DNA of 64,000 nucleotides from Streptomyces sp. NBC_00775 (GTDB lineage: Bacteria; Actinomycetota; Actinomycetes; Streptomycetales; Streptomycetaceae), in the NCBI RefSeq assembly GCF_036347135.1, contig NZ_CP108938.1, positions 1-64,000 of the forward strand, given 5' to 3'. The position numbers and the translations under genes were made by a program. Positions 1 to 64,000 of the stretch are shown here, one piece after another. How positions within the stretch are numbered: position 1 is the first letter of the stretch; each line of letters begins with the position of its first letter. The notes beneath the pieces are model-generated. The model made no database searches. It saw only the letters and a list, made by a program, of their open reading frames with translations, and had not been told where the DNA came from.

Positions 1-14
1 GCAGACACGACGCG

Positions 15-157
15 CCGCCGCTACGCGGCGGGCCAACTCCCTTGCTTCGCAAGGGAGTTGATATGTCGTCACTCCGTGACGACGGCTCGAATCGCTCCGC
101 GATTCGGCCCAAGGAATTCGCTCCGCGAATTCCTGAAAGCGCACTAAGGCGTAGTGT
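15..157. other. Telomere-like palindrome cluster of a linear replicon end
   Basis: Five closely packed perfect hairpins lie at 15-31 (7-bp stem, loop TAC), 34-60 (12 bp, TTC), 65-83 (8 bp, TCC), 88-106 (8 bp, TCC) and 112-134 (10 bp, TCC). A weaker one follows at 141-157 (5 bp). Every triloop is closed by C-G and reads GTA, GAA or GGA on the complementary strand, i.e. C-GNA-G minihairpins. Streptomyces telomeres carry such serial palindromes with GNA-type loops, which fold in the 3' single-stranded overhang and are patched by terminal-protein-primed synthesis. The array starts 15 bases from the window edge, so the window probably begins at or within a few bases of the physical end. The sequence is not the common archetypal telomere. 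tap/tpg genes are not present here. Confidence 0.82.
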
Positions 158-654
158 CCGACTTTCTCTGACGATCGGTCAATAACCTTACGGGATATAC
201 TCATTCCGAACGTCTCCTCTCCTGAATCAGGCTGCTTGAATTCCCTTCCGAGAAACGGAATTTGACCATTCCTCAATTCTGCCCATTTTCAATTTAATTA
301 CGCGTGGACGAGATTACGCCCGCCGGGTCTCTCCGGCAACCTGTGGCCACAGGTTGCGACGAGCGTGGACAACCCACCGCCCGGCAGTTCCAGCCCGCAC
401 CAGCAGGCCGGGAGCGCACCCACCACCCCCACGCACCGGAGCCGGATACTGGTGAGAGAGCCCGCATCCGGGCGAGAGCCCTGGCGCGCGACCGCACCGA
501 ACGGAGCAGACGTCAGCCTGCTCGAGTGATGGCACGGCGAAGGCTCCGGCGTGGGGGCTGTCCAACGGCGCGTCATATTAGGTGTGGGGGAAGTGATCCA
601 GATTAGTGTTTCCATTGCGTGGACTTAGTGGTGCGCGGGAGAGAGGGCGGGAGC
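158..654. other. Subtelomeric gene-free stretch with a perfect 22-bp palindrome
   Basis: There is no convincing gene. The first 140 bases are unusually AT-rich for this DNA. A perfect 22-bp palindrome lies at 336-357 (half-site GCAACCTGTGG). Short reading frames on both strands over 298-615 have low-complexity Arg/Pro composition and look like chance. The final 20 bases before 655 contain a purine-rich ribosome-binding site for the next gene. Confidence 0.5.
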
Positions 655-990
655 ATGCCAAATGGCTTCAGTGACTTCGATCGTTTCGTTGAGTGGCCAG
701 CCGTTGCCAGCGGTTACCGCCGTGGGATGTCCTACCTTGATGAGTATGGGCTCGATACACCACCCGATAGGGTCGCGTCGGCCGTCGAGGTGGCGATGGG
801 TGTGATCCGCGAGAGCTTTCCAGAGGGATCGCCGCCCCCAGACCGGGCAGTAGATCTCTTCATTGCCAACGTCGTTATGGCGGCCGCATGTCGGTTCACC
901 TTCGATGATGGGGCTGCTTTGGATCAGAAGGAAGTTGCAGAGAGCCTGACCTTCTTCAAGGGATTCTTCAACAGTGGCTGGCATTACTGA
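655..990 (+). CDS. Small hypothetical protein, subtelomeric
   Basis: Encodes 111 residues from an ATG preceded by GAGAGGGCGGGAG. An in-frame GTG at 619 would add 12 residues, but the ATG has the better ribosome-binding site. The protein is acidic and helical-looking, starting MPNGFSDFDRFVEWPAVA and ending with an aromatic-rich tail (FFKGFFNSGWHY). I see no signal peptide, membrane segment or catalytic motif, and I do not recognise the family. It is the first plausible gene inside the telomere and is followed within 12 bases by a membrane-protein gene on the same strand, so the two may be co-transcribed. Small soluble proteins of this size beside membrane proteins are often immunity or regulatory partners, but nothing in the sequence proves that. 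Confidence 0.55.
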   Translation: MPNGFSDFDRFVEWPAVASGYRRGMSYLDEYGLDTPPDRVASAVEVAMGVIRESFPEGSPPPDRAVDLFIANVVMAAACRFTFDDGAALDQKEVAESLTFFKGFFNSGWHY

Positions 991-1001
991 TCGGTCGCCC
1001 A

Positions 1002-1856
1002 ATGAATCCGCGAAGATCAGCTGGCCGGTTGCCGAAAGTACGTGTGCGTCCCCGTCGCCTACACCCTGCAACACGAAGGCGGACGCCCAGCCAGGCTCAG
1101 CCCGAGGTGGCGCGCGAGGACGCCGACCGGCAAGTTTGGCGAATTTTGGCCGACACTGTCGTGCAGGCTGGCCGGCTGTTCTCCGAGACCACGGCCAGAG
1201 TGGATGCCTTGCAGGCAGGGGCGAGACACGAGCAAGCTGAAGGACATCGGCCTCCCGCCGTCGAACAACCCGTCAATCGCCCTCCCAACCAGCCCTGTTG
1301 GTTAAAGCGCATCTGGCGCCATTGGCGAGTTCCGGGCCCTAAAGGGAAGCGAGAGTGTCAGAGGCTGGTCGAACTCATTATCTTCTTCGGGGGCGCGCTC
1401 GCTGGGCTGATTCTCTTCGGAGAACTGGCCCGAGATTCGTTCGCGGAGAGCACCGCGTGGCTTCGGGTGGCCTTTGTCACCGCCGTGATCGCCGCGGCTA
1501 CCCTCTTGGGCCTCGCCCGACTCTCTGTGCAATGGTTCATTACCCAATGCGAACGTGGTCGGGTCGCAAATCCGGAGAATGGAGCACCACAGAAGCCGTT
1601 CCGCCTCTACGAGCTCGCTACTGTGACAATCGGCATCGCTGGGTTCATCCTGCTGTTCGCAACGGTGTGGGCCGCCGTGGCGCCCGCGCATCCCAGAGAG
1701 GTCGCCGTCATCGAGGGGACCACCACTGTTCCGCACCGTCAGTCCGACACTCAACGGCCTTCTGAGCCGCGGGGCGGCCATCGGACTGTTGATAGGACCA
1801 GCCACTTCATCCGGCCGCCCTCCCCGGCACCCTCGCCAGTGCAGTTGCGTCCATGA
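1002..1856 (+). CDS. Hypothetical membrane protein with three predicted TM helices
   Basis: Encodes 284 residues. The first ~100 are basic and Arg/Pro-rich and presumably cytoplasmic. Three hydrophobic segments follow at about 122-140, 154-175 and 203-226, then a ~55-residue polar tail. No enzymatic motif is visible. It starts 12 bases after the preceding small gene on the same strand. The N-terminal 60 residues have poor coding character, so the true start could be downstream. I do not recognise the family; a three-helix anchor with charged flanks could be a subtelomeric conserved membrane protein. It ends 12 bases before a long palindrome that separates it from the convergent operon. Confidence 0.45.
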   Translation: MNPRRSAGRLPKVRVRPRRLHPATRRRTPSQAQPEVAREDADRQVWRILADTVVQAGRLFSETTARVDALQAGARHEQAEGHRPPAVEQPVNRPPNQPCWLKRIWRHWRVPGPKGKRECQRLVELIIFFGGALAGLILFGELARDSFAESTAWLRVAFVTAVIAAATLLGLARLSVQWFITQCERGRVANPENGAPQKPFRLYELATVTIGIAGFILLFATVWAAVAPAHPREVAVIEGTTTVPHRQSDTQRPSEPRGGHRTVDRTSHFIRPPSPAPSPVQLRP

Positions 1857-1868
1857 GACGCCTTTGCT

Positions 1869-1896
1869 GCTTACAACGGCTATAGCCGTTGTAAGC
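1869..1896. terminator. Perfect 28-bp palindrome between convergent genes
   Basis: Half-site GCTTACAACGGCTA is followed immediately by its exact reverse complement, giving 28 bp with no mismatch or loop. It sits between the plus-strand membrane gene ending at 1856 and the minus-strand nuclease gene ending at 1974. The position suits a bidirectional terminator, though there is no T-run. A DNA-binding site is the alternative. Confidence 0.5.
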
Positions 1897-1973
1897 CCTT
1901 TCACTATTCATTTGCGCCGCGAGGGCAAGGCTGCATGCTCATCCATCCCAGTAGATCTGCGCAGGACCAGTGC

Positions 1974-3944
1974 TCACAGCAGTGGCATGGCGGGGGTGGC
2001 CATGTCGTACGGGGACGTTCTGTTTCCCGGTACACGGACGACGACGGCCCATCGGTCTCGCTGGTCAGGGGCTGGAGCCGGGATGTGCTCGGCCCACATG
2101 TTGTCCCGGATATTCGGGATCCAGTCCTTCTTGAGGGTGAGGTCGAGGACGACGAGCATGCCGAGTGCGATTCCGCCGGCCTGGTAGGCGATGGTTTGGC
2201 CCAGGTAGCGCCGTAGTCCCTTGCGGGTGGTTCTGCCTTCGGTCCGCTTGCACTCGATGATGATGGTGAAGCCTGGGAAGCGGACTTCGATGTCGGCCCG
2301 GCCGCCGCTGCGGTCGGCCAGTTCGATGTCGACGTCTTCCAGGTTGCCGTCCAGATAGTCCTGGAGGTCTTCCTGGATGGTGTTCTCCAGGGGGAGCTTC
2401 TTGTCTGGTTCGGGAGCGAAGAGGTAGGCGAAGCGGGGCGTGTGGTGGGCGCGGGCGCGGTTGGTCCGGTTGTGCAGGAAGCGGATGGTCTGGGTGATCA
2501 GTCGTACGAAGCCCTGCCGGATCACCGGTTGCCGGAAGTCGGGGCAGTCGTCGAGGACGGCGAGGATGTCGTAGAAGATCTCCTGCTGGGCTGCCGGGAG
2601 GCGGGCGGCCAGGGTTGCTTCGTCATCGGTCAGGCCAGCTTGAAGGGCGTCGAGCATCTGCGTGGGCAGGCCGGCGAGTAGATGGTTACCGAGGACGGCC
2701 GCCAGTTGGGGGTAGGCCGCCTGTGGGGCTTTTCCCAGGCCCCCTGGCGGCGCCGTCGTGTTCCCGGTCTGCAGGCGTTCGTCGACGGCCTGGAGGAGTT
2801 TCTGGGCGGCGTGCGCGTCCCAGTCCGGGGGTGCGTCGGCGAGAAGGCCACGCAGGTGAAGGAGGAGCCCTTCGCGGTGGGCGAAGGCGTCCTCAATGCG
2901 TGGGGCGACCAGGACTTTCAGGCCTGGGACGGCGTCGGCGGGCTGTAGGCGGACGCTTCGGTGGGCGGTGTAGGCGGCCAGGATGTGCTGGATGGTCTGG
3001 TTCGGCCACGTGGTGAGGGGCTTGTCGAGGTGAGCATCAGCGTGTTCGAGGTCGGCGCTGAGGGTGTACCAGGCGGCCTCAGTGTCGTAACGGCCGGCCC
3101 GCCAGTGGGTGCGGGTGCCGGTCAGCCACATGGCGTGCTCAGTTAGCGAGCGGCGTAGCTGCTGGGTGGCGGTGGTGAGAGCGGGGGTGTGGCCGGTGTC
3201 GAAGGCGAGGACTGCGTCGATGGCGGCGAGGTAGGCGATGGCGTCGGGCCGGTCCTCGTCGGCGTGGACGGCCTGTTGTAGGAGGCTGCGCGCGGTGGTG
3301 AATGCCTGCAGGAGGGTGGGGCGGTCAGGGGCGTTGGCGGCGTCGGCGAGGTGGCACATGGCGAGCTCGTAGGCGGCGTCGCCATGTACGGCGGTGTTGG
3401 TGAAGCGTTGTAGCGCGGTGAGGAGATCGTGCTCGCGCCAGTGTTCGTAGGCGGTGCCGAGGGCCCGGACGGTGCGGCGGGCGAAGGCAGGGGGCGCGGT
3501 GGCGGCGGTGGGATCGACGAGGCGATCGAAGAGCCCGTAGCGGCTTGTGGTGCCGGGCAGGGCGAGGCGGAGGGCCGCTTCGAGGAAGATGCCGGCCAGT
3601 TCGGCGTCGAGGGGTGCGCTGTGGTTGCGGCTGCGCTCCAGCGCGATGTTGTTGAGGGGGCCAGCGGCGTGTTGGAGGTAGCCGGGGTGCTCGACGATCT
3701 GGTCGAGGATGTCGTCGGCGGCTGCTGGGCTGGTGGTTGTGGTCAAGGCGCGGGTGATGAAGGTGGCCGCGTGGTCGGGGTGATTGAGGGTGTCCCATTC
3801 CGCAAGGAGGGTCTCGGCGGCGCGGAACCACAGTCGGGAGGCGGCAAGGTCGTCCATGTGCTGCCAGAGGGTGTCTTCGCCGCCGAGCTCAGCGACGGTA
3901 GGGGGATCTCCGTCTTGGGCGAGGAGGGTCTCGAGTGGGGTCAC
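1974..3944 (-). CDS. PD-(D/E)XK nuclease-domain protein, putative effector of an SMC-type defence operon
   Basis: Encodes 656 residues from a GTG with AAAGG about 9 bases upstream. Residues 1 to ~450 are alpha-helical and Ala-rich with a TPR-like look. Near residues 555-575 a restriction-type core is visible: GGRADIEVRFPG, then a hydrophobic strand ending in IIIECKR, the D...ExK of PD-(D/E)XK nucleases. A conserved Q (GQTIAYQ) follows, as in many of these folds. It is the third gene of an operon after an SMC-like ATPase (62-base gap) and a small protein. In ABC-three-component/Lamassu systems an SMC ATPase controls a toxic effector such as a nuclease; the same logic is inferred here. Other possibilities are a stand-alone restriction enzyme or repair nuclease. 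Confidence 0.65.
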   Translation of the reverse strand: MTPLETLLAQDGDPPTVAELGGEDTLWQHMDDLAASRLWFRAAETLLAEWDTLNHPDHAATFITRALTTTTSPAAADDILDQIVEHPGYLQHAAGPLNNIALERSRNHSAPLDAELAGIFLEAALRLALPGTTSRYGLFDRLVDPTAATAPPAFARRTVRALGTAYEHWREHDLLTALQRFTNTAVHGDAAYELAMCHLADAANAPDRPTLLQAFTTARSLLQQAVHADEDRPDAIAYLAAIDAVLAFDTGHTPALTTATQQLRRSLTEHAMWLTGTRTHWRAGRYDTEAAWYTLSADLEHADAHLDKPLTTWPNQTIQHILAAYTAHRSVRLQPADAVPGLKVLVAPRIEDAFAHREGLLLHLRGLLADAPPDWDAHAAQKLLQAVDERLQTGNTTAPPGGLGKAPQAAYPQLAAVLGNHLLAGLPTQMLDALQAGLTDDEATLAARLPAAQQEIFYDILAVLDDCPDFRQPVIRQGFVRLITQTIRFLHNRTNRARAHHTPRFAYLFAPEPDKKLPLENTIQEDLQDYLDGNLEDVDIELADRSGGRADIEVRFPGFTIIIECKRTEGRTTRKGLRRYLGQTIAYQAGGIALGMLVVLDLTLKKDWIPNIRDNMWAEHIPAPAPDQRDRWAVVVRVPGNRTSPYDMATPAMPLL

Positions 3945-4006
3945 GGTGGGTGGCCTTTCTCGAGTGCGGGTGGGGTGGCGAGCGGACAGCTAGGTTACTG
4001 GCCGGT

Positions 4007-5956
4007 CTACCAGATGTAGTCGCGTGGACCTGCGGCCTTGAGGTTGTCGGCGGAGATGATCGTGGTGGCGACATCGCGTTTGGCGGTGGCGGTGATGAGC
4101 TGCAGGTCCGGTGTTTCTGCACAGATGACCTTGAGCTCACTGAGGACTTCGGCCAGGTCGACGTCGACGGTCTCCTGGGCGCCGGCGGAGTCGAGGAGCA
4201 GCAGGCCGGGGTGACGGCCCACGCCGGTTTCCTTCCCCACACGCAGGAGGGCGAGGAGCGTGGCAATCCGCAGCCGCACGTGTTCGCCTGGGGTGACAGC
4301 GGTGAAGGTGGTCTTGCTGTCACCTTTGGTGACGCTCAAGGTTCCGTTGCCCTGCAGCTTGACGGCTTGGAGTTCGGTCATGCCCAGGCGGATCGCCAAG
4401 CGGCAGATCTCGGTGCTCACTTTGCCCAGAAGCGCCTCCGAGGCGGCAGTCGCACGCTTGTTGGCTTCCTTGTGTGCCGCGTCTAGGACGGCCTCTTCCA
4501 TCGACTGCGTCTGGGGCTGCTGAGCATGGCGTTCGGCTGCTTGACGTTCGGTGAGGGCGCCTTCGAGACGGGCGACCTCCAGGTGGGCGCGCAGGGCGGA
4601 CTCGCGGGGCATGGCGGCTTGCGCCGCGGTGAGCGCGGTATGGGCCTGGGTCATGGCGGCTTCGGAGACTGTGACGGCGTTGGCGGCCTGCCGGGCCGCC
4701 TTCTTGGCCTGCTGGTGGGCTTGGCCGAGGGTGTCGACGGAGGCGGCGAGGTCGTCGGTCGCGGCCGTGTCCACGGGTGCCTCGGTGGGGGCGGATCCAC
4801 ATATTCGGCAGTGGTGTTCGTCGAGGCCCGAGTGGGGGATCTGGTCGAGTGCGGTCGAGCAACGGGGGCAGCAGGTGGGCTTGAGGGCTCCGAAGAAGCG
4901 CTGTGCCACTGCCGTCTCGCGAAGGTCTCTGAGGCGGGCCTGGTCCAGGACGAGCGTCTCGTGGAGTTCGTCCTCGGCCTGCCGCGTCTGCTGCATCTGC
5001 TGCACCAGGTCGGTGTGCCGGGCCGTCAGCTCAGCCAGGTGGGCACCGGCTTGTTCGATGGCTGCGGCGGCGGCTTCCAGGCTGGGGGCCGCGTCGGTCT
5101 GGGCGGCGGCTTCCCGAGCTCGTGCGAGCTGGTCTTCGAGTTGTTGTAGGGAGGTGCCGCGGGCTTGGAGGTCTTGCTGGGCGCGTCGACGCTGCCCTTT
5201 CACCGACTGCTGGAGCAGGTCCAGTGCTGCTTTGGCGTCGCGGCGTGTGGTCGTCCAGGGCAGGCCCACGAACATCTGGAGCAGGCTGATCATGGTTCCG
5301 CCTTGGGCGGTCTCTCCCAGTAGCGCGTCGCCCTCGCGGTTGCGGGCCAGGAGAGCGTGGCTGAAGGCGGGCCAGGACGTGACGATCACCTGGCCGTCAG
5401 CGTCTTGTTCGTCGCCGGCGGCGGAGGCGGTCCTGTCTTTGCGCCAGCCGCGCAGAAACTCCAGGCCCAGCCGGTCCATCATGAAGGCGCCCATCACGGA
5501 GGCGAATTCAGCCTCCCCGGCGAACGGTGTGACGTACTCCTGGGCCCCGATGGTGAGGCTGCCAGCGAGCTGGTCGCCGGTGGTGTCGACGTTCACGGTG
5601 AACGGCTCATCGTCGATCTGTGCGTTCAGGTGCACGTGGTGGATCCAGTGCCGTACGTCTGCTTGTAGGTCGTTGGAGCCGCGTAGGCACCACCAGATGA
5701 TCTCCAGGATGCTGCTCTTGCCGCGCAGGTTGTCCGCCGTCACGCACCACAGGCCGGCATCGAGGTCCCAGGAGAAGTCGACCGGCCCGGTCGACTTGCC
5801 GGCTTTCTCTCCGGTGAAGGCGATGCGCTTGACCAGCAACCGGTGGGGGCGCGGCAGGATACTGCTCTCCCGCACACCGTGCCGTGCGAGAACCTCCCCG
5901 GCCTGTTCCCCTTCGGCGCCGACCCGGCGGGCCACTGCCTGAACGAAGTCACTCAT
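4007..5956 (-). CDS. SMC/Rad50-like ABC ATPase with zinc hook
   Basis: Encodes 649 residues. The N-terminal ATPase lobe has a Walker A of the form NLRGKSSIL at about 76-84. Long Ala/Gln-rich coiled coils (about 240-340 and 390-490) flank a Cys hook in the middle (CCPRCSTAL, then CRICGS), like the zinc hook of Rad50-type proteins. Near residue 585 the Walker B is GLLLLDSAGAQE. Such ATPases bind DNA ends and are the sensor/ATPase (LmuB-like) component of Lamassu/ABC-3C defence operons. Its ATG overlaps the stop of the preceding small gene (ATGA, 5953-5956), and the nuclease gene follows. The Walker A is a reduced NxxGKS form, usual in this branch. It is shorter than housekeeping SMC (~1200). 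Confidence 0.75.
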   Translation of the reverse strand: MSDFVQAVARRVGAEGEQAGEVLARHGVRESSILPRPHRLLVKRIAFTGEKAGKSTGPVDFSWDLDAGLWCVTADNLRGKSSILEIIWWCLRGSNDLQADVRHWIHHVHLNAQIDDEPFTVNVDTTGDQLAGSLTIGAQEYVTPFAGEAEFASVMGAFMMDRLGLEFLRGWRKDRTASAAGDEQDADGQVIVTSWPAFSHALLARNREGDALLGETAQGGTMISLLQMFVGLPWTTTRRDAKAALDLLQQSVKGQRRRAQQDLQARGTSLQQLEDQLARAREAAAQTDAAPSLEAAAAAIEQAGAHLAELTARHTDLVQQMQQTRQAEDELHETLVLDQARLRDLRETAVAQRFFGALKPTCCPRCSTALDQIPHSGLDEHHCRICGSAPTEAPVDTAATDDLAASVDTLGQAHQQAKKAARQAANAVTVSEAAMTQAHTALTAAQAAMPRESALRAHLEVARLEGALTERQAAERHAQQPQTQSMEEAVLDAAHKEANKRATAASEALLGKVSTEICRLAIRLGMTELQAVKLQGNGTLSVTKGDSKTTFTAVTPGEHVRLRIATLLALLRVGKETGVGRHPGLLLLDSAGAQETVDVDLAEVLSELKVICAETPDLQLITATAKRDVATTIISADNLKAAGPRDYIW

Positions 5957-6639
5957 GCGTCGCTCCCCGTCCTCTGCCCGCTGATGCGCTCCAGCCGCTC
6001 ACGTACCCGCTCGGTGATGCCGCTGATGCTGGCCTTCCACACCGTGCGCTCGTACTCGGCCTGCTGGTACTGCAGTTCCTTGAGCTGGGTGCCGCTGCGC
6101 TGTCCCGCCACTGCCAGGACGATCGCGGCCCGCTCGTCGTACCAGGCGAGGTCCGGTGCGTCGGCGCGCAGCTCGGCGGCCAGATCGCGGCCAGCGGCCA
6201 GGAGGTAGTAGTCCCAGCGCTCCACCTTGGCCGGCGGTTCCCCGACGGCCTCTACCGCGGTTAGGCCGTGGGAGAACAGGAGTGCCAGGGCGTCGTCGAG
6301 CGCCTCCCAGGCGCCGAAGCGCCAGCGCAGCATCGGGTACCGGGAGATGTCCGGCTCATCGCCCTCCAGCAAAGCCCGCGCCTTCGTGAGCGACCAGTCG
6401 GCATCCGGCGCTGTACCGTTCTCGACCTGATTGAGCAACTCGTCCGCGAGATAGTCCGGGTTCCGCAACCAGAAATCCAGCGCCTGCAGGCGTTTTTGAC
6501 CCTGCACCACCGCCACCGAGCCCTGCGGCACCCGCCCGTTCGTATCCGGCCCGCACTGTGCGCCGCACCTGTCGAGCACAAACAGCAGCCGCACCGCGTC
6601 CTGCACGCGCGACGCGCGCCGCATTCCAGACTCCGCCAC
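5953..6639 (-). CDS. Small accessory protein of the SMC-nuclease operon (middle-component-like)
   Basis: Encodes 228 residues from a GTG (an ATG four codons in is also possible). It is predicted all-alpha, with an early segment RVQDAVRLLFVLDRCG, then QGQKRLQALDFWLRNPDYLA, and a C-terminal amphipathic helix rich in Glu/Arg. The size, position as first gene and LxALDFWLRxPDYLA motif resemble the 'middle component' seen between ATPase and effector in ABC-three-component systems; this is by analogy, not a proven match. Its stop overlaps the ATPase start by four bases, so the two proteins are translationally coupled and probably form a complex. No catalytic residues are visible. Confidence 0.6.
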   Translation of the reverse strand: MAESGMRRASRVQDAVRLLFVLDRCGAQCGPDTNGRVPQGSVAVVQGQKRLQALDFWLRNPDYLADELLNQVENGTAPDADWSLTKARALLEGDEPDISRYPMLRWRFGAWEALDDALALLFSHGLTAVEAVGEPPAKVERWDYYLLAAGRDLAAELRADAPDLAWYDERAAIVLAVAGQRSGTQLKELQYQQAEYERTVWKASISGITERVRERLERISGQRTGSDA

Positions 6640-6825
6640 GCAGCCCCCGCCTCGGTCCCGCCGGTGAATTCGAAGATCCCAGACTTAGCACACTCCAGAT
6701 GCAGTCCGTAACCGGTTGAACACATCCACGCTGCGCCAATAGGCCGCCCTCCCCGACGAGTTGGTCTGAGAAATGACCGTGCGTCAGATCGCGCCGTGCG
6801 AGGCCCGTCACGCCGCGGACAGGAC

Positions 6826-7779
6826 TCAGGCGCGCGAGGCCTTTCTGGACAGCACCAGATATAGGAAGGGATGGCGGGCAATCCAGGAGGCGAAGCGCGT
6901 CGAGCGCCACCGCGGCGGCAGGCGATCTGCCCAGTACAGCTCCACCGTCGCTCGTGCGTGTTGCTTCGCATCGCAACCTGCGCCGGTCGGCTTTTCAGGC
7001 AGGTAGCGGCCGTAGACGGGGACGCGGGTGACGCCAGCCGCGCGCATCGCACACAGACGGTGCTGGCCGTTGGTCAGGGCCGTGTTCCCCTCGCTCCAGG
7101 CGATGTGGTCGTGGAGAAGGTCGCGTGCCCACTGACGGTCTTCCTCTCGGCTGTTGCCTCATTGCCTGTGGCCTGGGCGGCGGCGAACTCAAGCGCGGTC
7201 TGCGCGATCGCTTGCCAGTTGGCCTGGTGATACGGGCAGGCGGCAAAGTCACGGTCCCGCAAGCGCGCGAAGAGCTCGGCGTGGGCAACATGGATGGCGC
7301 GCTCACCCTTGGGGTAGGCGGCGGCGAGTTGCTTCCAACAGGCTGAGTGGGCCGCACAGGACCAGTGCGTGTGGCCATGGCAGGTCCGCGGCCGCAACGG
7401 GACGCACGCCGAGAGTGCCGCGCAGGAACAGGTCGCGCTCCACCGGGTCCTCGAACAGGCTTGGGTACAGGTCGAGTTCGTCGTCGGGAGCGGCAGGCCG
7501 CTGGATCTGGTCGGCGGCTTCGAGGGTGTCAAGGTCTGGCTCGTGCGCTCCGGTCAGGATGTGTGCGGGCTGGATGTTCCAAGGGCCTTCCTCGTCGTTG
7601 CGCGTGCGTTCGGGATTTGGGGCGACGAGGATCTGCTGGCTGGTGTCGGGCAGGACGAGGGTGCCCGGCAGTCCGAAGACACCGGCCAGGACGGCCCGGC
7701 CGTGAGCCCATTGTGGGTGAGCGAGCAGCCCGCCCAGCGATTCTGCGGGCAGATGCGCGATCCACTCAACGCGGTGGAA
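6826..7779 (-). pseudogene. Decayed ParB-like/Streptomyces-plasmid type gene, frameshifted
   Basis: The reading frame jumps between three frames. From high to low coordinates: HRVEWIAHLPAESLGGLL...GPLSLLEA in one frame; CWKQLAAAYPKGERAIHVAH...ALEFAAAQATGNEA in a second; then DRQWARDLLHDHIAWSEGN and TALTNGQHRLCAMRAAGV in a third, ending near 6826. The NGQHRLCAMRAAGV segment resembles the D-G-Q-H-R motif of ParB/Srx-type nuclease domains found in subtelomeric and plasmid proteins of Streptomyces. The 5' end is cut at 7780 by a miniature element with 35-bp inverted repeats. At least two frameshifts and one truncation make this non-functional. Confidence 0.55.
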
Positions 7780-7912
7780 TGGCGTTAACGGTCTGAACTG
7801 GCCCCACTTTTCCGACGCGGCTTGGTCATCGCAACATCCCTCAGGACTGGTGTTGCAACGACCTATAGAACCCAAGCCGGAAAAGTGGGGCCAGTTCAGA
7901 CCGTTAACGCCA
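7780..7912. mobile_element. MITE-like element with 35-bp perfect terminal inverted repeats
   Basis: The sequence TGGCGTTAACGGTCTGAACT and its continuation to 7814 recurs exactly as the reverse complement at 7878-7912. The inverted repeats are 35 bp each and flank 63 bp of non-coding DNA. There is no transposase inside, so it is a non-autonomous element or two abutting IS ends. The end composition (...ACTGGCCCCACTTTTC) resembles IS21-family ends. I see no clear target duplication. It lies exactly at the broken 5' ends of two divergent pseudogenes. Confidence 0.75.
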
Positions 7913-9226
7913 CAAATGGTCGGCAGGGCGCTGCGTATGAAGCCCGGGGGAGGGAAAATCGCGTCTTTGGTCGTTCCGGTATTCCTCGGACCTGGCGAAG
8001 GCACAGGCGAAATTCTGACCTCGAATGCCTACAGCACCCTCGCGAAGATCCTCGGAGGGCTCAGGGCGCACGATGCCGAGACGATCGAGGCGCTTGCCGA
8101 CCCTCGCGTCCGCAGCGGCCGGTCCCAGCGTCCCGGAGGCGAGGCGGAAACCGTCGGCGGCGAGGAGCAGGAGCAGGCGCGCGCGGACGAGGATGCTGGG
8201 GAGGCGTGGGTCAGTCAGTCGGCTGCCGGGCTGCTTCGGTTCTCGGAGCCGCGGGATGCGGCGCTGCTGGCCCAGTTCGTGCAGTTGCGGGTGATCGACC
8301 CGGAGAACACCTACAGGCGGCGCGGCATCGCCGCCGCCAGTAGGTGGCTGCGTGAGACGGGCAGCGACCAACTGCGGGTCCCCTACGACTACGTCACCCC
8401 TCAAGACCGGGCCGGGGCGTTTCCGCTGGGGGTGTGGCTGGCCGACCAGCGCAAGTACTACAACAGCGCGATGCTGGAGGCTGCGCGCGTGCAGCAGCTC
8501 GAGGCACTGGGCATGGTGTGGTCCCACCATGACGTCGCCTTCGAGGAAGGCCTCGCGGCGGCCAGGGCGTGGGCGGCCGCGCACGACGGGATGCTGCTCC
8601 CGCCGGCCAACGCGGTCGGCGAGGGCGGGTTCCCTATCGGCATCTGGGCGAAGAATATGCGGGCCGCGGCGCGGCGGACGCTGCAGAACGCGGAACGGCG
8701 CGCGGCGGGCGAGCGCGTGTCCAGCACCGGGGAACTTGCGCCCAGCCGCATGGAGGCTCTCGAAGCCATCGACCCCGGATGGTGCCCGCTTGGATGGGAC
8801 ATCGCCTGGCAACGCCGCTTCCGCCTCGCCCGCGTGGCGGCCGGAGGCCCGCTACCGGCGGCCGCGGGCGAGGTCATCGTCCAGGGCGAAGACCTCGGAG
8901 CATGGGTGCACGCGCCGCGACTGGACTGGGACGATCTCCTGCCCGCCCAGCAATGGCTCCTGGAGAGCACCCTCGGACTCGAGCCCGCCGCGCCGGAAGA
9001 GCGGCCGGTGAAGCGGACCCAGGACGACAAGTGGGCGCTCAACATCGCGGCCGCCCGGCAGTTCCACGCCCGCGAAGGCCACCTCACAGTCCCGAGGAAG
9101 CATGTAGAAGACGTCGACGGCACACCGGTTGGGCTGGGCTCGTTCATCAGCAACACCCGCAGGCGTGCCGGGAAACTGAGTACGGAGCGCCGCGCCGACC
9201 TCAGCCAACTCGGCATGCGCTGGTAG
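7913..9226 (+). pseudogene. C-terminal remnant of a telomere-associated DEAD/SNF2-type helicase (helicase-associated domains)
   Basis: Immediately after the inverted repeat the frame reads QMVGRALRMKPGGGKIASLV, which is helicase motif VI, then VPVFLGPGEG and ...LRAHDAETIEALADPRVRS. About 300 residues carrying tandem helicase-associated repeats follow (segments such as FPLGVWLADQRKYY, FPIGIWAKNMRAA, VGLGSFISNTRR). Full-length Streptomyces telomere/plasmid-end helicases of this type have an N-terminal ATPase of several hundred residues with Walker A and B; that part is missing here, cut by the element at 7780-7912. The remaining frame is open to 9226. Such helicases lie next to telomeres in many Streptomyces linear replicons, which fits the hairpins at the window start. 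It cannot be an active helicase as it stands. Confidence 0.7.
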
Positions 9227-9266
9227 ACGAGTACGGGTGACTACACCCGTTGACTAAATCTCCCTC

Positions 9267-10688
9267 CTTGTGAACCCTGTTGGGCTGATGACGGCCGCTC
9301 TCCGCCGCAGTGTCCGCGGCCCCGTTGATGGTGTTGCGAACCCTTCTGGGCTGGTCGCGGCGGGCTTCTGCCACTGGCTCGACGTGGAGCGCTACACGTT
9401 GCGAACCCTTCCGGGCTGATGACGACCACCGACCTGGGTGCCGGGTGGGTTGAGGTGAGCGGGTTGCGAACCCTTCTGGGCTGATGACGACCTCGGTGCA
9501 GCACATGTACTGCGCCCCGCCGTACTGGGAGACGTTGCGAACCCCTTCGGGCTGATGACGATGACACTAGCCACGTCCTCATACTCCAGCGAGCGCTGTT
9601 GCGAACCTTTCTAGGCTAATGACGACGCCTGCGGTGCCCGGGGAGAGCTGGTTGGAGACGATGTTGCGAACCCTTCTGGGCTGATGAGGACCGACACCGA
9701 CGCCGATCTCATCCCGCTCACCAAACAGTTGCGAACCCTTCTGGGCTGATGACGACCGGGGAGGTGGGGATCCCCTTCGAGTGAGTCGGCGACCTCGAGT
9801 TGCGAACCCTTTCGGGCTGGTGACGACGCGGGCGAGCTGTCCGTGTCCGCGGTCCTCTCGCAGTTGTGAACCCTTCTGGGGCTGATGACGACAGCTGTAC
9901 GCGCCGGCCGTGGTGTTCTTCGAGGACATGTTGTGACCCCTTCTGAGCTGATGACGACCGGCATCTACGTGCGCGAAGCCGCGATCCAGACCATGTTGCG
10001 AACCTTTCTGAGGTGATGACGACGCGGTACAGCTGGTGCTCGTGGGCGTGGTAGATCGTGTTGCTAACCCTTATGGGCTGATGACGACCCCGATGGACTC
10101 GGCGCGCGTCCCCTTCCCGATGATGTTGCGAACCCTTCTGGGCTGACGACGACGTTGGCGGAAGTGTTCGAGTCGAAGTGGCTGCTCGCGTTGCGAACCC
10201 TTCCTGGCCATACCGAGAGCTGTACGCGACGGCGGTGGTGTTCTTCGAGGACGTGTTCCTGAACCCTTCTGGGCCGATGACGACCGACCTCTACGACCCC
10301 ACCGCCCTCATTGAGGTGGCCGCCATCGGGTAGTTGAGAACCCTGTTGAGCTCATGACGACGTGGTGGGACAGCCCCGACTGCGGCTCCACCATCACGTT
10401 GCGAACCCTTCCGGGACTGATGATGGCCACGGCCGCACGCGCCAAACTCGCCGAGATCGTCTTGTTGTGAACCCTTCTGGGCCGATGACGACGCGCCGCA
10501 GAAGGCCGTCGGGATGTACCTGGTCACCGCGTTGCGAACCCTTTTGAGCTGATGACGACTGTCGCCCTCGCAACCCCGGCGGAATTCATCGTGATGTTGC
10601 GAACCCTTTGGGCTGATGACAACCAGCCAGGCGGCGTGGCGTGTGCACCTAGGCACGGTGTTGCGAACCCGTCTGGGTTGATGACGAC
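9267..10688 (-). CRISPR. CRISPR array 1 (type I-B), about 22 repeats
   Basis: The 29-nt repeat reads on the plus strand GTTGCGAACCCTTCTGGGCT then GATGACGAC; about 22 copies begin at 9267, 9333, 9398, 9463, 9534, 9598, 9663, 9728, 9799, 9863, 9930, 9995, 10060, 10125, 10190, 10255, 10333, 10398, 10464, 10531, 10596 and 10660. Spacers are about 35-42 nt. By analogy with type I repeats ending in ...GCAAC, transcription should run on the minus strand, giving an 8-nt handle TTCGCAAC and placing the leader at the cas side. Repeats are unusually degenerate: many carry 1-5 substitutions or an inserted or lost base, and those at 9267, 10190 and 10333 are worst. Two spacers (9893-9929 and about 10218-10254) are near copies. 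Confidence 0.95.
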
Positions 10689-10867
10689 CTGTGGAACCGT
10701 AGCACCGGATGTTGGCCGCAATGCGCGGCTATTTCCAGCTCGGCGGTCGTTGTCAGTCCCCCCGTGTACGTTGCTCCTCGGTAGGCCAACACCCCCGTTC
10801 TGGGGCGTTTTTGGCGTTTCCTGACGTGGACTCATTTGCCCTGGGTGGGGAGAGGGAGAGGGGGATC
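10689..10867. promoter_or_regulatory. Leader/divergent promoter region between array 1 and cas6
   Basis: This 179-bp gap separates the array from the cas operon. If the array is read on the minus strand it contains both the array leader and the cas6 promoter. It is locally less GC-rich (GGCGTTTTTGGCGTTTCCTG near 10803). It ends with a strong ribosome-binding site, GGGAGAGGGAGAGGGGG, before the cas6 GTG. I cannot assign -35/-10 boxes with confidence. Confidence 0.45.
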
Positions 10868-11614
10868 GTGCGCCTTCGTTTGGAGATCAGCACACGGGCT
10901 CGGGAGATCCCATGGGAGAACATCCTTGCTCCCGGGCGGGGCATCGTATATGACGCGCTGCGCCGGACTGCGCCCGATCTCGCCGAGAAGATCCATGAGA
11001 ACGGATGGGGTCCGTATGGGATGGCTCCCTTCGGGTACAGCGCGCCCATGTTCCCGAACGCGCGCCGCGTTCGCGGGAAGTATGCGGCGGGCGGGGCCGG
11101 CTACCTGGAGATCGGTAGTCCGCTGCCCGAATTCATACAGGCCCTGGCCCTGGATTTCATGGACCCTGCCCGCTCGTTGTTGGACTGGGGCGGGGTCGCC
11201 CTGCAGGTCGGCAGCATCACCGTTCTGCAACCGCCCCACTTCACCGCTGGCCGGGCCCGGTTGCGCACAACCAACCCGCTGCACCTTTCCGACTACCGGG
11301 CGCCCGAACCCGGCGGCGAGCAAACCCCCGTGCGGGCGCTGCTTCCCGAGGACGCGGCGTATCCGGTGGCCCTCGAACGCAATCTCAACCGTCGGGCCGA
11401 GACCTTCGGCCACGCCTCGGATATCACGGTTGAGGGGATCACGTGGGTGGGTGTGCGCCGTTCGTTCCGGGTGACCGGCCAGGGGCGCTCGGGGCAGCGG
11501 ACGGGTGCGCCGGTTGAGGTGGAGCTCAGCGGCAGTGCCGACGGGCTGTCCGCGCTGTGGTCTGCGGGGCTGGGCCAGCAGACCGGGGCCGGGTTCGGCT
11601 GGGTGACGGCATGA
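10868..11614 (+). CDS. cas6: CRISPR-associated endoribonuclease Cas6 (type I-B)
   Basis: Encodes 248 residues from a GTG with a purine-rich ribosome-binding site; an upstream in-frame extension lacks coding character. Cas6 cuts pre-crRNA within each repeat and often stays on the 3' hairpin. The start MRLRLEIS is the first strand of the ferredoxin-like RAMP fold. The C-terminus GLGQQTGAGFGWVTA is the glycine-rich loop that identifies the family. A possible catalytic His lies in the N-terminal half (EKIHENGW). It opens the operon, next to array 1, and its stop overlaps the cas8 start (ATGA). Confidence 0.85.
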   Translation: MRLRLEISTRAREIPWENILAPGRGIVYDALRRTAPDLAEKIHENGWGPYGMAPFGYSAPMFPNARRVRGKYAAGGAGYLEIGSPLPEFIQALALDFMDPARSLLDWGGVALQVGSITVLQPPHFTAGRARLRTTNPLHLSDYRAPEPGGEQTPVRALLPEDAAYPVALERNLNRRAETFGHASDITVEGITWVGVRRSFRVTGQGRSGQRTGAPVEVELSGSADGLSALWSAGLGQQTGAGFGWVTA

Positions 11615-13035
11615 GCGAGTTTCCCGTCGAGCAGACCTCGCTGAGACTGACCCCTCACCCCTTGCAGAGGGTCGGGGCCTTCGCTCTCGCGGCGTTCGCC
11701 GGAGCGGGGCATCCGGACATGGTTGCGGGCCCTTTGTTTGCAGCGGCCACCGAGAAGGTCACCGAGGCTGCGGTGCAGGCCGCGCTCGTGCGGGACACCA
11801 AGGCCGAGGCCGGGTTCCTGCTGAAGTGTTCGTACAGCCTGTGGCCGAACAGCAAGATGAATCACCCGCGGAACAAGAAGCTCTCCGATGCGGAGGTCAG
11901 CGCGGCGGTCCGAGCCTGGCGCACCATTCCCGCGCCGGAGTGCTGGCCCGAGGCCGGGTGCGTTCTATGTGGTGCTGCGGCGGTCGGGTTCTACGGGAAG
12001 AGCGATGTCGTTCTCGCCGAGTCGATCGCCTATCGCAACAGCACTCCCCGCGGGCACTCGGGTGTTGCCCTGTGCTGGCCCTGCGTCTGTTCCTTCCACG
12101 CGATTCCGTTCGGCAGTCAGCTGTCCGGTGGCCCGAGCACGGTTGTGCACACCTGGGATGAGCGTTTGGCGGCACACGCAACTCGCCGGCAGGTGCAGCG
12201 CAACGGGTTGCTGATCACGGCCGGAGCGAAGCCGTCCAGTCCGCAACCGGAGGTGGCCGCGCTGGCGGCGCTGCGCGGCTATGAACACCGCGTCGCGGCC
12301 GGAGTGGAGTTGCTGGTGTTCACCAACAACAACCAGGACCAAGTCCTCACGTCGCATGCCGTAGATCAGCCGCTCGCCGAGTGGCTGCGCACCACGACGC
12401 GGCTGCCCGCCCGGCGTACCGGGTTCGCGTGCCTGCTGCGTGCTTGCCGCACCGACAAGGGCAGCGGCGCGCAGAACCTGGCCTGGCGGGTGTTCCACCG
12501 GTCCGACAGCCTGCCTGGTGTCCTCGCATCCCACCTGGTCGCCCGTACCGAGGCCTGTGGCCTGCCGGCACCCGAGTCCCCGGCCGTTGCCGAACTGACC
12601 GGCTCCTACCTGCACGAGGTGATGCATATGGAAGAAAAGGACCTGACGGAGATCCGTGGGACCGCCCAGCGGATCGCCGCCCTGTTCAAGAGCGATGACA
12701 CCGGGGGCAAGCTGACCGGCTTCCACGCCCTGTTCCGCGCCGGCCGCGGCGCGGATCTGCGCAGCTGGCTGCAGCGCCACGGTGTCGAATGGGTCCTGAC
12801 GCGGCCGGAGGACGGCGCACCGCTGATCACCGAGCGCGGGTTCGAGCTCTTGTTCTCCCCCAGCCAGGACGGCAATGCCTGGTTCTTCCGGCAGTACCTG
12901 TTGACGTCCGTGCTGGCTGAGCTGCACCGCCGCGGCTGGCAGCCGAAAGACGCCAAGAGCATCGTCGAGGACTTCGATCCCGACGCCATCGACCCTGCCG
13001 ACACCGACGCCCTCGAGGAAGGAATCACCCTGTGA
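11611..13035 (+). CDS. cas8b: Cas8 large subunit of type I-B Cascade (CXXC-CXXC type)
   Basis: Encodes 474 residues. The large subunit recognises the PAM and anchors the crRNA 5' end. A CXXC pair (CVLCGAA, about residues 115-118) and a second CWPC about 40 residues later form the zinc-finger signature of Cst1/Cas8a1/b1-type proteins. The rest is poorly conserved, as usual for Cas8. Position between cas6 and cas7, with ATGA and GTGA overlaps on both sides, supports the call independently of sequence. Subtype I-B is inferred from gene order cas6-cas8-cas7-cas5-cas3. Confidence 0.8.
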   Translation: MSEFPVEQTSLRLTPHPLQRVGAFALAAFAGAGHPDMVAGPLFAAATEKVTEAAVQAALVRDTKAEAGFLLKCSYSLWPNSKMNHPRNKKLSDAEVSAAVRAWRTIPAPECWPEAGCVLCGAAAVGFYGKSDVVLAESIAYRNSTPRGHSGVALCWPCVCSFHAIPFGSQLSGGPSTVVHTWDERLAAHATRRQVQRNGLLITAGAKPSSPQPEVAALAALRGYEHRVAAGVELLVFTNNNQDQVLTSHAVDQPLAEWLRTTTRLPARRTGFACLLRACRTDKGSGAQNLAWRVFHRSDSLPGVLASHLVARTEACGLPAPESPAVAELTGSYLHEVMHMEEKDLTEIRGTAQRIAALFKSDDTGGKLTGFHALFRAGRGADLRSWLQRHGVEWVLTRPEDGAPLITERGFELLFSPSQDGNAWFFRQYLLTSVLAELHRRGWQPKDAKSIVEDFDPDAIDPADTDALEEGITL

Positions 13036-14063
13036 CGCACCTTGCCGGAAAGCTCGCGCTAGACATCCAGGCCGGCGCGCCCAATAACGGCCGCGGCCAG
13101 GACAACGTCGGCGTCGTCAAGAGGATGCAGGTCGGCCGGGACACCTACCCCTACATCTCGCCCCAGGCCGTACGCCGCTGGCTGCGCAACAGCTTCCCCG
13201 CCGACGAGCCCGTCTCCCCCGTCCTGCGGGAGGGTAAGGGCAAGAAGCAGCAGGCCTACACCAAGGGCCGCCCCGACCTGTACGCCGACGACGACCTGTT
13301 CGGTTATATGGTCGCCGTCAAGGGATCGGACAGCTCCTGCCAGCGGGACACCGTCCTAGCGACCGGCACGTTCGTCAGTGTCACCCCCCAGCGGCCCGCT
13401 TCCGACTTCGGCACCATGACCCGCGGATTCGCCGCCGACGACAGTCCCGTCATCCACGAGCACGAGTTCTACACTGCCGTCTGCGCCGGTGACCTCAACC
13501 TCGATCTGCCCCGCATCGGCACCTTCGAGACCGACGGACAGGGCATCCGTATCGCCCTGCACCCGCAGGCCGCCGAGGAAGCCGCCGCCGCGGGCGCCGC
13601 CACGGCCACCTTCCGCGGAGTATCGGCCCTGGTCCTGGGCATCGCGGAGCGGCGCCGCCGGGCCGCGCTGGTGCTGCGCGCGCTCGCGACGCTGCGCGGC
13701 GGGGCCAAGCCCGCCTCGCATTACGGTGACCGCACCCCGGCCTTCATCCTCCTGGCACCGGTCAAGGGCGGCGTCAACCCCTTCACCCGGGTCCTGGCCA
13801 ACCAGGACGGCAAGCCCGTCTTCTCTGCGGACACCCTGGCCGAGGAGATCGCCGCCTGGCGCGACGAACTCGACGGAGGCGTGCGGATCGGGTGGGCGCC
13901 CGGATTCCTCGGCGACCAGCGCGACCGCGCCCGCCGCGACCTCGCCAACCTGATCGAGGACGGCACCGTGGTGATCGACCACCCGCGCACCATCCTCAAC
14001 GGCCTGGCTAAGGAGATCGAAGACGGCGCCCACGACGCCTGGTTCGAGGACGCCAAGGCATGA
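13032..14063 (+). CDS. cas7: Cas7 backbone subunit (type I-B, DevR/Cst2 family)
   Basis: Encodes 343 residues starting at a GTG that overlaps the cas8 stop (GTGA). Cas7 polymerises along the crRNA spacer. The N-terminus HLAGKLALDIQAGAPNNGRG, with a following AVRRWLRN segment, is typical of DevR/Cst2-type Cas7, where an RRM-like core starts with a strand and a glycine-rich turn. The central ALVLGIAERRRRAALVLRAL matches the helix that contacts the neighbouring subunit. Length is normal for the family. It overlaps cas5 by four bases. Confidence 0.85.
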   Translation: MTHLAGKLALDIQAGAPNNGRGQDNVGVVKRMQVGRDTYPYISPQAVRRWLRNSFPADEPVSPVLREGKGKKQQAYTKGRPDLYADDDLFGYMVAVKGSDSSCQRDTVLATGTFVSVTPQRPASDFGTMTRGFAADDSPVIHEHEFYTAVCAGDLNLDLPRIGTFETDGQGIRIALHPQAAEEAAAAGAATATFRGVSALVLGIAERRRRAALVLRALATLRGGAKPASHYGDRTPAFILLAPVKGGVNPFTRVLANQDGKPVFSADTLAEEIAAWRDELDGGVRIGWAPGFLGDQRDRARRDLANLIEDGTVVIDHPRTILNGLAKEIEDGAHDAWFEDAKA

Positions 14064-14719
14064 CCGCGGGAACCGTCACGGCGCTGCAAGCCACCTTCAC
14101 GGCCCCCGTCGCCAGCTTCCGCAACCCCCTGTACTCCGGGGTGCAGGTCGGACTGCCATGCCCGCCGCCGTCCACGGTCGGCGGCATGCTCGCCGCCGCA
14201 GCCGGCGGCTGGCAGCACATCCCCCACACCTTCCAGTTCGGCATGGCCTTCCACGCGCAGGGCCAGGGCGTCGACCTGGAGACCTACCACCCCCTGGACG
14301 CCGCGGGACGGCCCACAACACCGGTGCCCAAAGAGCGGGAGTTCTTGGTCTTCCCCACCCTGACGGTCTGGATCACCGACCAACCCGAGCGGTGGCGCAG
14401 CATCCTGCGCCGCCCCGTCTGGCCGCTCCGCCTCGGCCGCAGCCAGGACCTCGTCGGCTTGCGCTTGGACACCATCGAACTGGCCCACTACGCCGGCGAG
14501 CAGCGCGGCGCTGTTGTCGAGGACGCACCCGGAACGGCCGGCACCGCGCTGCGCCTGCCCACCGCGATCCGGCTGGACCGGACCAGCACCGTCTGGGGCA
14601 CCTACCGCCACGACCCCACCGGCGCCACGTCCGCCGTCGTGCCCGGCAGCTACCGCACCCCCACCGGGCAAGCGGCCAGCCTGCTGCCCCCCACCCACCC
14701 CGCGACCGCGGAGGCGTAG
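14060..14719 (+). CDS. cas5: Cas5 subunit (type I-B)
   Basis: Encodes 219 residues. Cas5 caps the 5' handle of crRNA. The N-terminus ALQATFTAPVASFRNPLYSG followed by LPCPPPSTVGGMLAAAAGG is the classic Cas5 pattern: beta strand, P-S-T-V-x-G-M-L helix start. The middle has VFPTLTVWITD and a late SRTG-like region. Length and location between cas7 (ATGA overlap) and cas3 fit. No sign of the catalytic Cas5d variant is seen, which agrees with a separate cas6. Confidence 0.85.
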   Translation: MTAGTVTALQATFTAPVASFRNPLYSGVQVGLPCPPPSTVGGMLAAAAGGWQHIPHTFQFGMAFHAQGQGVDLETYHPLDAAGRPTTPVPKEREFLVFPTLTVWITDQPERWRSILRRPVWPLRLGRSQDLVGLRLDTIELAHYAGEQRGAVVEDAPGTAGTALRLPTAIRLDRTSTVWGTYRHDPTGATSAVVPGSYRTPTGQAASLLPPTHPATAEA

Positions 14720-14726
14720 CCCCCTC

Positions 14727-17141
14727 ATGCCGACACAGCCACGTTCGTCGACGGCACCGACCACGGCAAGGGAGGGTGTGCTGCACACGGTCCTGGCCAA
14801 GAGCGCCCGGCGGAGCCGACCGGCCGAGCAGCTCACCGCCCATCTCAGCGCGGCCTTGGACGCGGCCGGGCTCGTGGCCCGGCGCACCGGGCGGATCGCC
14901 GCGGTGGCCGGCATCCTCCCCCAGTTCTGGGACACGGTGTGCCTGGCCGATCTGCTGCACGACGCGGGTAAGATCCCGCCCGGCTTCCAGCAGATGCTCG
15001 CCGGGGGCCCGATGTGGGGCGAGCGGCACGAGGTGCTGTCCTTGGCCTTCATGCCGCTGGTGCCGAATATGGAACTGCGGGCATGGGTGGCGGCCGGGGT
15101 GGCAACTCATCACCGGCCGCTGACGAATTCCCCCCGGTCGCTGGCCGCGCTGTACGGCACGGCGGCACTGGACGAGTGGCGGGCACGCTTCAAATCGCTG
15201 GAGCAATCCACCGCCGATGAGCTGGCGGTGTGGCTGTACGAGACCGCCGCTGCAGCCAGCCTGCCGGTCACACCGCTCCAGGCCGGCACCGACTGGGTCG
15301 CCCAGGCGCACGCCGAACTGGGTGAGCTGCTGGACCGCTTCGAGTACGGCACCGACCCGGACGAGGGTCTGGCAGCGGTGCTGGTGCAGGGCGCCGTCAC
15401 CATGGCCGACCACCTCTCCTCCGCCCGCACTCGCCCCCACCTGGTGCAGCCCATGGGCCCGGCCTTCGCCACCCGGCTGGAAAACACCATCACCGCCAAG
15501 GGCTACACACTGCGGCCACACCAGCAGCGCGCCGCCGCCACCGACGGCCACCTGCTGCTGCGCTCCCGCACCGGCAGCGGCAAAACGGAAGCCTCCTGGC
15601 TGTGGGCCTGCCGGCAGACCGCCGCCATGCAGGCCGCCGGACAGGGCATACCCCGCGTCTTCTACTCCCTGCCCTACCTCGCCTCCATCAACGCCAACGC
15701 CGACCGCACCACCCGGGAACTCGGCACGGCCGAACAGGTCGGAGTGGCGCACGGGCGGGCAGCCGCCTACCACCTGGCCAACGCAGCCTGCCCCGAAGAC
15801 GGCGACGAAGAACGGGTCACCGCCGCACGCAAAGCGGTGGCCCGAGCAGCCGCCACCCGGCTCTTCAAAGAAACCGTCCGGGTCACCACGCCCTACCAGC
15901 TCCTGCGCGCCGCCCTGGTCGGCCCCGCCCATGCCTCGCTACTGGTGGACGCGACGAACTCCGTGTTCATCATGGACGAGCTCCACGCCTACGACACCAA
16001 ACGCCTCGGCTACATCCTGGCCATGATGGGCCTGCTCGAACGGCTCGGCGGCCGCTTCGCAATCCTGTCCGCGACCCTGCCCAACGCCCTCGCCGACCTG
16101 ATCACCGACACCCTCGCCCAGCCCGTCACCCGCACCGACGACGCCGACAGCCACCCACCGGCCAGACATCGCATCCGCACCCGCCCCCACCACATCACCG
16201 ACCCCGCCACCATCACCGATATCACCCACCATCTACACCGGGGCGATTCCCTCCTAGTCATCGCCAACAACATCCGCCAGGCCCAGCAGCTCTACGACCA
16301 GCTCGCCCCCACAGCGCGCGCCCTGCACGGATTGCAGGCGGCGACCATGCTGCACTCCCGATACAAGCGCCGGGACCGTTCCCGAATCGAACAGCACATC
16401 ACCGCCCGGTACAGCACCGACCGCACTCGGGTCGGCGAGCGGCTGCCCGGCCTGGTCATCTCCACCCAGGTCCTCGAAGTCTCCATGGACGTCGACTTCG
16501 ACGTCCTGTTCACCGCCGCCGCAGACCTCGAAGCCCTCGCCCAGCGCTTCGGTCGGGCCAATCGGATCGCTGCCAGGCCGCCCGCCGACGTGATCGTGCA
16601 CGCCGCTCGCTACACCCCTCGCCAAGACGCCCCGGGCCAGTGGTTCGCCGACGGTATCTATCCGCAAGCCCCCACCGCAGCAGCGTGGCGCATCCTCACG
16701 GCCCACGACGGACAACCCGTCGACGAAAACGAGATCAACGGCTGGCTGGACACCATTTACGCAACCCCCTGGGGCGCCACATGGCGGGAAGAAGTGCTGC
16801 GCCACCGAGACCAATTCAGCACCACGTTCCTCGACTTCACCTACCCGTACGACAACCGCACCGACCTCGCCGAGCGATTCGACGAACTCTTCGACGGAAC
16901 CGAAGCCATCCTCGCCCAAGACCGTAACCACTACGCCGCCGCACTCCAACAAGCCGACGGCCACGCCAGCCGACTCCTCGCCGACGACTACCTCATCCCC
17001 CTCCCCGCTAGCGCCGTCCCACGATCACGCTTCGATACCCGCCTCAAAGTTCACGTCATCGAAGGCGACTACAACAGCGAACACGGCCTCATGGCCGTGA
17101 GAGGCCCAGGCTCCAAGTACCAGCCAGAAGAAATAGCCTGA
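14727..17141 (+). CDS. cas3: Cas3 HD nuclease-helicase (type I-B)
   Basis: Encodes 804 residues from an ATG with GGAGG 12 bases upstream. It degrades the DNA strand displaced by Cascade. The HD domain shows LLHDAGKIPPGF (about 74-85) and later THHRPL. The SF2 helicase has Walker A RTGSGKTEA (about 280), a DExH box variant FIMDELHAYD (about 416), SATLP (about 447), and motif V-VI STQVLEVSMDVDFDV then ALAQRFGRANRI. All key residues are present, so this Cas3 should be active. It closes the cas operon: no cas4, cas1 or cas2 follows, and array 2 begins directly after its stop. Confidence 0.9.
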   Translation: MPTQPRSSTAPTTAREGVLHTVLAKSARRSRPAEQLTAHLSAALDAAGLVARRTGRIAAVAGILPQFWDTVCLADLLHDAGKIPPGFQQMLAGGPMWGERHEVLSLAFMPLVPNMELRAWVAAGVATHHRPLTNSPRSLAALYGTAALDEWRARFKSLEQSTADELAVWLYETAAAASLPVTPLQAGTDWVAQAHAELGELLDRFEYGTDPDEGLAAVLVQGAVTMADHLSSARTRPHLVQPMGPAFATRLENTITAKGYTLRPHQQRAAATDGHLLLRSRTGSGKTEASWLWACRQTAAMQAAGQGIPRVFYSLPYLASINANADRTTRELGTAEQVGVAHGRAAAYHLANAACPEDGDEERVTAARKAVARAAATRLFKETVRVTTPYQLLRAALVGPAHASLLVDATNSVFIMDELHAYDTKRLGYILAMMGLLERLGGRFAILSATLPNALADLITDTLAQPVTRTDDADSHPPARHRIRTRPHHITDPATITDITHHLHRGDSLLVIANNIRQAQQLYDQLAPTARALHGLQAATMLHSRYKRRDRSRIEQHITARYSTDRTRVGERLPGLVISTQVLEVSMDVDFDVLFTAAADLEALAQRFGRANRIAARPPADVIVHAARYTPRQDAPGQWFADGIYPQAPTAAAWRILTAHDGQPVDENEINGWLDTIYATPWGATWREEVLRHRDQFSTTFLDFTYPYDNRTDLAERFDELFDGTEAILAQDRNHYAAALQQADGHASRLLADDYLIPLPASAVPRSRFDTRLKVHVIEGDYNSEHGLMAVRGPGSKYQPEEIA

Positions 17142-17632
17142 CCCCAAATCATCCCCGAAGGGATCGCAAGATGTATCCGTCGTGATTCTTTTCCTTGCCC
17201 TCGTACATCCTCATCAGCTTTGAAAGGATCACAACCTCGCCAGGCCTTCCTGAAAGCACAGCGGGCCTCGAGTCGTCATCACCCCACTGGGGGATTGCAA
17301 CTCCCACACGTCGTACTCGACAGGAGCACCCGGCGTGATCATCATCAGCCCAAGAGGGCTCACAACATCATCGGAAACGGCACCGTCAGCGTTTCCAGCG
17401 GCACTGCACCTCATCAGCCCAGGAGGGTTCGCAACGCCAGGTAGCCGGGCACCAGGACGCCCTCCACTCACTGTCGTCATCAGCCCAGTAGGGTTCACAA
17501 TTTGATGGTGCCGAGCCACCAGAGGCAGTCCGTGGGGGTCGTCATCAACCCAGAAGGGTTTGCAACCCGGATACCTCAACCCACGCAGCACCCAGGTCGG
17601 TGGGCGTCATCGGCCCTGGAGGGCTTCGCAAC
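17142..17632 (+). CRISPR. CRISPR array 2 (type I-B), about 8 degenerate repeats
   Basis: Repeats are the reverse complement of array 1 (TCATCAGCCCAGAAGGGTTC then GCAAC) at about 17142, 17207, 17272, 17338, 17407, 17473, 17538 and 17603. None matches consensus perfectly, and the first two next to cas3 are the most decayed. Spacers are about 35-40 nt. Arrays 1 and 2 thus flank the cas operon in inverted orientation. The last spacer (17567-17602) is homologous to the array 1 spacer at 9427-9462 in the same orientation relative to the repeat. With no adaptation genes nearby, the array is probably frozen. Confidence 0.88.
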
Positions 17633-18162
17633 ACGGTGGAGGGCCGATAGCGGCGATCACCTCGTCCGCGTTCTTGCACCACCACCGTCCCGGCAGGCGC
17701 GTTGCGCACCAGGGCGATCAGGGTTGTTCGCCGCTGCCATTCCGCCACCACAGCCGACCGCTGGCAAGGACGGCAAGGAGACAGTCCCCCAACCAGACCC
17801 TGGGCTGCGATAGGGCCATCCACAGCCTGCCTGTCCAGCGCTCCAGAAGAGTGTTCACGCCATGGAGTCGAACGAGGGGCCCAAAGCGCTGCCTATCCGC
17901 GTCAAGATTGAAGCAGGCGCTCTCCGCGGGCCGTGCCGCCGACTTCCACCAACAGGCGAAGAAACTGCCCGCGATCGGCATGCGCTGGGCGTGGAAGGGC
18001 GCACGTCACATTCCGCGCCTCTGCCCCGGCATCGGGCGGAGCGGCGCGGTCTGCGTCGGCGGCCGGGCGGCCTCTGCGATCGGTACGCGTCGTGTCCTGT
18101 TTGTGCGCAACAATCGGTCCTTCGGGCGTTGTGCCCGGTGGGCACGATGCTCGGGTGGGGCG
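17633..18162. other. Gene-free stretch between array 2 and the kinase gene
   Basis: An open frame runs through this stretch into the kinase, but it also runs through the CRISPR repeats and has no family resemblance, so I do not treat it as coding. No further CRISPR repeat is visible after 17632. It must hold the promoter of the kinase gene; no boxes can be assigned with confidence. Confidence 0.4.
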
Positions 18163-20937
18163 ATGGAGGACGTACGGGAACTGCTGGCCGAGTACGGTCA
18201 GTGCCACAACAGCGAGCTGCCGGAGCAGGTCCGGCAGCAGCTCCTCGTCAAGGTGGTCACGGCACTGATCCGGCGCACCGACGCGGACGCGACTGTGGAC
18301 CAGCGAGCGCCGGACGAGCCGGCTGTCTTCTCCGAACTCGCCGGACGCGACTACGTGATCACTGTGACCGCTGCATCAGGACCCGATGTGGTCGCCACGG
18401 CCCGGGCTACTGTGCGGGCCTTCGATGAACAGGGTCTTGGGCCAGGGGTGCGTCGTGTGCTGGTGTGCGCGCGAACTCCCGGTCGTGCGGTGGACGATGA
18501 CCTGCGTGCGGCGCTGGGTGAGGAGGGCGTGCTTCTCGACCAGGACCACTTGGAAGCAGCTGTGTGCGGGCTTGTCCCGCTCGCGACGCTGATCCGTGCT
18601 GCCTTCCGCACGCCGCGGCCGCCGTACACGCCGCTGCACGAATTCCTGCTGCAGGAGCCTAAGGAGTCGGCGCCACCGCTGTCTCTGCGCACGCGTCCGG
18701 CGGGGTTGGCTACTGTGCCGACTCGGACGGAGCCGGGCATCGCGGCCTCCGTGGTTCTGGCCGGGGAGGACTGGCCGCTGCGGCCGAGCGGACTTGCCTG
18801 GGAGACGCCGAACAGGGCGCTGGTCACCACCGAGTCGGGGCTTGCAGAGGTGGATCTGCAACGGGGCGGGCTGCGGTGGCGGCTACCGCTGCCCGGCGTG
18901 CACGGCGCCGCCGTCGTGATGCCGGACGCAGCGGTGTATGTGCTGTGCGGGCCGGCGGTGGTCATGTGGCATGACGGCGTGCTGCAGGCGGTGGGCGGAG
19001 GATTCGATGCCAATGCCAGCCTGCTGAGCGGCCCCGATGAGAGTGTGTGGGTGCTGTCCGGATCCGGGGCTACGTTCGGCGCCGGCACCGGCTCGACGTT
19101 GGCGCTGACCCGGCTCGGCGACCAGGTAGGCGATCAGCAGCGGTTCTCAATCGCCTTCGACGCGGCAGTGCGGTCGGCTGTCTGGCTGGACGGTCGGCGC
19201 TTTCTCCTTTCGGCCAGTGGGCACAGCGCCGTCGTCGACCTCGACGTCGGCACGAGCGCCGGCGGACGAGAGGACTGGGTGGTGACCCCGGTGTCCTACC
19301 CGGGGCACGTGGCCCGAGGCGGCCGCGGTGTCGTCCTGGTGGCCGGGCGAGCCGGCTCCGGCATCGGCGTGGAACTGCATACCGTCAACGCGGCCACCCG
19401 CACGAACTACCCGGTCGCCGAGGTACAGCTCGGCGAGGTGCTGGGCTTGGCGCAGAGGCCGGAGGGCGGGCCCGCGTATCTGCTGGGTGCGCTGCCGACG
19501 AACGATATCGGCATGCTCCACCCGGTCCTGATGGAGATCACCGGCCACTTCCCTGCCACCTCGGCCGCGGTAGAGGAGCAGCCGCCGGTGCCCGCCGCCG
19601 ATCTGTACACCGTGGTGCGCCGGCAGGCCCGCGGCGTGAAGAAGGACTACGCCCTGGAGACGTTCCCGCTGCCGGGCGGCGAGGGCGGCATGGGGATCGT
19701 CCACGAGGCCGTGCACAAGGCGACGCAGACCGTAGTGGCCTTCAAGAAGGCCAAGTCGCTGCGCGAGAAGCTCACCGCGCGGATGCTGTGTGAGATCGAA
19801 GTCGCCCAGGCACTCGGGGACAACCGGCACGTCATGCCGGTCCTCGACTTCAGTCCCCGTGCCGAGTGGTTCGTCATGCCGATGGCCCAGGCCACCGCCG
19901 AACAGCGCCAGCCGGAACTGCAGCGCGACGGCAAGGAACTGCGGGCCCTGGTGGACGCGGTGGCGGCCGCTCTGGCAGACGCCCACCGTCTCGGTTACCT
20001 GCACCGGGACATCAAGCCCGCCAACATCCTGCATCTCGACGGCCGGTGGGTCCTCGGCGACTGGGGCATCGCGCGTCGTCCCCGCGGTCAGACAACGACC
20101 CCCGGACGCACCGGCAGGATGATCGGCACGCTCGAGTTCGGTGCCCCCGAACTGTCCGTTGATCCTCACAACGCGACGTTCGCGAGCGACATCTACAGCT
20201 TGGGAAGAGTGATCGGCTGGCTGCTGACGGGCACCGACCCCGAGCCGAACGTCCCCCTCCTGCCGCCACCCGGTCCCTGGCGTGCGGTGGTGCGGCAGTG
20301 CACGTTCCATGAGCCGTCGAACCGTCCGGAGACCATCGCCGAATTCCTTGATCTGGTCGAACACGCGACCTCCGCGGACCTGGACCTGCCCATCGCGCGG
20401 GCCCAGCAGCTGGTGCAGGACGTCGAGGACGGGGACACCGAGGCGGCCCGCCGGCTGCTCGCTCTGGTCGCCGATCATGACGGCGACTACGAGCTATACC
20501 TGGATGTCCTGCCGCGCCTGGACATGGACCTCGCCGCGCCGCTCCTGCTCGCCAACACCGAGCGGGCCCTCACCCTGGTCGCGGCGATGGTCGGGCACGT
20601 GCACGGCGACGGCACCGGCTGGCCGCACTACAGCGAAGCCAAACGAGCCATCGCGTGGCTGCGCCGCGTCGCCCGGCACGCCGCCCAGGAAGAGGAGTGG
20701 GACCTACTGGAGGAGGCGGCCCGCGGCATGTGCACCTGGGACGAGGCCTTCAACGAGTTCGACCAGCAGAACGCGACCCGGGACTGGCTGCGCCAGGTGC
20801 ACGGCCAGGCCGCTCAGATCCTTGCCGGTGTTCTGCGGGAACACCCGGGCAGCGCACGTTTCTATTACGAGCTGATCGGCGAGCGGTCCGTGGACATAGC
20901 CATCCGTAGCGCCATCAAGACTGCGACCAGCAACTGA
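18163..20937 (+). CDS. Ser/Thr protein kinase with N-terminal domain and beta-propeller-like region
   Basis: Encodes 924 residues from the ATG at 18163. Residues 1 to ~165 form an alpha/beta domain (GRDYVITVTAASGPDVVATA, then VRRVLVCARTPG) that could be a nuclease-like or sensor fold; I do not recognise it. Residues ~185-480 consist of beta-rich repeats (ALVTTESGLAEVDL, AVYVLCGPAVVMW, SVWVLSGSG) suggesting a beta-propeller. The kinase at ~500-760 has glycine loop GGEGGMGIV, Lys in VVAFKKAK, YLHRDIKPANIL, DWG in place of DFG, and GTLEFGAPE, so it should be catalytic. The C-terminal ~160 residues are helical. There is no membrane segment, so it is cytoplasmic. The propeller lies N-terminal to the kinase, the reverse of common PknD-like receptors. 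It is convergent with a truncated helicase gene whose end it overlaps by 23 bases. Confidence 0.8.
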   Translation: MEDVRELLAEYGQCHNSELPEQVRQQLLVKVVTALIRRTDADATVDQRAPDEPAVFSELAGRDYVITVTAASGPDVVATARATVRAFDEQGLGPGVRRVLVCARTPGRAVDDDLRAALGEEGVLLDQDHLEAAVCGLVPLATLIRAAFRTPRPPYTPLHEFLLQEPKESAPPLSLRTRPAGLATVPTRTEPGIAASVVLAGEDWPLRPSGLAWETPNRALVTTESGLAEVDLQRGGLRWRLPLPGVHGAAVVMPDAAVYVLCGPAVVMWHDGVLQAVGGGFDANASLLSGPDESVWVLSGSGATFGAGTGSTLALTRLGDQVGDQQRFSIAFDAAVRSAVWLDGRRFLLSASGHSAVVDLDVGTSAGGREDWVVTPVSYPGHVARGGRGVVLVAGRAGSGIGVELHTVNAATRTNYPVAEVQLGEVLGLAQRPEGGPAYLLGALPTNDIGMLHPVLMEITGHFPATSAAVEEQPPVPAADLYTVVRRQARGVKKDYALETFPLPGGEGGMGIVHEAVHKATQTVVAFKKAKSLREKLTARMLCEIEVAQALGDNRHVMPVLDFSPRAEWFVMPMAQATAEQRQPELQRDGKELRALVDAVAAALADAHRLGYLHRDIKPANILHLDGRWVLGDWGIARRPRGQTTTPGRTGRMIGTLEFGAPELSVDPHNATFASDIYSLGRVIGWLLTGTDPEPNVPLLPPPGPWRAVVRQCTFHEPSNRPETIAEFLDLVEHATSADLDLPIARAQQLVQDVEDGDTEAARRLLALVADHDGDYELYLDVLPRLDMDLAAPLLLANTERALTLVAAMVGHVHGDGTGWPHYSEAKRAIAWLRRVARHAAQEEEWDLLEEAARGMCTWDEAFNEFDQQNATRDWLRQVHGQAAQILAGVLREHPGSARFYYELIGERSVDIAIRSAIKTATSN

Positions 20938-22378
20938 CCAGGGGCCGCCGACGCGGCGACAGTCCGCACAGTCCTGCGGGGTGGCGGCCTGGCCGTGGCT
21001 GCGCCCGGCTGCGGGACGCCGCGGGGTACCGGCGGCCCAGTGCGGGGCCGCGCAGCCGCAGGCGGGTGTGGTGGGCGGGCGGGCAGCCCATCAGGTGGGT
21101 GATCGCCTGGTGCGGGCTCACCTGCCAGGGAGTAAGCGGCTGGTGGAACTCCTGTATGTGCCGGAGGGTTTCCTCGCGGTAGTGGGCCAGGCCGGTGTGC
21201 AGGTCGGCCGGGCGTGGCGGGGCTTGTTGGCCAGCCTGTTCCAGGGCGTCGTGGAGTTGCTGGGCGATCTGGCGGCGGCTGAGTTTGTTGCCGTGGAGGT
21301 CGAAGACCAGGCCGTCCAGGTCCACGGTGACGAGGTTGTCGGTGACGGCTTCGATCGCGGCGCGTTTCTCGGCGACGAACAGGACGCGTTTGCCCAGGGC
21401 CGAGAAGGTGGCGATCAGGTTGGCGATGGTCTGGCTCTTGCCCGTTCCCGGCGGTCCTTCGATCACCAGGTGGGAGCCGGCCAGCGCGGCACTGATGACT
21501 TTCTGCTGGGAGGCGTCCGCGTCGAGAACCAGGTACTCCGATTGGGGCGGGATGTCGTCGGCGCCGGCTGGAGCACGATAGCCGGTGTCGTCCTCGGCCA
21601 GGGCCCGGTTTGCTTCCGGGTCACCGGTCAGAGCGGCGATGACCGGGTGGCCGGCCAGCAGTTCGGTGGCGCTGCGCAGGTCTTGGACCATAGGGAGCCG
21701 GTCGAAGCTGAAGACGCCCGCCACGATGCGCTCTTCCAGCTCGGCCGTCAGGCTGCTGCGTGCGAGGTCGGCCTCGAGGATCCCGTACGCGATGCGGAGG
21801 CGACCGGCCGGATCCGCGCACTCCTCCAGGGCGGCGGACACCTTGTCAGCGAGAGCCTCCGTGTCGCCGTCCATGCCGTACTGACGGCTGAGCGCGTACA
21901 GCAGCACCGGGTTGATCTCCGCCTCACCGGCCGTCTCGAGGACGAAGTCGTTCTCGGACGCGGTGCGCGGCTGGATGACCAGAGGCTGCAGCAACAACGG
22001 GGCGCGCAGCGCCGGCACCGGCGTACTCCCGCGCGTGGGCGGCGGGTCGACACGCAACAGACCAAGAGCCAGGCGACCGGCCTCGATGCCCTGCTCCTCA
22101 TCCAGCTCCACCATCCTGCGGCGCAGGCTTCGTGCCCGGGTGCAGGCAGCACCGTGGTCGGCAGTATCGGGAAACAGGCCGATCAGGCGGGTCTTACGGC
22201 CGTCCAGGAGCGAGGCCAGGGCCGACGGAGGAGCGTCGGTCACATCCAGCGACGCGGTCTTGGTGTCCTTGAAGTGCAACAGCGTGTTGTAGGGCCCGAA
22301 ATCGACCAGCGCATCAGCCCACTGCTGCGCCTCAGCCGCCACTTTCTCCCGACGAGCATGCCGCACTATGGCATCCAC
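20915..22378 (-). pseudogene. Truncated DUF4011-type superfamily 1 helicase (N-terminal part only)
   Basis: The open frame is 487 residues from a GTG. The N-terminal domain (ALVDFGPYNTLLHFKDTK...ASLLDGRKTRLIGLFPD) is DUF4011-like. It is followed by a P-loop ATPase start: SEYLVLDADASQQKVI, Walker A IEGPPGTGKSQTIANLI (about 318), KRVLFVAEKRAA and VDLDGLVFDLHG. Family members are 1200-2000 residues with helicase motifs II-VI and often a C-terminal nuclease. Here the frame degenerates after TRLRLRGPAL into Arg/Pro-rich sequence and stops at the 3' end of the kinase gene. Motif II and everything after it are missing, so it cannot unwind DNA. A defence or repair helicase cut during recombination is the simplest reading. 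Confidence 0.65.
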
Positions 22379-22719
22379 AAGTCACCCCTTGGCTGGTCCG
22401 TCCACCGAACCCGGCCCACCGAGCACCGGAGCCCGCCCCCTGCAGGCGAACAGACCAACGTACGAATCCCAAAGCACCTACAGGCAGAGGGAGTTGCAGC
22501 GCACGCAGGGCGTGAAAGAAGCACACACGGCGCACCAGGAGCGCCCGGAAGACAGGGCTCCATTCCCGGCCAGCCGTCGTCATCGACCGGTTCCCTGGCA
22601 GGCAAGAGGACTCCATCAGGCCGGTCACAGATCCAGAACCACTCGCCTACGTCAGGGCGCTGGCGGAGACGCGTGACGGCTACATGCCCCGGAGCCTGGT
22701 CCGTCGTAGCAGCCGTCAC
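22366..22719 (-). CDS. Possible small hypothetical protein
   Basis: Encodes 117 residues. The start lies 19 bases after the stop of the zinc-binding-type gene on the same strand, so it could be a downstream cistron. The N-terminal half looks protein-like (VTRLRQRPDVGEWFWICDRP); the C-terminal half is Cys/Arg-rich and poorly ordered. It overlaps the first bases of the truncated helicase. Family unknown; it may be a chance frame. Confidence 0.25.
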   Translation of the reverse strand: MTAATTDQAPGHVAVTRLRQRPDVGEWFWICDRPDGVLLPAREPVDDDGWPGMEPCLPGAPGAPCVLLSRPACAATPSACRCFGIRTLVCSPAGGGLRCSVGRVRWTDQPRGDLWMP

Positions 22720-22737
22720 ATGTCCTGGGGTATCGGT

Positions 22738-23808
22738 CTACCCCACGCGAGATTCCTCGGCCGTTCCTCGCCGACGATCGCTGGCGCGAATTCCCGCGCC
22801 GCGTGCAAGGGTCCACTGCAGATCTCCCGAGTCCGGGCAGGCCTGCCATGACCCCAGCAGTCCTGTTGCCTCCAGATGGTCAAGCGCGCCGGCCAGTTCC
22901 GCGGGCCGGGCACCGCAGGCGCGCGCCATCTGGTCGAGCTCGCCCAGGCCGCTGCCGGATTCCGGGTCCGTGTGCGCCGCAAGGTACACGCCTGCCAGTT
23001 GGGGCAGCGGTTCGATCGTCCCTACTGCAGCGGAGGAGCTGGCGCGCAGCGCCCAGTCCGCGGCGCGCCGCCGGTCGGGGCGGGCTGAGGCCTGGCCGAG
23101 CAGTGTGACGTCGAGCAGTTCAGCGGCGATCTCGTTGGGCGCGTTGCCGGGATCTGGACGCAGCCATCGCGCGTGCTCCAACTCGCGCCATGGACCCGAG
23201 GCGGCGTTGAGGCGGAGGCTGCGCAACACACCCTTGGGCAGCCGGACTTGCATTCTGGCGTTCATGCGGAGCGCGCACTGCAGCGCCAGCAGGCGCGCGA
23301 CGGCCGAGGTGTCCTGCGGGAGCGCGGTGGCGAGGTAGCTGAGCATTTCGTGGACCCGGACCCGTTCACCCGGGCCTTTGGGGCGGCGTCTGCCGCGTCG
23401 CCGGCCGGTTGTCGGCTGCAGAGGTGCGCGGGCGAGGGCCGTGTCGGGTACGACGGCGGCCTGGGCTGTCGCTGCGGCGCAGGCGCTGCAGGCGTCGACG
23501 AGTCGCCATAGCCGTCCGCCGTGTTCGCATGCGAGGAGGAGGCGGATGGGGCCGGCGCAGCCGCGGTGGCGGGAGTGCCAGCGGCAGCCGCGTTCGTGGC
23601 ACTGGCAGATCCGCAGGTGCGGGGGGCGCAGGTCGCCGCGCACGTGCCGTGCGAGGTGGGCCAGGGCAGCCGAGCGAGCGGAGGCTGCGGTGATTGGCGT
23701 GGTGCCGTGGGGGCAGTGCTGGCATACGAGGACGAGCCCGCTGGGGTGCGAGCGCAGTTCCACGCTCCAGGCGCGTGGTGTCGCCGGACATGCTGTGCGC
23801 AGCCTCAT
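22738..23808 (-). CDS. Hypothetical protein with Cys/His (zinc-binding-type) N-terminus and helical C-terminus
   Basis: Encodes 356 residues from an ATG preceded by GGAGGAACACGCCC, a strong ribosome-binding site; the longer frame upstream is antisense to the XRE gene. Residues ~20-110 have several Cys/His pairs (CQHCPHG, ICQCHERGCRWHSRHRGC, CEHGG, CSACAA), likely binding zinc. The rest is helical with a segment ELDQMARACGARPAELAGAL followed by LEATGLLGSW, which looks like a winged helix-turn-helix. It is divergent from an XRE regulator across three copies of an 18-bp operator, so its expression is probably controlled by that regulator. I do not recognise the family; the pattern suits a plasmid- or telomere-borne DNA-binding protein, and it is not a TniQ-like protein as far as I can see. 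Confidence 0.6.
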   Translation of the reverse strand: MRLRTACPATPRAWSVELRSHPSGLVLVCQHCPHGTTPITAASARSAALAHLARHVRGDLRPPHLRICQCHERGCRWHSRHRGCAGPIRLLLACEHGGRLWRLVDACSACAAATAQAAVVPDTALARAPLQPTTGRRRGRRRPKGPGERVRVHEMLSYLATALPQDTSAVARLLALQCALRMNARMQVRLPKGVLRSLRLNAASGPWRELEHARWLRPDPGNAPNEIAAELLDVTLLGQASARPDRRRAADWALRASSSAAVGTIEPLPQLAGVYLAAHTDPESGSGLGELDQMARACGARPAELAGALDHLEATGLLGSWQACPDSGDLQWTLARGAGIRASDRRRGTAEESRVG

Positions 23809-23876
23809 GGGCGCGTGTTCCTCCGGTTGCTTCCGCGCTGGTCTCGTCCTTGGTGGTGGGGGCGACCGCCCACCGT

Positions 23877-23960
23877 AGTGCAGACCTCTGCCCTCCGATG
23901 GCCGCTGCCACCTGGGAAAATAGGGCAGAGGTCTGCACTGACAGGGCAGGGGTCTGCACC
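23877..23960. promoter_or_regulatory. Triplicate 18-bp operator between divergent genes
   Basis: AGTGCAGACCTCTGCCCT at 23877-23894 is repeated as its exact reverse complement at 23922-23939. A third copy with two changes follows in the latter orientation at 23943-23960. The centres of the two inverted copies are 45 bp apart, and copies 2 and 3 are 21 bp apart (two helical turns). The set lies between the zinc-binding-type gene (start 23808, minus) and the XRE gene (start 23974, plus). It is probably the binding site of that XRE protein, giving autoregulation and control of both promoters. Confidence 0.7.
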
Positions 23961-23973
23961 GTCGGATGGACGG

Positions 23974-24237
23974 GTGACGATCTTGCCGCCCGATCCGGAC
24001 CTCGACGCGCTGCGGTTGGAACTCGCGCGTCTGCGGGCCGCGCGCCGGTGGACCTACGACGAGCTCGCCGCCCGCAGCGGCCTGGCCAGACGCACCGTCA
24101 TCGAGATCGAACAGGGCCGCACCATCGGCACCCTGAAGACCTGGCACGCCCTCGCCCACGCCCTGGACACCCCGCTCGACGAGCTCTTCAGCACCCTGTG
24201 CCGCAGACACGACCTACCGGGGTCCGGCGGAGACTGA
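23974..24237 (+). CDS. XRE-family helix-turn-helix regulator
   Basis: Encodes 87 residues from a GTG. It is essentially one HTH_3/XRE domain: LRLELARLRAARRWTYDELA, then ARSGLARRTVIEIEQG (recognition helix), then WHALAHALDTPLDELF. It has no extra effector or protease domain, so it is a simple repressor or activator. It starts 14 bases after the last of three 18-bp operator copies, which implies autoregulation, and it faces the divergent zinc-binding-type gene. Downstream genes (DUF6083-like, UvrD-like) are on the same strand but 160 bases away. Confidence 0.8.
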   Translation: MTILPPDPDLDALRLELARLRAARRWTYDELAARSGLARRTVIEIEQGRTIGTLKTWHALAHALDTPLDELFSTLCRRHDLPGSGGD

Positions 24238-24397
24238 CACCCCGCCCGAGCGGCCGCCACGGATCACCCGAACCGGCGAGACCATCTCAAACACGCGACC
24301 GCCCATTCGCGCTCCAGTTCCACTGCGTGCGGCCAGGCGGGGGATCCGGCGGCAGCGCCGCCCCGGATGCGGCGTGTTGGCTGGCAGGTTCACGCGC

Positions 24398-25285
24398 ATG
24401 CGCTCCACACCTCCCGCCTCCCGCCACTGGGACGGCAGCCCGGTCCTCGCCCACCGCACGCGCCGTTCCCTGCAGGTCACCCCCGACGGCGTCAGCCGGC
24501 TGCTGCGCTGCGGCCAAAGCGACCGGTGCCGCGAGTGCGGCAACCGGATCGAGTGGTACCACTGCGGCAACCGCCGGCCGGTACGCCTCCATCCGCACGA
24601 ACTGCCGGCCGCCAGGGTGCCCGTCGCCTGCCGCTGGCACGTCAGCTCCGGTGTCGCCCACCCGGCCGGGGACGGCAGCAGCTGGTGCCGTCTGCCGCAC
24701 GCCGTCGTCTGTCCCGCCCGAGACACTCCCCCGTCCCCCCGCGAGCTGGCCGGGCTGCGCCGGTCTCTGGCCGTGCGTTCCCGCCGCCTGATCGACGCAG
24801 GCGCCTTCACCCCTCCCCCGGCCTCGCCGGAGAGCCCGGCGCCCCAGCCGTCCGCCTGCCGCCCGGCCCGGCCCATCGTGCAGCTGCTGTATGTCCGCTA
24901 CCTCGCTGCCCGGCCGGTGGATGAGATCCAGTGTGTCGCCCAGACCCGGCGCCGCCACCGCTGCACCAGCCCACTGCTCGCCCCCGATACCCCCGGCGGC
25001 ACCTGGATGCTGATGCCCGCCACCGCGACGAGCAGCCAACTGGCCCTGCCCGCTGAGGTCATGGCGGTCTACGACCTCGGCCGCGTTCCCTACGCCGAGC
25101 AGCTGCGCTGGCGCGCCCAGCGCTGCCCGCAGCACGCTGCCTCGCCCACGGCCGCCGACCTGGCGGTGGCCGAGTGGGAGCCCTTCGACCCACTGCGCCA
25201 CCACGAGCACATCCACAGCCGACTGCCCGCCCCCGCCCGGCGCCCCGGGTCTACGGGCCGCGCTCGGCAGGAGGCCCGGCCGTGA
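24398..25285 (+). CDS. DUF6083-like hypothetical protein
   Basis: Encodes 295 residues from an ATG (a GTG at 24374 is possible). The N-terminal ~115 residues contain CGQSDRCRECGNRIEWYHCG, a probable zinc ribbon, then VRLHPHELPAARVPVACRWH and SSWCRLPHAVVCP. This pattern matches what I know as DUF6083 in Streptomyces. The C-terminal half repeats a similar theme (QTRRRHRCTSPLLA...WMLMPA). The function is unknown. The stop TGA overlaps the GTG of the next gene (GTGA, 25282-25285), so the two are coupled. It lies in a group of plasmid-type genes upstream of a UvrD-like helicase. Confidence 0.55.
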   Translation: MRSTPPASRHWDGSPVLAHRTRRSLQVTPDGVSRLLRCGQSDRCRECGNRIEWYHCGNRRPVRLHPHELPAARVPVACRWHVSSGVAHPAGDGSSWCRLPHAVVCPARDTPPSPRELAGLRRSLAVRSRRLIDAGAFTPPPASPESPAPQPSACRPARPIVQLLYVRYLAARPVDEIQCVAQTRRRHRCTSPLLAPDTPGGTWMLMPATATSSQLALPAEVMAVYDLGRVPYAEQLRWRAQRCPQHAASPTAADLAVAEWEPFDPLRHHEHIHSRLPAPARRPGSTGRARQEARP

Positions 25286-25771
25286 CGCCGCACCACGCCG
25301 TCGAGATCACCCTGACCAGACCCGCCACCCCCCGGCGAACTCCGGCATGCGCGCTGCGGCGTGCCCCTGGCCGCGAACGCGGACCGCAGCCGGCTGATGG
25401 CGGTCCACAGCACACGCCGTCCCGGCGGCGCTCTGCATGCGCTTCGGCGTCAACTGGGTACACGCTTGCCGATCGACTTCCTGACCACGCACTACCCAGA
25501 CGGGCGCGGTCAGGTCCTGCTCAACGTCACGCTCACCCACGCCGCCGACAGAGCCCTGCACCAGGCCGCGGCGGTCCTGGGACGGAGGCCCCAGGACGTG
25601 CTCCGCCGTCGCGTGACCGCGGCGCTCGCTCGGGACGAGCAGGAACGCGCCCGGCGGCTGGAGGGCCGGCTGGAGAGCCTGCTCGCCCACCACACGCCCG
25701 ACGAAGTACTGGCCTGCGTGTCCGGCCTGCTGTACGGCCGTCAGCACCACTCCACCCGCACAGCGCCGTAA
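25282..25771 (+). pseudogene. Hypothetical protein gene with a single-base frameshift in a C6 run
   Basis: From the GTG at 25282, which overlaps the upstream stop, the frame reads VTPHHAVEITLTRPATP and then loses sense in a run of six C at about 25327-25332. Removing one C restores GELRHARCGVPLAANADRSR and a continuous frame to 25771 (about 162 residues). Without the repair the usable frame begins at the GTG at 25361 and encodes 136 residues, including RRQLGTRLPIDFLTTHYPDG and a helical C-terminus with EQERARRLEGRLESLL. The family is unknown. The one-base change may be a real mutation or a sequencing error. Confidence 0.55.
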
Positions 25772-25851
25772 CCCCTCCTCCCCCGCAACACCCCCGGCAC
25801 AGCGGTTGCAGATCCCACTTTCCGTTCCTCGATCCCTTTGCCTCGGAGCCC

Positions 25852-27342
25852 TTGTTGCACACGCCCACCGACGAACAGGCCCATGCCGTCGATGCCTTCC
25901 GGGCCGGTCACCATCTCGTCCTGCAGGCCGGCGCCGGGACGGGGAAGACCAGCACGCTCGGCCTGCTCGCCGACAGCACCCGCCGCCGCGGCCGCTACCT
26001 CGCCTTCAACAAAGACATCGCCCGGGATGCCGCCACCCGCTTCCCGCGCACAGTGCGGTGCAAGACCGCCCATGCCACGGCCTACGCCGCCCTCGGCCAC
26101 CGCTTCACGAACCGGCTCAACAGCCCCCGCCAGCCCGCATGGAAGACCGGCCAGGCACTCGGCATCACCCGGCCGGTCCGCATCGGCGATCACGAGATCA
26201 GCCCCCGGGCGCTCTCCCACTCCGTGGTGCGCACCGTGACCCACTACTGCTATTCCGCCGACCGCACCCTGGCCCGCCACCACGTGCCGCGCATGCGCGG
26301 CCTCGACACACCTGCCGGGCACGCCCAACTCGCCCACCAGGTCCTGCCGTTCGCCCTCAAAGCCTGGGCCGACCTGCACAACCCCGAGCGGGGCGTGGTC
26401 CGCTTCGAACACGACCACTACCTGAAAATGTGGGCCCTCACCGAGCCCACGATCGAAGCCGACTTCCTCTTCCTCGACGAGGCCCAGGACACCAACCCGG
26501 TCCTCGAGGAGGTCTTCGCCGCCCAGCGCGGCCACGTCCAGCTCGTCATGGTCGGCGACTCCGCCCAGGCCATCTACGGCTGGCGCGGCGCCCGGGACGT
26601 GATGACCGGCTTCGACGCCACTCCCCTCACCCTGACCCGCTCCTTCCGCTTCGGCCCCCCGATCGCAGAAGAGGCCAACCGCTGGCTCACGCTCGCCGAC
26701 GCGCCCATCCGCCTGACCGGCACCGACACCATCGCGACCGAAGTCGGCAACCTCGACCGGCCGGACGCGGTGCTGTGCCGCACGAACATCGGCGCCATGG
26801 CCGAAGTCATGCGCCTGCTCGCCACCGGCCACCGCGTCGCCCTCACCCGAGGCGGACAGCAGCTCGCTGCGCTGGCCCTCGCCGCCCGCGACCTCAAAGA
26901 CGGCCGCCGCACCACCCACCCCGAACTCGTCCTCTTCCCCTCCTGGGGCGAACTGCAGGACTACGCCGTCTACGATCCCGCCGGTCGTGACCTGCAGCCC
27001 TTCGTCGACCTCGTCGACACCCACGGCCCCGACGCCATCCTCACCGCCGTCGACCAACTCTCTGATGAGACCCACGCCGATGTGACCGTCTCCACCGCCC
27101 ACACCGCCAAAGGCCGCGAATGGCCCACCGTCCAAATCGGCAACGACTTCCCACCGCCCAAGGACACCGACCAGCACGACGACCAGGGACACCCCATCCC
27201 GGAACCCGTCAACGACACCGACGCCCGCCTCGCCTACGTCGCCGTCACCCGCGCCCGCCAGCACCTCGACCTCGGCGGCCTCTCATGGATCAACACCCAC
27301 CCCACCGCACCGAACTCGTCTTTGCCGCCTGGGCACGCTTGA
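25852..27342 (+). CDS. UvrD/Rep-like superfamily 1 DNA helicase
   Basis: Encodes about 496 residues; the start is uncertain, with in-frame TTG codons at 25852 and 25855 placed right before the conserved TPTDEQAHAVDAFRAG (Q motif). Motifs in order: Walker A AGAGTGKTST, Ia-like YLAFNKDIARDAA, Walker B FLFLDEAQDTNPV, motif III GDSAQAIYGWRGA, motif IV LTRSFRFGP, motif V VSTAHTAKGREWPTV, motif VI YVAVTRARQHLDLG. All SF1A signatures are intact. It is shorter than chromosomal UvrD (~720) and lacks most 1B/2B insertions, like phage/plasmid-borne helicases. A role in repair, plasmid replication or defence is possible. It follows two small plasmid-type genes on the same strand. Confidence 0.85.
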   Translation: MLHTPTDEQAHAVDAFRAGHHLVLQAGAGTGKTSTLGLLADSTRRRGRYLAFNKDIARDAATRFPRTVRCKTAHATAYAALGHRFTNRLNSPRQPAWKTGQALGITRPVRIGDHEISPRALSHSVVRTVTHYCYSADRTLARHHVPRMRGLDTPAGHAQLAHQVLPFALKAWADLHNPERGVVRFEHDHYLKMWALTEPTIEADFLFLDEAQDTNPVLEEVFAAQRGHVQLVMVGDSAQAIYGWRGARDVMTGFDATPLTLTRSFRFGPPIAEEANRWLTLADAPIRLTGTDTIATEVGNLDRPDAVLCRTNIGAMAEVMRLLATGHRVALTRGGQQLAALALAARDLKDGRRTTHPELVLFPSWGELQDYAVYDPAGRDLQPFVDLVDTHGPDAILTAVDQLSDETHADVTVSTAHTAKGREWPTVQIGNDFPPPKDTDQHDDQGHPIPEPVNDTDARLAYVAVTRARQHLDLGGLSWINTHPTAPNSSLPPGHA

Positions 27343-27444
27343 CTTCGAAGAGCAGTCCGGCCGGGGCTGTTGGAGGACCGTCCACTGCTCCTCGTACTCG
27401 TTCCGTTCCTTGTCCACGCACCCACCGCAAATGAACGTCGCCAT
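27283..27444 (-). CDS. Possible small Cys-containing protein
   Basis: Encodes 53 residues from an ATG, starting MATFICGGCVDKERNEYEEQ and continuing WTVLQQPRPDCSSK, which looks more protein-like than the surrounding frames. It overlaps the 3' end of the helicase gene antisense and has no good ribosome-binding site. Low confidence; it may be a fragment. Confidence 0.25.
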   Translation of the reverse strand: MATFICGGCVDKERNEYEEQWTVLQQPRPDCSSKSSVPRRQRRVRCGGVGVDP

Positions 27445-27733
27445 CTTTGAATGAATCTCGCGGGGCTGAGATTGCCGAGGTAGTGGGGCAGGCTCGCTGC
27501 GTCCCCAGGACGAGAGCAGGTCGCCGGCATGCGGCTGTGGGACCCCCCCCCTCCGGGACGCCTCGTGCATTTCCTACTCACCGCGGCACCAGTCACCAAC
27601 ATCGTGCACACCACCGGCAACAGGCAGCGTGTGCACATTGCCGGGCCGGCAGGACTTGCCGCTCTCGGCTGGCCGCTGAAGGTAGAGCCGTCGTAGAGAC
27701 GGCAATCACCCGGCGGATAGTCTCCGGTAGGTG
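27343..27733. other. Intergenic stretch upstream of the methylase gene
   Basis: Apart from the doubtful antisense small frame at 27283-27444, nothing convincing is seen. A run of nine C occurs near 27542. A hairpin-like CCGTCGTAGAGACGG lies at about 27688. The promoter of the methylase operon must lie here. Confidence 0.35.
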
Positions 27734-28513
27734 ATGAACGACGGTCTCATGCGTACCACCACCCGGCTCTTCGACGCCTTCTGGGCAGCGGGAGTCTCCA
27801 GTCCGTTGGAGATCGTGGAGCAGATATCCCATCTGTTGTATCTCCGTGAGCTAGACGGCGTGCAGGAACTCTGGGAGCTGGAGGCAGTTCGGCAGGAAGC
27901 ACCGGAGAGGGCGCCTGTCTTCGCTCAGGACGAGCAGCATCTGCGCTGGTCCCGTCTCATCCGCCTGACGCCTCAACGCATGTATACGTCGATGACCGAC
28001 GAGGTGTTTCCCTGGCTGCGTAGCCACGCTTTCGCCGAGCTGGCCTATTCGCAGCACGTCAACGATGCTCGCTTCGCGATCCCGACCCCCAGTCTCCTCG
28101 CCAAGGTTGTGGGCCTTCTCGAGGAGGTGCTCACGGCCGGGGATGCCAACGCGGGCGGTCTGTACGAGCACCTGCTCGCCCGGGTCGCAACGGCCGGTCC
28201 CTTCGGCGCCTTCCGTACGCCTCCTCATCTGGCAGCTCTGATGGCAGCGATGACTGAGCCCGGAGCTGCCGACGAGGTGTGCGATCCGACCTGCGGCATG
28301 GGGGGTCTGCTCACTGCTGCGGCTCGGTTTATCCACCGATCCGAGCCGGACATCGCGCAGCGGAGCGCGGCAGAGCGCGGCAGGATCCACGGGTCTGACT
28401 TCGACACGACCATGCTGCGGTTGAGCAGCATGCGGCTGGCTCTTCAGGGCTTCGAGGGTGCTGACCTGCGGTACCGGGACAACCTGGCGGAAGGCGCCGG
28501 GAGCGGAGAGTGA
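27734..28513 (+). CDS. N6-adenine DNA methylase, N-terminal half (type I HsdM-like), frameshifted
   Basis: Encodes 259 residues from the ATG at 27734 (a GTG lies one codon upstream). The helical HsdM N-terminal domain has LFDAFWAAGVSSPLEIVEQI and LLYLREL. The SAM-binding core follows with FGAFRTPPHLAALM and motif I DPTCGMGGLLTAA (F-R-T-P, D-P-x-C-G-x-G). After DLRYRDNLAEGAG the frame runs into a stop. The continuation ESERYSVVLANPPFAG lies one frame over. One surplus base, most simply a G in GGG at about 28498, explains the break. The two pieces make one methylase gene; as written, motif I is separated from the catalytic NPPF motif. Confidence 0.75.
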   Translation: MNDGLMRTTTRLFDAFWAAGVSSPLEIVEQISHLLYLRELDGVQELWELEAVRQEAPERAPVFAQDEQHLRWSRLIRLTPQRMYTSMTDEVFPWLRSHAFAELAYSQHVNDARFAIPTPSLLAKVVGLLEEVLTAGDANAGGLYEHLLARVATAGPFGAFRTPPHLAALMAAMTEPGAADEVCDPTCGMGGLLTAAARFIHRSEPDIAQRSAAERGRIHGSDFDTTMLRLSSMRLALQGFEGADLRYRDNLAEGAGSGE

Positions 28514-30623
28514 GCGCTACTCGGTTGTCCTGGCCAATCCCCCGTTCGCAGGCAGCCTCGACTACGAGGCTGTCGCACCGGAGTTGCTCGGGATGGTTCG
28601 TACGAAGAAGGCCGAGCTTCTTCATCTCGCCATGATTCTGCGGCTGTTGAGGCCAGGGGGACGCGCGGCCGTGATTGTCCCTGCCGGGCTGCTGTTCAGC
28701 TCGAGTTCCGCGCACATCGAACTTCGGCGCCTGCTGGTGGACCAGCACGGGCTGAAGGCTGTGGTGAAGCTGCCCGGCGGCACCTTCAGGCCGTATGCGG
28801 GTGTGTCGACGGCGATCCTGTTCTTCACCAAGGACGCCGGGCAGGCAGACAGCGTGTGGTTCTACGATCTCACGGCGGACGGCTGGAGCCTGGACGACCG
28901 GCGTGAGCCGTTGCTGGCGCAGGACAAGCTCGGGCTGGCTCCCGACAGTGTTCTGGATACCGTCGATCACACGCGCAACAACCTCCCGGATCTCATGCGG
29001 CGTTGGCGGCTGCGGCACAGCAGTGAGCGCCGGCGTGCCCGGTCTGAGCAGAGCTTCTGCGTGACCAGCGCGGAGATCGCCGCGGAGGACTACAACTTGT
29101 CGCTGGAGCGATTCCGTCAGATACATGAGATGCAGCGGGCAGCTCAAGAAGGCATTCGTCTGGGGGACTTCGCTGAGATCTTTCCCGGGTCTGTGCGCAG
29201 ATCCGATCTGGACGAGGAACCGGATGCGACGGACACAGAGGGGCGCCGACGGATTCTGCCCCCCACCCTGCTGACCAGCACGCTGCCGGATGTGGCAGAC
29301 CTGCCCCTGCGTGCGGACCAGCGCGAACCCCCTCGCCGGTTGCGGCAGGGCGACATCGTCGGACGGGATCTCGCCGGTATCCGCTACTGGACGTGCGTGC
29401 CGAGCCAATACGACGGCGTGCAGCCCGGCCAGGGCCTGATCGTCATCCGGCTCACCGAGGAGGTTCTGCCCCACGAGTACGTGATCGCCTACCTGTCCAG
29501 TCCCCTGGCCGAGCAGCAGCTGCCGAAGTACGGAACCATCCCGCGTATCAAGGCCCGCGAGATGGCCGACATCTGGATTCCCAAGTGTGACGGCGACCTG
29601 TCGGAAATCCGCGCCTCCCTCGCCATGCTCGACGAAGGGGAACAAGAAGCCGCACGCATCCAGGACGACCTCCACCGGATGCGGATGCGGATCTTCGAAA
29701 GCGGAACGGGTTCAACCCGCCGCGGGCGGCTCGATGACGCCGCCGCGATCAGCTCCTTGACCGCGCAGAACCTGCGCCGACACAACGAGCCCTACAAGCT
29801 GTTCCAGGACTCCTACCCCTACGCTGTAGCCCGTGCGGTCCGCAAGTTCCGGCACTCCCTGTCCCTGGCAGAAAGACACGAGGCGGCCATCCAGTGCGCC
29901 GAGTCTTTGATCCTCTCTCTGGGCATCATGGCCCTTGCCTTGGCTGCTGATCGCGGCCGTCAGGATCTGCCGGCCATCGCCCAGTGGAGCCAGTCCGTTG
30001 AGCGGGGTGGTGTCTCCCTCGGCCACTGGGTGGGGGTGGTCAGGGCAGTGGCCGAAGACGCACGTCAGCACGGTGACCCCGCCGCTGGCCTCGTCGAGGC
30101 AACAGCTCGTAAGAAGGGCAGGAAAGGCCTGGTCGCCGATCTCGACCAACTGGTCGAGCTCCGCAACAAGATCCGGCACGGTGCGGGCCCCCGAACACGA
30201 GCCGAGTTGGAGAAGAGCCTTGGGCGCATCGAACCGCTGATGCTCAGCAGCCTGTCGGGATGCGCATTCCTCGCCCACACCCGATGGGTTCACACCGACC
30301 GGCTCCAATGGATGCCTGCCGCCGGGAAGTTCCGCGTATCAGGCCTGGCCCTGATGGGTGACCATCCCGACTTCGCAACGGTCTCCTTCGACACGGCACA
30401 CCCTCTGGCAGACGACCGGCTCTACCTCATCTCCCCCAACGACGAACCCCTCCCGCTCTCGCCGTTCTGCCTCCTGAGCGACTGCCCCGCGTGCCTGGCA
30501 CCCGAGCTGTACTACCCCGACCGCATGACGAGTTCCACAGCTCTCCTCAAGAGTCTGGACCGAGGCCACGAACTCGACAGTGACTCCGTTTTCAAGGCGC
30601 TGCGCGAGTGGGGCACACCGTGA
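28458..30623 (+). CDS. Methylase C-terminal half fused to specificity-like and HEPN-like regions
   Basis: Encodes 721 residues in the open frame; the meaningful part begins near ESERYSVVLANPPFAG (about residue 18), the catalytic N-P-P-F of N6-adenine methylases. Methylase motifs continue: LLHLAMILRLLRPGGRAAVIV, VKLPGGTFRPYAGVSTAILF. Residues ~220-405 look like a type I specificity (target-recognition) region with LRQGDIVGRDLAGIR, QGLIVIRLTEEVLPHEYVIA and a helical spacer. Residues ~440-620 are helical with LDQLVELRNKIRHG (R-N-x3-H, about 565-575), a HEPN-type RNase motif. The C-terminal ~100 residues contain CLLSDCPACLAPELYY, possibly zinc-binding. No HsdR translocase gene is adjacent; a KAP NTPase gene follows. 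A methylase-specificity-HEPN fusion suggests a modification-controlled toxic RNase; this is inference. Confidence 0.7.
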   Translation: MLTCGTGTTWRKAPGAESERYSVVLANPPFAGSLDYEAVAPELLGMVRTKKAELLHLAMILRLLRPGGRAAVIVPAGLLFSSSSAHIELRRLLVDQHGLKAVVKLPGGTFRPYAGVSTAILFFTKDAGQADSVWFYDLTADGWSLDDRREPLLAQDKLGLAPDSVLDTVDHTRNNLPDLMRRWRLRHSSERRRARSEQSFCVTSAEIAAEDYNLSLERFRQIHEMQRAAQEGIRLGDFAEIFPGSVRRSDLDEEPDATDTEGRRRILPPTLLTSTLPDVADLPLRADQREPPRRLRQGDIVGRDLAGIRYWTCVPSQYDGVQPGQGLIVIRLTEEVLPHEYVIAYLSSPLAEQQLPKYGTIPRIKAREMADIWIPKCDGDLSEIRASLAMLDEGEQEAARIQDDLHRMRMRIFESGTGSTRRGRLDDAAAISSLTAQNLRRHNEPYKLFQDSYPYAVARAVRKFRHSLSLAERHEAAIQCAESLILSLGIMALALAADRGRQDLPAIAQWSQSVERGGVSLGHWVGVVRAVAEDARQHGDPAAGLVEATARKKGRKGLVADLDQLVELRNKIRHGAGPRTRAELEKSLGRIEPLMLSSLSGCAFLAHTRWVHTDRLQWMPAAGKFRVSGLALMGDHPDFATVSFDTAHPLADDRLYLISPNDEPLPLSPFCLLSDCPACLAPELYYPDRMTSSTALLKSLDRGHELDSDSVFKALREWGTP

Positions 30624-30760
30624 ACCTACGGCCAGTTCCTCCACGAGCCAGGAGCAGTCCCGCGTGAAGCGGTGCCGGATCAGCAGAGGCGAAGTGACAG
30701 CGAACCACTACGCCGACGCCGGCCCCGGAGGATGAACCTCAGTGGCGACAGAGCAGCCGT

Positions 30761-30930
30761 CTGACTGGCTCGTTCCCGAATATCGTCTGCGTCCTGTGCT
30801 TCGATGACAGTGCCGCGTACTCCTCCCGCGCCACCTGCGCCCACCTGGGCAGACGCAACATCAAGGCAGTGATCCCGGACATCGACGTGTTTGGCCACCG
30901 CCTCGCTGTCAGAGGACAACGTTACGCTCG
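30761..30930 (+). pseudogene. Relic: KAP-gene fragment joined in frame to an IS5-type transposase fragment
   Basis: Codons at 30761-30805 read LTGSFPNIVCVLCFD, almost identical in protein and DNA to LTGSFPNIVYVLCFD at 31587-31631 inside the KAP gene downstream. Directly after, in the same frame, comes AAYSSRATCAHLGRRNIKAV then IPD, which resembles the YSSRANRxxLRRRGIKAxIP segment of IS5-family transposases. The patch therefore records a partial KAP duplication and an IS insertion/deletion event upstream of the intact KAP gene. The rest of 30624-30959 shows nothing else coding. Confidence 0.6.
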
Positions 30931-30959
30931 CTTGCTCCAGGACCAAGAACGGGTGGGGC

Positions 30960-33068
30960 ATGACGGACAACGCATCGATCAATGTCGGCAGTCTCCTCAA
31001 CGGAGATGAACCGATCGATGACGCCAGCCAGGACTTGCTGCAGCGGACAGACCTGGCTGATGCGTTCGCGGCGGAAATCCGTCGAACGTCCGCGAAGCAC
31101 GGCGCAGTTGTAGCTCTGACGGGGAAGTGGGGTTCGGGCAAGACGTCGCTGGCGAATCTCACCTGCAGCGCTCTGGACACGGTCAACGACGTGCAAGTCG
31201 TCAAGTTCAACCCCTGGTTCTTCTCCGGCACCGACCAGCTCATACGGTTCTTCTTCGATGAACTTGCCGCGCAGCTGCGGGACGGACGCCGTCTGAAGGA
31301 CAAACTCAAGAGCGCGGGCCGCACCGTCGCTGAACGGCTGGGCAAGTACTCGGCCGCCCTGTCGCCGCTGAAATTCGTCCCCGGGGCCAGCGCCGTCCTG
31401 GACGGCGCTGGCGCTGTCGCCACGGGGACGTCGAAGCTCCTTGGTGAGGAGCAGGGAACCGTCCATGAACAACGAGCGCAGCTGACTGAACTCCTGGGCG
31501 CGCTGCCGGGGCGGATTGTGGTGTTCATCGATGACATTGACCGGCTGTCGCAGCAGGAGATCCGCGACCTCTTCCGTCTGGTGCGTCTGACCGGCTCGTT
31601 TCCAAATATCGTCTACGTCTTGTGCTTCGACCGCGAAGTGGTGGAGGCGGCATTGACGGATGAGGCGGTCAGGGGGGCCACGTACCTCGAGAAGATCGTG
31701 AAGATGTCGATGGAGGTGCCGCCGCTGCCCTCGCAGGCACTCTCACCGGTCATCGCCAAAGGACTGACCGAGGCGCTCGACGGGATCGAGTCCGGACCGT
31801 TCCACGCGGCGCGGTGGCCGGACGTACTCGTACAGGTGATTCTCCCAATGTTCTCCACCATCCGGGATGTGAAGCGGTACCTGGCATCGGTGCCACTGAC
31901 CGTGCGAAGCCTGGGTCTGGAGGTGAATCTGGTCGACGTTCTGGCGCTTGAGGCCCTTCGCGTGCGCTACCCCGCAGCGCACGCGATGCTGCATACCGCC
32001 ACGGATTTGCTGACGCCAGCCAAGACGATGTACCGACCCGGAACGGACCGGCCAACGCGTGAGAAAGCGTTCGTGGAAGAGTTCACCGGCCTCTTGAACG
32101 GCCACGCCCAGCCGGTCATCCGCCTGTTGTTCCCCGCCGCCGACAGGATTTTCGGCGGCCAGAATTACGGTTCTGACTGGATCCCGACCTGGGAACGGGA
32201 CCGGCGGGTCGCCTGCAGCACGGTGCTGGACTTCTATCTCCATCGCCAGCTGCCGGCCGGACGGGCACCCGCTGCATTCACCGACCAGGTCGTGGCCTGC
32301 ATCGGCAACGAAAGCATGCTCGACGAGGCATTGGGGCAGGTACCGGACGCCCTGCTGGACGACACGCTCAAGCGTCTGGTGCCCCATTGTCGCGACGTAC
32401 CTGAGGAAACGGTGCTGCCGACGGCCGCGGCTCTGGTGCGGCAGCTGCCGCGGATCCGGCTGGGCTCCTCGGGCATGTACTCCCTCGGTGGTGAATGGGC
32501 GGTGCTGAGCCCGGTGAGCGTTCTGCTGCGCAACCTCAGCAGCGACGTGGCCGACCACACCGTCCGCAGCCTCTTCCACGGCATCCCGAGCCTGTACGGG
32601 AAGGTCCTTCTGCTCGACATCGCTGCGGGCCGTCCAGACAAGCAGGGGTTGATCCCGGAGGAATCCGCCCGGTTGCTGAAGCGGGAACTTCTTTCCCAGC
32701 TCCACGCGGCCCGTCCCGAGAACCTTGCCGACGAGCGGATGCTGCTGCGGACGGTCCTTGTGGCAACAGCCGACACAGACGGCTCTCCCGTCCTTGAGCC
32801 GGTCTTCGATGCCCGCGTGGTCGCGCGCCTGCTGGAAAGCGGAGTGGCGCCGGTGCACAGCCAGACGATGGGTAGTGTGGCCGTGCGGACCGAGCAGCGG
32901 CTCGTGTGGGACTCCCTGGTGAGTGTCTATGGCGGGGAGGTGTATCTGGCCGAAGCCGTCGCGTTGTTGCACCAGTCCCTGCAGGAGGGGACGGTCGAGC
33001 TGAACGAGGACCTTGCGGCCGCTCTGGCTCTGTACGAGAAGTACGCGACAGGCTGGCGCCCGGAGTGA
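30960..33068 (+). CDS. KAP-family P-loop NTPase
   Basis: Encodes 702 residues from the ATG at 30960; an upstream in-frame extension crosses the IS relic and is unlikely. Walker A is LTGKWGSGKTSLANL (about 54-64). The KAP-typical VVKFNPWFFSGTDQLI follows at about 80, then a long helical insertion with small hydrophobic stretches (SAALSPLKFVPGASAVLDGA) between Walker A and B, and Walker B IVVFIDDIDRLSQQE (about 184). FPNIVYVLCFDREVVEAAL and YLEKIVKMSMEVPPLP are hallmark KAP segments. KAP NTPases include phage-exclusion protein PifA and many defence-island genes. It follows the methylase-HEPN gene on the same strand, so the two may form one system. No nuclease domain is visible in this protein. 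Confidence 0.8.
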   Translation: MTDNASINVGSLLNGDEPIDDASQDLLQRTDLADAFAAEIRRTSAKHGAVVALTGKWGSGKTSLANLTCSALDTVNDVQVVKFNPWFFSGTDQLIRFFFDELAAQLRDGRRLKDKLKSAGRTVAERLGKYSAALSPLKFVPGASAVLDGAGAVATGTSKLLGEEQGTVHEQRAQLTELLGALPGRIVVFIDDIDRLSQQEIRDLFRLVRLTGSFPNIVYVLCFDREVVEAALTDEAVRGATYLEKIVKMSMEVPPLPSQALSPVIAKGLTEALDGIESGPFHAARWPDVLVQVILPMFSTIRDVKRYLASVPLTVRSLGLEVNLVDVLALEALRVRYPAAHAMLHTATDLLTPAKTMYRPGTDRPTREKAFVEEFTGLLNGHAQPVIRLLFPAADRIFGGQNYGSDWIPTWERDRRVACSTVLDFYLHRQLPAGRAPAAFTDQVVACIGNESMLDEALGQVPDALLDDTLKRLVPHCRDVPEETVLPTAAALVRQLPRIRLGSSGMYSLGGEWAVLSPVSVLLRNLSSDVADHTVRSLFHGIPSLYGKVLLLDIAAGRPDKQGLIPEESARLLKRELLSQLHAARPENLADERMLLRTVLVATADTDGSPVLEPVFDARVVARLLESGVAPVHSQTMGSVAVRTEQRLVWDSLVSVYGGEVYLAEAVALLHQSLQEGTVELNEDLAAALALYEKYATGWRPE

Positions 33069-33227
33069 CGGCGCACCATGTGCGGGTGGTGGCTTGCGAG
33101 CCACGTCTTCCTGTCACCGACTGCCTGCTCACCGTGCTCCGTTGAGGTCTTGCACCGGCTTCACAAGGCACCGTCAGCGCGACGGCCTACGGTAGAAGAG
33201 CGCATCGCGTTGGTGTCGGAGTAATTG

Positions 33228-33505
33228 TCAAAACCTGTGGATCAGTTGAGGTGGATCACACTGCGAGGGTCTCGTCTCGTTCAACGAGGAGGCCGTTCTC
33301 GAAGTGGGCGCCGGCGGGCGAGGCTCCGTGCGGATCTCCATGCTGTGACGGCCACCCAGCTCCTGTCGCACGACGAGACGGTTGCCCGGCGGGAGGCGCT
33401 CCACCAAGGCCACCAGCCCAGCATGCCGTTCCCGCTCAGCTCGCACCGCTTCGCGGAAGCGGACCGCTTCCTTGAGAAGCTCTCACGCGTGCGCTCCGCC
33501 GACAT
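33228..33505 (-). pseudogene. Small hypothetical gene with a one-base frameshift
   Basis: From the ATG at 33505 the frame begins MSAERTRE. Restoring one lost base near 33482 joins it to LLKEAVRFREAVRAERERHA and GLVALVERLPPGNRLVVRQ, ending LIHRF at 33228 (about 92 residues). The N-terminal half is a charged coiled coil. Length and composition look like a genuine small protein. Function unknown. It lies downstream of the TnsC-like gene on the same strand. Confidence 0.45.
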
Positions 33506-33881
33506 GCCGGGCTGCCAGACCGGCAGCTGCGGCGGCAAGTACTGGTGTCACGTCAGTCAGTGTTCCCACACCGTCTCCATCCGCCGGTTACGGCACCCGC
33601 CCACTGGCGGTCCTCAACACAGGAAAGGCGAGAGTCGGTCAAAACGCTGCACTAGGAGTGAAGTTGATGCCCGGCACCCGGACATCTGCATCAACCGGCC
33701 TGTGTAGCGCGCTGGTTGTGACGGGCTGTCCTAGCCCGGCACCGCGGATGGATGTGCTGGCCACTCCCCCCACGCTGACGGCCACCGGGAGTGGGGGCAT
33801 GAGCGTGGCAGCCGTCAGCGTCGCGGGATTCCCGTACCGCTGGTGCAGCCAGAATTCCGGGGTCATCAACCCTGGCCCCGT
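33506..33881. other. Gene-free stretch downstream of the TnsC-like gene
   Basis: No convincing gene. Short frames exist on both strands. An inverted repeat pairs CCACTCCCCCCACG (about 33760) with GGGAGTGGGGG (about 33787) and could terminate transcription. If the transposase genes belong to a mobile element, one end would be expected here; I searched for repeated 20-bp sites and a matching terminal repeat and found none I trust. Confidence 0.35.
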
Positions 33882-34754
33882 TCAGTCAGTGTGGCGTTGG
33901 GTGGGGTCGAGGCGGCTGAGGACGGCGCGCACTAGGTTCCGGCTGTAGGCAGGGGCAGGGAACGGTGCGGCCGCGTCGTGTGGCGTGGGCTGGTGTGGCG
34001 GATCTGCGGTGTGCCCCTTCGTGTCGGGGCCGCCGTGCTCTTCCCAGAGCAGGTAGGTGATTTTGGCCCACTGGCGGAAGTTGCCGTGGCAGGCGGCGTC
34101 GTCGATCCACAGCAGTTCGTCGGTGGGTACGTCCGCCCAGAGCGGGTGGTACTGGGGAATGACGGTGAGGACTTCTGCGGGGGTGAGGGGCTTGTAGCGC
34201 TGCCAGATGAGGATGCGGGAGTCAAGGGCCGGCCGGTTCTTGATTTTCTGGTAGCAGGTTTCGGCTCCGACCAGGACGACGGCGAGGCGGGTGTCCTCGT
34301 CGTCCCAGAGTTCGCGGATGAATTCGAAGGTCCGGGTGTCCAGCCACTGTGCTTCGTCGACGACCAGGACGCGTGAGGTGTCGGACAGTGCTTCTTTGAG
34401 CATGGCTTCGCAGCGGGTGCTGTTGAGGGGGGCCTCGCCGGGCAGGTCGAGCTTTTTGTACAGGGCGGCGCGCAGGGCCTGGATTTTGGCGGAGCCGACT
34501 TTGATGCGGAGCGTGGTGTGGGGGGCGAGGTCGTCGAGGTGGCTGTTGACGGCGAAGGTCTTGCCCAGGCCGACGCCGCCGTGGATGCACATGATGGCGC
34601 CCTTGCCTGCGTCGGCGTTGAGGGTGGTGACGAGGTTGGCGTAGGTCTCTGCGCTGGCGTCGGTCAGCATGGCGCGGGCGCCGGGCAGGCCCATGTAGTG
34701 GTAGTTGGGGCCGGTGGCCAACTGGCCTTCGGGCGTGGTGGTCGGGTGGGTCAC
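33882..34754 (-). CDS. TnsC/TniB-like AAA+ ATPase (transposition regulator)
   Basis: Encodes 290 residues from a GTG that overlaps the transposase stop (GTGA, 34751-34754). Walker A is CIHGGVGLGKTFAV (about 57-70), Walker B SRVLVVDEAQWLDTRTFEFI (about 127-146), with a sensor-1-like VVLVGAET. This is the compact TniB/TnsC/MuB-type architecture, which binds DNA and recruits and activates the partner transposase. Size fits TniB (~300). An upstream frame extension is antisense noise. It is the last gene of a minus-strand run that starts with cas3. In Tn7-like and CRISPR-associated transposons this protein is the link between target selector and transposase. No TniQ homologue is next to it. Confidence 0.8.
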   Translation of the reverse strand: MTHPTTTPEGQLATGPNYHYMGLPGARAMLTDASAETYANLVTTLNADAGKGAIMCIHGGVGLGKTFAVNSHLDDLAPHTTLRIKVGSAKIQALRAALYKKLDLPGEAPLNSTRCEAMLKEALSDTSRVLVVDEAQWLDTRTFEFIRELWDDEDTRLAVVLVGAETCYQKIKNRPALDSRILIWQRYKPLTPAEVLTVIPQYHPLWADVPTDELLWIDDAACHGNFRQWAKITYLLWEEHGGPDTKGHTADPPHQPTPHDAAAPFPAPAYSRNLVRAVLSRLDPTQRHTD

Positions 34755-36337
34755 TCGGTGTCCTGGGGCTTGGGGTCGGGCAGGGGTTTGGTCCAGCGGG
34801 TGGAGGAGGGTGTGGGCCGGTTGAGGAGGTCGGGCCGGGCCTCGATGTGCAGGTCTGCTTCCGGTGTCTGCAACTGACGTAGCTGTGCGGCTGCTTGGCT
34901 GGCGGTGAGCCGGTTGAGGGGCTCGGGTGTGGCGGCGACGCTGGTGGCGGCGTAGCGGGGTTTGGCGTTCTTGCGGGCGCGGCGGGCTTTGGCGGCGTAG
35001 CGGTCGGCTTCGCGCTGGCGGGCGTTGCGCAGTGCGCGGGCTTGGCGGGGGCTCATCTCGTCGCTGCGGAAGGCGGGGCCGCGGTAGGTGAGGGTGTCGG
35101 CGTCGTAGAGCTCGACGCGGTGGTAGTGGTGGGGTTCGTGGCGCAGGCGGACCATCTCGCCTGCGCTGCCGTGGCCGTGCATCCATTCGCCGACGTAGTA
35201 GGCGCTGTTCCAGCGGACGCCCTTGCTGGTGATTTTCAGGGGTGGCCCGGCGTCGTTGAGGGTGTAGGTGTGCAGGTCGCCGGGGTCGAGGGTGTCGATG
35301 GGGGTGAGGTCGGCGTGCCAGGCCTGGGCGGGGGTGCGCCGGTGGAGGCGGGCGATGGTGTGGTCGTTGTTCCACCAGTCCACCCAGTCGAGGACGACGG
35401 TGACGAAGGTTTCGTAGTCGAGGAGTTCGTTAAGGGCCCACAGGGGCTGTCCGCGGCGGTCGCGGCGGCTTCGGGGGGTGTGGGCGTAGCCGGGCAGGCC
35501 CTTGAACAGCATGTGCTTGGCGGCGCCGTTGATGGCTTCGACGGTGCCTTTGAGGTGGGGGCTGTAGGGCGGCAGGACGATCAGTTCGGTGCCGAACTTC
35601 TGGAAGGCCTCGGCTACGCACTTGCCCAGGAAGTCACGGCCGCGGTCGACTCTCACCTTGCGGGGGATGCCGCCGAAGGGCCGGTGGTGATCGGTGCAGA
35701 GGATGGCGTCGCGGGCGGCGGCCAGGATGGCGTCCTGGCTGGGCTGGTGGGGGGTGATGGCCAGGCCGCAGATGACGGCGGTGGCGTGGTCGATGAACCA
35801 GGTGATCCACGGTTTGCTGCGGTGTCCGTCGACGTTGACGAAGACGCTGGCTTCGACGTGGTCGGTCTCCCAGACGTCGTTGCGGTTGCCGTGCGGGCGT
35901 AGGGCGTGGACGTCGTGTCGGCGGCGGCCTGCTTCGCCGTTCTTGAGGGCGGCGCGCTGCCCGGCGCTGAGTTCGCGGTTGACGGCGCGGTAGAAGGTGG
36001 CCTGGGAGGCCCGGGGCGGGGTGCCGAGGTGGCCGTCGGCGACGAGTGCGAGGTAGGCGCTCGCCACGTTGCCGTGCCATTGGGCCAGGGCTTCGTGCAT
36101 GGCCGGGGTGAGGGTGAAGTGGCGACGGCCTTGGGGGGTGTAGGTGCCGTTGTGGGCGCCGGCGTTGTCCATCCAGCGTCGCACGGTGCGCCAGTGGACG
36201 GTGAAGGCGTCGGCGATGGTGCGTACGTCGTGGTGGGTCAGGCGTTCGGTGTCGCGCAGACGCAGCAGGCGGCGGACCGCGGCGGCGCGGAGGGAGGTGG
36301 TGTCGTAGGGGCCGTCGGGTGAGGGCGTGGCGGGCAC
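34751..36337 (-). CDS. TnsB/TniA-like DDE (rve) transposase
   Basis: Encodes 528 residues from a GTG. N-terminal helix-turn-helix segments (RDTERLTHHDVRTIADAFTV, then HWRTVRRWMDNAG) are followed by an rve integrase core: D159 in VWETDHVEA, D231 in VRVDRGRDFLG, E267 in SPHLKGTVEAING. The D-35-E spacing is standard. A C-terminal beta-barrel-like domain (LKITSKGVRWNSAYYVG) and basic tail follow, as in MuA/TniA/TnsB. It begins 40 bases after the cas6e stop on the same strand and overlaps the ATPase gene, so it is positioned like a gene of the Cascade operon, where cas1-cas2 are normally found. No TnsA-like endonuclease is adjacent, so transposition would be replicative unless provided elsewhere. 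Confidence 0.85.
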   Translation of the reverse strand: MPATPSPDGPYDTTSLRAAAVRRLLRLRDTERLTHHDVRTIADAFTVHWRTVRRWMDNAGAHNGTYTPQGRRHFTLTPAMHEALAQWHGNVASAYLALVADGHLGTPPRASQATFYRAVNRELSAGQRAALKNGEAGRRRHDVHALRPHGNRNDVWETDHVEASVFVNVDGHRSKPWITWFIDHATAVICGLAITPHQPSQDAILAAARDAILCTDHHRPFGGIPRKVRVDRGRDFLGKCVAEAFQKFGTELIVLPPYSPHLKGTVEAINGAAKHMLFKGLPGYAHTPRSRRDRRGQPLWALNELLDYETFVTVVLDWVDWWNNDHTIARLHRRTPAQAWHADLTPIDTLDPGDLHTYTLNDAGPPLKITSKGVRWNSAYYVGEWMHGHGSAGEMVRLRHEPHHYHRVELYDADTLTYRGPAFRSDEMSPRQARALRNARQREADRYAAKARRARKNAKPRYAATSVAATPEPLNRLTASQAAAQLRQLQTPEADLHIEARPDLLNRPTPSSTRWTKPLPDPKPQDTE

Positions 36338-36377
36338 GGGGTCCGGGATCTTCCTTGGGGTGGTGGGTGGGGGTGGG

Positions 36378-37088
36378 TCAGGCGGGGGCGAGGGAGAGCA
36401 GGCCGGCGCCGTAGGGCTTGCCGCGGCCGATGCCGGTGAGTACGGCGTGGCGCAGTTGGTCGGGGTCGGTGATGGTGGCGAGGCCGTCGAAGCGGGTCAG
36501 TGCGTGCCGGAAGACGTCTGGTTGCTTGTCGCCGCCGTGCTGTCTGGTGACGGGGTGGCGGGATCGGCGTACAGGGGTGAGGGCGGTGCTGTGCAGGGCG
36601 AGTCCTGCGTGGGTGGCTTTGCGCTTCCACCAGGTGAGGGCGTCGTCGCCGTGCAGGGGTACGTCTGTGTGGCGGGGTTTGGTCTCGGTGTCGAAGAAGG
36701 GGTCGCTGTCGGTGCATTGGCGGCGGGCGCTGGCGTTGGCGGTGATGCGGTAGCGCACGCGTCGGCCGGGGGTGAGGGCCGTCAGCATGGGGGTGAGGTC
36801 ACGGGTTTCGGCGCTGCCGTAGGTGGCGGGCAGGCGGGTGAGGTCGGGCGGCAGCTGGGACTGGACGAGCAGGGTGGGCGGGGTGTGGCGGGTGGCGTGT
36901 TCGAGGCGGAAGAGCAGTCCGGCCTGCTGGCGGGGGTGTTCGCCCAGTCCTTCGGGGGCCAGCAGCATGATCGTCTTGTGCAGGCTGCCCGGGTGGGCCA
37001 GGTCGCGGCGGACGTCGGGGTTGCGGAGGTTGAGGTGGATGCGGATCAGGGTTGTTGTGCTGGTGTCGGGTTCGGTCTGAAGGCTCAT
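36378..37088 (-). CDS. cas6e: Cas6e (Cse3) crRNA endoribonuclease
   Basis: Encodes 236 residues; its ATG overlaps the cas5e stop (ATGA). It starts IRIHLNLRNPDVRRDLAHPG with LHKTIMLLAPEGLG, the typical Cse3 opening, whose His (LH) is the likely catalytic residue. RVRYRITANASARRQ is the second conserved strand. The C-terminus GIGRGKPYGAGLLSLAPA is the glycine-rich RAMP loop of Cas6e. It processes the palindromic type I-E repeats found at 45-50 kb. In usual I-E loci cas1 and cas2 follow; here a transposase gene follows after 40 bases. Confidence 0.9.
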   Translation of the reverse strand: MSLQTEPDTSTTTLIRIHLNLRNPDVRRDLAHPGSLHKTIMLLAPEGLGEHPRQQAGLLFRLEHATRHTPPTLLVQSQLPPDLTRLPATYGSAETRDLTPMLTALTPGRRVRYRITANASARRQCTDSDPFFDTETKPRHTDVPLHGDDALTWWKRKATHAGLALHSTALTPVRRSRHPVTRQHGGDKQPDVFRHALTRFDGLATITDPDQLRHAVLTGIGRGKPYGAGLLSLAPA

Positions 37089-37876
37089 CGGGGGGTGTCC
37101 TGCTGGATGTAGGCGGCCAGGGCGTTGATCGTGGGCTGGGCGGCGTACAGGGTGGCGGGCAGCTGTTCGGTGGTGCGCCAGACCCGGCGGGTGTGGTGGA
37201 AGCGCCGGGTGGGGGTGAAGTCGACGGGTACGTCGGCGAGTTCGCGGTGCACGTTGGCGGCAGGGGTGTGCACAGGCGGGTGCTCCCAGACGAAGTCGGC
37301 CGGCACGGTGTCCTGTTCGGGGCGGGGTGGGGCGGGAAGGCTGAGCGGGGCCCGGGTCAGGAGTTCGTGGACGGGGTCGGGATGCGGGCCGCGCAGGACG
37401 AGGGGTTCGTCGGGGGCACAGGCGCGGCGCCCCAGGTAGGGGGCGAAGGCGGGCTGCTCCAGGCGGCTGGTGATCTTTTCCAGGAGCGGGTCGGGTCCTT
37501 GGACGGCGACGGTGAAGACGGCGTCGGCCAGGTAGACGCGGTGGCTGATGAAGGTGGATGCCTTCTGGCTGCGGTAGTTGCCGCTGCTGGTAGACAGGCC
37601 CTGTTTGTGGGGGCGGCCTCCGCCGGCGGTGTGGTAATCGGTGTGGCGGTGGCCGGGTCGGTCGATGCGGACGGTGAAGCGCAGGTCGGCGTAGGGGACA
37701 GTCCCGGTGGCCGGGTCGGGTGTCAGGGCCTGTTCGCGAGGGCGGCCGTCGGCGGCGGCGAACAGGCCGATGAGGGCGGAGCGGGTGGGGAAGGCGACGG
37801 TGTCGCGGTAGCGGAAGGCGGCGTGTTCTCCGAAGGCCATGAGCGGGGCGGCCAGGCGCAGCAGGATGCCGTTCAT
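37085..37876 (-). CDS. cas5e: Cas5e (CasD) subunit of type I-E Cascade
   Basis: Encodes 263 residues from an ATG overlapping the cas7e stop by four bases; the long open frame beyond it is antisense noise. The N-terminus ILLRLAAPLMAFGEHAAFRY, then TVAFPTRSALIGLFAAADGR, is the Cas5e pattern (strand, then P-T-x-S-x-x-x-G-L). YRSQKASTFISHRVYLADAV and PYLGRRACAPDEPL are typical of CasD. The protein holds the crRNA 5' handle and contacts Cas8e. Confidence 0.9.
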   Translation of the reverse strand: MNGILLRLAAPLMAFGEHAAFRYRDTVAFPTRSALIGLFAAADGRPREQALTPDPATGTVPYADLRFTVRIDRPGHRHTDYHTAGGGRPHKQGLSTSSGNYRSQKASTFISHRVYLADAVFTVAVQGPDPLLEKITSRLEQPAFAPYLGRRACAPDEPLVLRGPHPDPVHELLTRAPLSLPAPPRPEQDTVPADFVWEHPPVHTPAANVHRELADVPVDFTPTRRFHHTRRVWRTTEQLPATLYAAQPTINALAAYIQQDTPR

Positions 37877-39075
37877 GCGGCCGACCGTGAGGGGGACGGC
37901 TGGGCGGCGGCTTTGGTGAGGGCGTCGGTCAGGTCCTGGAAGGAGGTGTGGGCGGTACCGATGTGGTCGACGGGGGTGTCTTGCAGGGTGGCGTAGCCAT
38001 GGGTGATGCGGCGGCGGTCGCCCAGTAGCCGGTTGAGGGCGTCGGCGTGCTGGGACAGTGCGTGGACGGCGGGCTGGGTGTGGCCGCCGCCGCGAGCGTG
38101 TTTGACGGGCTGTTCGAAGGCGGCGGCGTAGGAGACCGGGCGGCGGTCGCGGATGGCGTAGTGGACCAGGTGGGGCAGGGTGTGCGGGGCGGTGGAGGTC
38201 TTCTTCGCCTGGGGCAGGGCTTCGATGAACGCCTCGGTGAACAGGGCCAGTAGGCACAGGGCCTGGTCGTCGTCGCCGTCCAGATTGCGGGTGAGTTCGG
38301 TGAGGTTGACGGTGGCGTAGCGGTAGAGGATGCCAGTGGTGAAGAAGCCGGTCTGCAGGTGCGCGCTGCCGGTGTCGTGCGGGGCGGCCCAGTCCTCGAC
38401 GGCGGTGAAGTAGTCGGGCTGCGGGTCGCTTTGATGGACGGTGAAGGCGTGGGCCATCTGCACGGCGCCGTCCACGTGGGCGCCGGGGAGCTCGGCGAGC
38501 ATGCGGCCGAACAGGTTGATGGTGGCCGTCCGTCGCTTGATGAGGGATGCGACCGTGCGGGTGGGCAGGACGGCGGGCACGGTGCTGTCCTTGGGCTTTT
38601 TGCGGCCGCCCTTGGACTCGGCGGCAGCGGCGACCGCTTGGGTGCGGGCCTCTTCCAGCTGCGGTCGGTGTTCCTGGCACAGGTCGACCATGTCGGAGAG
38701 GGTGTCGCGCGGCAGGTAGAGGAGGGCGGAGGTGATGCCGCCTTGGTTTTCTTCGGTCTTCAGGCCCTCTCTGCTGGCTGAGCGGGCGATCTGGGCGCCG
38801 GCGAAGGCGGCCAGCTCCGCCGGCCAGCCGGTCTCGCTCAGGGCGTCGGCCACGCGCAGGGGAAGCATGCGGGTGCGGGCGGCGTGTTCGTCGAGTTCCT
38901 CCTCCAGCATGAGGCGGATGGCCCGCTTCCAGGCCTGCGAGGAGACCATCCCTCTGACGGCGCCGCCCAGCAGCAGTGTCTTGGGCTCGTCGTCCTCCCC
39001 TCGGTTGAGCAGCGAGGCGGGTACCGGGTGCAGGGCGTGCAGGTCGATGTAGCGGGCGGGTGCGTAGGGGGTCAT
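37873..39075 (-). CDS. cas7e: Cas7e (Cse4/CasC) backbone subunit
   Basis: Encodes 400 residues. The opening YIDLHALHPVPASLLNRGED followed by GGAVRGMVSSQAWKRAIRLM is diagnostic of Cse4 (S-Q-x-x-K-R-A-x-R). QTGFFTTGILYRYATVNL and YAAAFEQPVKH appear in the expected order. Six copies normally coat the crRNA. The start ATG is placed one base after the cse2 stop. Length is close to other actinobacterial Cse4 proteins. No truncation or missing core motif was noted. Confidence 0.92.
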   Translation of the reverse strand: MTPYAPARYIDLHALHPVPASLLNRGEDDEPKTLLLGGAVRGMVSSQAWKRAIRLMLEEELDEHAARTRMLPLRVADALSETGWPAELAAFAGAQIARSASREGLKTEENQGGITSALLYLPRDTLSDMVDLCQEHRPQLEEARTQAVAAAAESKGGRKKPKDSTVPAVLPTRTVASLIKRRTATINLFGRMLAELPGAHVDGAVQMAHAFTVHQSDPQPDYFTAVEDWAAPHDTGSAHLQTGFFTTGILYRYATVNLTELTRNLDGDDDQALCLLALFTEAFIEALPQAKKTSTAPHTLPHLVHYAIRDRRPVSYAAAFEQPVKHARGGGHTQPAVHALSQHADALNRLLGDRRRITHGYATLQDTPVDHIGTAHTSFQDLTDALTKAAAQPSPSRSAA

Positions 39076-39076
39076 G

Positions 39077-39787
39077 TCAGTCTTCCTGGGACGCGAGGCG
39101 GTCGAGGGTCTGGAAGTAGGAATCGCGCCAGCGGGCGGCGGTGTGCAACCGGTCGTCGTCCCACCAGGCCAGGTCTTCCAGCAGGACGGCGAAGTCGAGG
39201 CGGGCGGCATGACGGCTGCTCAGGTGGGCGGCCAGGGTCCACAGCCGGGGGTGCAGCAGCGGGGTGGACAGCCGGGTGAGGGTTTTGACGCGGTCGTCCA
39301 TGCGGGGTTGTTTGAAGCCGTGGCGGCCCACGGCGAGGGCCAGAGTGGTACCGAGATTCGGGCGGGCCCGCCAGTGCGGTCCGGGTGTCTTCTGCCCTGG
39401 TGCGGGATCGTCTGCCGCCGTGGCGCCCGGGGCGGGCGCCCGGAGCGGTTCCTGCCGCTGGGAGGCGTTCTCGATGTCCGGCAGAAGCGGATCGTCGGCT
39501 GGGCCGTCGGGGGCGGGGTGAGCGGACTCCGGGGTGTAGGGGCCGTCTTCGTGGGCGAGGTGGCGCTGCATGGCGATGAGGCTGGCGACGGTGTAGTGCG
39601 CGCGGCGGGCACCGAAGCGGGCGGTCCGGGCGGAGAGGTATTTCTGCATCCGCTCGCATTCTTCGACGGGGCGTCCCCGGCCGGAGGCGAGGTCGGCTCG
39701 GACGCCGTTGAGGGAGCACAGCTCGATGACCTCGGCGACGAAGTCGTCGTAGTGGGCGCGGCGTTGCGCGGTGGTGAGCGTGGGCAA
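39077..39787 (-). CDS. cse2: Cse2 (Cas11e, CasB) small subunit
   Basis: Encodes 236 residues from a TTG with GAGGAA about 10 bases upstream; no better start exists before the helical N-terminus PTLTTAQRRAHYDDFVAEVI. The protein is all-alpha, with ARRAHYTVASLIAMQRHLAH in the middle and a C-terminal TRLSTPLLHPRLWTLAAHLS, ending RLASQED. Cse2 forms the Cascade belly that holds the non-target strand. A Pro/Ala-rich linker (about 90-135) makes it longer than E. coli CasB (160), as is common in Streptomyces. Confidence 0.85.
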   Translation of the reverse strand: MPTLTTAQRRAHYDDFVAEVIELCSLNGVRADLASGRGRPVEECERMQKYLSARTARFGARRAHYTVASLIAMQRHLAHEDGPYTPESAHPAPDGPADDPLLPDIENASQRQEPLRAPAPGATAADDPAPGQKTPGPHWRARPNLGTTLALAVGRHGFKQPRMDDRVKTLTRLSTPLLHPRLWTLAAHLSSRHAARLDFAVLLEDLAWWDDDRLHTAARWRDSYFQTLDRLASQED

Positions 39788-39843
39788 AGGGGAGTTCCTC
39801 GGTGCGGAGGGCGTCTGGTGAAGGCGGTGGCCGGCAGGGGGTG

Positions 39844-41397
39844 TCAGGAGGTGCGGCGGGGGGTGGGGTGCGGCGGGCGGCGCAGTTCGGTTACCGCTGC
39901 GGCGACCGCGCGGGCGGTGAGGAAGTGCTGGGTGATCGCCGGGCGGGTGACGTCTTGCAGCACGGCGACGGCCTCGGCGGCGAACGCTGCCCGTGCGTTG
40001 TGGTCGGGGTGCTCGAGCAGGCGCCAGAAGACGGTCTCGGCGCGGGGCCAGTACGCGGCGCGGGCTTGCTTCGTCCATGCAGGCAGCCGTTTGGGGGGTC
40101 TGGAGCTGCGGTGGGTTGCGGTGGAGGGTGTGGTGACGGTGCGCCAGGCCTGGCGGGAGACCTCGTCCAGGCGTGTGCCGATGTCTTCGGCCGCGATCCG
40201 GCATTCGGCGATCCTCTCCGCGGTGTCCGGGTCGTGTTCCTGTGTCCAGGGCCAGATCGGCGGGGTCAGGGCCGTGTACCAGGTGCGGTTGTTGGTCCGG
40301 CCTTCCTGGTCAAAGCCGTGGACGCGGACACGGAGGCGGGCGCGCAGGTCGGGGGGCAGGTCGTTGAGAGTGGTGAAGGCGTCGGGGCGTTGGACGGTGG
40401 AGGTTTCGTCGCCGGCGAGCAGGAGGGCGTCCAGGTCGCGCCACAGGGCGCGGTCGGCGTCCGCGCGGCGGGGCTTGTGGCGTTCATTGACGGGTTTGTT
40501 CGTGTCGAGGTGGTGGATGAGGAACGGGTCTGTGGCGAGGAGTTTGGTCTCGGTCGCCCAGGTCACGTAGGCGTCGGTGACCTGTCGGCCGTCTGCGGAG
40601 GGGATCAGGAGGAGGGCGTGGCAGGAGCGGCCGGTCAGCAGCCGGCCCGGCCAGGTCACTGCGGGCGGCGGTGCCAGTGGGTCCGGCAGTTCGGGTTCTT
40701 CCCACGGGCACCGGTCTGTTGCGTCGGGCCAGTGGTCGGCGGGTTTGGGCAGGCCCGCGAGGAGCGTTTCGTACAGGGTGCGGCCCAGGGGGTGGAAGGA
40801 GAGGGTGGAGCGTAAGGGGCCGGCCGTTGCGTTGCCGAGGCGCCGGTCTCCGATGGCGCGCACGGAGCATGTGCCGGAAGCGCCGTAGTAGTGGTGGATG
40901 AGCAGGTGCCACAGTGCCTGTGCGCTGGGGACGGGCTGCGGGTCGGTGTCGGTGTGTGGGCTCAGCCAGGCCAGGTTGTTGCCCTCTGGGCGGCCGAAGA
41001 CCAGTTTGTTGACTCCGGCCCGGTCTTTGCACTGCACGGCCAGCCTGGGGTCTTGCAGGAAGGGCCGTGCGGGATCGAACAGGTCCCAGGTGTGCTTCTC
41101 GAAGTAGCCGTGGATCGCGTCGGCGTCGAAGCCGTCGGGTTCCTTCAGCAGCGCGCGGCGGCGGGCGGCCCACTCCCCCACGCCCATCTCCGGATCGTCC
41201 AGCCCCGTCGTGCGGGCCACGATCGCGATCAGCAGGCGCAGCACCGCGGAGGCTGCCGGTGGCAGGGGCAGTGCCAGATCCTCGATTTCGTGGGCGCGCA
41301 GCAGCAGCTCGCGCCATCCCAGGTATTCCTGGTGCCCGTCGAGGAACAGGGCGGGAATACAGGGCTCTTTGTCCGTTGGGTATAACGGCGCAGGCAC
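39844..41397 (-). CDS. cas8e: Cas8e (Cse1/CasA) large subunit
   Basis: Encodes 517 residues from a GTG with GGAG 8-11 bases upstream; the frame is open to a TTG at 41493. The N-terminal motif EPCIPALFLDGHQEYLGW corresponds to the usual EPWIPV...DG of Cse1, with Cys in place of Trp. RELLLRAHEIEDLALPLPPA, then FDPARPFLQDPRL and ALWHLLIHHYYGASGTCS follow in the normal order, and WPWTQEHD lies in the C-terminal half. Cas8e recognises PAM and recruits Cas3. It lies 56 bases before cse2. About 500 bases separate it from cas3, unusually far. Confidence 0.85.
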   Translation of the reverse strand: MPAPLYPTDKEPCIPALFLDGHQEYLGWRELLLRAHEIEDLALPLPPAASAVLRLLIAIVARTTGLDDPEMGVGEWAARRRALLKEPDGFDADAIHGYFEKHTWDLFDPARPFLQDPRLAVQCKDRAGVNKLVFGRPEGNNLAWLSPHTDTDPQPVPSAQALWHLLIHHYYGASGTCSVRAIGDRRLGNATAGPLRSTLSFHPLGRTLYETLLAGLPKPADHWPDATDRCPWEEPELPDPLAPPPAVTWPGRLLTGRSCHALLLIPSADGRQVTDAYVTWATETKLLATDPFLIHHLDTNKPVNERHKPRRADADRALWRDLDALLLAGDETSTVQRPDAFTTLNDLPPDLRARLRVRVHGFDQEGRTNNRTWYTALTPPIWPWTQEHDPDTAERIAECRIAAEDIGTRLDEVSRQAWRTVTTPSTATHRSSRPPKRLPAWTKQARAAYWPRAETVFWRLLEHPDHNARAAFAAEAVAVLQDVTRPAITQHFLTARAVAAAVTELRRPPHPTPRRTS

Positions 41398-41892
41398 AGA
41401 GGCGCTCCAAATGCCGGGCAGAAGAAATGGCGGGAACGGTGAGGGAGAGGGTTTCCCTGTCAGTACTGGGGCTGGTCCGTCGTGTGACGGCAACCAGGCA
41501 GCAGCAGAAGGCCGCCGGTCCGGTAAGGATGCAGGCGACGGTCAAGTCGCGCCCAGGAGACCGGAGTTGCCGCCGGTAGAGCACCAGGGGGTGCGGTGCT
41601 TACCAACGCGGCAGCGCAGGAGGGAATGCGTGACGACGGGTTCAAACGTGCGCCCCGTTGCCACATTTCCATATTAGCCAGCGCCGACAGTTCTCCGAAC
41701 CACACCGTTCACCTTTTAATTACCGGCGGGTCCACCTCTTTTGAGTCGTCATCACCGGCTCAAGAGCGCAACTTGCCTGGCTCCGTGCGCACTTGACCGC
41801 ACGTGCTTTCGCAGAACGGGGCGGACGGGGTGGGACGTCCAGGTCAGCTGTCTGGCAGAGACGACACATTCGCACGGCCGGCGACGAGGCAT
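41398..41892. other. Gap between cas3 and cas8e
   Basis: No recognisable gene. An AT-rich patch (CCATATTAGCC, then CACCTTTTAATTACCGG, about 41670-41730) is unusual here and could be a promoter for cas8e and the following genes, which would let Cascade and the transposase genes be expressed without cas3. Confidence 0.4.
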
Positions 41893-42700
41893 TCATTCCC
41901 TGCCGTGAACCAGTCCCAGCACGGGGTCGAGGCGCAGAGTGTGGCGGCCGAAGCGCACGGCCTCGTGGGGGTGGGCGGCGGTGTGCGGCAGCAGCACCAG
42001 GTCTGCGAGCAGGGCGTGCTTCTGCCAGGCCGTGGGGGCGTGATGTTCGCGGCGCAGGTCGGCGACCCAGGCGGCGGGAACGGGCAGGGTGTGCCGCAGG
42101 ATGGTGCGGATCTGCGCGAGGGTCGGCTCCCGGTCCAGGGAGAGCAGCTGGGCGCCGTCCGCATCGAGGGCGAAGCGGCCGGCCGGGGTGCGGTAGAGGG
42201 GCAGGAGGCGGCGGGGCATGATGCCCAGGCGGGTGGCGGCGTCGCGGGCGTTAAGGCGCTGTCGGTGCAGGTCGGCCAGCGCGAGCGTGTGTCGTTGGGT
42301 GGGGATGAGGTGCAGGGCGCTGCGGTGTTCCTCGACGCGGCGTCGGGTCTGATAGGCGCGGTAGCGGTGTTCGAGGGCGGGTGCGGTGCGGGCGAGGTCT
42401 TCGGCGTCGCCATGCACGGTTTCGACCAGGTGGTGGACGTCGTCGGGCAGGTTGAGCGTGAGGGTGCCCTCGGGCTGGCGGGCCAGGTAGGCGGCGGTGG
42501 CGTGGGGCAGGAAGGGAGGGTCCAGGGTGCGCCAGGCGGCCGGGAGGAGCGTGTCGCCCTCATGGCCGGTGGGCTGCAGGACGATCAGCCGGGCGTGCGT
42601 GCGCCGGCGCAGCCAGGCGGGTCTGCGGCTGGACGCGGGGCCCCACAGGTGCTCGAAGCGCCAGAGGCGGCCCAGGCGTTGCAGGAGGGTGTGCAGGGGG
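41893..42700 (-). pseudogene. cas3: Out-of-frame C-terminal part of cas3e
   Basis: After the frameshift at the G5/C5 run (42696-42700) the correct Cas3 sequence continues in another frame: LHTLLQRLGRLWRFEHLWGP (helicase motif VI, Q-R-x-G-R), then ARLIVLQPTGHEGDTLLP, ...VHHLVETVHGDAEDLARTAP and a C-terminal domain ending LDPVLGLVHGRE at 41893. It belongs to the gene at 42585-44774 and would not be translated in register unless frameshifting occurs. Confidence 0.8.
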
Positions 42701-44774
42701 CGAGGTCGCTGACCATGACGTCGACGTCGACGTCGAGACTCATGTCGAGAAGGCTGGTGGTCACGACGACGAGGCGGGCGGGGCGTTCGCCGGTGCGTCC
42801 GAGGCGGCTGCGGATATGGCGGGTAAGGGTCTCTCGCTGGTGGCCGGGCAGGCGGGCGTGCAGCAGCACCAGCTGGTCGTTAGGTCCGCCCTGCCAGTCC
42901 AGCATGTCGTGGAGGTGCTGGTAGGTGCGCTGTCCGTCGGCCACGGTCGCGCACACCACGACGGCGCAGCCGCCGTTCTCAACGACGGGCGCGATCTCGG
43001 CGGTGATGCGCTCGAGTCGGCTCTCGCGGGCGGGCGCATTGCCGGGGTCGGTCTGCGTGTCGTGGCGTACCGGGTAGAGACGGATCTCAGCAGTGCGGCG
43101 AAAGCGCCGGGCATGCTCGTCGGCCGCCTGCGGGTCGATGCGGGTGAGTGAGGCGTCGGCGGCCGCGGCGAACAGCCAGCCCGGGTAGGCGGGCGTCCAG
43201 TCCCGGTCTGCGAGCACGGTGCGGGAGTGGCCTGCTCCGGCGAGGTAGCTGCGCACCAGCTCGTTGCTGGTGCGGGCCGGGAGGGTGGCGGACAGCAGGA
43301 CGACGGGGCAGCCCAGTGCCCCCAGCCAGTTCAGCAGGCGGCCCAGCATCTGCTGCATGAACGGGGTCAGGGCGTGCACCTCGTCCACGATGACGGTCCG
43401 CCCGGACAAAGCCAGCTGGCGCAGCATGCTGAAGCGGACTGGGAGCGCGGCCATGAGGGCCTGGTCGACGGTGGCGACGGTGAACTGGGCCAGCAGCGCG
43501 CGGTCCCAGCCGCGCAGCCAGCCGTCCGGCACGGTCACCCGCTTCTCGGGCCGCTGCGCCGTCCCCTCCCCGTCGCCTTCTCCACCGCCGAGATCGTCGG
43601 GCCAGAACTCGTCGGTGGTGGACGGCTCGTGGGCGGCGAGGCGGTGGTCGGTGTAGGCGGTGTTGAGATAGTCGTAGCTGTGCACCAGGGAGACCGGGGC
43701 ATGCTCGGGGCGGTGCGCGGCCACATACGCCTCAAGCACGTCGTAGGCGGCGTCCGTGGTGGCGGTCGTCGGCAGCAGCCAGACGATGCCAGCCGTATCG
43801 CCCCCGGCGTTGAAGATACGGGCGGCTTCCAGAGCGGTGATGGTCTTGCCGCCACCGGTGGCATCGGTGACCACCACGATGCCCGGCCCCTTCTCCCCCA
43901 CGACGGCGGTGAGCTGCCGAATCAGGGAGGCCTGCAGGTCGTTCGGTTGCGCGACACCGCGGTGGGCCTGGGCGAACGAGGTGTCGGGCAGGGTGATGCG
44001 GGCCAGACCCGACTGGTCGAGCACGGCCGCGGCATCCTTGACGGCCTGGGCGTAGTGCTCGCCGGCACCGAAGGCGGGCGCCTGCGCCTTGGGCAGCCAG
44101 TAGTGGCGCTGGCTGGCCAGCCGGTCCGCGACAACTCCGACACCGGTGATCAGTACCGCGGCCGGTACCGAGACCCTGGCGGGCACCGCGGTGGCACCGG
44201 TCAGGTGCCGCAGGAGGAAAAAGTAGCGGCGCCGCAGGTCCTGCCAGAGCGGGCCGCCCAACGCGCCATTGACCCGCGCCGCCTGGGCCGCACCGTCGAG
44301 GTCGAGCTGAAGGAACCGGCCGTGATGGCCGCCCAGCATCTGCGCCACCCGCACCCCAGGGCTGTCCGAGGTGCCGACCGGGTAACCGGCCTCCGCCAGG
44401 AGCTGCAGCACACCGTGCATGGAAGCCCGCTCATGCCGCATGCGCCGCCAGCCAGCAGTGTCCGCGCGCAGCGCCTCGCTCACCCGCGCCCACGGATGCT
44501 CCTCTTGCTCCTGGAAAGCAGAGAGCTTGCCCAGATCATGCAGGCCAGCGATGAACATCACCAGGCAGCGGGCCTCCGCCACCGCCACCCCAAGCCCTGC
44601 GGAAATCAACTGCCGCTGCCCGCACGTCAAGAACCGGTCCCACACCTCACCAGCGATCGCCGCGGTATCCAGCAGGTGAAACAACAGCGGATACACCGCC
44701 AGCAGACCCCGGTCGAACTTGCCCCACGGCGTCAGGTCAATCCCACCGAACCGGGCGTCCTCCCGTACCCCCAC
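42585..44774 (-). CDS. cas3: Cas3e HD nuclease-helicase, interrupted by a single-base frameshift
   Basis: The start is the GTG at 44774, with GGAGGG just upstream; a GTG at 44789 is possible. The HD domain has PLLFHLLDTAA, GLHDLGKLSAF and LGGHHGRF. The helicase has Walker A TDATGGGKTITAL, box II VIVDEVHALTPF, LSATLPART, and motif V TTSLLDMSLDVDVDVMVSD. Then, at a C5 run on the coding strand (42696-42700), one base is missing and the frame turns into PCTPSCNAWAASG before stopping near 42585. All catalytic residues up to motif V are intact, so the lesion is recent or an assembly error. If real, motif VI and the C-terminal domain are lost and target degradation should fail, as in CRISPR-guided transposons that lack Cas3. 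Confidence 0.85.
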   Translation of the reverse strand: MGVREDARFGGIDLTPWGKFDRGLLAVYPLLFHLLDTAAIAGEVWDRFLTCGQRQLISAGLGVAVAEARCLVMFIAGLHDLGKLSAFQEQEEHPWARVSEALRADTAGWRRMRHERASMHGVLQLLAEAGYPVGTSDSPGVRVAQMLGGHHGRFLQLDLDGAAQAARVNGALGGPLWQDLRRRYFFLLRHLTGATAVPARVSVPAAVLITGVGVVADRLASQRHYWLPKAQAPAFGAGEHYAQAVKDAAAVLDQSGLARITLPDTSFAQAHRGVAQPNDLQASLIRQLTAVVGEKGPGIVVVTDATGGGKTITALEAARIFNAGGDTAGIVWLLPTTATTDAAYDVLEAYVAAHRPEHAPVSLVHSYDYLNTAYTDHRLAAHEPSTTDEFWPDDLGGGEGDGEGTAQRPEKRVTVPDGWLRGWDRALLAQFTVATVDQALMAALPVRFSMLRQLALSGRTVIVDEVHALTPFMQQMLGRLLNWLGALGCPVVLLSATLPARTSNELVRSYLAGAGHSRTVLADRDWTPAYPGWLFAAAADASLTRIDPQAADEHARRFRRTAEIRLYPVRHDTQTDPGNAPARESRLERITAEIAPVVENGGCAVVVCATVADGQRTYQHLHDMLDWQGGPNDQLVLLHARLPGHQRETLTRHIRSRLGRTGERPARLVVVTTSLLDMSLDVDVDVMVSDLAPCTPSCNAWAASGASSTCGAPRPAADPPGCAGARTPG

Positions 44775-45140
44775 AATCACCCTCCGCACTCCAACTACCG
44801 CCTAGAACCGTTGCGTTAAGACATCCTGCCCTGTTGTGATCACCACCCCGGCCACCGGCCGCCCGGGCGGGCTCTTCGACCACGGTGCCGGAGTCTCTCC
44901 GGGGCGAGACGTCCCCACTCCGTGAGGATCTATTACTGCTGGTCATGACGCCATCGTGCATGTGCCCACCGTTCCCCACGTACGAGCGGTTGCCCCATAG
45001 GAGGCCCGCGCGCGGCGGCATGGCATGCGAACTCATAGGCGAACGCCACAAGACTTTCGACCGAAACCTCGTTCTCGCACTGCAACCGCTCGGGGCAAAG
45101 CACTTTCACAGGCGCGCTACCCCGGTATCATCGGCCCGGG
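44775..45140. promoter_or_regulatory. Divergent region between cas3e and CRISPR array 3a
   Basis: No gene is seen. This gap must hold the cas operon promoter on the minus strand. An AT-richer patch near 44925-44950 (GAGGATCTATTACTGCTGGT) may contribute. The array leader proper begins at 45141. Confidence 0.45.
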
Positions 45141-45190
45141 TAAAGCGAGCAACTCGTCCCGTAGATCTTTGAACCTGCAGGCGGGCGAGG
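45141..45190 (+). promoter_or_regulatory. Leader of array 3a
   Basis: TAAAG at 45141 lies 50 bases before the first repeat, with ATCTTTGAAC and CAGGCGGG following. The same elements at nearly the same distance precede arrays 3b and 4, so this is a diverged copy of the same leader. Confidence 0.6.
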
Positions 45191-45340
45191 GCGCTCCCCA
45201 CACGCGTGGGGGTCAGCCGTACAGCAGGGCGGCGAGCTGAGCGATGCGCGGCCTTCCCTACGCCAGTGGGGGTCTGTCCACGAAGGCCCAGGCCAGCAGC
45301 ACGCTCTTCAGGTTCTCCCCACGCACGTGGGAGACAGTCC
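45191..45340 (+). CRISPR. CRISPR mini-array 3a (type I-E), three degenerate repeats
   Basis: Three 29-nt repeats start at 45191, 45251 and 45312 (60-61-bp period), all diverged from the CTTCCCCACACGCGTGGGGG core; the second and third have several changes within the palindromic stem. The array is followed by a fresh leader copy and array 3b, so it looks like an old array displaced by a tandem duplication of the leader-repeat unit. Confidence 0.85.
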
Positions 45341-45367
45341 AGGGACTTGTCGTCCCGCCAACTCGGC

Positions 45368-45419
45368 TAAAGTAGGCAAAAATCGGCTGGCTGATCTTCA
45401 AACTCGCAGGTGAATGAGG
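45368..45419 (+). promoter_or_regulatory. Leader of array 3b
   Basis: TAAAGT at 45368 lies 52 bases before the first repeat, followed by GCAAAAAT, TCTTCAAA and CAGGTGA. It matches the leader of array 4 in order and spacing. Confidence 0.7.
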
Positions 45420-45877
45420 GGGTTCCCCACACGCGTGGGGGTCTTTTCGAGGCCGCCCGGCTCAACGGCCGGCACGATCTGGGTTCCCCACACGCGTGGG
45501 GGTCTTTCCCCGGCCATCTACGGCGTGAGGGCGGGTAACTGGGGTTCCCCACACGCGTGGGGGTCTTTCCACCAGACCCCTCCGTCCGTGTGGCCGCAGC
45601 GAGGGCTCCCCACACGCGTGGGGGGTCTGTCGACCCTGGCCGTCAACACCTGCCTGCGCGAGTTGCTCTCCCCACAGATGTGGGGGTCTTTCCGTGGCCT
45701 CGTCGACGAATCGGGAGTTGTCGTTAGTCTTCCCCACACGCGTGGGGGTTTTTCGTACGCCGGTCCCTACCGGCTGACCCTCACGCCGTCTTCCCCATAC
45801 GCGTGGGGGTCTATCGGTGAACTGGGCCCACCCAATCCAGCCCACCGCGTGTTCCCCGCACAGTTGGGGGCCTATCC
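45420..45877 (+). CRISPR. CRISPR array 3b (type I-E), eight repeats
   Basis: 29-nt repeats begin at 45420, 45481, 45542, 45603, 45665, 45727, 45788 and 45849 (61-62-bp period, 32-33-nt spacers), with core TTCCCCACACGCGTGGGGGT, a perfect stem typical for Cas6e. Repeats near the leader are uniform and the last ones (45665, 45849) are mutated, so the leader is at the left and transcription is on the plus strand, divergent from cas3. It ends about 125 bases before the STAND NTPase gene. Confidence 0.95.
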
Positions 45878-46002
45878 ATAGCGCGTGAGCCTGCAGCGAC
45901 CTGAGGCCGAAAGCCGTCGCAGATCCTGCTGTGTGGACACCCGTTGTCAGACCCCGTGCCTAGTCTTACGGCGACAAGTCGGCTTCAGCGCAGGGGGTTT
46001 GC

Positions 46003-49000
46003 GTGGCGTTCGACGGTGGGCGGGTTGCTGCTCGCGGATTCCAGTACCAGTATCTGCGCACGGTGGAAGCGCTGCTGGCCAGTGTGCGGAACGGCGAAGC
46101 AGCTGGGTGCCGTATCGAGGGGCCTGGGAACGCGGTGTCGCTCCAGCATGTGGATTCGGTCGATTTCGATCTGGCCGACGCCGCTGGCCGCTCGTTGATG
46201 GCGGTACAGGTGAAGAGCGCCGGAGCGGGGCGGACTGTGAGGGCGCGAGAGGCGGTGACGGTGCTGGTGCATCTGGTCACCGGTTTCGAGGCCGAGCAGT
46301 ACCGGTTGATCACCTCGGCTGCGCCGGACGAAGGATGTCTGCGGCTGGCTGAGGTGTTGCGCCGTCATGGCGGTGATGTTCCTCTGCTCAAAGCGGACTT
46401 GCGGGAGCTTCTGGTTCGGGCGCCGACCGCGTGGGGTATCTGTCAGGCTTTGTCCGAGGAGCACTGGGAACGTCTGGGGCGTGCGGGGATCGAGTTCGAT
46501 GGCCGCAGCGACGGGCAGTTGCGTGAGGATCTCCACAATGCGCTGCGCACCGAACGGGAGCATGCCGGGCAGGGGTTGTCGCACAGGGCCGGGGGGCTGG
46601 TGCTGGGCCACTTGGTGGCCGAGGTCATGCGCCGGGCGGCCGACCCTGACCTGGCGCACTGGGACGTGCGGGAGTTTCGCCGGTCGGTGCTGGTCAGCGA
46701 CGAGGAACTGACCTCAGCTGTCGGCCGGCACGAGCTCGGGATCGTCTACGGACAGATGCCGCCCCTTCCTGAGGTTGAGCGCGCGGATCTCGTCGATGGA
46801 ATCGGAGAGATCCTCTCTTCCGGTGGGGACGGCGCCGTGGGCATCCGAACGTGTGTCATCACCGGGCTGTCGGGACTGGGCAAGTCGAGCCTGGCCGCGG
46901 CACACATCGCTGATCAGGCCTTCCGCTATGACGCGGTGTTCTGGGTAGACGCCGAGAGCGAGGAGGCCTTGGTCGCGTCGTTTGCCCGCGTGCTGGCACA
47001 TCTGACCGGCAGTGAGGAACCGGCCGAGGTGCGGGATCCGCGGCTGGTGCGCGAGCGGGTGCATGCCGAGTTGCAGTCCCTGCCGGGGCCGTGGCTAATG
47101 GTGTTCGACGACGCCAGTGCGCCCGTTGCCCGTGCCTGGATACCACGTAGCGGGCGGGGCAGGATCATTGTCACCACTCTGGGCGGCCACTGGCACGGTG
47201 TGCAAGGGCGCATCGATCTGAGCCCGATGAGCAGCGAGGAAGCACTCCGCTTGGTGCAGCTGCGGCTGGACTTGAGTGAGGGCCAGGTTGAGCAGTACGC
47301 GTCGTCGCTGTCCGGGCTGGCCCAGGTCCTGGAGTGCTGGCCGCTGGCGATCGAGGTGGCCTGCGGCTATCTGGTCACCTGCGGTATCGGCCTGGACCGG
47401 CTTCCCGCCTACACGAATACGCTGATCCACCGGGCCGCGGACGATGAGCGGTTGGTGCCTGCCGGGTATCCGCGGACGCTGGCGGCGGCCGTCGCGCTGA
47501 GCACCGAGCGTCTGATCAGCAGTGCCCGCTCCCGTGGCTTGCTACAGCCAACCCTGGCCACGGTGGCCGCACTGTGCTGGCTCGCCCCGCGCCGGGCACC
47601 GGTGCATCTAGCGTTGGCGAGCACGTTCGTCGGCCCCACAGACCTGCCGCCGGCTCCCGGATGGGTGGTGTTCGACGAGGCGCAGGTCCCGGTGCGCGAG
47701 GTCATCCGCGAACTGACCGATGTCTCCCTTGTCCGGTACGACGAGCCGCTACCAGCCCGCAAGGAGGCATTTCCCGGCAGTGAGGACACCGTGTCGATGA
47801 ACGCGGTGCTGCAGGACATCCTGGCCCGACACCTGGGGCTGTCGCAGTCAGACGTAGCTGCGGGTCTGGCGCACGTGGCCTGCCACACCGACCGCTGGCT
47901 GCGCGGGGCCTTGCTCTCCGGGCAGGCCGAACGGACCTGGGAACTGGCCCAGCACGCCACCGCGCTGGTCGGGCACATCCGCTCAACACACACGGCCGAC
48001 GGGTACACGGCCCTGCTCATGGGCAATCTGGCAGCGTTTCACCATGCTCACGGCCAGTACGACGCCGCCCACGCCCTGCTGGAGCTTGAGCTGGAATGGC
48101 TGGCACGAGCTGGCGACCCGGACGAGGGGATGGCCGCCCAGACGCACACCCTGCTCGCGCACCTCACCCAGCTGCGCAAGCAGGCCGACGCCGGCCACCG
48201 CATTTCTGCCCATTTGCTGCCCGTGCTGTCCTACCTCCGCCGGCTCGACGGGCCGCCGCCCGAGCCCGTCGCCCACCTCGCAGCCGAGGCATCGCGGATC
48301 CTGCAGAGGCACCTGCGCGACGAGCCGGACCCTGCGCTCGCGCAGCTGCTGGAGGACTTCCGTGTCCTGGCAGATGCACTGCCCCCCACCGAGTCAACGC
48401 AGGCGACGAAAGACCTCCTCGCCATCCAGGACCTGTTGGGACACAGCAAAGGCGAACGCGCCGAACACGCCGCAGCAACAGCCTTGACCAGGAGCACCGA
48501 TCCATGGTCGCGGGCCACGGCCGACCTCAAACGCCTCCTCATCGAGGCGCTCGTCCTACAGGACAAGTGGGAGCAGGCCGATGCCGCGCTCAGCGACTTC
48601 CTGCCCTATGCCGGCCCCCGCACACTGTACGGATTCGCCCTGCACCACCTGGTGCACAACGTCGGCTGCCACTGCGCCTGGACGTGGGTGACCCAAGGAG
48701 AACAGCGTGCAGTGGAACTGCTGGGACGGCTGCTGAAGGAAACCAGCATCGCCGAGAATCCGGCGCTCGAGACGGCCACCGATGAGGCCCGGTTCATCCT
48801 GCTGCAGGTGGTGCACGACAGTTGGCGGGCCATGAACGGAAGCTCCCAGGACGAAGGGTTCCTGGAGCAGATGAGCCGGCTCAACGACAAGACGTTCACC
48901 GAACCCTACGACCCGGACAACGTGTGGGAGCGGATCTACTCCGGACTGATGCCGCGGCTGGCGGCCGTGATGGGTGAGACGGTGCACCGCCACTACCAGG

Positions 49001-49704
49001 AGGAGGGAGACGCCATCCTGGCCACCGACCTGCCCTCGCTCGAACGGGATCCAACAGTCAAAGACGCCTACGAGGCAGCCCGCTGCCACGCGGTGCTGTC
49101 GCTGTCCACAGATCCGGTCTACGGCAGCCTCGCCGGACGCTCCACCATCGACCTCCTCCTGCCGGAAGCCCGAAAGTTCCTGCCCGGCCCGAAGGCTCTG
49201 GCCATCCTGCAACCCCACAAGATGGTCGGCGCCACCTCCCCCAACACCGGCAAGTCCATCGAGCTCCAGGTCCACCGAGCCTGCGACAAGGGCCTGCGCC
49301 GACTGGCCGGACCGCAGCCCACCCTCATCTCACCCCAGCACCTCACCCTCATGCTGACCGGCCAGCAGCTGACCCTCGAACACGACGACGGCACCGTCAT
49401 CGCCCGCGCGACCGTGCAGGCCTCCAGCCAATGGCGACAGGCGGCCCGCTCCCGCCATAGCGCGGTGGTCTACTTCGGCTACGGCTTCGCCCTCCACGAC
49501 TCCCCCACGCACCGGCGACTCATGGCCTCACCCGCCGAACTGGGCCGCCACATCAACAGCGCCAGCGACAACGGCCTCCTCGCCGCAGGACTCGTATCCG
49601 TCCACCTCCAGCTCGCACCCTCCGTTCAGCACCGGCCGCCGGCTACAGCCCGCCAGCAACCCCGCCGGTCAACCCGCGCCCAACGGAAGAAACCCCACAG
49701 GTGA
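46003..49704 (+). CDS. STAND NTPase with Cap4-like nuclease N-terminus and TPR-like sensor
   Basis: Encodes 1233 residues from a GTG with GGGGG 7 bases upstream. Residues 1 to ~200 begin ARGFQYQYLRTVEALL and contain VDSVDFDLADAAG, then LMAVQVKSAG, the D...QxK arrangement of Cap4-like PD-(D/E)XK DNA nucleases. The NTPase has Walker A ITGLSGLGKSSLAAAHI (about 284-300), Walker B PWLMVFDDA (about 363) and RIIVTT (sensor). Helical TPR-like repeats occupy ~650-1000. The C-terminus is basic. This is the effector-STAND-sensor layout of Avs-like anti-phage proteins: phage protein binding to the repeats would trigger oligomerisation and nuclease activity (inferred). It sits between CRISPR arrays 3b and 4, so it may belong to the I-E locus. 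No IS boundary separates them. Confidence 0.75.
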   Translation: MAFDGGRVAARGFQYQYLRTVEALLASVRNGEAAGCRIEGPGNAVSLQHVDSVDFDLADAAGRSLMAVQVKSAGAGRTVRAREAVTVLVHLVTGFEAEQYRLITSAAPDEGCLRLAEVLRRHGGDVPLLKADLRELLVRAPTAWGICQALSEEHWERLGRAGIEFDGRSDGQLREDLHNALRTEREHAGQGLSHRAGGLVLGHLVAEVMRRAADPDLAHWDVREFRRSVLVSDEELTSAVGRHELGIVYGQMPPLPEVERADLVDGIGEILSSGGDGAVGIRTCVITGLSGLGKSSLAAAHIADQAFRYDAVFWVDAESEEALVASFARVLAHLTGSEEPAEVRDPRLVRERVHAELQSLPGPWLMVFDDASAPVARAWIPRSGRGRIIVTTLGGHWHGVQGRIDLSPMSSEEALRLVQLRLDLSEGQVEQYASSLSGLAQVLECWPLAIEVACGYLVTCGIGLDRLPAYTNTLIHRAADDERLVPAGYPRTLAAAVALSTERLISSARSRGLLQPTLATVAALCWLAPRRAPVHLALASTFVGPTDLPPAPGWVVFDEAQVPVREVIRELTDVSLVRYDEPLPARKEAFPGSEDTVSMNAVLQDILARHLGLSQSDVAAGLAHVACHTDRWLRGALLSGQAERTWELAQHATALVGHIRSTHTADGYTALLMGNLAAFHHAHGQYDAAHALLELELEWLARAGDPDEGMAAQTHTLLAHLTQLRKQADAGHRISAHLLPVLSYLRRLDGPPPEPVAHLAAEASRILQRHLRDEPDPALAQLLEDFRVLADALPPTESTQATKDLLAIQDLLGHSKGERAEHAAATALTRSTDPWSRATADLKRLLIEALVLQDKWEQADAALSDFLPYAGPRTLYGFALHHLVHNVGCHCAWTWVTQGEQRAVELLGRLLKETSIAENPALETATDEARFILLQVVHDSWRAMNGSSQDEGFLEQMSRLNDKTFTEPYDPDNVWERIYSGLMPRLAAVMGETVHRHYQEEGDAILATDLPSLERDPTVKDAYEAARCHAVLSLSTDPVYGSLAGRSTIDLLLPEARKFLPGPKALAILQPHKMVGATSPNTGKSIELQVHRACDKGLRRLAGPQPTLISPQHLTLMLTGQQLTLEHDDGTVIARATVQASSQWRQAARSRHSAVVYFGYGFALHDSPTHRRLMASPAELGRHINSASDNGLLAAGLVSVHLQLAPSVQHRPPATARQQPRRSTRAQRKKPHR

Positions 49705-49821
49705 GCGCAACTACCGCGCTAGTGGCGATCCCAAATCCACCTACCGATCGGGCAGTTCAGGCCGAACCACCAAAGGCAACCGCCGCCAGGCAGCGGCTCT
49801 CACCAGCACGGCCAAGTCATG

Positions 49822-49873
49822 TAAAGTGACCAAAAAATGCCCTACCGGTCTCCAAAACCACAGGTGAGCAAGG
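49822..49873 (+). promoter_or_regulatory. Leader of array 4
   Basis: TAAAGT at 49822 lies exactly 52 bases before the first repeat, with ACCAAAAAATGC, TCTCCAAA and CAGGTGAGC following. It is strongly similar to the array 3b leader. An AT-rich A6 run precedes the array. The leader probably contains the pre-crRNA promoter. Confidence 0.7.
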
Positions 49874-50208
49874 GTCTTCCCCACACGCGTGGGGGTCTGT
49901 CCGGCGTGGCCGGCCTGCAGCCGGAATAGGAGGAGTCTTCCCCACACGCGTGGGGGTCTGTCCATGGTGACGTCCTGGTCGACGCCGCCCGGCTGGGCTT
50001 CCCCACACGCGTGGGGGTCTGTCCCCGGCTCAACACCCCCTGCCCCAGAGGGAAGACGTCTTCCCCACACGCGTGGGGGTCTGTCGACATCGACGTGATG
50101 GGGCTGAAGTCGCAGCTCGTCTTCCCCACACGCGTGGGGGTCTCTCCGGGTCGATGGAGAGCTCTGCCTTCGCGGCGTCGTCTTCCCCACACAGGTGGGG
50201 GTCTGTCA
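49874..50208 (+). CRISPR. CRISPR array 4 (type I-E), six repeats
   Basis: 29-nt repeats start at 49874, 49935, 49996, 50058, 50119 and 50180; core CTTCCCCACACGCGTGGGGG then TCTGTCC. Spacers are about 32 nt. The first five repeats are nearly identical and the last is changed in the stem, marking the trailer end. The sequence is cleaner than in array 3, so this is probably the youngest array. Confidence 0.95.
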
Positions 50209-50465
50209 CTACGGACAAACCGTCGGAGCACTGTGCTTGCGTACTCTCACTCGGTCCCGGCCCGTGAGCTCGTCCCGGCCCTCAGCGGGACGGTGATGGC
50301 TGATCAGCCGGCGGACGGACACAGCAACCTGTAATGCCCGGTCACAGCGCTCGGGTTCATTCGCCCCCAGCGGCGGTCCTTGGGGATCAGGCTTCTCAGC
50401 CATCACGCACGGCTCTCACCTAGCAAGGTCAAAGCACAAAATAGCAGGTCAGATAGCCACTCCTA
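50209..50465. other. Gene-free stretch after array 4
   Basis: No gene or repeat is recognised between the last CRISPR repeat and the miniature element at 50466. Confidence 0.35.
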
Positions 50466-50608
50466 CGGCCTTCTCATTTCAGTGCGCTGGGGATTCTCAC
50501 ACGATGTCACCAAGACTCCTCACTTGATGTCACCACTTCTGCGCTCTGACCAGTAGAGATGCACGACATCCAGATGAGAACCACTGGTGACACCAAAATG
50601 AGAAGCCG
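50466..50608. mobile_element. IS21-like miniature element with repeated end motifs
   Basis: The ends are inverted: CTTCTCATTT near 50470 and AAATGAGAAG near 50597. Inside, a motif of about 20 bp (TTCTCAYNTGATGTCACCA-like) occurs three times pointing right (about 50468, 50491, 50514) and twice pointing left from the other end (near 50580 and 50606), at 22-25-bp spacing. Multiple end repeats of this type are typical of IS21-family elements, where the transposase binds each copy. There is no transposase. The element abuts the truncated BTAD gene. Confidence 0.6.
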
Positions 50609-51142
50609 CAGGCCGGCGGCCTCTACGTGCCGCGCCGCAGGTCCGGCGAGGACCCCTACCGGCTCTCCGACGGCGTGCGCTGCGACTGGACCCGTTTCCT
50701 GCAGCTCGTCGAACGCGCGCTGCCCCAAGGACCGGCCGGCCTGAGCGAATTGGAGAAGGCGCTCACTCTGGTGCGGGGCAAGCCGTTCGGGGGCAAACCC
50801 CTGCCGTGGGCTGAGCCCTACCAGCAGGAGATGGTCACGCGGATCATCGACGTGACACACACCGTGGCCACCTACCGCACTCCCGCGGGACCGCACCACG
50901 ACCTCACCGCCGCCCGCCAGGCCGTCGCCACCGGTCTCGACGTCGACGACACGGCGGAGCTGCTGTACCGGGACTGGCTCCGGATCGAACACGCGGCCGG
51001 AAACCGGCGAGGGCTGCACACGGCCATCTCCCGCATCCAGCAGGTCAACCGGACGCTCGATGTCTCACTGGAATTCGAGACCGAACAACTCATCAACCAC
51101 GTCCTGCACCCAACCGACGGCAGACAAGCACACGGCCTATGA
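50609..51142 (+). pseudogene. C-terminal BTAD fragment, truncated at its 5' end
   Basis: In-frame sequence begins right after the miniature element (GGLYVPRRRSGEDPYRL); the first possible start is GTG at 50627 (171 residues). DWTRFLQLVERAL, LRGKPFGG-like LVRGKPFGGK, and AELLYRDWLRIEHAAGNRRG are hallmarks of the bacterial transcriptional activation domain. Full proteins usually have LysM, membrane and wHTH parts upstream; these are missing. In Streptomyces mobile elements such BTAD genes often precede a DUF2637 gene, and here too the stop overlaps the next start (ATGA). Confidence 0.7.
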
Positions 51143-52563
51143 CCAAGCCAGTACGCCTCACACGGATGCACCGCATTCTCATCGGCGTGGTCGTCGCCGG
51201 TGCGCTCGTCATCGCGGGAATCGGCTTCGCCGGTTCGTATGCCGCCGTCCGTGAGCTCGCCATCAAGAAGGGCTTCGGGAACTTCTCGTACGTGTTCCCG
51301 ATCGGTATCGACGCGGGAATCTGCGTCCTGCTGGCCCTGGACCTGCTCCTCACCTGGATCCGCATCCCCTTCCCGCTGCTGCGCCAGACGGCGTGGCTGC
51401 TGACCCTCGCGACGATCGCGTTCAACGGCGCGGCGGCCTGGCCGGACCCGCTGGGCGTCGGCATGCACGCCGTCATCCCGGTCCTGTTCGTGGTCTCGGT
51501 CGAGGCGGCCCGCCACGCAATCGGCCGCATCGCGGACATCACCGCGGACAAGCACATGGAGGGTGTCCGCCTCACTCGCTGGCTGCTCTCCCCGGTTCCG
51601 ACGTTCCTGCTGTGGCGCCGGATGAAGCTGTGGGAGCTGCGCTCCTACGAGCAGGTCATCAAGCTGGAGCAGGACCGTCTCGTCTACCAGGCCCGCCTCC
51701 ACTCCCGCTTCGGCCGCGCATGGGGCCGCAAAGCCCCGGTGGAGTCCCTGATGCCCCTGCGCCTGGCACGCTACGGCGTCCCCCTGGCGGAGACGGCCCC
51801 CTCGGGCCTGGCGGCGGCTGGCATCGAACCAGTACTGGTTGCCGGCGCATCCCCGCCCACAGCAGGCGGCAACACCCCATCCGTGAAGCCCAACCCCCTG
51901 CCCAGCCCGGCACATGAAGCAGCGAGCTCACCCCAGCACAGCCACTCCCCCACCAACAGCCGAGCGCGGCCGGCGGAGCATCACCTGTCCCTGACATCCC
52001 CGCGCTTGCCCCACTCCCCCGCCAGCGAACACAACAACCCGGCCACGGCCGGTCCCCCTCACACCCATGGTCGGCAGACAGCACCCGCCGCCGCCCGGGC
52101 TCTGCCCGCCCAGCAGAGACCGCAACCCCGCCTAAAAGAGGACACTTTCGCGCCCATCGAGAACCCGCGCGAAGACCAGCAGACAGCCCAGGCTGGCGAA
52201 CTGAGCCCGGTCGACCGCTACTACGTGGCCTGGCACGACTTCCAGCAACAGCACCAAAGGGAACCAGACGGCAGCGAACTGTCCGCCCGCCTCACACAAG
52301 ACGGGATTCTGGACCGGGAAGACCAGCCGATCAAACCAAGAACGCTAGCCCGCTACTTCCTCCAATTCCGCATCTACACAACATGGGCTCAGCACCGCAC
52401 CATCACCGACAATCCATCCATCGACCAACTCGTCAAAGAACTCACCCAACGCGGCATCACCGCCCAATACAACAAACCCATCCACGCAACCGACCTCGAA
52501 AGACACCTCAGCAGCTTCGAACGACGCTGGCAGGCACTCACCGCCCGCCAACACACATATTGA
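51139..52563 (+). CDS. DUF2637 membrane protein, plasmid/ICE type
   Basis: Encodes 474 residues. The N-terminal ~140 residues have four hydrophobic segments (RILIGVVVAGALVIAGIGFA; FPIGIDAGICVLLALDLLL; TAWLLTLATIAFNGAAAW; AVIPVLFVVSVEAARHAI), the usual DUF2637 arrangement. A cytoplasmic WELRSYEQVIKLEQDRL helix, a long Pro/Ser/His-rich linker (about 230-350) and a C-terminal helical domain with VDRYYVAWHDFQQQHQREPD and LARYFLQFRIYTTWA follow; the last resembles domains of plasmid transfer or replication proteins. The family is common in conjugative Streptomyces elements. It starts within the stop of the BTAD fragment and ends before a strong hairpin terminator. Confidence 0.8.
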   Translation: MTKPVRLTRMHRILIGVVVAGALVIAGIGFAGSYAAVRELAIKKGFGNFSYVFPIGIDAGICVLLALDLLLTWIRIPFPLLRQTAWLLTLATIAFNGAAAWPDPLGVGMHAVIPVLFVVSVEAARHAIGRIADITADKHMEGVRLTRWLLSPVPTFLLWRRMKLWELRSYEQVIKLEQDRLVYQARLHSRFGRAWGRKAPVESLMPLRLARYGVPLAETAPSGLAAAGIEPVLVAGASPPTAGGNTPSVKPNPLPSPAHEAASSPQHSHSPTNSRARPAEHHLSLTSPRLPHSPASEHNNPATAGPPHTHGRQTAPAAARALPAQQRPQPRLKEDTFAPIENPREDQQTAQAGELSPVDRYYVAWHDFQQQHQREPDGSELSARLTQDGILDREDQPIKPRTLARYFLQFRIYTTWAQHRTITDNPSIDQLVKELTQRGITAQYNKPIHATDLERHLSSFERRWQALTARQHTY

Positions 52564-52589
52564 TCTCCCCCTGTACGACCGGACACTGG

Positions 52590-52631
52590 ACGAAGGGCCC
52601 CTTCTCACGTGTGCGAGAAGGGGCCCTTCGT
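52590..52631. terminator. Strong bidirectional hairpin terminator
   Basis: A 17-bp perfect stem, ACGAAGGGCCCCTTCTC and its reverse complement, with an 8-base loop. It lies 27 bases after the DUF2637 stop and reaches the stop of the convergent GNAT gene, so it should terminate both. Confidence 0.85.
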
Positions 52632-53218
52632 CATCTGTGGACCAACGGGAGGACGAGAGCGTCGTACAGTGGCGCGTCCGGGAAGGGCAGCACCTCACCG
52701 AGCCACGCGTAGCCCCAAGCCTCGTAAAGTGCGCGCACCTTGGGATGGTCTCGCTCAACGAGCAGCGTCGCCCGCTCCTCGGGCCGCCCCTGCAGCAGCT
52801 CGTCATGGATCTGTCGTGCGGCGCCGGTACCGCGAACCTTCTCGACGACCATGAGCTCAGAGAGCGCGAATGTCCGGGCCCCGGTCTCGCTGGTCGCACC
52901 ATCGGCGGCCGGCGTGCGCAAGCCGCTCCACCAGCGAGTGGTTTCCTGCAGCGTGCAACCGTAGGCGTAGCCAATCGGGCTGTCGTCGAGGTAGCCGACG
53001 ACAGCGGCGAAGCCGGGTATTTCGGTGTTCCATCCGAGCCGCTCGTCGAACCGCGCGACGCTGTGGAAGTCCGCACCGAGCCGTGGTCGGCTCAGGGGCA
53101 GGCGGTGAAGCGGCCGTCCCAGTACAGTTCGCCGCCGAAAGCGAGGAGCGGGACCGGGGCGCCGCTCGGCCTTCGGCGGCGGACTCTGTGGGAGGCCGGC
53201 ATTCTCCTTGCGAGTCAT
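52631..53218 (-). CDS. GNAT-family N-acetyltransferase, atypical N-terminus
   Basis: Encodes 195 residues from the ATG at 53218 (the frame is open a little further). The GNAT core is visible from about residue 60: PGFAAVVGYLDDSPIGYAYG, then LSELMVVEKVRGTGAARQIH (acetyl-CoA loop R-G-T-G-A-A), and ATLLVERDHPKVRALYEAWG (motif B). The first ~50 residues are Arg/Pro-rich and unlike a GNAT N-terminus, so the gene may be truncated or fused to foreign sequence at its 5' end. Substrate unknown. Its 3' end lies in a shared terminator. Confidence 0.65.
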   Translation of the reverse strand: MTRKENAGLPQSPPPKAERRPGPAPRFRRRTVLGRPLHRLPLSRPRLGADFHSVARFDERLGWNTEIPGFAAVVGYLDDSPIGYAYGCTLQETTRWWSGLRTPAADGATSETGARTFALSELMVVEKVRGTGAARQIHDELLQGRPEERATLLVERDHPKVRALYEAWGYAWLGEVLPFPDAPLYDALVLPLVHR

Positions 53219-53474
53219 AACCGGGGCGCCAGAAGGGCTCAGACAGGGCGTCATGCAGCCAGGGGAGTGGACCCGACCACAGAGAAACGATCAGGCATCG
53301 CTGTTTCATGCGTGATCGGATAAGACATTCGATGTGGTCAGACTCCCACTCAAGGCCTGGCCCTCGCTTTCGTTGCGGCACTGCTGTCGTACAGCGCTCG
53401 GTGCGGCATATGTCAGACATGAGATTGGTGGCCGGGATCGCTGGTGACCCAGCACGACAGGCGGAGGAGGCGTC

Positions 53475-53789
53475 TTGGCACCGCTAATGCGTATTCCGTT
53501 GGAGGGCGGCGGCTGCGTTCTGGTCGAGGCACCCGCAGCAGTGGAAGGGCCGGTCAAGGCCGGCCGTATCGGCGATGCCATTCACGAGGCAACGGGCACT
53601 CTGCAGCAAGCCCTGGAACCGGTCACCGAGGCTGCGGGCGCGGCACTGGACCGGCTGCGCAAGGCCCGGCCCGACGACGTGACGGTCGAGTTCGGGGTCG
53701 ACCTCGCCTTCGCGGCCGGGGCCGTGATCACTAGGAGCCAGGCCGGCTGCCACCGGAAGGTGACCGTGTCCTGGAAGAGCCCGGCCTGA
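53475..53789 (+). CDS. Trypco1-type small protein (CU044_2847 family)
   Basis: Encodes 104 residues from a TTG with a very strong GGAGGAGG upstream. MRIPLEGGGCVLVEAP, ALEPVTEAAGAALDRLRKAR and VTVEFGVDLAFAAGAVITRS match the 'trypsin co-occurring domain 1' family of Streptomyces: a beta-strand, a helix and a F-G-V-D-L-A-F-A-A-G-A-V-I motif. The next gene, 4 bases away, encodes a trypsin-STAND-WD40 protein, the expected partner. It is probably a cofactor or sensor of that protein; the biochemical role is not known to me. Confidence 0.85.
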   Translation: MAPLMRIPLEGGGCVLVEAPAAVEGPVKAGRIGDAIHEATGTLQQALEPVTEAAGAALDRLRKARPDDVTVEFGVDLAFAAGAVITRSQAGCHRKVTVSWKSPA

Positions 53790-53793
53790 TCCC

Positions 53794-56700
53794 ATGAACG
53801 GCGCGCAAGAGAGTTCGTACGACGGCATGACGTCGGATCTGCCCGCTGCCGTGGCCAAGGTCCTCGGGCCGGACGGCAGAGCGGCCGGTGCCGGGTTTCT
53901 GGTGGCCGAGGGCGTGCTGGTCACCTGTGCGCACGTCGTCCAGGCCGCGGGGGGCGGGCCCGGGCAGCAGGTGCGGCTGGCGTTCCCTCACGTGGAGGGT
54001 GCAGACGGGCTGGAGGGGCTCGTTGTGGACCGGCTCTGGCGTGTCCCCGAGGACGAGGACGTCGCCGTCGTCCGACTGAGCAGAACGCTGCCCGGCATGC
54101 GGACGCTGCCGCTGGGCTCGGCCAAGGGGTGCCGGGGTCACGACGTGCGTTCGTTCGGGTTTCCCGCCCAGGCCCCGTCGGACGGACACTACGGCTTCGG
54201 TAAGGCGGGGGAACTGCTGCCGGCCTCCGCGAGGAGAGGCGCGCATCTGCAGCTGACCGACGCCAATGACCTCACGACTGGGTTCAGTGGCGGGCCGGTG
54301 CTGGATGAGGTGACTGGCCTGGTCCTCGGCATGCTCACCGAGATCACCGCCCCGGACGCATACGAGCGGGGACAGGGGGTTGCCTACGTCACTCCGACGC
54401 AGGTCCTGCGGCAGATCATCCCAGAACTGGCCGAGAAGGAGGTATGCCCCTACCTGGGACTGGAGCCGTTCACCGCCGACCACGCACAATGGTTCCACGG
54501 CCGGAAGGACGCAGTACGGCAGGTTGTGACCAACCTGGCCCTGCAGCGACGGCTGACTCTGCTGCTCGGGCCATCCGGATCGGGCAAATCGTCCCTGATT
54601 CAGGCCGGGGTGCTTCGTGCCCTGGCGGAGGGGGAGCTGCCGGGCAGCGACCTGTGGCTGCCCGTCCTCGTGCGGCCCAGGCAGGATCTGCTCGCCGAGG
54701 TCGGGCGCGCCGGACTCCCCGGGGCCGCCGCCGACGGGATCGCCGCGGCAGCCACCCGCAGACTGGCGACCGAGCCTGCATATCAGCGCATCTTGCTGGT
54801 CATCGATCAGTTTGAAGAACTCTTCATCCAGACGACCAACAGTCGATTGCAGCTCCGCATGGCCGCCGCCGACCAAATCACCGCAGCGACCGAATCGGAC
54901 GCCAAGCTCAGCGTGATCCTGGTCATGCGCGACGACTTCTATCCCCAACTGGCCGCCCTGGCACCCAAGCTGCTGGACTTGGCAATGCCCGGGCTGCTGA
55001 ACGTACCCGGCACCCTGAGCCAGCACGACCTGCACGACATCATCACCCTGCCCTCCCGCGACGTGGGACTTCGTTTCCAGCCAGGACTACCCGAACAGAT
55101 CATCACCGACGTCCTGGCCAGCGCCCCGGAGGCGGCCGTGACCCGTCAGGCCTCCGTCACCGCGCTGCCCCTGCTGGAGCTGACGCTCCGCCAGTTGTGG
55201 CGCCGACGGAAGGACGGCTTCCTCACTCACGAGGCTTACCGGCGCATCGGAGCGGTCAGCGGCAGCATTACCACCTGGTGCGACAGCGCGCTGACTGAAC
55301 TTGCTCCCGATCACCGGCCCATCGCCCGGCGGGTTTTGATCTCACTTGTGCACCCGGCCGACCCCAGCCGCAACGTCCCCCCCGTACGTGCGCAGGTCCC
55401 CATCAACGACCTGCGCGACCTGGCCACCGACCCCGGTCACACACCTGGCGGCGCCAAAGCCGTCGACGACGTCATCGCCGCCCTCACACACCATCGCATC
55501 ATCACCACTCAAACCCTCCGCACGTCCGAGGACGTCGATGAGCCTGGCGGGCGGCCGGCGGCTGAACTGATCCATGAGGCTCTTATCCGTGACTGGGGCG
55601 CACTGCGCGCCTGGGTCGACCAGGACCACCGGTTCCAGGACTGGCTCAACCGCACCCGCGACCGGCAGGCCCGCTGGGCTGCGGAAAAGAACCCGGGAGA
55701 CCTGCTCGGCGGAACAGCACTCGCGGAAGGCCTTGACTGGTCACGGCAGCGTCGAGTACCGGGCGACGTCGCAGCGTTCCTCTCAGCCAGCAAGCAACGC
55801 CAGCAGGCCGTCACTCGGCGCACCAGACGCATCAACTCGGTCCTTGCGTCCCTCCTGGTCATCGCACTCATCGCCGCAGCGGGCGTCCTCTGGCAATGGC
55901 GGACGGCAGTCGACGAACGACAGGCCGCCCTGCACCGCCTGTCCCAACAGCTTGCCGCCCAGTCCACTGGGCTGATCAGTACAAACCCGGAGCTCGCTTC
56001 GCTGCTGGCCATTCAGGCTTACCGCACGAGCCCCACTTCCGAAGCCATCTCAGTCCTGCAAACTGCCGCGGCGCTCCCGCCGAATCGGCCCTTGAGCAGC
56101 GACTACTCGGTGGATTCGGTCGCATTCAGTCCGGACGGCCGTATCCTCGGCACCGTCAGTGACACGGTGCGGCTGCGGAATGTGGTTACCGGCAAGCCCG
56201 TCATCAGTCTGATGGGAGACCCGAGTGGGATTCTTTCGGTGGCGTTCAACCGCGATGGGACGGTGGCTACCGGCGGTTGGGACAACATCGCACGCGTGTG
56301 GGATGGCCACACTGGCGAGATCCGTAGAAACCTGAAAGGGCATACCGGGGCAGTGAATTCGGTGGCGTTCAGTCCTGATGGCCACACGCTCGCCACCGGC
56401 AGCGCCGACCACACAGTGCGGCTTTGGGATGTTGTAACTGGCAGGCTCATCAGGATCCTGAGGGGCCACACGGGCGAGGTGTACTCGGTGGCGTTCAGCC
56501 GCGACGGACACACCCTCGCCACCGGCAGCGCCGACTCCACGGCGCGGCTGTGGAATGTAGGCACTGGCAAGCCCATCGGCACCCTGATCGGGCACTTCGG
56601 CCCGGTGTATTCGGTGGCCTTCAGTCCTGATAAGCGCACCCTCGCCACCGGCAGCGCCGACAAGACAGTGAGGCTCTGGGGTGTCGCCAGCGGTACGACC

Positions 56701-57954
56701 CGCACAGCCCTGATCGGGCACACGGGCGTGGTGTACTCGGTGGCGTTCAGTCCTGATGGCCACACGCTTGCCACCGGCAGCGCCGACCTCACAGTGCGGC
56801 TTTGGGATGTCGCCAGCGGTACGACCCGCACCACCCTGGCCGGGCACACAGGCGAGGTGTACTCGGTGGCGTTCAGTCCTGATGGGCGCGCTTTCGCCTC
56901 GGGCAGTGCCGACATGACAGCGAAGCTCTGGGACCTGGGCGCTGTAGCGACCCGCACCATTTTGTCCGGGCATACCGACGCTGTGGATGCCGTGGCGTTC
57001 AGTCCCGACGGCCGCACCCTCGCCACCGGCAGCGCCGACCTCACAGTGCGGCTTTCGGATGTCGCCACCGGTGCGACCCGCGTCACACTGGCCGGGCACA
57101 CGGACAGGGTGGATGCGGTGGCGTTCAGTCCCGATGGGCGTTCGCTTGCCACGGGCAGCGCTGACAAGACAGTTCGGCTGTGGGATGTCAGCACGGGCAA
57201 AACCCGTAGCGTCCTCACCGGCCACACCGACGCCGTGGATGCGGTGGCGTTCAGTCCCGATGGGCGTTCGCTTGCCACGGGCAGCGCTGACAAGACAGTT
57301 CGGCTGTGGGATGTCAGCACGGGCAAAACCCGTAGCGTCCTCACCGGCCACACCGACGCCGTGGATGCGGTGGCGTTCAGTCCTGACGGCCGCACCCTCG
57401 CTACGGGCAGCGCCGACCAGACAGCGAAGCTCTGGGATCTGGGCACTGGCAGACTTAACACCACTGCCCTGACGGGGCACACTGGCGCAGTGGATTCGGT
57501 GGCGTTCAGTGCCGACGGCCGCGCGCTCGCCACCGCCAGCGTTGACCACACGGTGCGATTGTGGGACGTGGGCACTGGCAAGCTCCACACAGTCCTGATC
57601 GGGCATACCGGCGCTGTGGATGCGGTGGCCTTCAGTCCCAACGGCCGCACCCTCGCCTCCGCCAGCGCAGACTTCACGGTGCGGCTATGGGATCCGGGCA
57701 CTGGTGTGCCCCGCACCGTCTTGTCCGGTCATACCGGCACTGTGGATGCGGTGGCCTTCAGTCCCTACGGCAGCACCCTCGCCTCCGCCAGCACTGACAA
57801 GACCGTGCGGTTGTGGAATGTAGTCCTCTCCACACCCACGGGTGCGATCCAAAAGATTTGCCGCACCGTCCGCCGTGACCTCACCACTCAGGAGCGAAAC
57901 ATATATCTGCCAGGCCGATCAGTGACGCCCTCATGTCCAACCCAGCACCACTAG
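53794..57954 (+). CDS. Trypsin-like protease / STAND NTPase / WD40 fusion
   Basis: Encodes 1386 residues. Residues 1 to ~215 form a trypsin-like protease: His in TCAHVV (~47), Asp in EDEDVAVVRL (~88), Ser in TGFSGGPV (~164), all present. The nSTAND1 NTPase begins PYLGLEPFTADHAQWFHGRK, with Walker A LLGPSGSGKSSLIQAG (~257) and Walker B LLVIDQFEELF (~333). One transmembrane segment (SVLASLLVIALIAAAGVLWQ) lies at ~682-702. Fourteen WD40 repeats (~770-1355), equivalent to two seven-bladed propellers, follow. The propellers probably sense a ligand and the STAND module oligomerises to release protease activity; this is inference from related conflict systems. It is paired with the Trypco1 gene just upstream. 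Two adjacent WD repeats are identical in DNA. Confidence 0.88.
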   Translation: MNGAQESSYDGMTSDLPAAVAKVLGPDGRAAGAGFLVAEGVLVTCAHVVQAAGGGPGQQVRLAFPHVEGADGLEGLVVDRLWRVPEDEDVAVVRLSRTLPGMRTLPLGSAKGCRGHDVRSFGFPAQAPSDGHYGFGKAGELLPASARRGAHLQLTDANDLTTGFSGGPVLDEVTGLVLGMLTEITAPDAYERGQGVAYVTPTQVLRQIIPELAEKEVCPYLGLEPFTADHAQWFHGRKDAVRQVVTNLALQRRLTLLLGPSGSGKSSLIQAGVLRALAEGELPGSDLWLPVLVRPRQDLLAEVGRAGLPGAAADGIAAAATRRLATEPAYQRILLVIDQFEELFIQTTNSRLQLRMAAADQITAATESDAKLSVILVMRDDFYPQLAALAPKLLDLAMPGLLNVPGTLSQHDLHDIITLPSRDVGLRFQPGLPEQIITDVLASAPEAAVTRQASVTALPLLELTLRQLWRRRKDGFLTHEAYRRIGAVSGSITTWCDSALTELAPDHRPIARRVLISLVHPADPSRNVPPVRAQVPINDLRDLATDPGHTPGGAKAVDDVIAALTHHRIITTQTLRTSEDVDEPGGRPAAELIHEALIRDWGALRAWVDQDHRFQDWLNRTRDRQARWAAEKNPGDLLGGTALAEGLDWSRQRRVPGDVAAFLSASKQRQQAVTRRTRRINSVLASLLVIALIAAAGVLWQWRTAVDERQAALHRLSQQLAAQSTGLISTNPELASLLAIQAYRTSPTSEAISVLQTAAALPPNRPLSSDYSVDSVAFSPDGRILGTVSDTVRLRNVVTGKPVISLMGDPSGILSVAFNRDGTVATGGWDNIARVWDGHTGEIRRNLKGHTGAVNSVAFSPDGHTLATGSADHTVRLWDVVTGRLIRILRGHTGEVYSVAFSRDGHTLATGSADSTARLWNVGTGKPIGTLIGHFGPVYSVAFSPDKRTLATGSADKTVRLWGVASGTTRTALIGHTGVVYSVAFSPDGHTLATGSADLTVRLWDVASGTTRTTLAGHTGEVYSVAFSPDGRAFASGSADMTAKLWDLGAVATRTILSGHTDAVDAVAFSPDGRTLATGSADLTVRLSDVATGATRVTLAGHTDRVDAVAFSPDGRSLATGSADKTVRLWDVSTGKTRSVLTGHTDAVDAVAFSPDGRSLATGSADKTVRLWDVSTGKTRSVLTGHTDAVDAVAFSPDGRTLATGSADQTAKLWDLGTGRLNTTALTGHTGAVDSVAFSADGRALATASVDHTVRLWDVGTGKLHTVLIGHTGAVDAVAFSPNGRTLASASADFTVRLWDPGTGVPRTVLSGHTGTVDAVAFSPYGSTLASASTDKTVRLWNVVLSTPTGAIQKICRTVRRDLTTQERNIYLPGRSVTPSCPTQHH
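57109..57360 (+). repeat. Exact 126-bp tandem duplication of one WD40 blade
   Basis: Bases 57109-57234 are repeated at 57235-57360, differing only in the few bases that encode the first residues of the preceding loop. Each copy codes for one 42-residue WD40 blade. Neighbouring blades differ by many synonymous changes, so this copy is recent. Confidence 0.85.
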
Positions 57955-58089
57955 CGGTGGTTTGTTGACGGCGGACCGTGGCGGTAGTAGGCCGGAGGTG
58001 AGAGTTTCAACTCGCCTTTGTGGAGCTTGAGTGGGCGTTCTGTGAGTCGTCGGAGTCGTTGTCCGGTTTGAGGACTTGCGGTTGGTCGG

Positions 58090-58983
58090 GTGCGCGGTCT
58101 GCTGATGGGTATGGGCGGGCGTCAGCCGTACCCGAGTGATCTGTCGGATGAGGCGTGGGAGCTGATCCGGCCGGTCATCACGTCCTGGAAGGGGCAGCAC
58201 CGCTCGGTCAGCGGGCATGAGGGCCGCTACGAGATGCGGGAGATCCTCAACGCGATCCTGTATCAGGCCCGGGTCGGCTGCCAGTGGCGTTACCTGCCGC
58301 ACGACTTCCCGCCGTACACCGCCGTGTACTACTACTTCGGCAAGTGGCGCGATGACGGCACCGATCAGGCTATCCACGACCTGCTGCGCTGGCAGGTCCG
58401 CGAGTTGAGGGGCCGGCACGAGGACCCGTCCGCGATCGTGATGGACGCCCAGACGGTGCACGCCTCGGTCAATGCACCCAAGGAGACGACCGGGCTGGAT
58501 CCGGGCAAGAGGAGCCGGGGCCGCAAGCGGGGCATCGCCACCGATGTGCTCGGCCTGCTCATCGCCGTGATCGTGGTCGCCGCGAGCGTCCACGACAACG
58601 CGATCGGAATCACGCTGCTGGACAAGGTGGCCGCGGCAAACCCGTCGGTGACCAAGGGCTGGGTGGATGCTGGGTTCAAGAACGCCGTCGTCGAGCACGG
58701 CCGGTCGCTGGGCATCGACGTCGAGGTGGTCTCGCGTGATCCGCAGACGAAGGGGTTCGCGCCAATACCGAAACGGTGGGTGGTCGAGCAGACTTTTGGC
58801 ACCCTGATCCATCGCCGCCTGGCCCGCGACTACGAAGCACTGCCTGCCAGCGCGGTCTCGATGATCTACTGGTCGATGACCGACGTGATGGCTCGCCGGA
58901 TCACCGGCACGACCACCCCGACCTGGCGTGATCCGCTGCCGGCCGGGGCCAGGGCCCCCACCGGCGAGTCCGTCCATGCGTGA
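58090..58983 (+). CDS. IS5-family DDE transposase
   Basis: Encodes 297 residues. PSDLSDEAWELIRPVI at the N-terminus is the DUF4096-like insertion-element domain. YEMREILNAILYQARVGCQW and RYLPHDFPPYTAVYYYFGKW are typical of IS5. Catalytic residues are seen as D in AIVMDAQTVH, D in GWVDAGFKNAVV and E in KRWVVEQTFGTLIHRR. No frameshift is seen, so the protein may be active. The next gene overlaps its stop by 8 bases. Confidence 0.9.
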   Translation: MRGLLMGMGGRQPYPSDLSDEAWELIRPVITSWKGQHRSVSGHEGRYEMREILNAILYQARVGCQWRYLPHDFPPYTAVYYYFGKWRDDGTDQAIHDLLRWQVRELRGRHEDPSAIVMDAQTVHASVNAPKETTGLDPGKRSRGRKRGIATDVLGLLIAVIVVAASVHDNAIGITLLDKVAAANPSVTKGWVDAGFKNAVVEHGRSLGIDVEVVSRDPQTKGFAPIPKRWVVEQTFGTLIHRRLARDYEALPASAVSMIYWSMTDVMARRITGTTTPTWRDPLPAGARAPTGESVHA

Positions 58984-59386
58984 ACTGCCGGCCAAGATCG
59001 AGGCACGGCAGGCCGCCGCGCGAGAAGAGGCTGACCGCTTGCGGGATCAGCTCGCCCGGCTCGGTGAGCAACTCGCCGCCGTGGAATGCCGGTTGGAGCG
59101 GCTGGGCATCACCCGCCAGACCGTCCTGGAGATCGTCGAGGACAGCGACCCCGGCGGCCCCGAGCCACTGCCGTCCGCCTACCGGCAGATTCTCGCCCTG
59201 TTCGAGGACGACGAGCAGGGCCTGCGGGCCAAGGCCGTCTGCGAAGCCCTGGGCTCCGGCACCGAGAACCGCCACGTCGAGGGCGCCCGGGCCAAGCTCA
59301 AACGCCTCGTCAACCGCGGCATCCTCACCGAACCCGAGCCCGGCCTATTCACCCTGCCCCGACCGGCAGCGTCCCCGCCAACGTAG
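58976..59386 (+). CDS. IS-borne accessory protein: coiled coil plus winged helix
   Basis: Encodes 136 residues. The N-terminal half is a charged coiled coil (EARQAAAREEADRLRDQLAR, LGEQLAAVECRLERL). The C-terminal half looks like a winged helix (LRAKAVCEALGSG, VEGARAKLKRLVNRGILTEP). It overlaps the transposase stop and lies within the inverted repeats, so it belongs to the element, perhaps as regulator. Its 3' end overlaps antisense the truncated NB-ARC gene. Confidence 0.75.
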   Translation: MRELPAKIEARQAAAREEADRLRDQLARLGEQLAAVECRLERLGITRQTVLEIVEDSDPGGPEPLPSAYRQILALFEDDEQGLRAKAVCEALGSGTENRHVEGARAKLKRLVNRGILTEPEPGLFTLPRPAASPPT

Positions 59387-60563
59387 TCCCGCCCGAAGGC
59401 TCACAGAACGCCCACTCAGGGATGCCGTTGGCATCGAGCAGGGCGGCCAGGTGGAGCATGGGGCGAGCCAGGCCGGCCGGGCGCAGGGTGTCGGCTCGGT
59501 CGATAGACAGCGACCAGGCGGCGGCCAGGGGCAACGCCTGCTCGTCGGGGAGGGCATCGGGGGCGGTGTCGGCGAGGGCGGCAGTGCGGTCGGCCAGCAG
59601 ATCACGGTAGTCGGCCACGGTCTCGCCGGTGTCGATGAGGTAGGCGGAGGCCTGTGCGAGGGCCAGGGGCAGATGTCCGAGATCATCTGCCAGAGCGGTG
59701 AGCTCGTCGGCGGATTCGTCGCGGCCGGTCAAGGAGGTGGTGAGGTAGGTGAGGGCTTCTTCCTGGGTGAACAGGCCGACCTCGATGGTGTGGCGGCCGG
59801 GGCCGACGAGGGCGGCATCCCGGCGTCGGGTGGTGACCAGGGTGCGGCCGTGAGGACTGACCGGTGGCCACAGGCCACGCAGATCGGCGGGGTCGGCGAC
59901 ATCGTCCAGGACGATCAGCCACCGGCACGGCTCCGCTTCCGCCTTGGGGGTGAGCCAGGCCAGGAAGGAGCTGGCGGCTTGCTCGGGGTCGCCTGGATCG
60001 GCCCGGCACAGCTCAACGCCGGCCTGAGCGTAGCCGGTCACGATTGGAGAACGGGCGCTCGCGGTGATCCACACAAGGACGTCCAGGCCGTCTGCTGTGC
60101 TGGTGTCGTTCCAGGCGGCGCGGGCGTAGTCGGCGGCCAACTGGGTCTTTCCGACACCGCCCATGCCGGTCAGCAGCTGGGTCAGCACGGCGGTGCCGCC
60201 GTGCTGGACCGTGGTGCGCAGCCGGTCCGCCTCGGCGCGCTGCTGGAAGGATCGTGCCGCGGACGGGATGACACCGACTTGGTGCGGCCAGGGAGCCGGT
60301 TCCTGGGAAGCGCGCTGCTGCAGGGCCAGGGTGCCGATGGACAGGTGGCCGGTGTTGGCGATTGCGCTGTTGGCGGCGGTCGCATTCCCGGTGCCGGAAA
60401 GGTGGGCCGGGGCATGGGGAGCGTTGCTTGTTCCCGGGGCGGGGCCGCGATAGCCGGTTATGGCCGTGCTGTCGTCAGTGGCCTGGGCGTTGCCGGTGTC
60501 CGTCACGGTCACTGATGGCTCAGGCGCCTCGTCTCGCGCCTTGTGTGATGACGGTTTCGCCAT
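59349..60563 (-). pseudogene. NB-ARC/STAND NTPase gene, 3' truncated by an IS element
   Basis: Encodes 404 residues as it stands. The N-terminal ~90 are Ala/Thr/Gly-rich and disordered. Then GVIPSAARSFQQRAEADRLR and Walker A LLTGMGGVGKTQLAADYARA (about 130-150), Walker B WLIVLDDVADPADL, and TLVTTRRR (sensor) follow. GHLPLALAQASAYLIDTG is the conserved G-x-P-L-A helix of NB-ARC proteins. After LDANGIP the frame enters the IS right end and adds 22 foreign residues. Relatives continue for several hundred residues of TPR repeats, absent here, so the sensor is lost. It starts 11 bases after a small membrane-protein gene on the same strand. Confidence 0.75.
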
Positions 60564-60574
60564 GGGAGCGTGTC

Positions 60575-60910
60575 CTAGTTGGAGTAGTCGATGCCGGAGA
60601 CGGAGTTCTTGCCGCTGGCCTCTCCCGTCCGCTTGGCTGTGGCCGAGCCGCGCCCCCGGCCGCCGGGCCGCCTGATGCCGGTGACGCCGCCACGGCTGGC
60701 CTTGCCGGTTCGAGTGGCCCTGTCTGTCGGGCTGGTAGAGGACGGGTGCTGGAACAGGGCCCAGACCAGGGCCGCGATGGCGACGGCGGCCTGGATGGAG
60801 GCGCCGGCCAGCTGTCCGGCACCGGGGCTGCCCAGCAGCCAGATCAGCGGCGTGGAGAGGATTCCCACCACCGCCAGCACGATGACCGCGATCTTCCGTC
60901 CCTGGGTCAT
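60575..60910 (-). CDS. Small membrane protein upstream of the NB-ARC gene
   Basis: Encodes 111 residues. Two hydrophobic helices lie at about 7-27 (IAVIVLAVVGILSTPLIWLL) and 33-53 (AGASIQAAVAIAALVWALF). A basic Gly/Arg/Ser-rich tail ends SGKNSVSGIDYSN. It is the first gene of a two-gene unit with the truncated NB-ARC gene, 11 bases apart. It probably anchors or senses at the membrane for the STAND protein; no enzymatic motif is visible. Confidence 0.6.
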   Translation of the reverse strand: MTQGRKIAVIVLAVVGILSTPLIWLLGSPGAGQLAGASIQAAVAIAALVWALFQHPSSTSPTDRATRTGKASRGGVTGIRRPGGRGRGSATAKRTGEASGKNSVSGIDYSN

Positions 60911-61047
60911 GTCGGCCTTCCCCCTTCGCTGCTGACGGGCCCGCCAGACCAGCTGACGGCCCGAAGATTCGTACCATCAGGTCACGAAATCCTGTGACTT
61001 AAGAAACGCGCCCTGCGCCGCCGTGGTTCCTGGGCTCCTCACACGCG

Positions 61048-61491
61048 ATGAGTGGCGTCGGCGGCGGTGTGCAGCGGCCGGCGGCCGAGCTCGTCGAGTT
61101 GGGCCGAGTTCACATCACTCTCGACGGGCGAGAGGCAGTGGGACGACGACGCCAGAGGGCTTGGCGAGTTGGTCACGGAGGGCGGCGTTCTCGGCGAGGA
61201 GGGTGGTCCACGGCCGCCAGACTCCGCTTCGCCGATGCGCGTTGCGTCGACTCCCAGCGAGTGGCGCAGCGGCTACAACACTTGGCGATCGCCAAAGGCG
61301 AACATGTCGGCGCCACAAGGGAGATTCCCATCACCATGCCAGAGTGGGCGGCTCTCGCCGGATCAACGGAGCCCACTGCGCAGAAGGCAGTGCGGAGACT
61401 ACTCCCCGAGGTGGGTGCCGTCTCCACGAGTGACCACACGATCAGCATCGAAGACCACGACCTCTTGCACAGCGTCGCCGCCACTGCATGA
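61048..61491 (+). pseudogene. Crp/Fnr-like regulator remnant (winged-helix part)
   Basis: The reading frame is open, but only the C-terminal ~80 residues look like protein: VAQRLQHLAIAKGEHVGATR followed by TMPEWAALAGSTEPTAQKAV and RRLLPEVGAVSTSDHTISIE, the helix-turn-helix and wing of Crp/Fnr regulators. The upstream part lacks the cyclic-nucleotide-binding pattern in this frame, and fragments of it appear in another (GELVTEGGVLGEEGG). It is a frameshifted or truncated gene. Confidence 0.5.
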
Positions 61492-61634
61492 GGGCGGCGA
61501 CAACCTTCTGTGGCACACGCTCAAAGTTCACTGGCACAGGACAGAAGGAAGCCCCACCCTCCCGTACGGGGGCCAGTGTCCCCTCTCTGCCGATCTGGTC
61601 CTTGTCTCAGTTGATCGGTTCCGATTCGCTCGTG

Positions 61635-61670
61635 GTCTCAGACGATCTGGTCCGCAAGATCGTCTGAGAC
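61635..61670. terminator. Perfect 14-bp hairpin
   Basis: GTCTCAGACGATCT, 8-base loop, then its exact reverse complement. It lies between the convergent Crp-like remnant and the gene at 61698-62402, as a terminator would. The same stem sequence resembles the IS-end motif seen at 62.5-62.7 kb, so it could instead be two abutting IS ends. Confidence 0.55.
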
Positions 61671-61697
61671 GAACTGTCATGGGGGGACCGGCAGAAG

Positions 61698-62402
61698 TCA
61701 CCGAAGATTGTTCCCTGCGAGGAACCGATGGGCTGCCCGCAGGCCTGCCTCGTCCCTAGCCCACAGCCCCCACTTGGCCTGCCTCTCCTGCTGAAACAGT
61801 TCCGCGAACGTCCGCCACAGGTGTACTCGAAACCCATCGGACTCCCACCACCACTCCGTGTTCCCGGAACCTTCTCGGATCAAAGACAGCCGTGAAGCCG
61901 CTTCCCTGACCCCTGCGGTGGACTGCCCTACCTTCGGCTCCACCACTGGGATCCAGCTCTCGCACTCCCAGTACAGTGCGTCCGCCTCGATCAGCGCGTC
62001 GGCCTCCGCGAACACGGCCACGTCTACGGCGAAGCGGTACACCACCGCGCCGTCGCTCCGCAGCATCACGGAGTAGGGGTGCGCCACCTCGTGGTCGATG
62101 AACTCCGTCAGCGGCCCGTGGTCCACGCTTTCCGCGTAGTACGGCCACGGCTCGAAACGAATCTCCTCCTGGAACGACCAGGCCGAGGTGGGATAGACCA
62201 GCCCGCCGTAGCGGTCTTGGGCCTGCCGGAGCCTGGCGAGCGTCATCGTGGTGTCCACCTCGGGAAACGGCGCGAGCCGGGCGATGACCTCGGTGTCGTC
62301 CGGGTTGTCCTGCGCGGGGAAAGGAACGGTGCGGGCCCGTGTAGTGAGGAAGCGCCGCCCCCTGTCCGTCAGCCGTCCCGATGCGTTGAGGATGTGCCGC
62401 AT
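61698..62402 (-). CDS. Hypothetical protein, possibly SUKH/SMI1-like immunity type
   Basis: Encodes 234 residues from an ATG. The N-terminal helix ILNASGRLTDRGRRFL is followed by APFPEVDTTMTLARLRQAQD and RYGGLVYPTSAWSFQEEIRF, a helix then aromatic beta pattern that recalls SMI1/KNR4 (SUKH) proteins. Several Trp-rich strands follow (DALYWECESWIPVVEP, NTEWWWESDGFRVHLW). It is cytoplasmic, with no membrane segment. SUKH proteins are often toxin-immunity proteins; no toxin gene is next to it. Moderate confidence that the gene is real, low for the family. Confidence 0.55.
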   Translation of the reverse strand: MRHILNASGRLTDRGRRFLTTRARTVPFPAQDNPDDTEVIARLAPFPEVDTTMTLARLRQAQDRYGGLVYPTSAWSFQEEIRFEPWPYYAESVDHGPLTEFIDHEVAHPYSVMLRSDGAVVYRFAVDVAVFAEADALIEADALYWECESWIPVVEPKVGQSTAGVREAASRLSLIREGSGNTEWWWESDGFRVHLWRTFAELFQQERQAKWGLWARDEAGLRAAHRFLAGNNLR

Positions 62403-62535
62403 CAGGCCATCATCTCCCCGCCCTTGAGGTCATCCATTTGAGCGACTTCACTCCTCTGCGGGGCACGGGGCTCCACGGCCGTTCCACGCTCGCAGTACAG
62501 AGGCGGAACGCGGTTGTTCGAAACCGTGGAGCCGG

Positions 62536-62671
62536 ACCAGATCAACACAGAGACAACATCCGGCATCCCCGGCAAGGACCACATCAGCTGAGATTCCCGG
62601 CACCCCCGATGTCTCAACTGAACTGGTCGCTGCACGTCAGGGGTCCAACTCGGAACCAGATCAATTAAGAC
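62536..62671. repeat. Cluster of IS-end-like motifs
   Basis: Degenerate 17-bp copies of GTCTCAACTGAACTGGT occur at 62611-62627 (forward) and reversed at 62536-62554, about 62579-62595 and 62655-62671 (ACCAGATCAATTAAGAC). Related copies are at 61604-61620 and 61635-61651. They look like eroded ends of IS481-like elements. The rest of 62403-62708 has no gene. Confidence 0.45.
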
Positions 62672-62708
62672 GGGACAGCCAGGGAGGGTGGGGCAGCTTC
62701 AGCGGCCG

Positions 62709-63024
62709 TCAGCCCGCGTCCACGCGCTCCACGAGGTGCTGGAGCCGGTCGTCCAGCAGCTTCTCCGCATCCGGGCTGATCGTGGCCAAGGCCACCATGG
62801 CAGTCACGATGACGTCGCTCAACTCCTTCTCAACGTCCGCCCACGTGTGGAGGCACCCTTCCTCGGGTTGGCACCGAGCGCCCCGTGCAGGGCCTCGGTG
62901 ACCTCCCCGTACCTCCCTGATCTTGAGCACCCGCAGCAGCCGGACGTCCCCCGCCGCGGCCGGGGCCGCCTCATCCGTCCAGCCACTGTCGCAGCTGCCC
63001 CGCACGGCTCCACGCTTCTTCCAT
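62709..63024 (-). pseudogene. MazG-like nucleotide pyrophosphohydrolase, frameshifted
   Basis: From ATG 63024: MEEAWSRAGQLRQWLD, then in another frame EAAPAAAGDVRLLRVLKI, then in a third GEVTEALHGALGANPRKG, and finally back to LHTWADVEKELSDVIVTAMV with ALATISPDAEKLLDDRLQHL. The order and motifs (KIxEEVGEVTEA, ExxDV) match short MazG-like proteins of Streptomyces. Three frame changes in 316 bases mark a pseudogene. Confidence 0.65.
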
Positions 63025-63162
63025 GCGCTCCTCCTCGTCGTACAGGGTCGGAACAGCGCCGGCACCAGGTAGCCGGGAATGGCCGCGCGGCTCACAGCGT
63101 TGTCACCCACCCGCCGCGCGACAGCGTGGTCTCGCCATCAGGGGTGATGGTGGCCTTCGCTA

Positions 63163-63462
63163 TCAGCGCGGTGCTTGGGGCTTCCGGTGCCTGCCCTTGC
63201 CGGCGCCGAGCGGGTTCGTCACGGGGCCTGGTGTCGCAACCACTTGCGCCTCGGGGTACAGGATCCGCTTCGCCTCTTCCAGGTTCTGGACGAGCGTGTG
63301 GGGCTCCCAAGCGTGCCCGTTCCACCTTTCGATCGCGCGCGGTGCATCCGGATTCAGGTGCGAGCCGCTGGGCCCCTCACCCGAGACGATGGGAACGGCG
63401 CGGAGTCGGCCGACCTTCGCGTCACGGCGCTCCGCCCACTCCGACAGCGGTTCGTCGTCCAT
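63163..63462 (-). CDS. Small hypothetical protein (DUF6087-like)
   Basis: Encodes 99 residues from an ATG. MDDEPLSEWAERRDAKVGRL, AVPIVSGEGPSGSHLNPDAP and AIERWNGHAWEPHTLVQNLE resemble the small DUF6087 proteins of Streptomyces; the function is unknown. No membrane segment. It lies between the MazG-like relic and a methyltransferase gene, all on the minus strand. Confidence 0.6.
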   Translation of the reverse strand: MDDEPLSEWAERRDAKVGRLRAVPIVSGEGPSGSHLNPDAPRAIERWNGHAWEPHTLVQNLEEAKRILYPEAQVVATPGPVTNPLGAGKGRHRKPQAPR

Positions 63463-63588
63463 CCTGCTGTTCCTTACGTCGGCTCAGGCTGCCCTCGACG
63501 AGGGTAGCGGCGGCGACCCAGGTCAGAGAAGGCTGAAGGCCACAGCCATCCGCAACTGGGGATGCGGACGACCGGGGCCGGTCTGGGC

Positions 63589-64000
63589 CTACCAGCGGAT
63601 GGTCTGGCCGTCCGGTGTGACGCTGACGGTGAACTCCTCCAGTGCCGGTGTACCGGCAGCGTGCCAACGGCCGAGCTGCTCCTCGACAGCGTCCCAGAGT
63701 GCATCCGGGCCGTCTTGACGTACGACCCACCGGCCGCCGTGCTCGTAGAGGGCGGCCCAGGAGCCAGACTCGACGTCGATCAACACGTCCTCAGTGCGTC
63801 CGTCTCGTTCCATCGTGAGTCGCTGTGCGCGCGGAGCGGCGAGCTGGACGACGAATCGGGTCGTCCAGCCGGTCAGCACACCGGCCCCGATGACGGCCTT
63901 GCGCTCCTTGCCCTGGCTCAGGTCGGGGAGGAGACCGAGGGCCGGAGGCATGTGCGGGCGCGCGAGCATGAAGCTGACCTGGCCGCCCAGCAGCGGCCCG
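63589..64000 (-). CDS. C-terminal part of a Streptomyces protein/peptide O-methyltransferase, runs off the window
   Basis: The frame is open to the window edge, so the 5' part is missing. The visible ~136 residues include QVSFMLARPHMPPALGLLPD, GWTTRFVVQLAAPRAQRLTM, VESGSWAALYEHGGRWVVRQ and ALEEFTVSVTPDGQTIRW. This is how the C-terminal domain of isoaspartate-type methyltransferases from ATP-grasp (graspetide) peptide clusters ends. The SAM-binding domain is outside the window, so the assignment is tentative. An internal ATG at 63969 is not the start. Confidence 0.55.
   Translation of the reverse strand, partial: GPLLGGQVSFMLARPHMPPALGLLPDLSQGKERKAVIGAGVLTGWTTRFVVQLAAPRAQRLTMERDGRTEDVLIDVESGSWAALYEHGGRWVVRQDGPDALWDAVEEQLGRWHAAGTPALEEFTVSVTPDGQTIRW

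Follow-up and report, generated by a model that had tools for sequence, protein, structure and literature searches.

A telomeric transposon of Streptomyces carrying type I-E cas genes with tnsB and tnsC: natural insertions point to guided insertion on the PAM-proximal side

The DNA analysed here, referred to as the window, comprises 64,000 nt (bases 1-64000) of the single 11.1-Mb contig NZ_CP108938.1 of Streptomyces sp. NBC_00775. On its minus strand lies an operon in the order cas3, cas8e, cse2, cas7e, cas5e, cas6e, tnsB and tnsC, as assigned by Pfam and NCBIfam models. Following cas3, which is dealt with below, it consists of cas8e (cse1; 39844..41493; CRISPR_Cse1, 1.9e-57), cse2 (39077..39760; CRISPR_Cse2, 3.7e-09; start approximate and within a longer frame), cas7e (37873..39078; Cas_CT1975, 2.3e-93) and cas5e (37085..37885; casD_Cas5e, 2.3e-47), both with approximate starts, cas6e (36378..37088; CRISPR_assoc, 1.7e-44), a gene for a TnsB-like DDE transposase (34751..36337; Mu-transpos_C above the Pfam cut-off and rve, at 1.4e-05, below it), and a gene for a TnsC-like ATPase (33882..34772; AAA_22, 2.9e-17; start approximate). 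The end of cas6e (36378) and the opening of the tnsB frame (36337) are separated by 40 bases, the tnsB stop (34751) lies within the tnsC frame, and D159, D231 and E267 of TnsB are invariant in an alignment of seven TnsB sequences. The gene order, the same-strand transposase 40 bases after cas6e, its catalytic triad and the overlap of its stop with the ATPase gene had all been described in an initial annotation, and are borne out by these data. The same applies to the missing cas1 and cas2, neither of which was named among the 38 open reading frames of the window by the Pfam scan; a model of the type I-E Cas1 likewise had no match across the whole NBC_00775 genome and was positive in 8 of 14 control genomes. 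TniQ, also listed as missing, is absent from the 38 window frames scanned with Pfam, and a search of the entire NBC_00775 genome for TniQ returned nothing, the 14 control genomes being equally silent under the same search.

The left and right ends of the contig align over 50,611 columns with a one-base gap inside cas3 as the single difference. Positions 1..50610 are accordingly a terminal inverted repeat, which extends from the contig end to a transposon end and has its inverted copy at the other contig end; because of these terminal repeats the chromosome can be taken to be linear. The two arms diverge at 50611, where they run on into different genes, and the repeat stops 402 bp past the last CRISPR repeat. 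The transposon end itself (50450..50610, plus strand) contains two pairs of oppositely oriented repeats of 16-17 bp, read here as putative TnsB sites. Outside the element, the left-arm flank (50611..51139, plus strand) is the 3' part of a LysM-BTAD gene that has been cut by the element, and it aligns to the intact LysM-BTAD gene in seven plasmid loci. Telomeric transposons have one specific transposon end and the telomere as their other boundary, and they carry telomere-maintenance genes. In line with this definition, the element of NBC_00775 is bounded by one specific transposon end (50610) and the chromosome terminus. It contains a partial telomere-type helicase at 7913-9223, and between arrays 1 and 2 a cargo frame of 1233 codons (46003..49704, plus strand) with a partial match, below the cut-off, to an FxSxx-COOH system TPR protein; queries for tap and tpg taken from one plasmid found no match inside the window element. 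The statement of the initial annotation that the window holds no recognisable ends does not stand, the end at 50610 lying about 5.8 kb past the last coordinate which that annotation covered.

Having the element in two copies also bears on cas3, which had been reported as interrupted. In the left arm this is indeed the case, as the gene is broken and split over two frames, namely a main frame (42585..44789, minus strand; Cas3_HD, 1.2e-35; Cas3-like_C_2, 1.1e-21) and a C-terminal part in another frame (41893..42417, minus strand; matching the Cas3 C-terminus of relatives, with 75% identity in genome G091). In the right arm, however, cas3 is a single open frame of 969 codons, one base of length apart from the left copy. 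Either a private change of one copy or a sequencing slip accounts for the break, and Cas3 is, as far as the reading frames tell, kept and not lost by the element.

The cas6e-tnsB-tnsC order was also sought elsewhere. The TnsB alignment, run against 84,980 species genomes, yielded 45 loci, at 25 of which at least one cas gene adjoins tnsB (one of them, L102, having cas genes but no cas6e match). All eight genes in the order of the window are found at 20 loci, with TnsB identities as low as about 41%, and tnsB-tnsC pairs without cas genes at another 20, one of which (L103) is cut by a contig edge. Within the genus, 82 of 199 genomes have TnsB matches of some kind; among 20 further genus loci at such matches, cas genes precede tnsB at six, including one (G097) where a contig edge leaves only part of the operon, and 14 have tnsB-tnsC without cas genes. 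The two sets overlap, as some loci are identical contigs. In G091, cas genes precede tnsB in both copies, one of which has tnsB split over two frames.

The element terminus recurs as well, namely in 7 of 25 genomes searched (G252 in part), in 8 of 392 genus genomes (G321, G330 and G360 weakly) and in two plasmid records, the end matches of G252, G321 and G360 being partial only. Since the end query had been cut at 50610, BLAST matches stopping there prove nothing, and the difference between flanks was therefore read from the sequences themselves. Wherever they could be read, the flanks beyond the terminus are unrelated to one another; only the two arms of G091, and likewise the two contigs of G251, have matching flanks. 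G068 was rejected as a further source of ends, as its terminal repeat spans the whole 60 kb compared.

These distributions speak to the possibility, raised already in the initial annotation, that a Tn5053-like tnsB-tnsC pair has merely come to lie next to a decaying I-E operon. Cas-free pairs are indeed common (20/45 loci, 14/20 genus loci), so that this part of what had been held against a functional unit was found, and the left cas3 is broken. However, cas genes stand beside tnsB at 25 of the 45 loci, the eight-gene order holds even where TnsB identity falls to about 41%, the stretch between cas6e and tnsB showed no transposon end, and the right-copy cas3 is open. A separate Tn5053-like unit beside the cas operon is rejected by the recurrence of the eight-gene order, and the element is moreover telomeric, with one end plus the chromosome terminus, and not two-ended. 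Chance juxtaposition is hence hardly credible. The locus is a recurrent module, and probably a further telomeric CRISPR-associated transposon (CAST) of the I-E5 kind.

Between cas3 and the transposon end lie three leader-array units on the plus strand: array 1a (45151..45340, leader family D4), holding spacers W45194 and W45254, array 1b (45380..45877), holding W45606 and W45791, and array 2 (49834..50208), holding W50122. Leaders and PAMs agree on the direction of the crRNAs. Five of the 14 window spacers match loci that were examined. W45194 and W45791 target one and the same LysM-BTAD gene, the last gene of a Tad-pilus-like operon carried by large Streptomyces plasmids, their protospacers lying at constant positions and being preceded by 5'-GAA; W45194 does so with 6-8 mismatches in 7 of 7 plasmid loci, W45791 with 5-8 mismatches in six of the seven and with 11 in the remaining one, and 6 of 4760 shuffled spacers matched at ≤8 mismatches. 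The first base of W45791 is mismatched in all seven loci, hence the PAM may be AAN, the motif given for S. avermitilis in the accessible part of PMC12231136. A conjugation cluster on large Streptomyces plasmids contains the genes matched by W45254 and W50122, with 6-9 and 4-7 mismatches, respectively, in 7 of 7 loci each (shuffled control 0/2380 at ≤8 mismatches and 6 at 9), W50122 having CAG and not AA at the PAM position. Finally, the target of W45606 is the tnsC gene of a rival telomeric transposon, matched in two plasmids (L167, L168).

Across elements, ten spacer families are common to different elements, and 20 similar pairs exist among 127 spacers, pairs of two spacers in one element being counted, compared to none in 20 shuffles. 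The repeats flanking shared spacers are more altered than those flanking unshared ones, with at least three changes in the 21-base core in 34/48 and 63/156 cases, respectively. As guide families are common to elements that are inserted elsewhere, the guides precede the insertions.

This bears on a different proposal for loci of this type. According to Faure et al. 2019b, as relayed in the accessible part of PMC12231136, tnsB and tnsC replace cas1 and cas2 in Streptomycetaceae I-E loci that are flanked by no terminal structures, and might serve as an alternative spacer-acquisition module. In favour of this published proposal, the locus has no cas1 and the genome no match to I-E Cas1, and arrays are nonetheless present. 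However, a transposon end, which the proposal denies, does exist and recurs before unrelated flanks, and the 14 window spacers are of uniform length (32-34 nt) and not unusually variable, even though some relatives have array units of 52-63 bp. The end and the uniform spacer length weaken the proposal, the guide families common to differently inserted elements also stand against it, and a role in acquisition appears distinctly improbable.

Whether insertions lie near sites matched by an element's own spacers was read from intact homologues of the interrupted genes, in which spacers of the same element were matched within 400 bp of the junction. Seven junctions, each with both spacers and homologues, were counted. 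Spacers shorter than 31 nt and array units outside a spacing of 52-72 bp were dropped, except for one 77-bp unit of G091 that was added by hand, and the G091 site is still supported by its other spacer when this unit is left out. At four of the seven junctions, a protospacer of an own spacer with an AA PAM lies within 400 bp. The junction of G251 in a tap gene lies at 76 bp (2-8 mismatches in 4/8 homologues, a fifth at 9), that of G091 in a LysM-BTAD gene at 78 bp (4-7 mismatches in 6/7 homologues), and that of the NBC_00775 left arm, also in a LysM-BTAD gene, at 120 bp (4-8 mismatches in 8/8 homologues, G091 among them). In G247 the junction lies in a rival tnsB and the protospacer in the adjoining tnsC at 360-366 bp (4-6 mismatches in 3/3). 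If the spacers are taken to start one base later, the distances become 75, 77, 119 and 359-365. In all four cases the junction is PAM-proximal and the protospacer is located on the side lost to the telomere, the chance of a random locus point being this close on the same side amounting to 0.012, 0.004, 0.005 and 0.046 for the four positives. Only one junction side is seen per insertion, and own spacers had no match nearby in the retained flanks. The number of mismatches per match ranges from 2 to 9.

No own protospacer was found near the other three junctions, i.e., the right arm of NBC_00775 in a conjugation gene (14 spacers, 7 homologues) and G267 and G269 in telomere-adjacent helicase genes (5 and 1 spacers, respectively, with one homologue). 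Shuffled spacers matched no junction in 300 runs, and none of the seven was matched by unshared spacers from other elements, of which 98-119 were tried per junction. As to the distances, two agree at 76-78 bp, and those of 120 and 360-366 bp do not fit; since an AA PAM at 76-78 bp is absent for both the left and the right arm of NBC_00775 and for G247, the distance rule is not uniform.

Eleven further junctions or ends stand outside this count. G250 has no spacers, the contig of G248 starts at the end, no spacers were found in the stretches fetched of G406, G144, G401 and G330, AD2-2 has two spacers, and NBC_01340 has six spacers with no intact homologue across the junction. The end of G254 was found by eye, and among the matches listed from 150 genomes none reaches the first 200 bases of its flank. 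Also by eye, the ends of G257 and G264 were placed at distances of 19 and 16 bp from a motif that both share next to a DUF2637 gene, with differing repeat types; their flanks had no plasmid match, the sole match in 238 genomes being G161, whose contig equals that of G264 in length.

The nearness of junctions and protospacers could also arise if the I-E system were defence cargo only, with TnsB-TnsC alone picking the sites and both sharing a preference for the same targets. The spacers are aimed at conjugative plasmids and rival transposons, Cas3 is retained, 3/7 junctions are without an own protospacer, and many tnsB-tnsC pairs do without cas genes, all of which would suit such a role. However, own spacers lie beside four of the seven junctions and the 98-119 unshared foreign spacers beside none, the side and the PAM orientation are the same in all four, and two of the distances are within 2 bp of each other, so that this explanation seems rather unlikely. 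Reverse causation, i.e., spacers taken from the DNA beside the insertion, is unlikely as well, because other elements also hold relatives of W45194 and W45791, one of these elements, G254, having another flank. As read from the natural junctions, insertion points to guidance and to a side that was not expected. Cascade-directed insertion, which the initial annotation had put forward, is the best reading; own protospacers support it at four of the seven junctions, the other three being without such support.

Taken together, the locus probably serves a telomeric transposon, the CAST variant I-E5, as its module for targeting and transposition, with insertion on the PAM-proximal side. The element extends from the chromosome terminus to the single transposon end at 50610, with a copy on both chromosome ends. 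Cascade I-E together with crRNAs from the element's own arrays would mark AA-PAM sites in conjugative linear plasmids, telomere-proximal genes and rival telomeric transposons. TnsB would cut and join the transposon end with TnsC as its ATPase, which Cascade might recruit, and both would insert the element PAM-proximally of the R-loop, i.e., on the side where Cas8e lies and towards which Cas3 moves, with Cas3 or Cas8e possibly substituting for TniQ. In the model for telomeric transposons, two ends are supplied by joined termini, and the same might hold here. Cas3 is known to travel from the R-loop into PAM-proximal DNA; a dock for TnsC on the Cas8e/Cas3 face would be favoured for the two equal distances (76-78 bp), leaving loading of TnsC on the DNA behind a moving Cas3 for the other two. 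The more specific scenario, in which a CAST that keeps Cas3 and has no TniQ inserts PAM-proximally at about 76-78 bp or further along the path of Cas3, Cascade-Cas3 loads TnsC, and inherited guides steer the chromosome end into conjugative plasmids, telomere genes and rival transposons, is offered tentatively, at somewhat less than even chances. If true, such a Cas3-bearing, PAM-proximal system would show that Cascade and a transposase can be coupled in a second manner and would account for a CAST doing without TniQ, and a defence effector would double as a targeting device when chromosome ends compete with plasmids. The element end, the guides and the four natural insertions make guided PAM-proximal insertion directly testable.

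In CASTs as usually characterised, TnsC is loaded through TniQ at the PAM-distal end; TniQ CASTs are without Cas3, and their guides are kept in atypical repeats. The I-F3 and other TniQ CASTs have in common with the window locus Cascade, TnsB and TnsC, probably also guided insertion, and guides in atypical repeats. However, they possess TniQ, lack Cas3 and insert PAM-distally, whereas at the present locus Cas3 is retained, searches found no TniQ, and the four junctions are PAM-proximal. TniQ and PAM-distal insertion are also what the accessible part of PMC13228271 gives for I-F CASTs. No statement on a PAM-proximal insertion side was found in the literature searched, to which the original I-E5 description did not belong, and the insertion side may be new. 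Among telomeric tnsB-tnsC elements of plasmids, TnsB and TnsC of L167 are 39% and 43% identical, respectively, to those of the window over most of their length, and no cas gene is annotated within the stretches fetched of the Streptomyces plasmids L167, L168 and L190. The loci described by Faure et al. 2019b have, as far as relayed in PMC12231136, the same gene set and order as the window, but that account reports no ends and proposes a role in adaptation, whereas a transposon end was found here. Type I-E is included in the list of captured subtypes in the accessible part of PMC11656645 and goes unmentioned in that of PMC10293859. CRISPR-guided transposition for this kind of locus is already in print, as the accessible part of PMC12669027 describes a CAST variety I-E5, credited to Hsieh et al. 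2025, which is without TniQ-TnsD, has an active HD domain in Cas3 and belongs to telomeric transposons. In the window, too, I-E effector genes with cas3 adjoin tnsB and tnsC. From that description no difference between I-E5 and the window locus is established; TniQ-TnsD was not found among the 38 window frames, and both share the I-E effector with Cas3, the transposase genes and a position at the end of a linear chromosome.

Past tnsC, relatives carry a single repeat-spacer-repeat unit (fetched loci L100:12753, L102:6110, L107:12753 and L050:5280), and a spacer related to that of these lone units is held by locus L053; in the window, a lone unit of this type was not found. The lone-unit spacer matches the gene of an XRE-type regulator in other elements, with one mismatch in L043, L099, L101 and L112 and three in L103, the match being preceded by GAA or GAG, and has no match to the regulator type of the relatives' own elements, which is 82–84% like window 23521–24237. 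The lone unit looks to be directed at rival elements. As to orientation, if the strand along which the target gene reads is taken as plus, most protospacers found (L085–L098, L164–L190) are on the minus strand, the exception being those of W45606, the array 1b spacer matching tnsC of a rival telomeric transposon, and of its relatives.

With respect to insertion places, the elements of two genomes, G257 (L182:7580–7620) and G264 (L178), have different CRISPR repeats, and their ends seem to be at most 3 bp apart in place, beside a DUF2637 gene, for which a search for the intact site returned none. Copies of the transposon end in genomes G406, G144, G401 and G330 and in plasmid CP106748 adjoin unrelated flanks, and the stretch fetched for each holds zero to two spacers; these copies are perhaps elements without CRISPR, or remnants. 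In the chromosome's own right arm, partial tap- and tpg-like sequences lie inward of the element, 88–92 kb from the right contig end (L031–L032).

Besides the I-E operon, the telomeric element contains a second CRISPR effector module, a type I-B set on the plus strand (10709–17141; Cas6b, Cas8b-like, Cas7b, Cas5b and Cas3b), at which locus no adjoining Cas1 was found. Between arrays 1 and 2, a plus-strand frame of 1233 codons (46003–49704) matches the FxSxx-COOH family of TPR proteins in part, with a score below the cut-off. The cargo at 17560–33068, also on the plus strand, has the appearance of defence genes by sequence likeness: it includes an N6 DNA methylase in two frames (27731–30623), a kinase resembling PD-T4-6, a UvrD-type helicase resembling GajB and a KAP ATPase resembling PifA.
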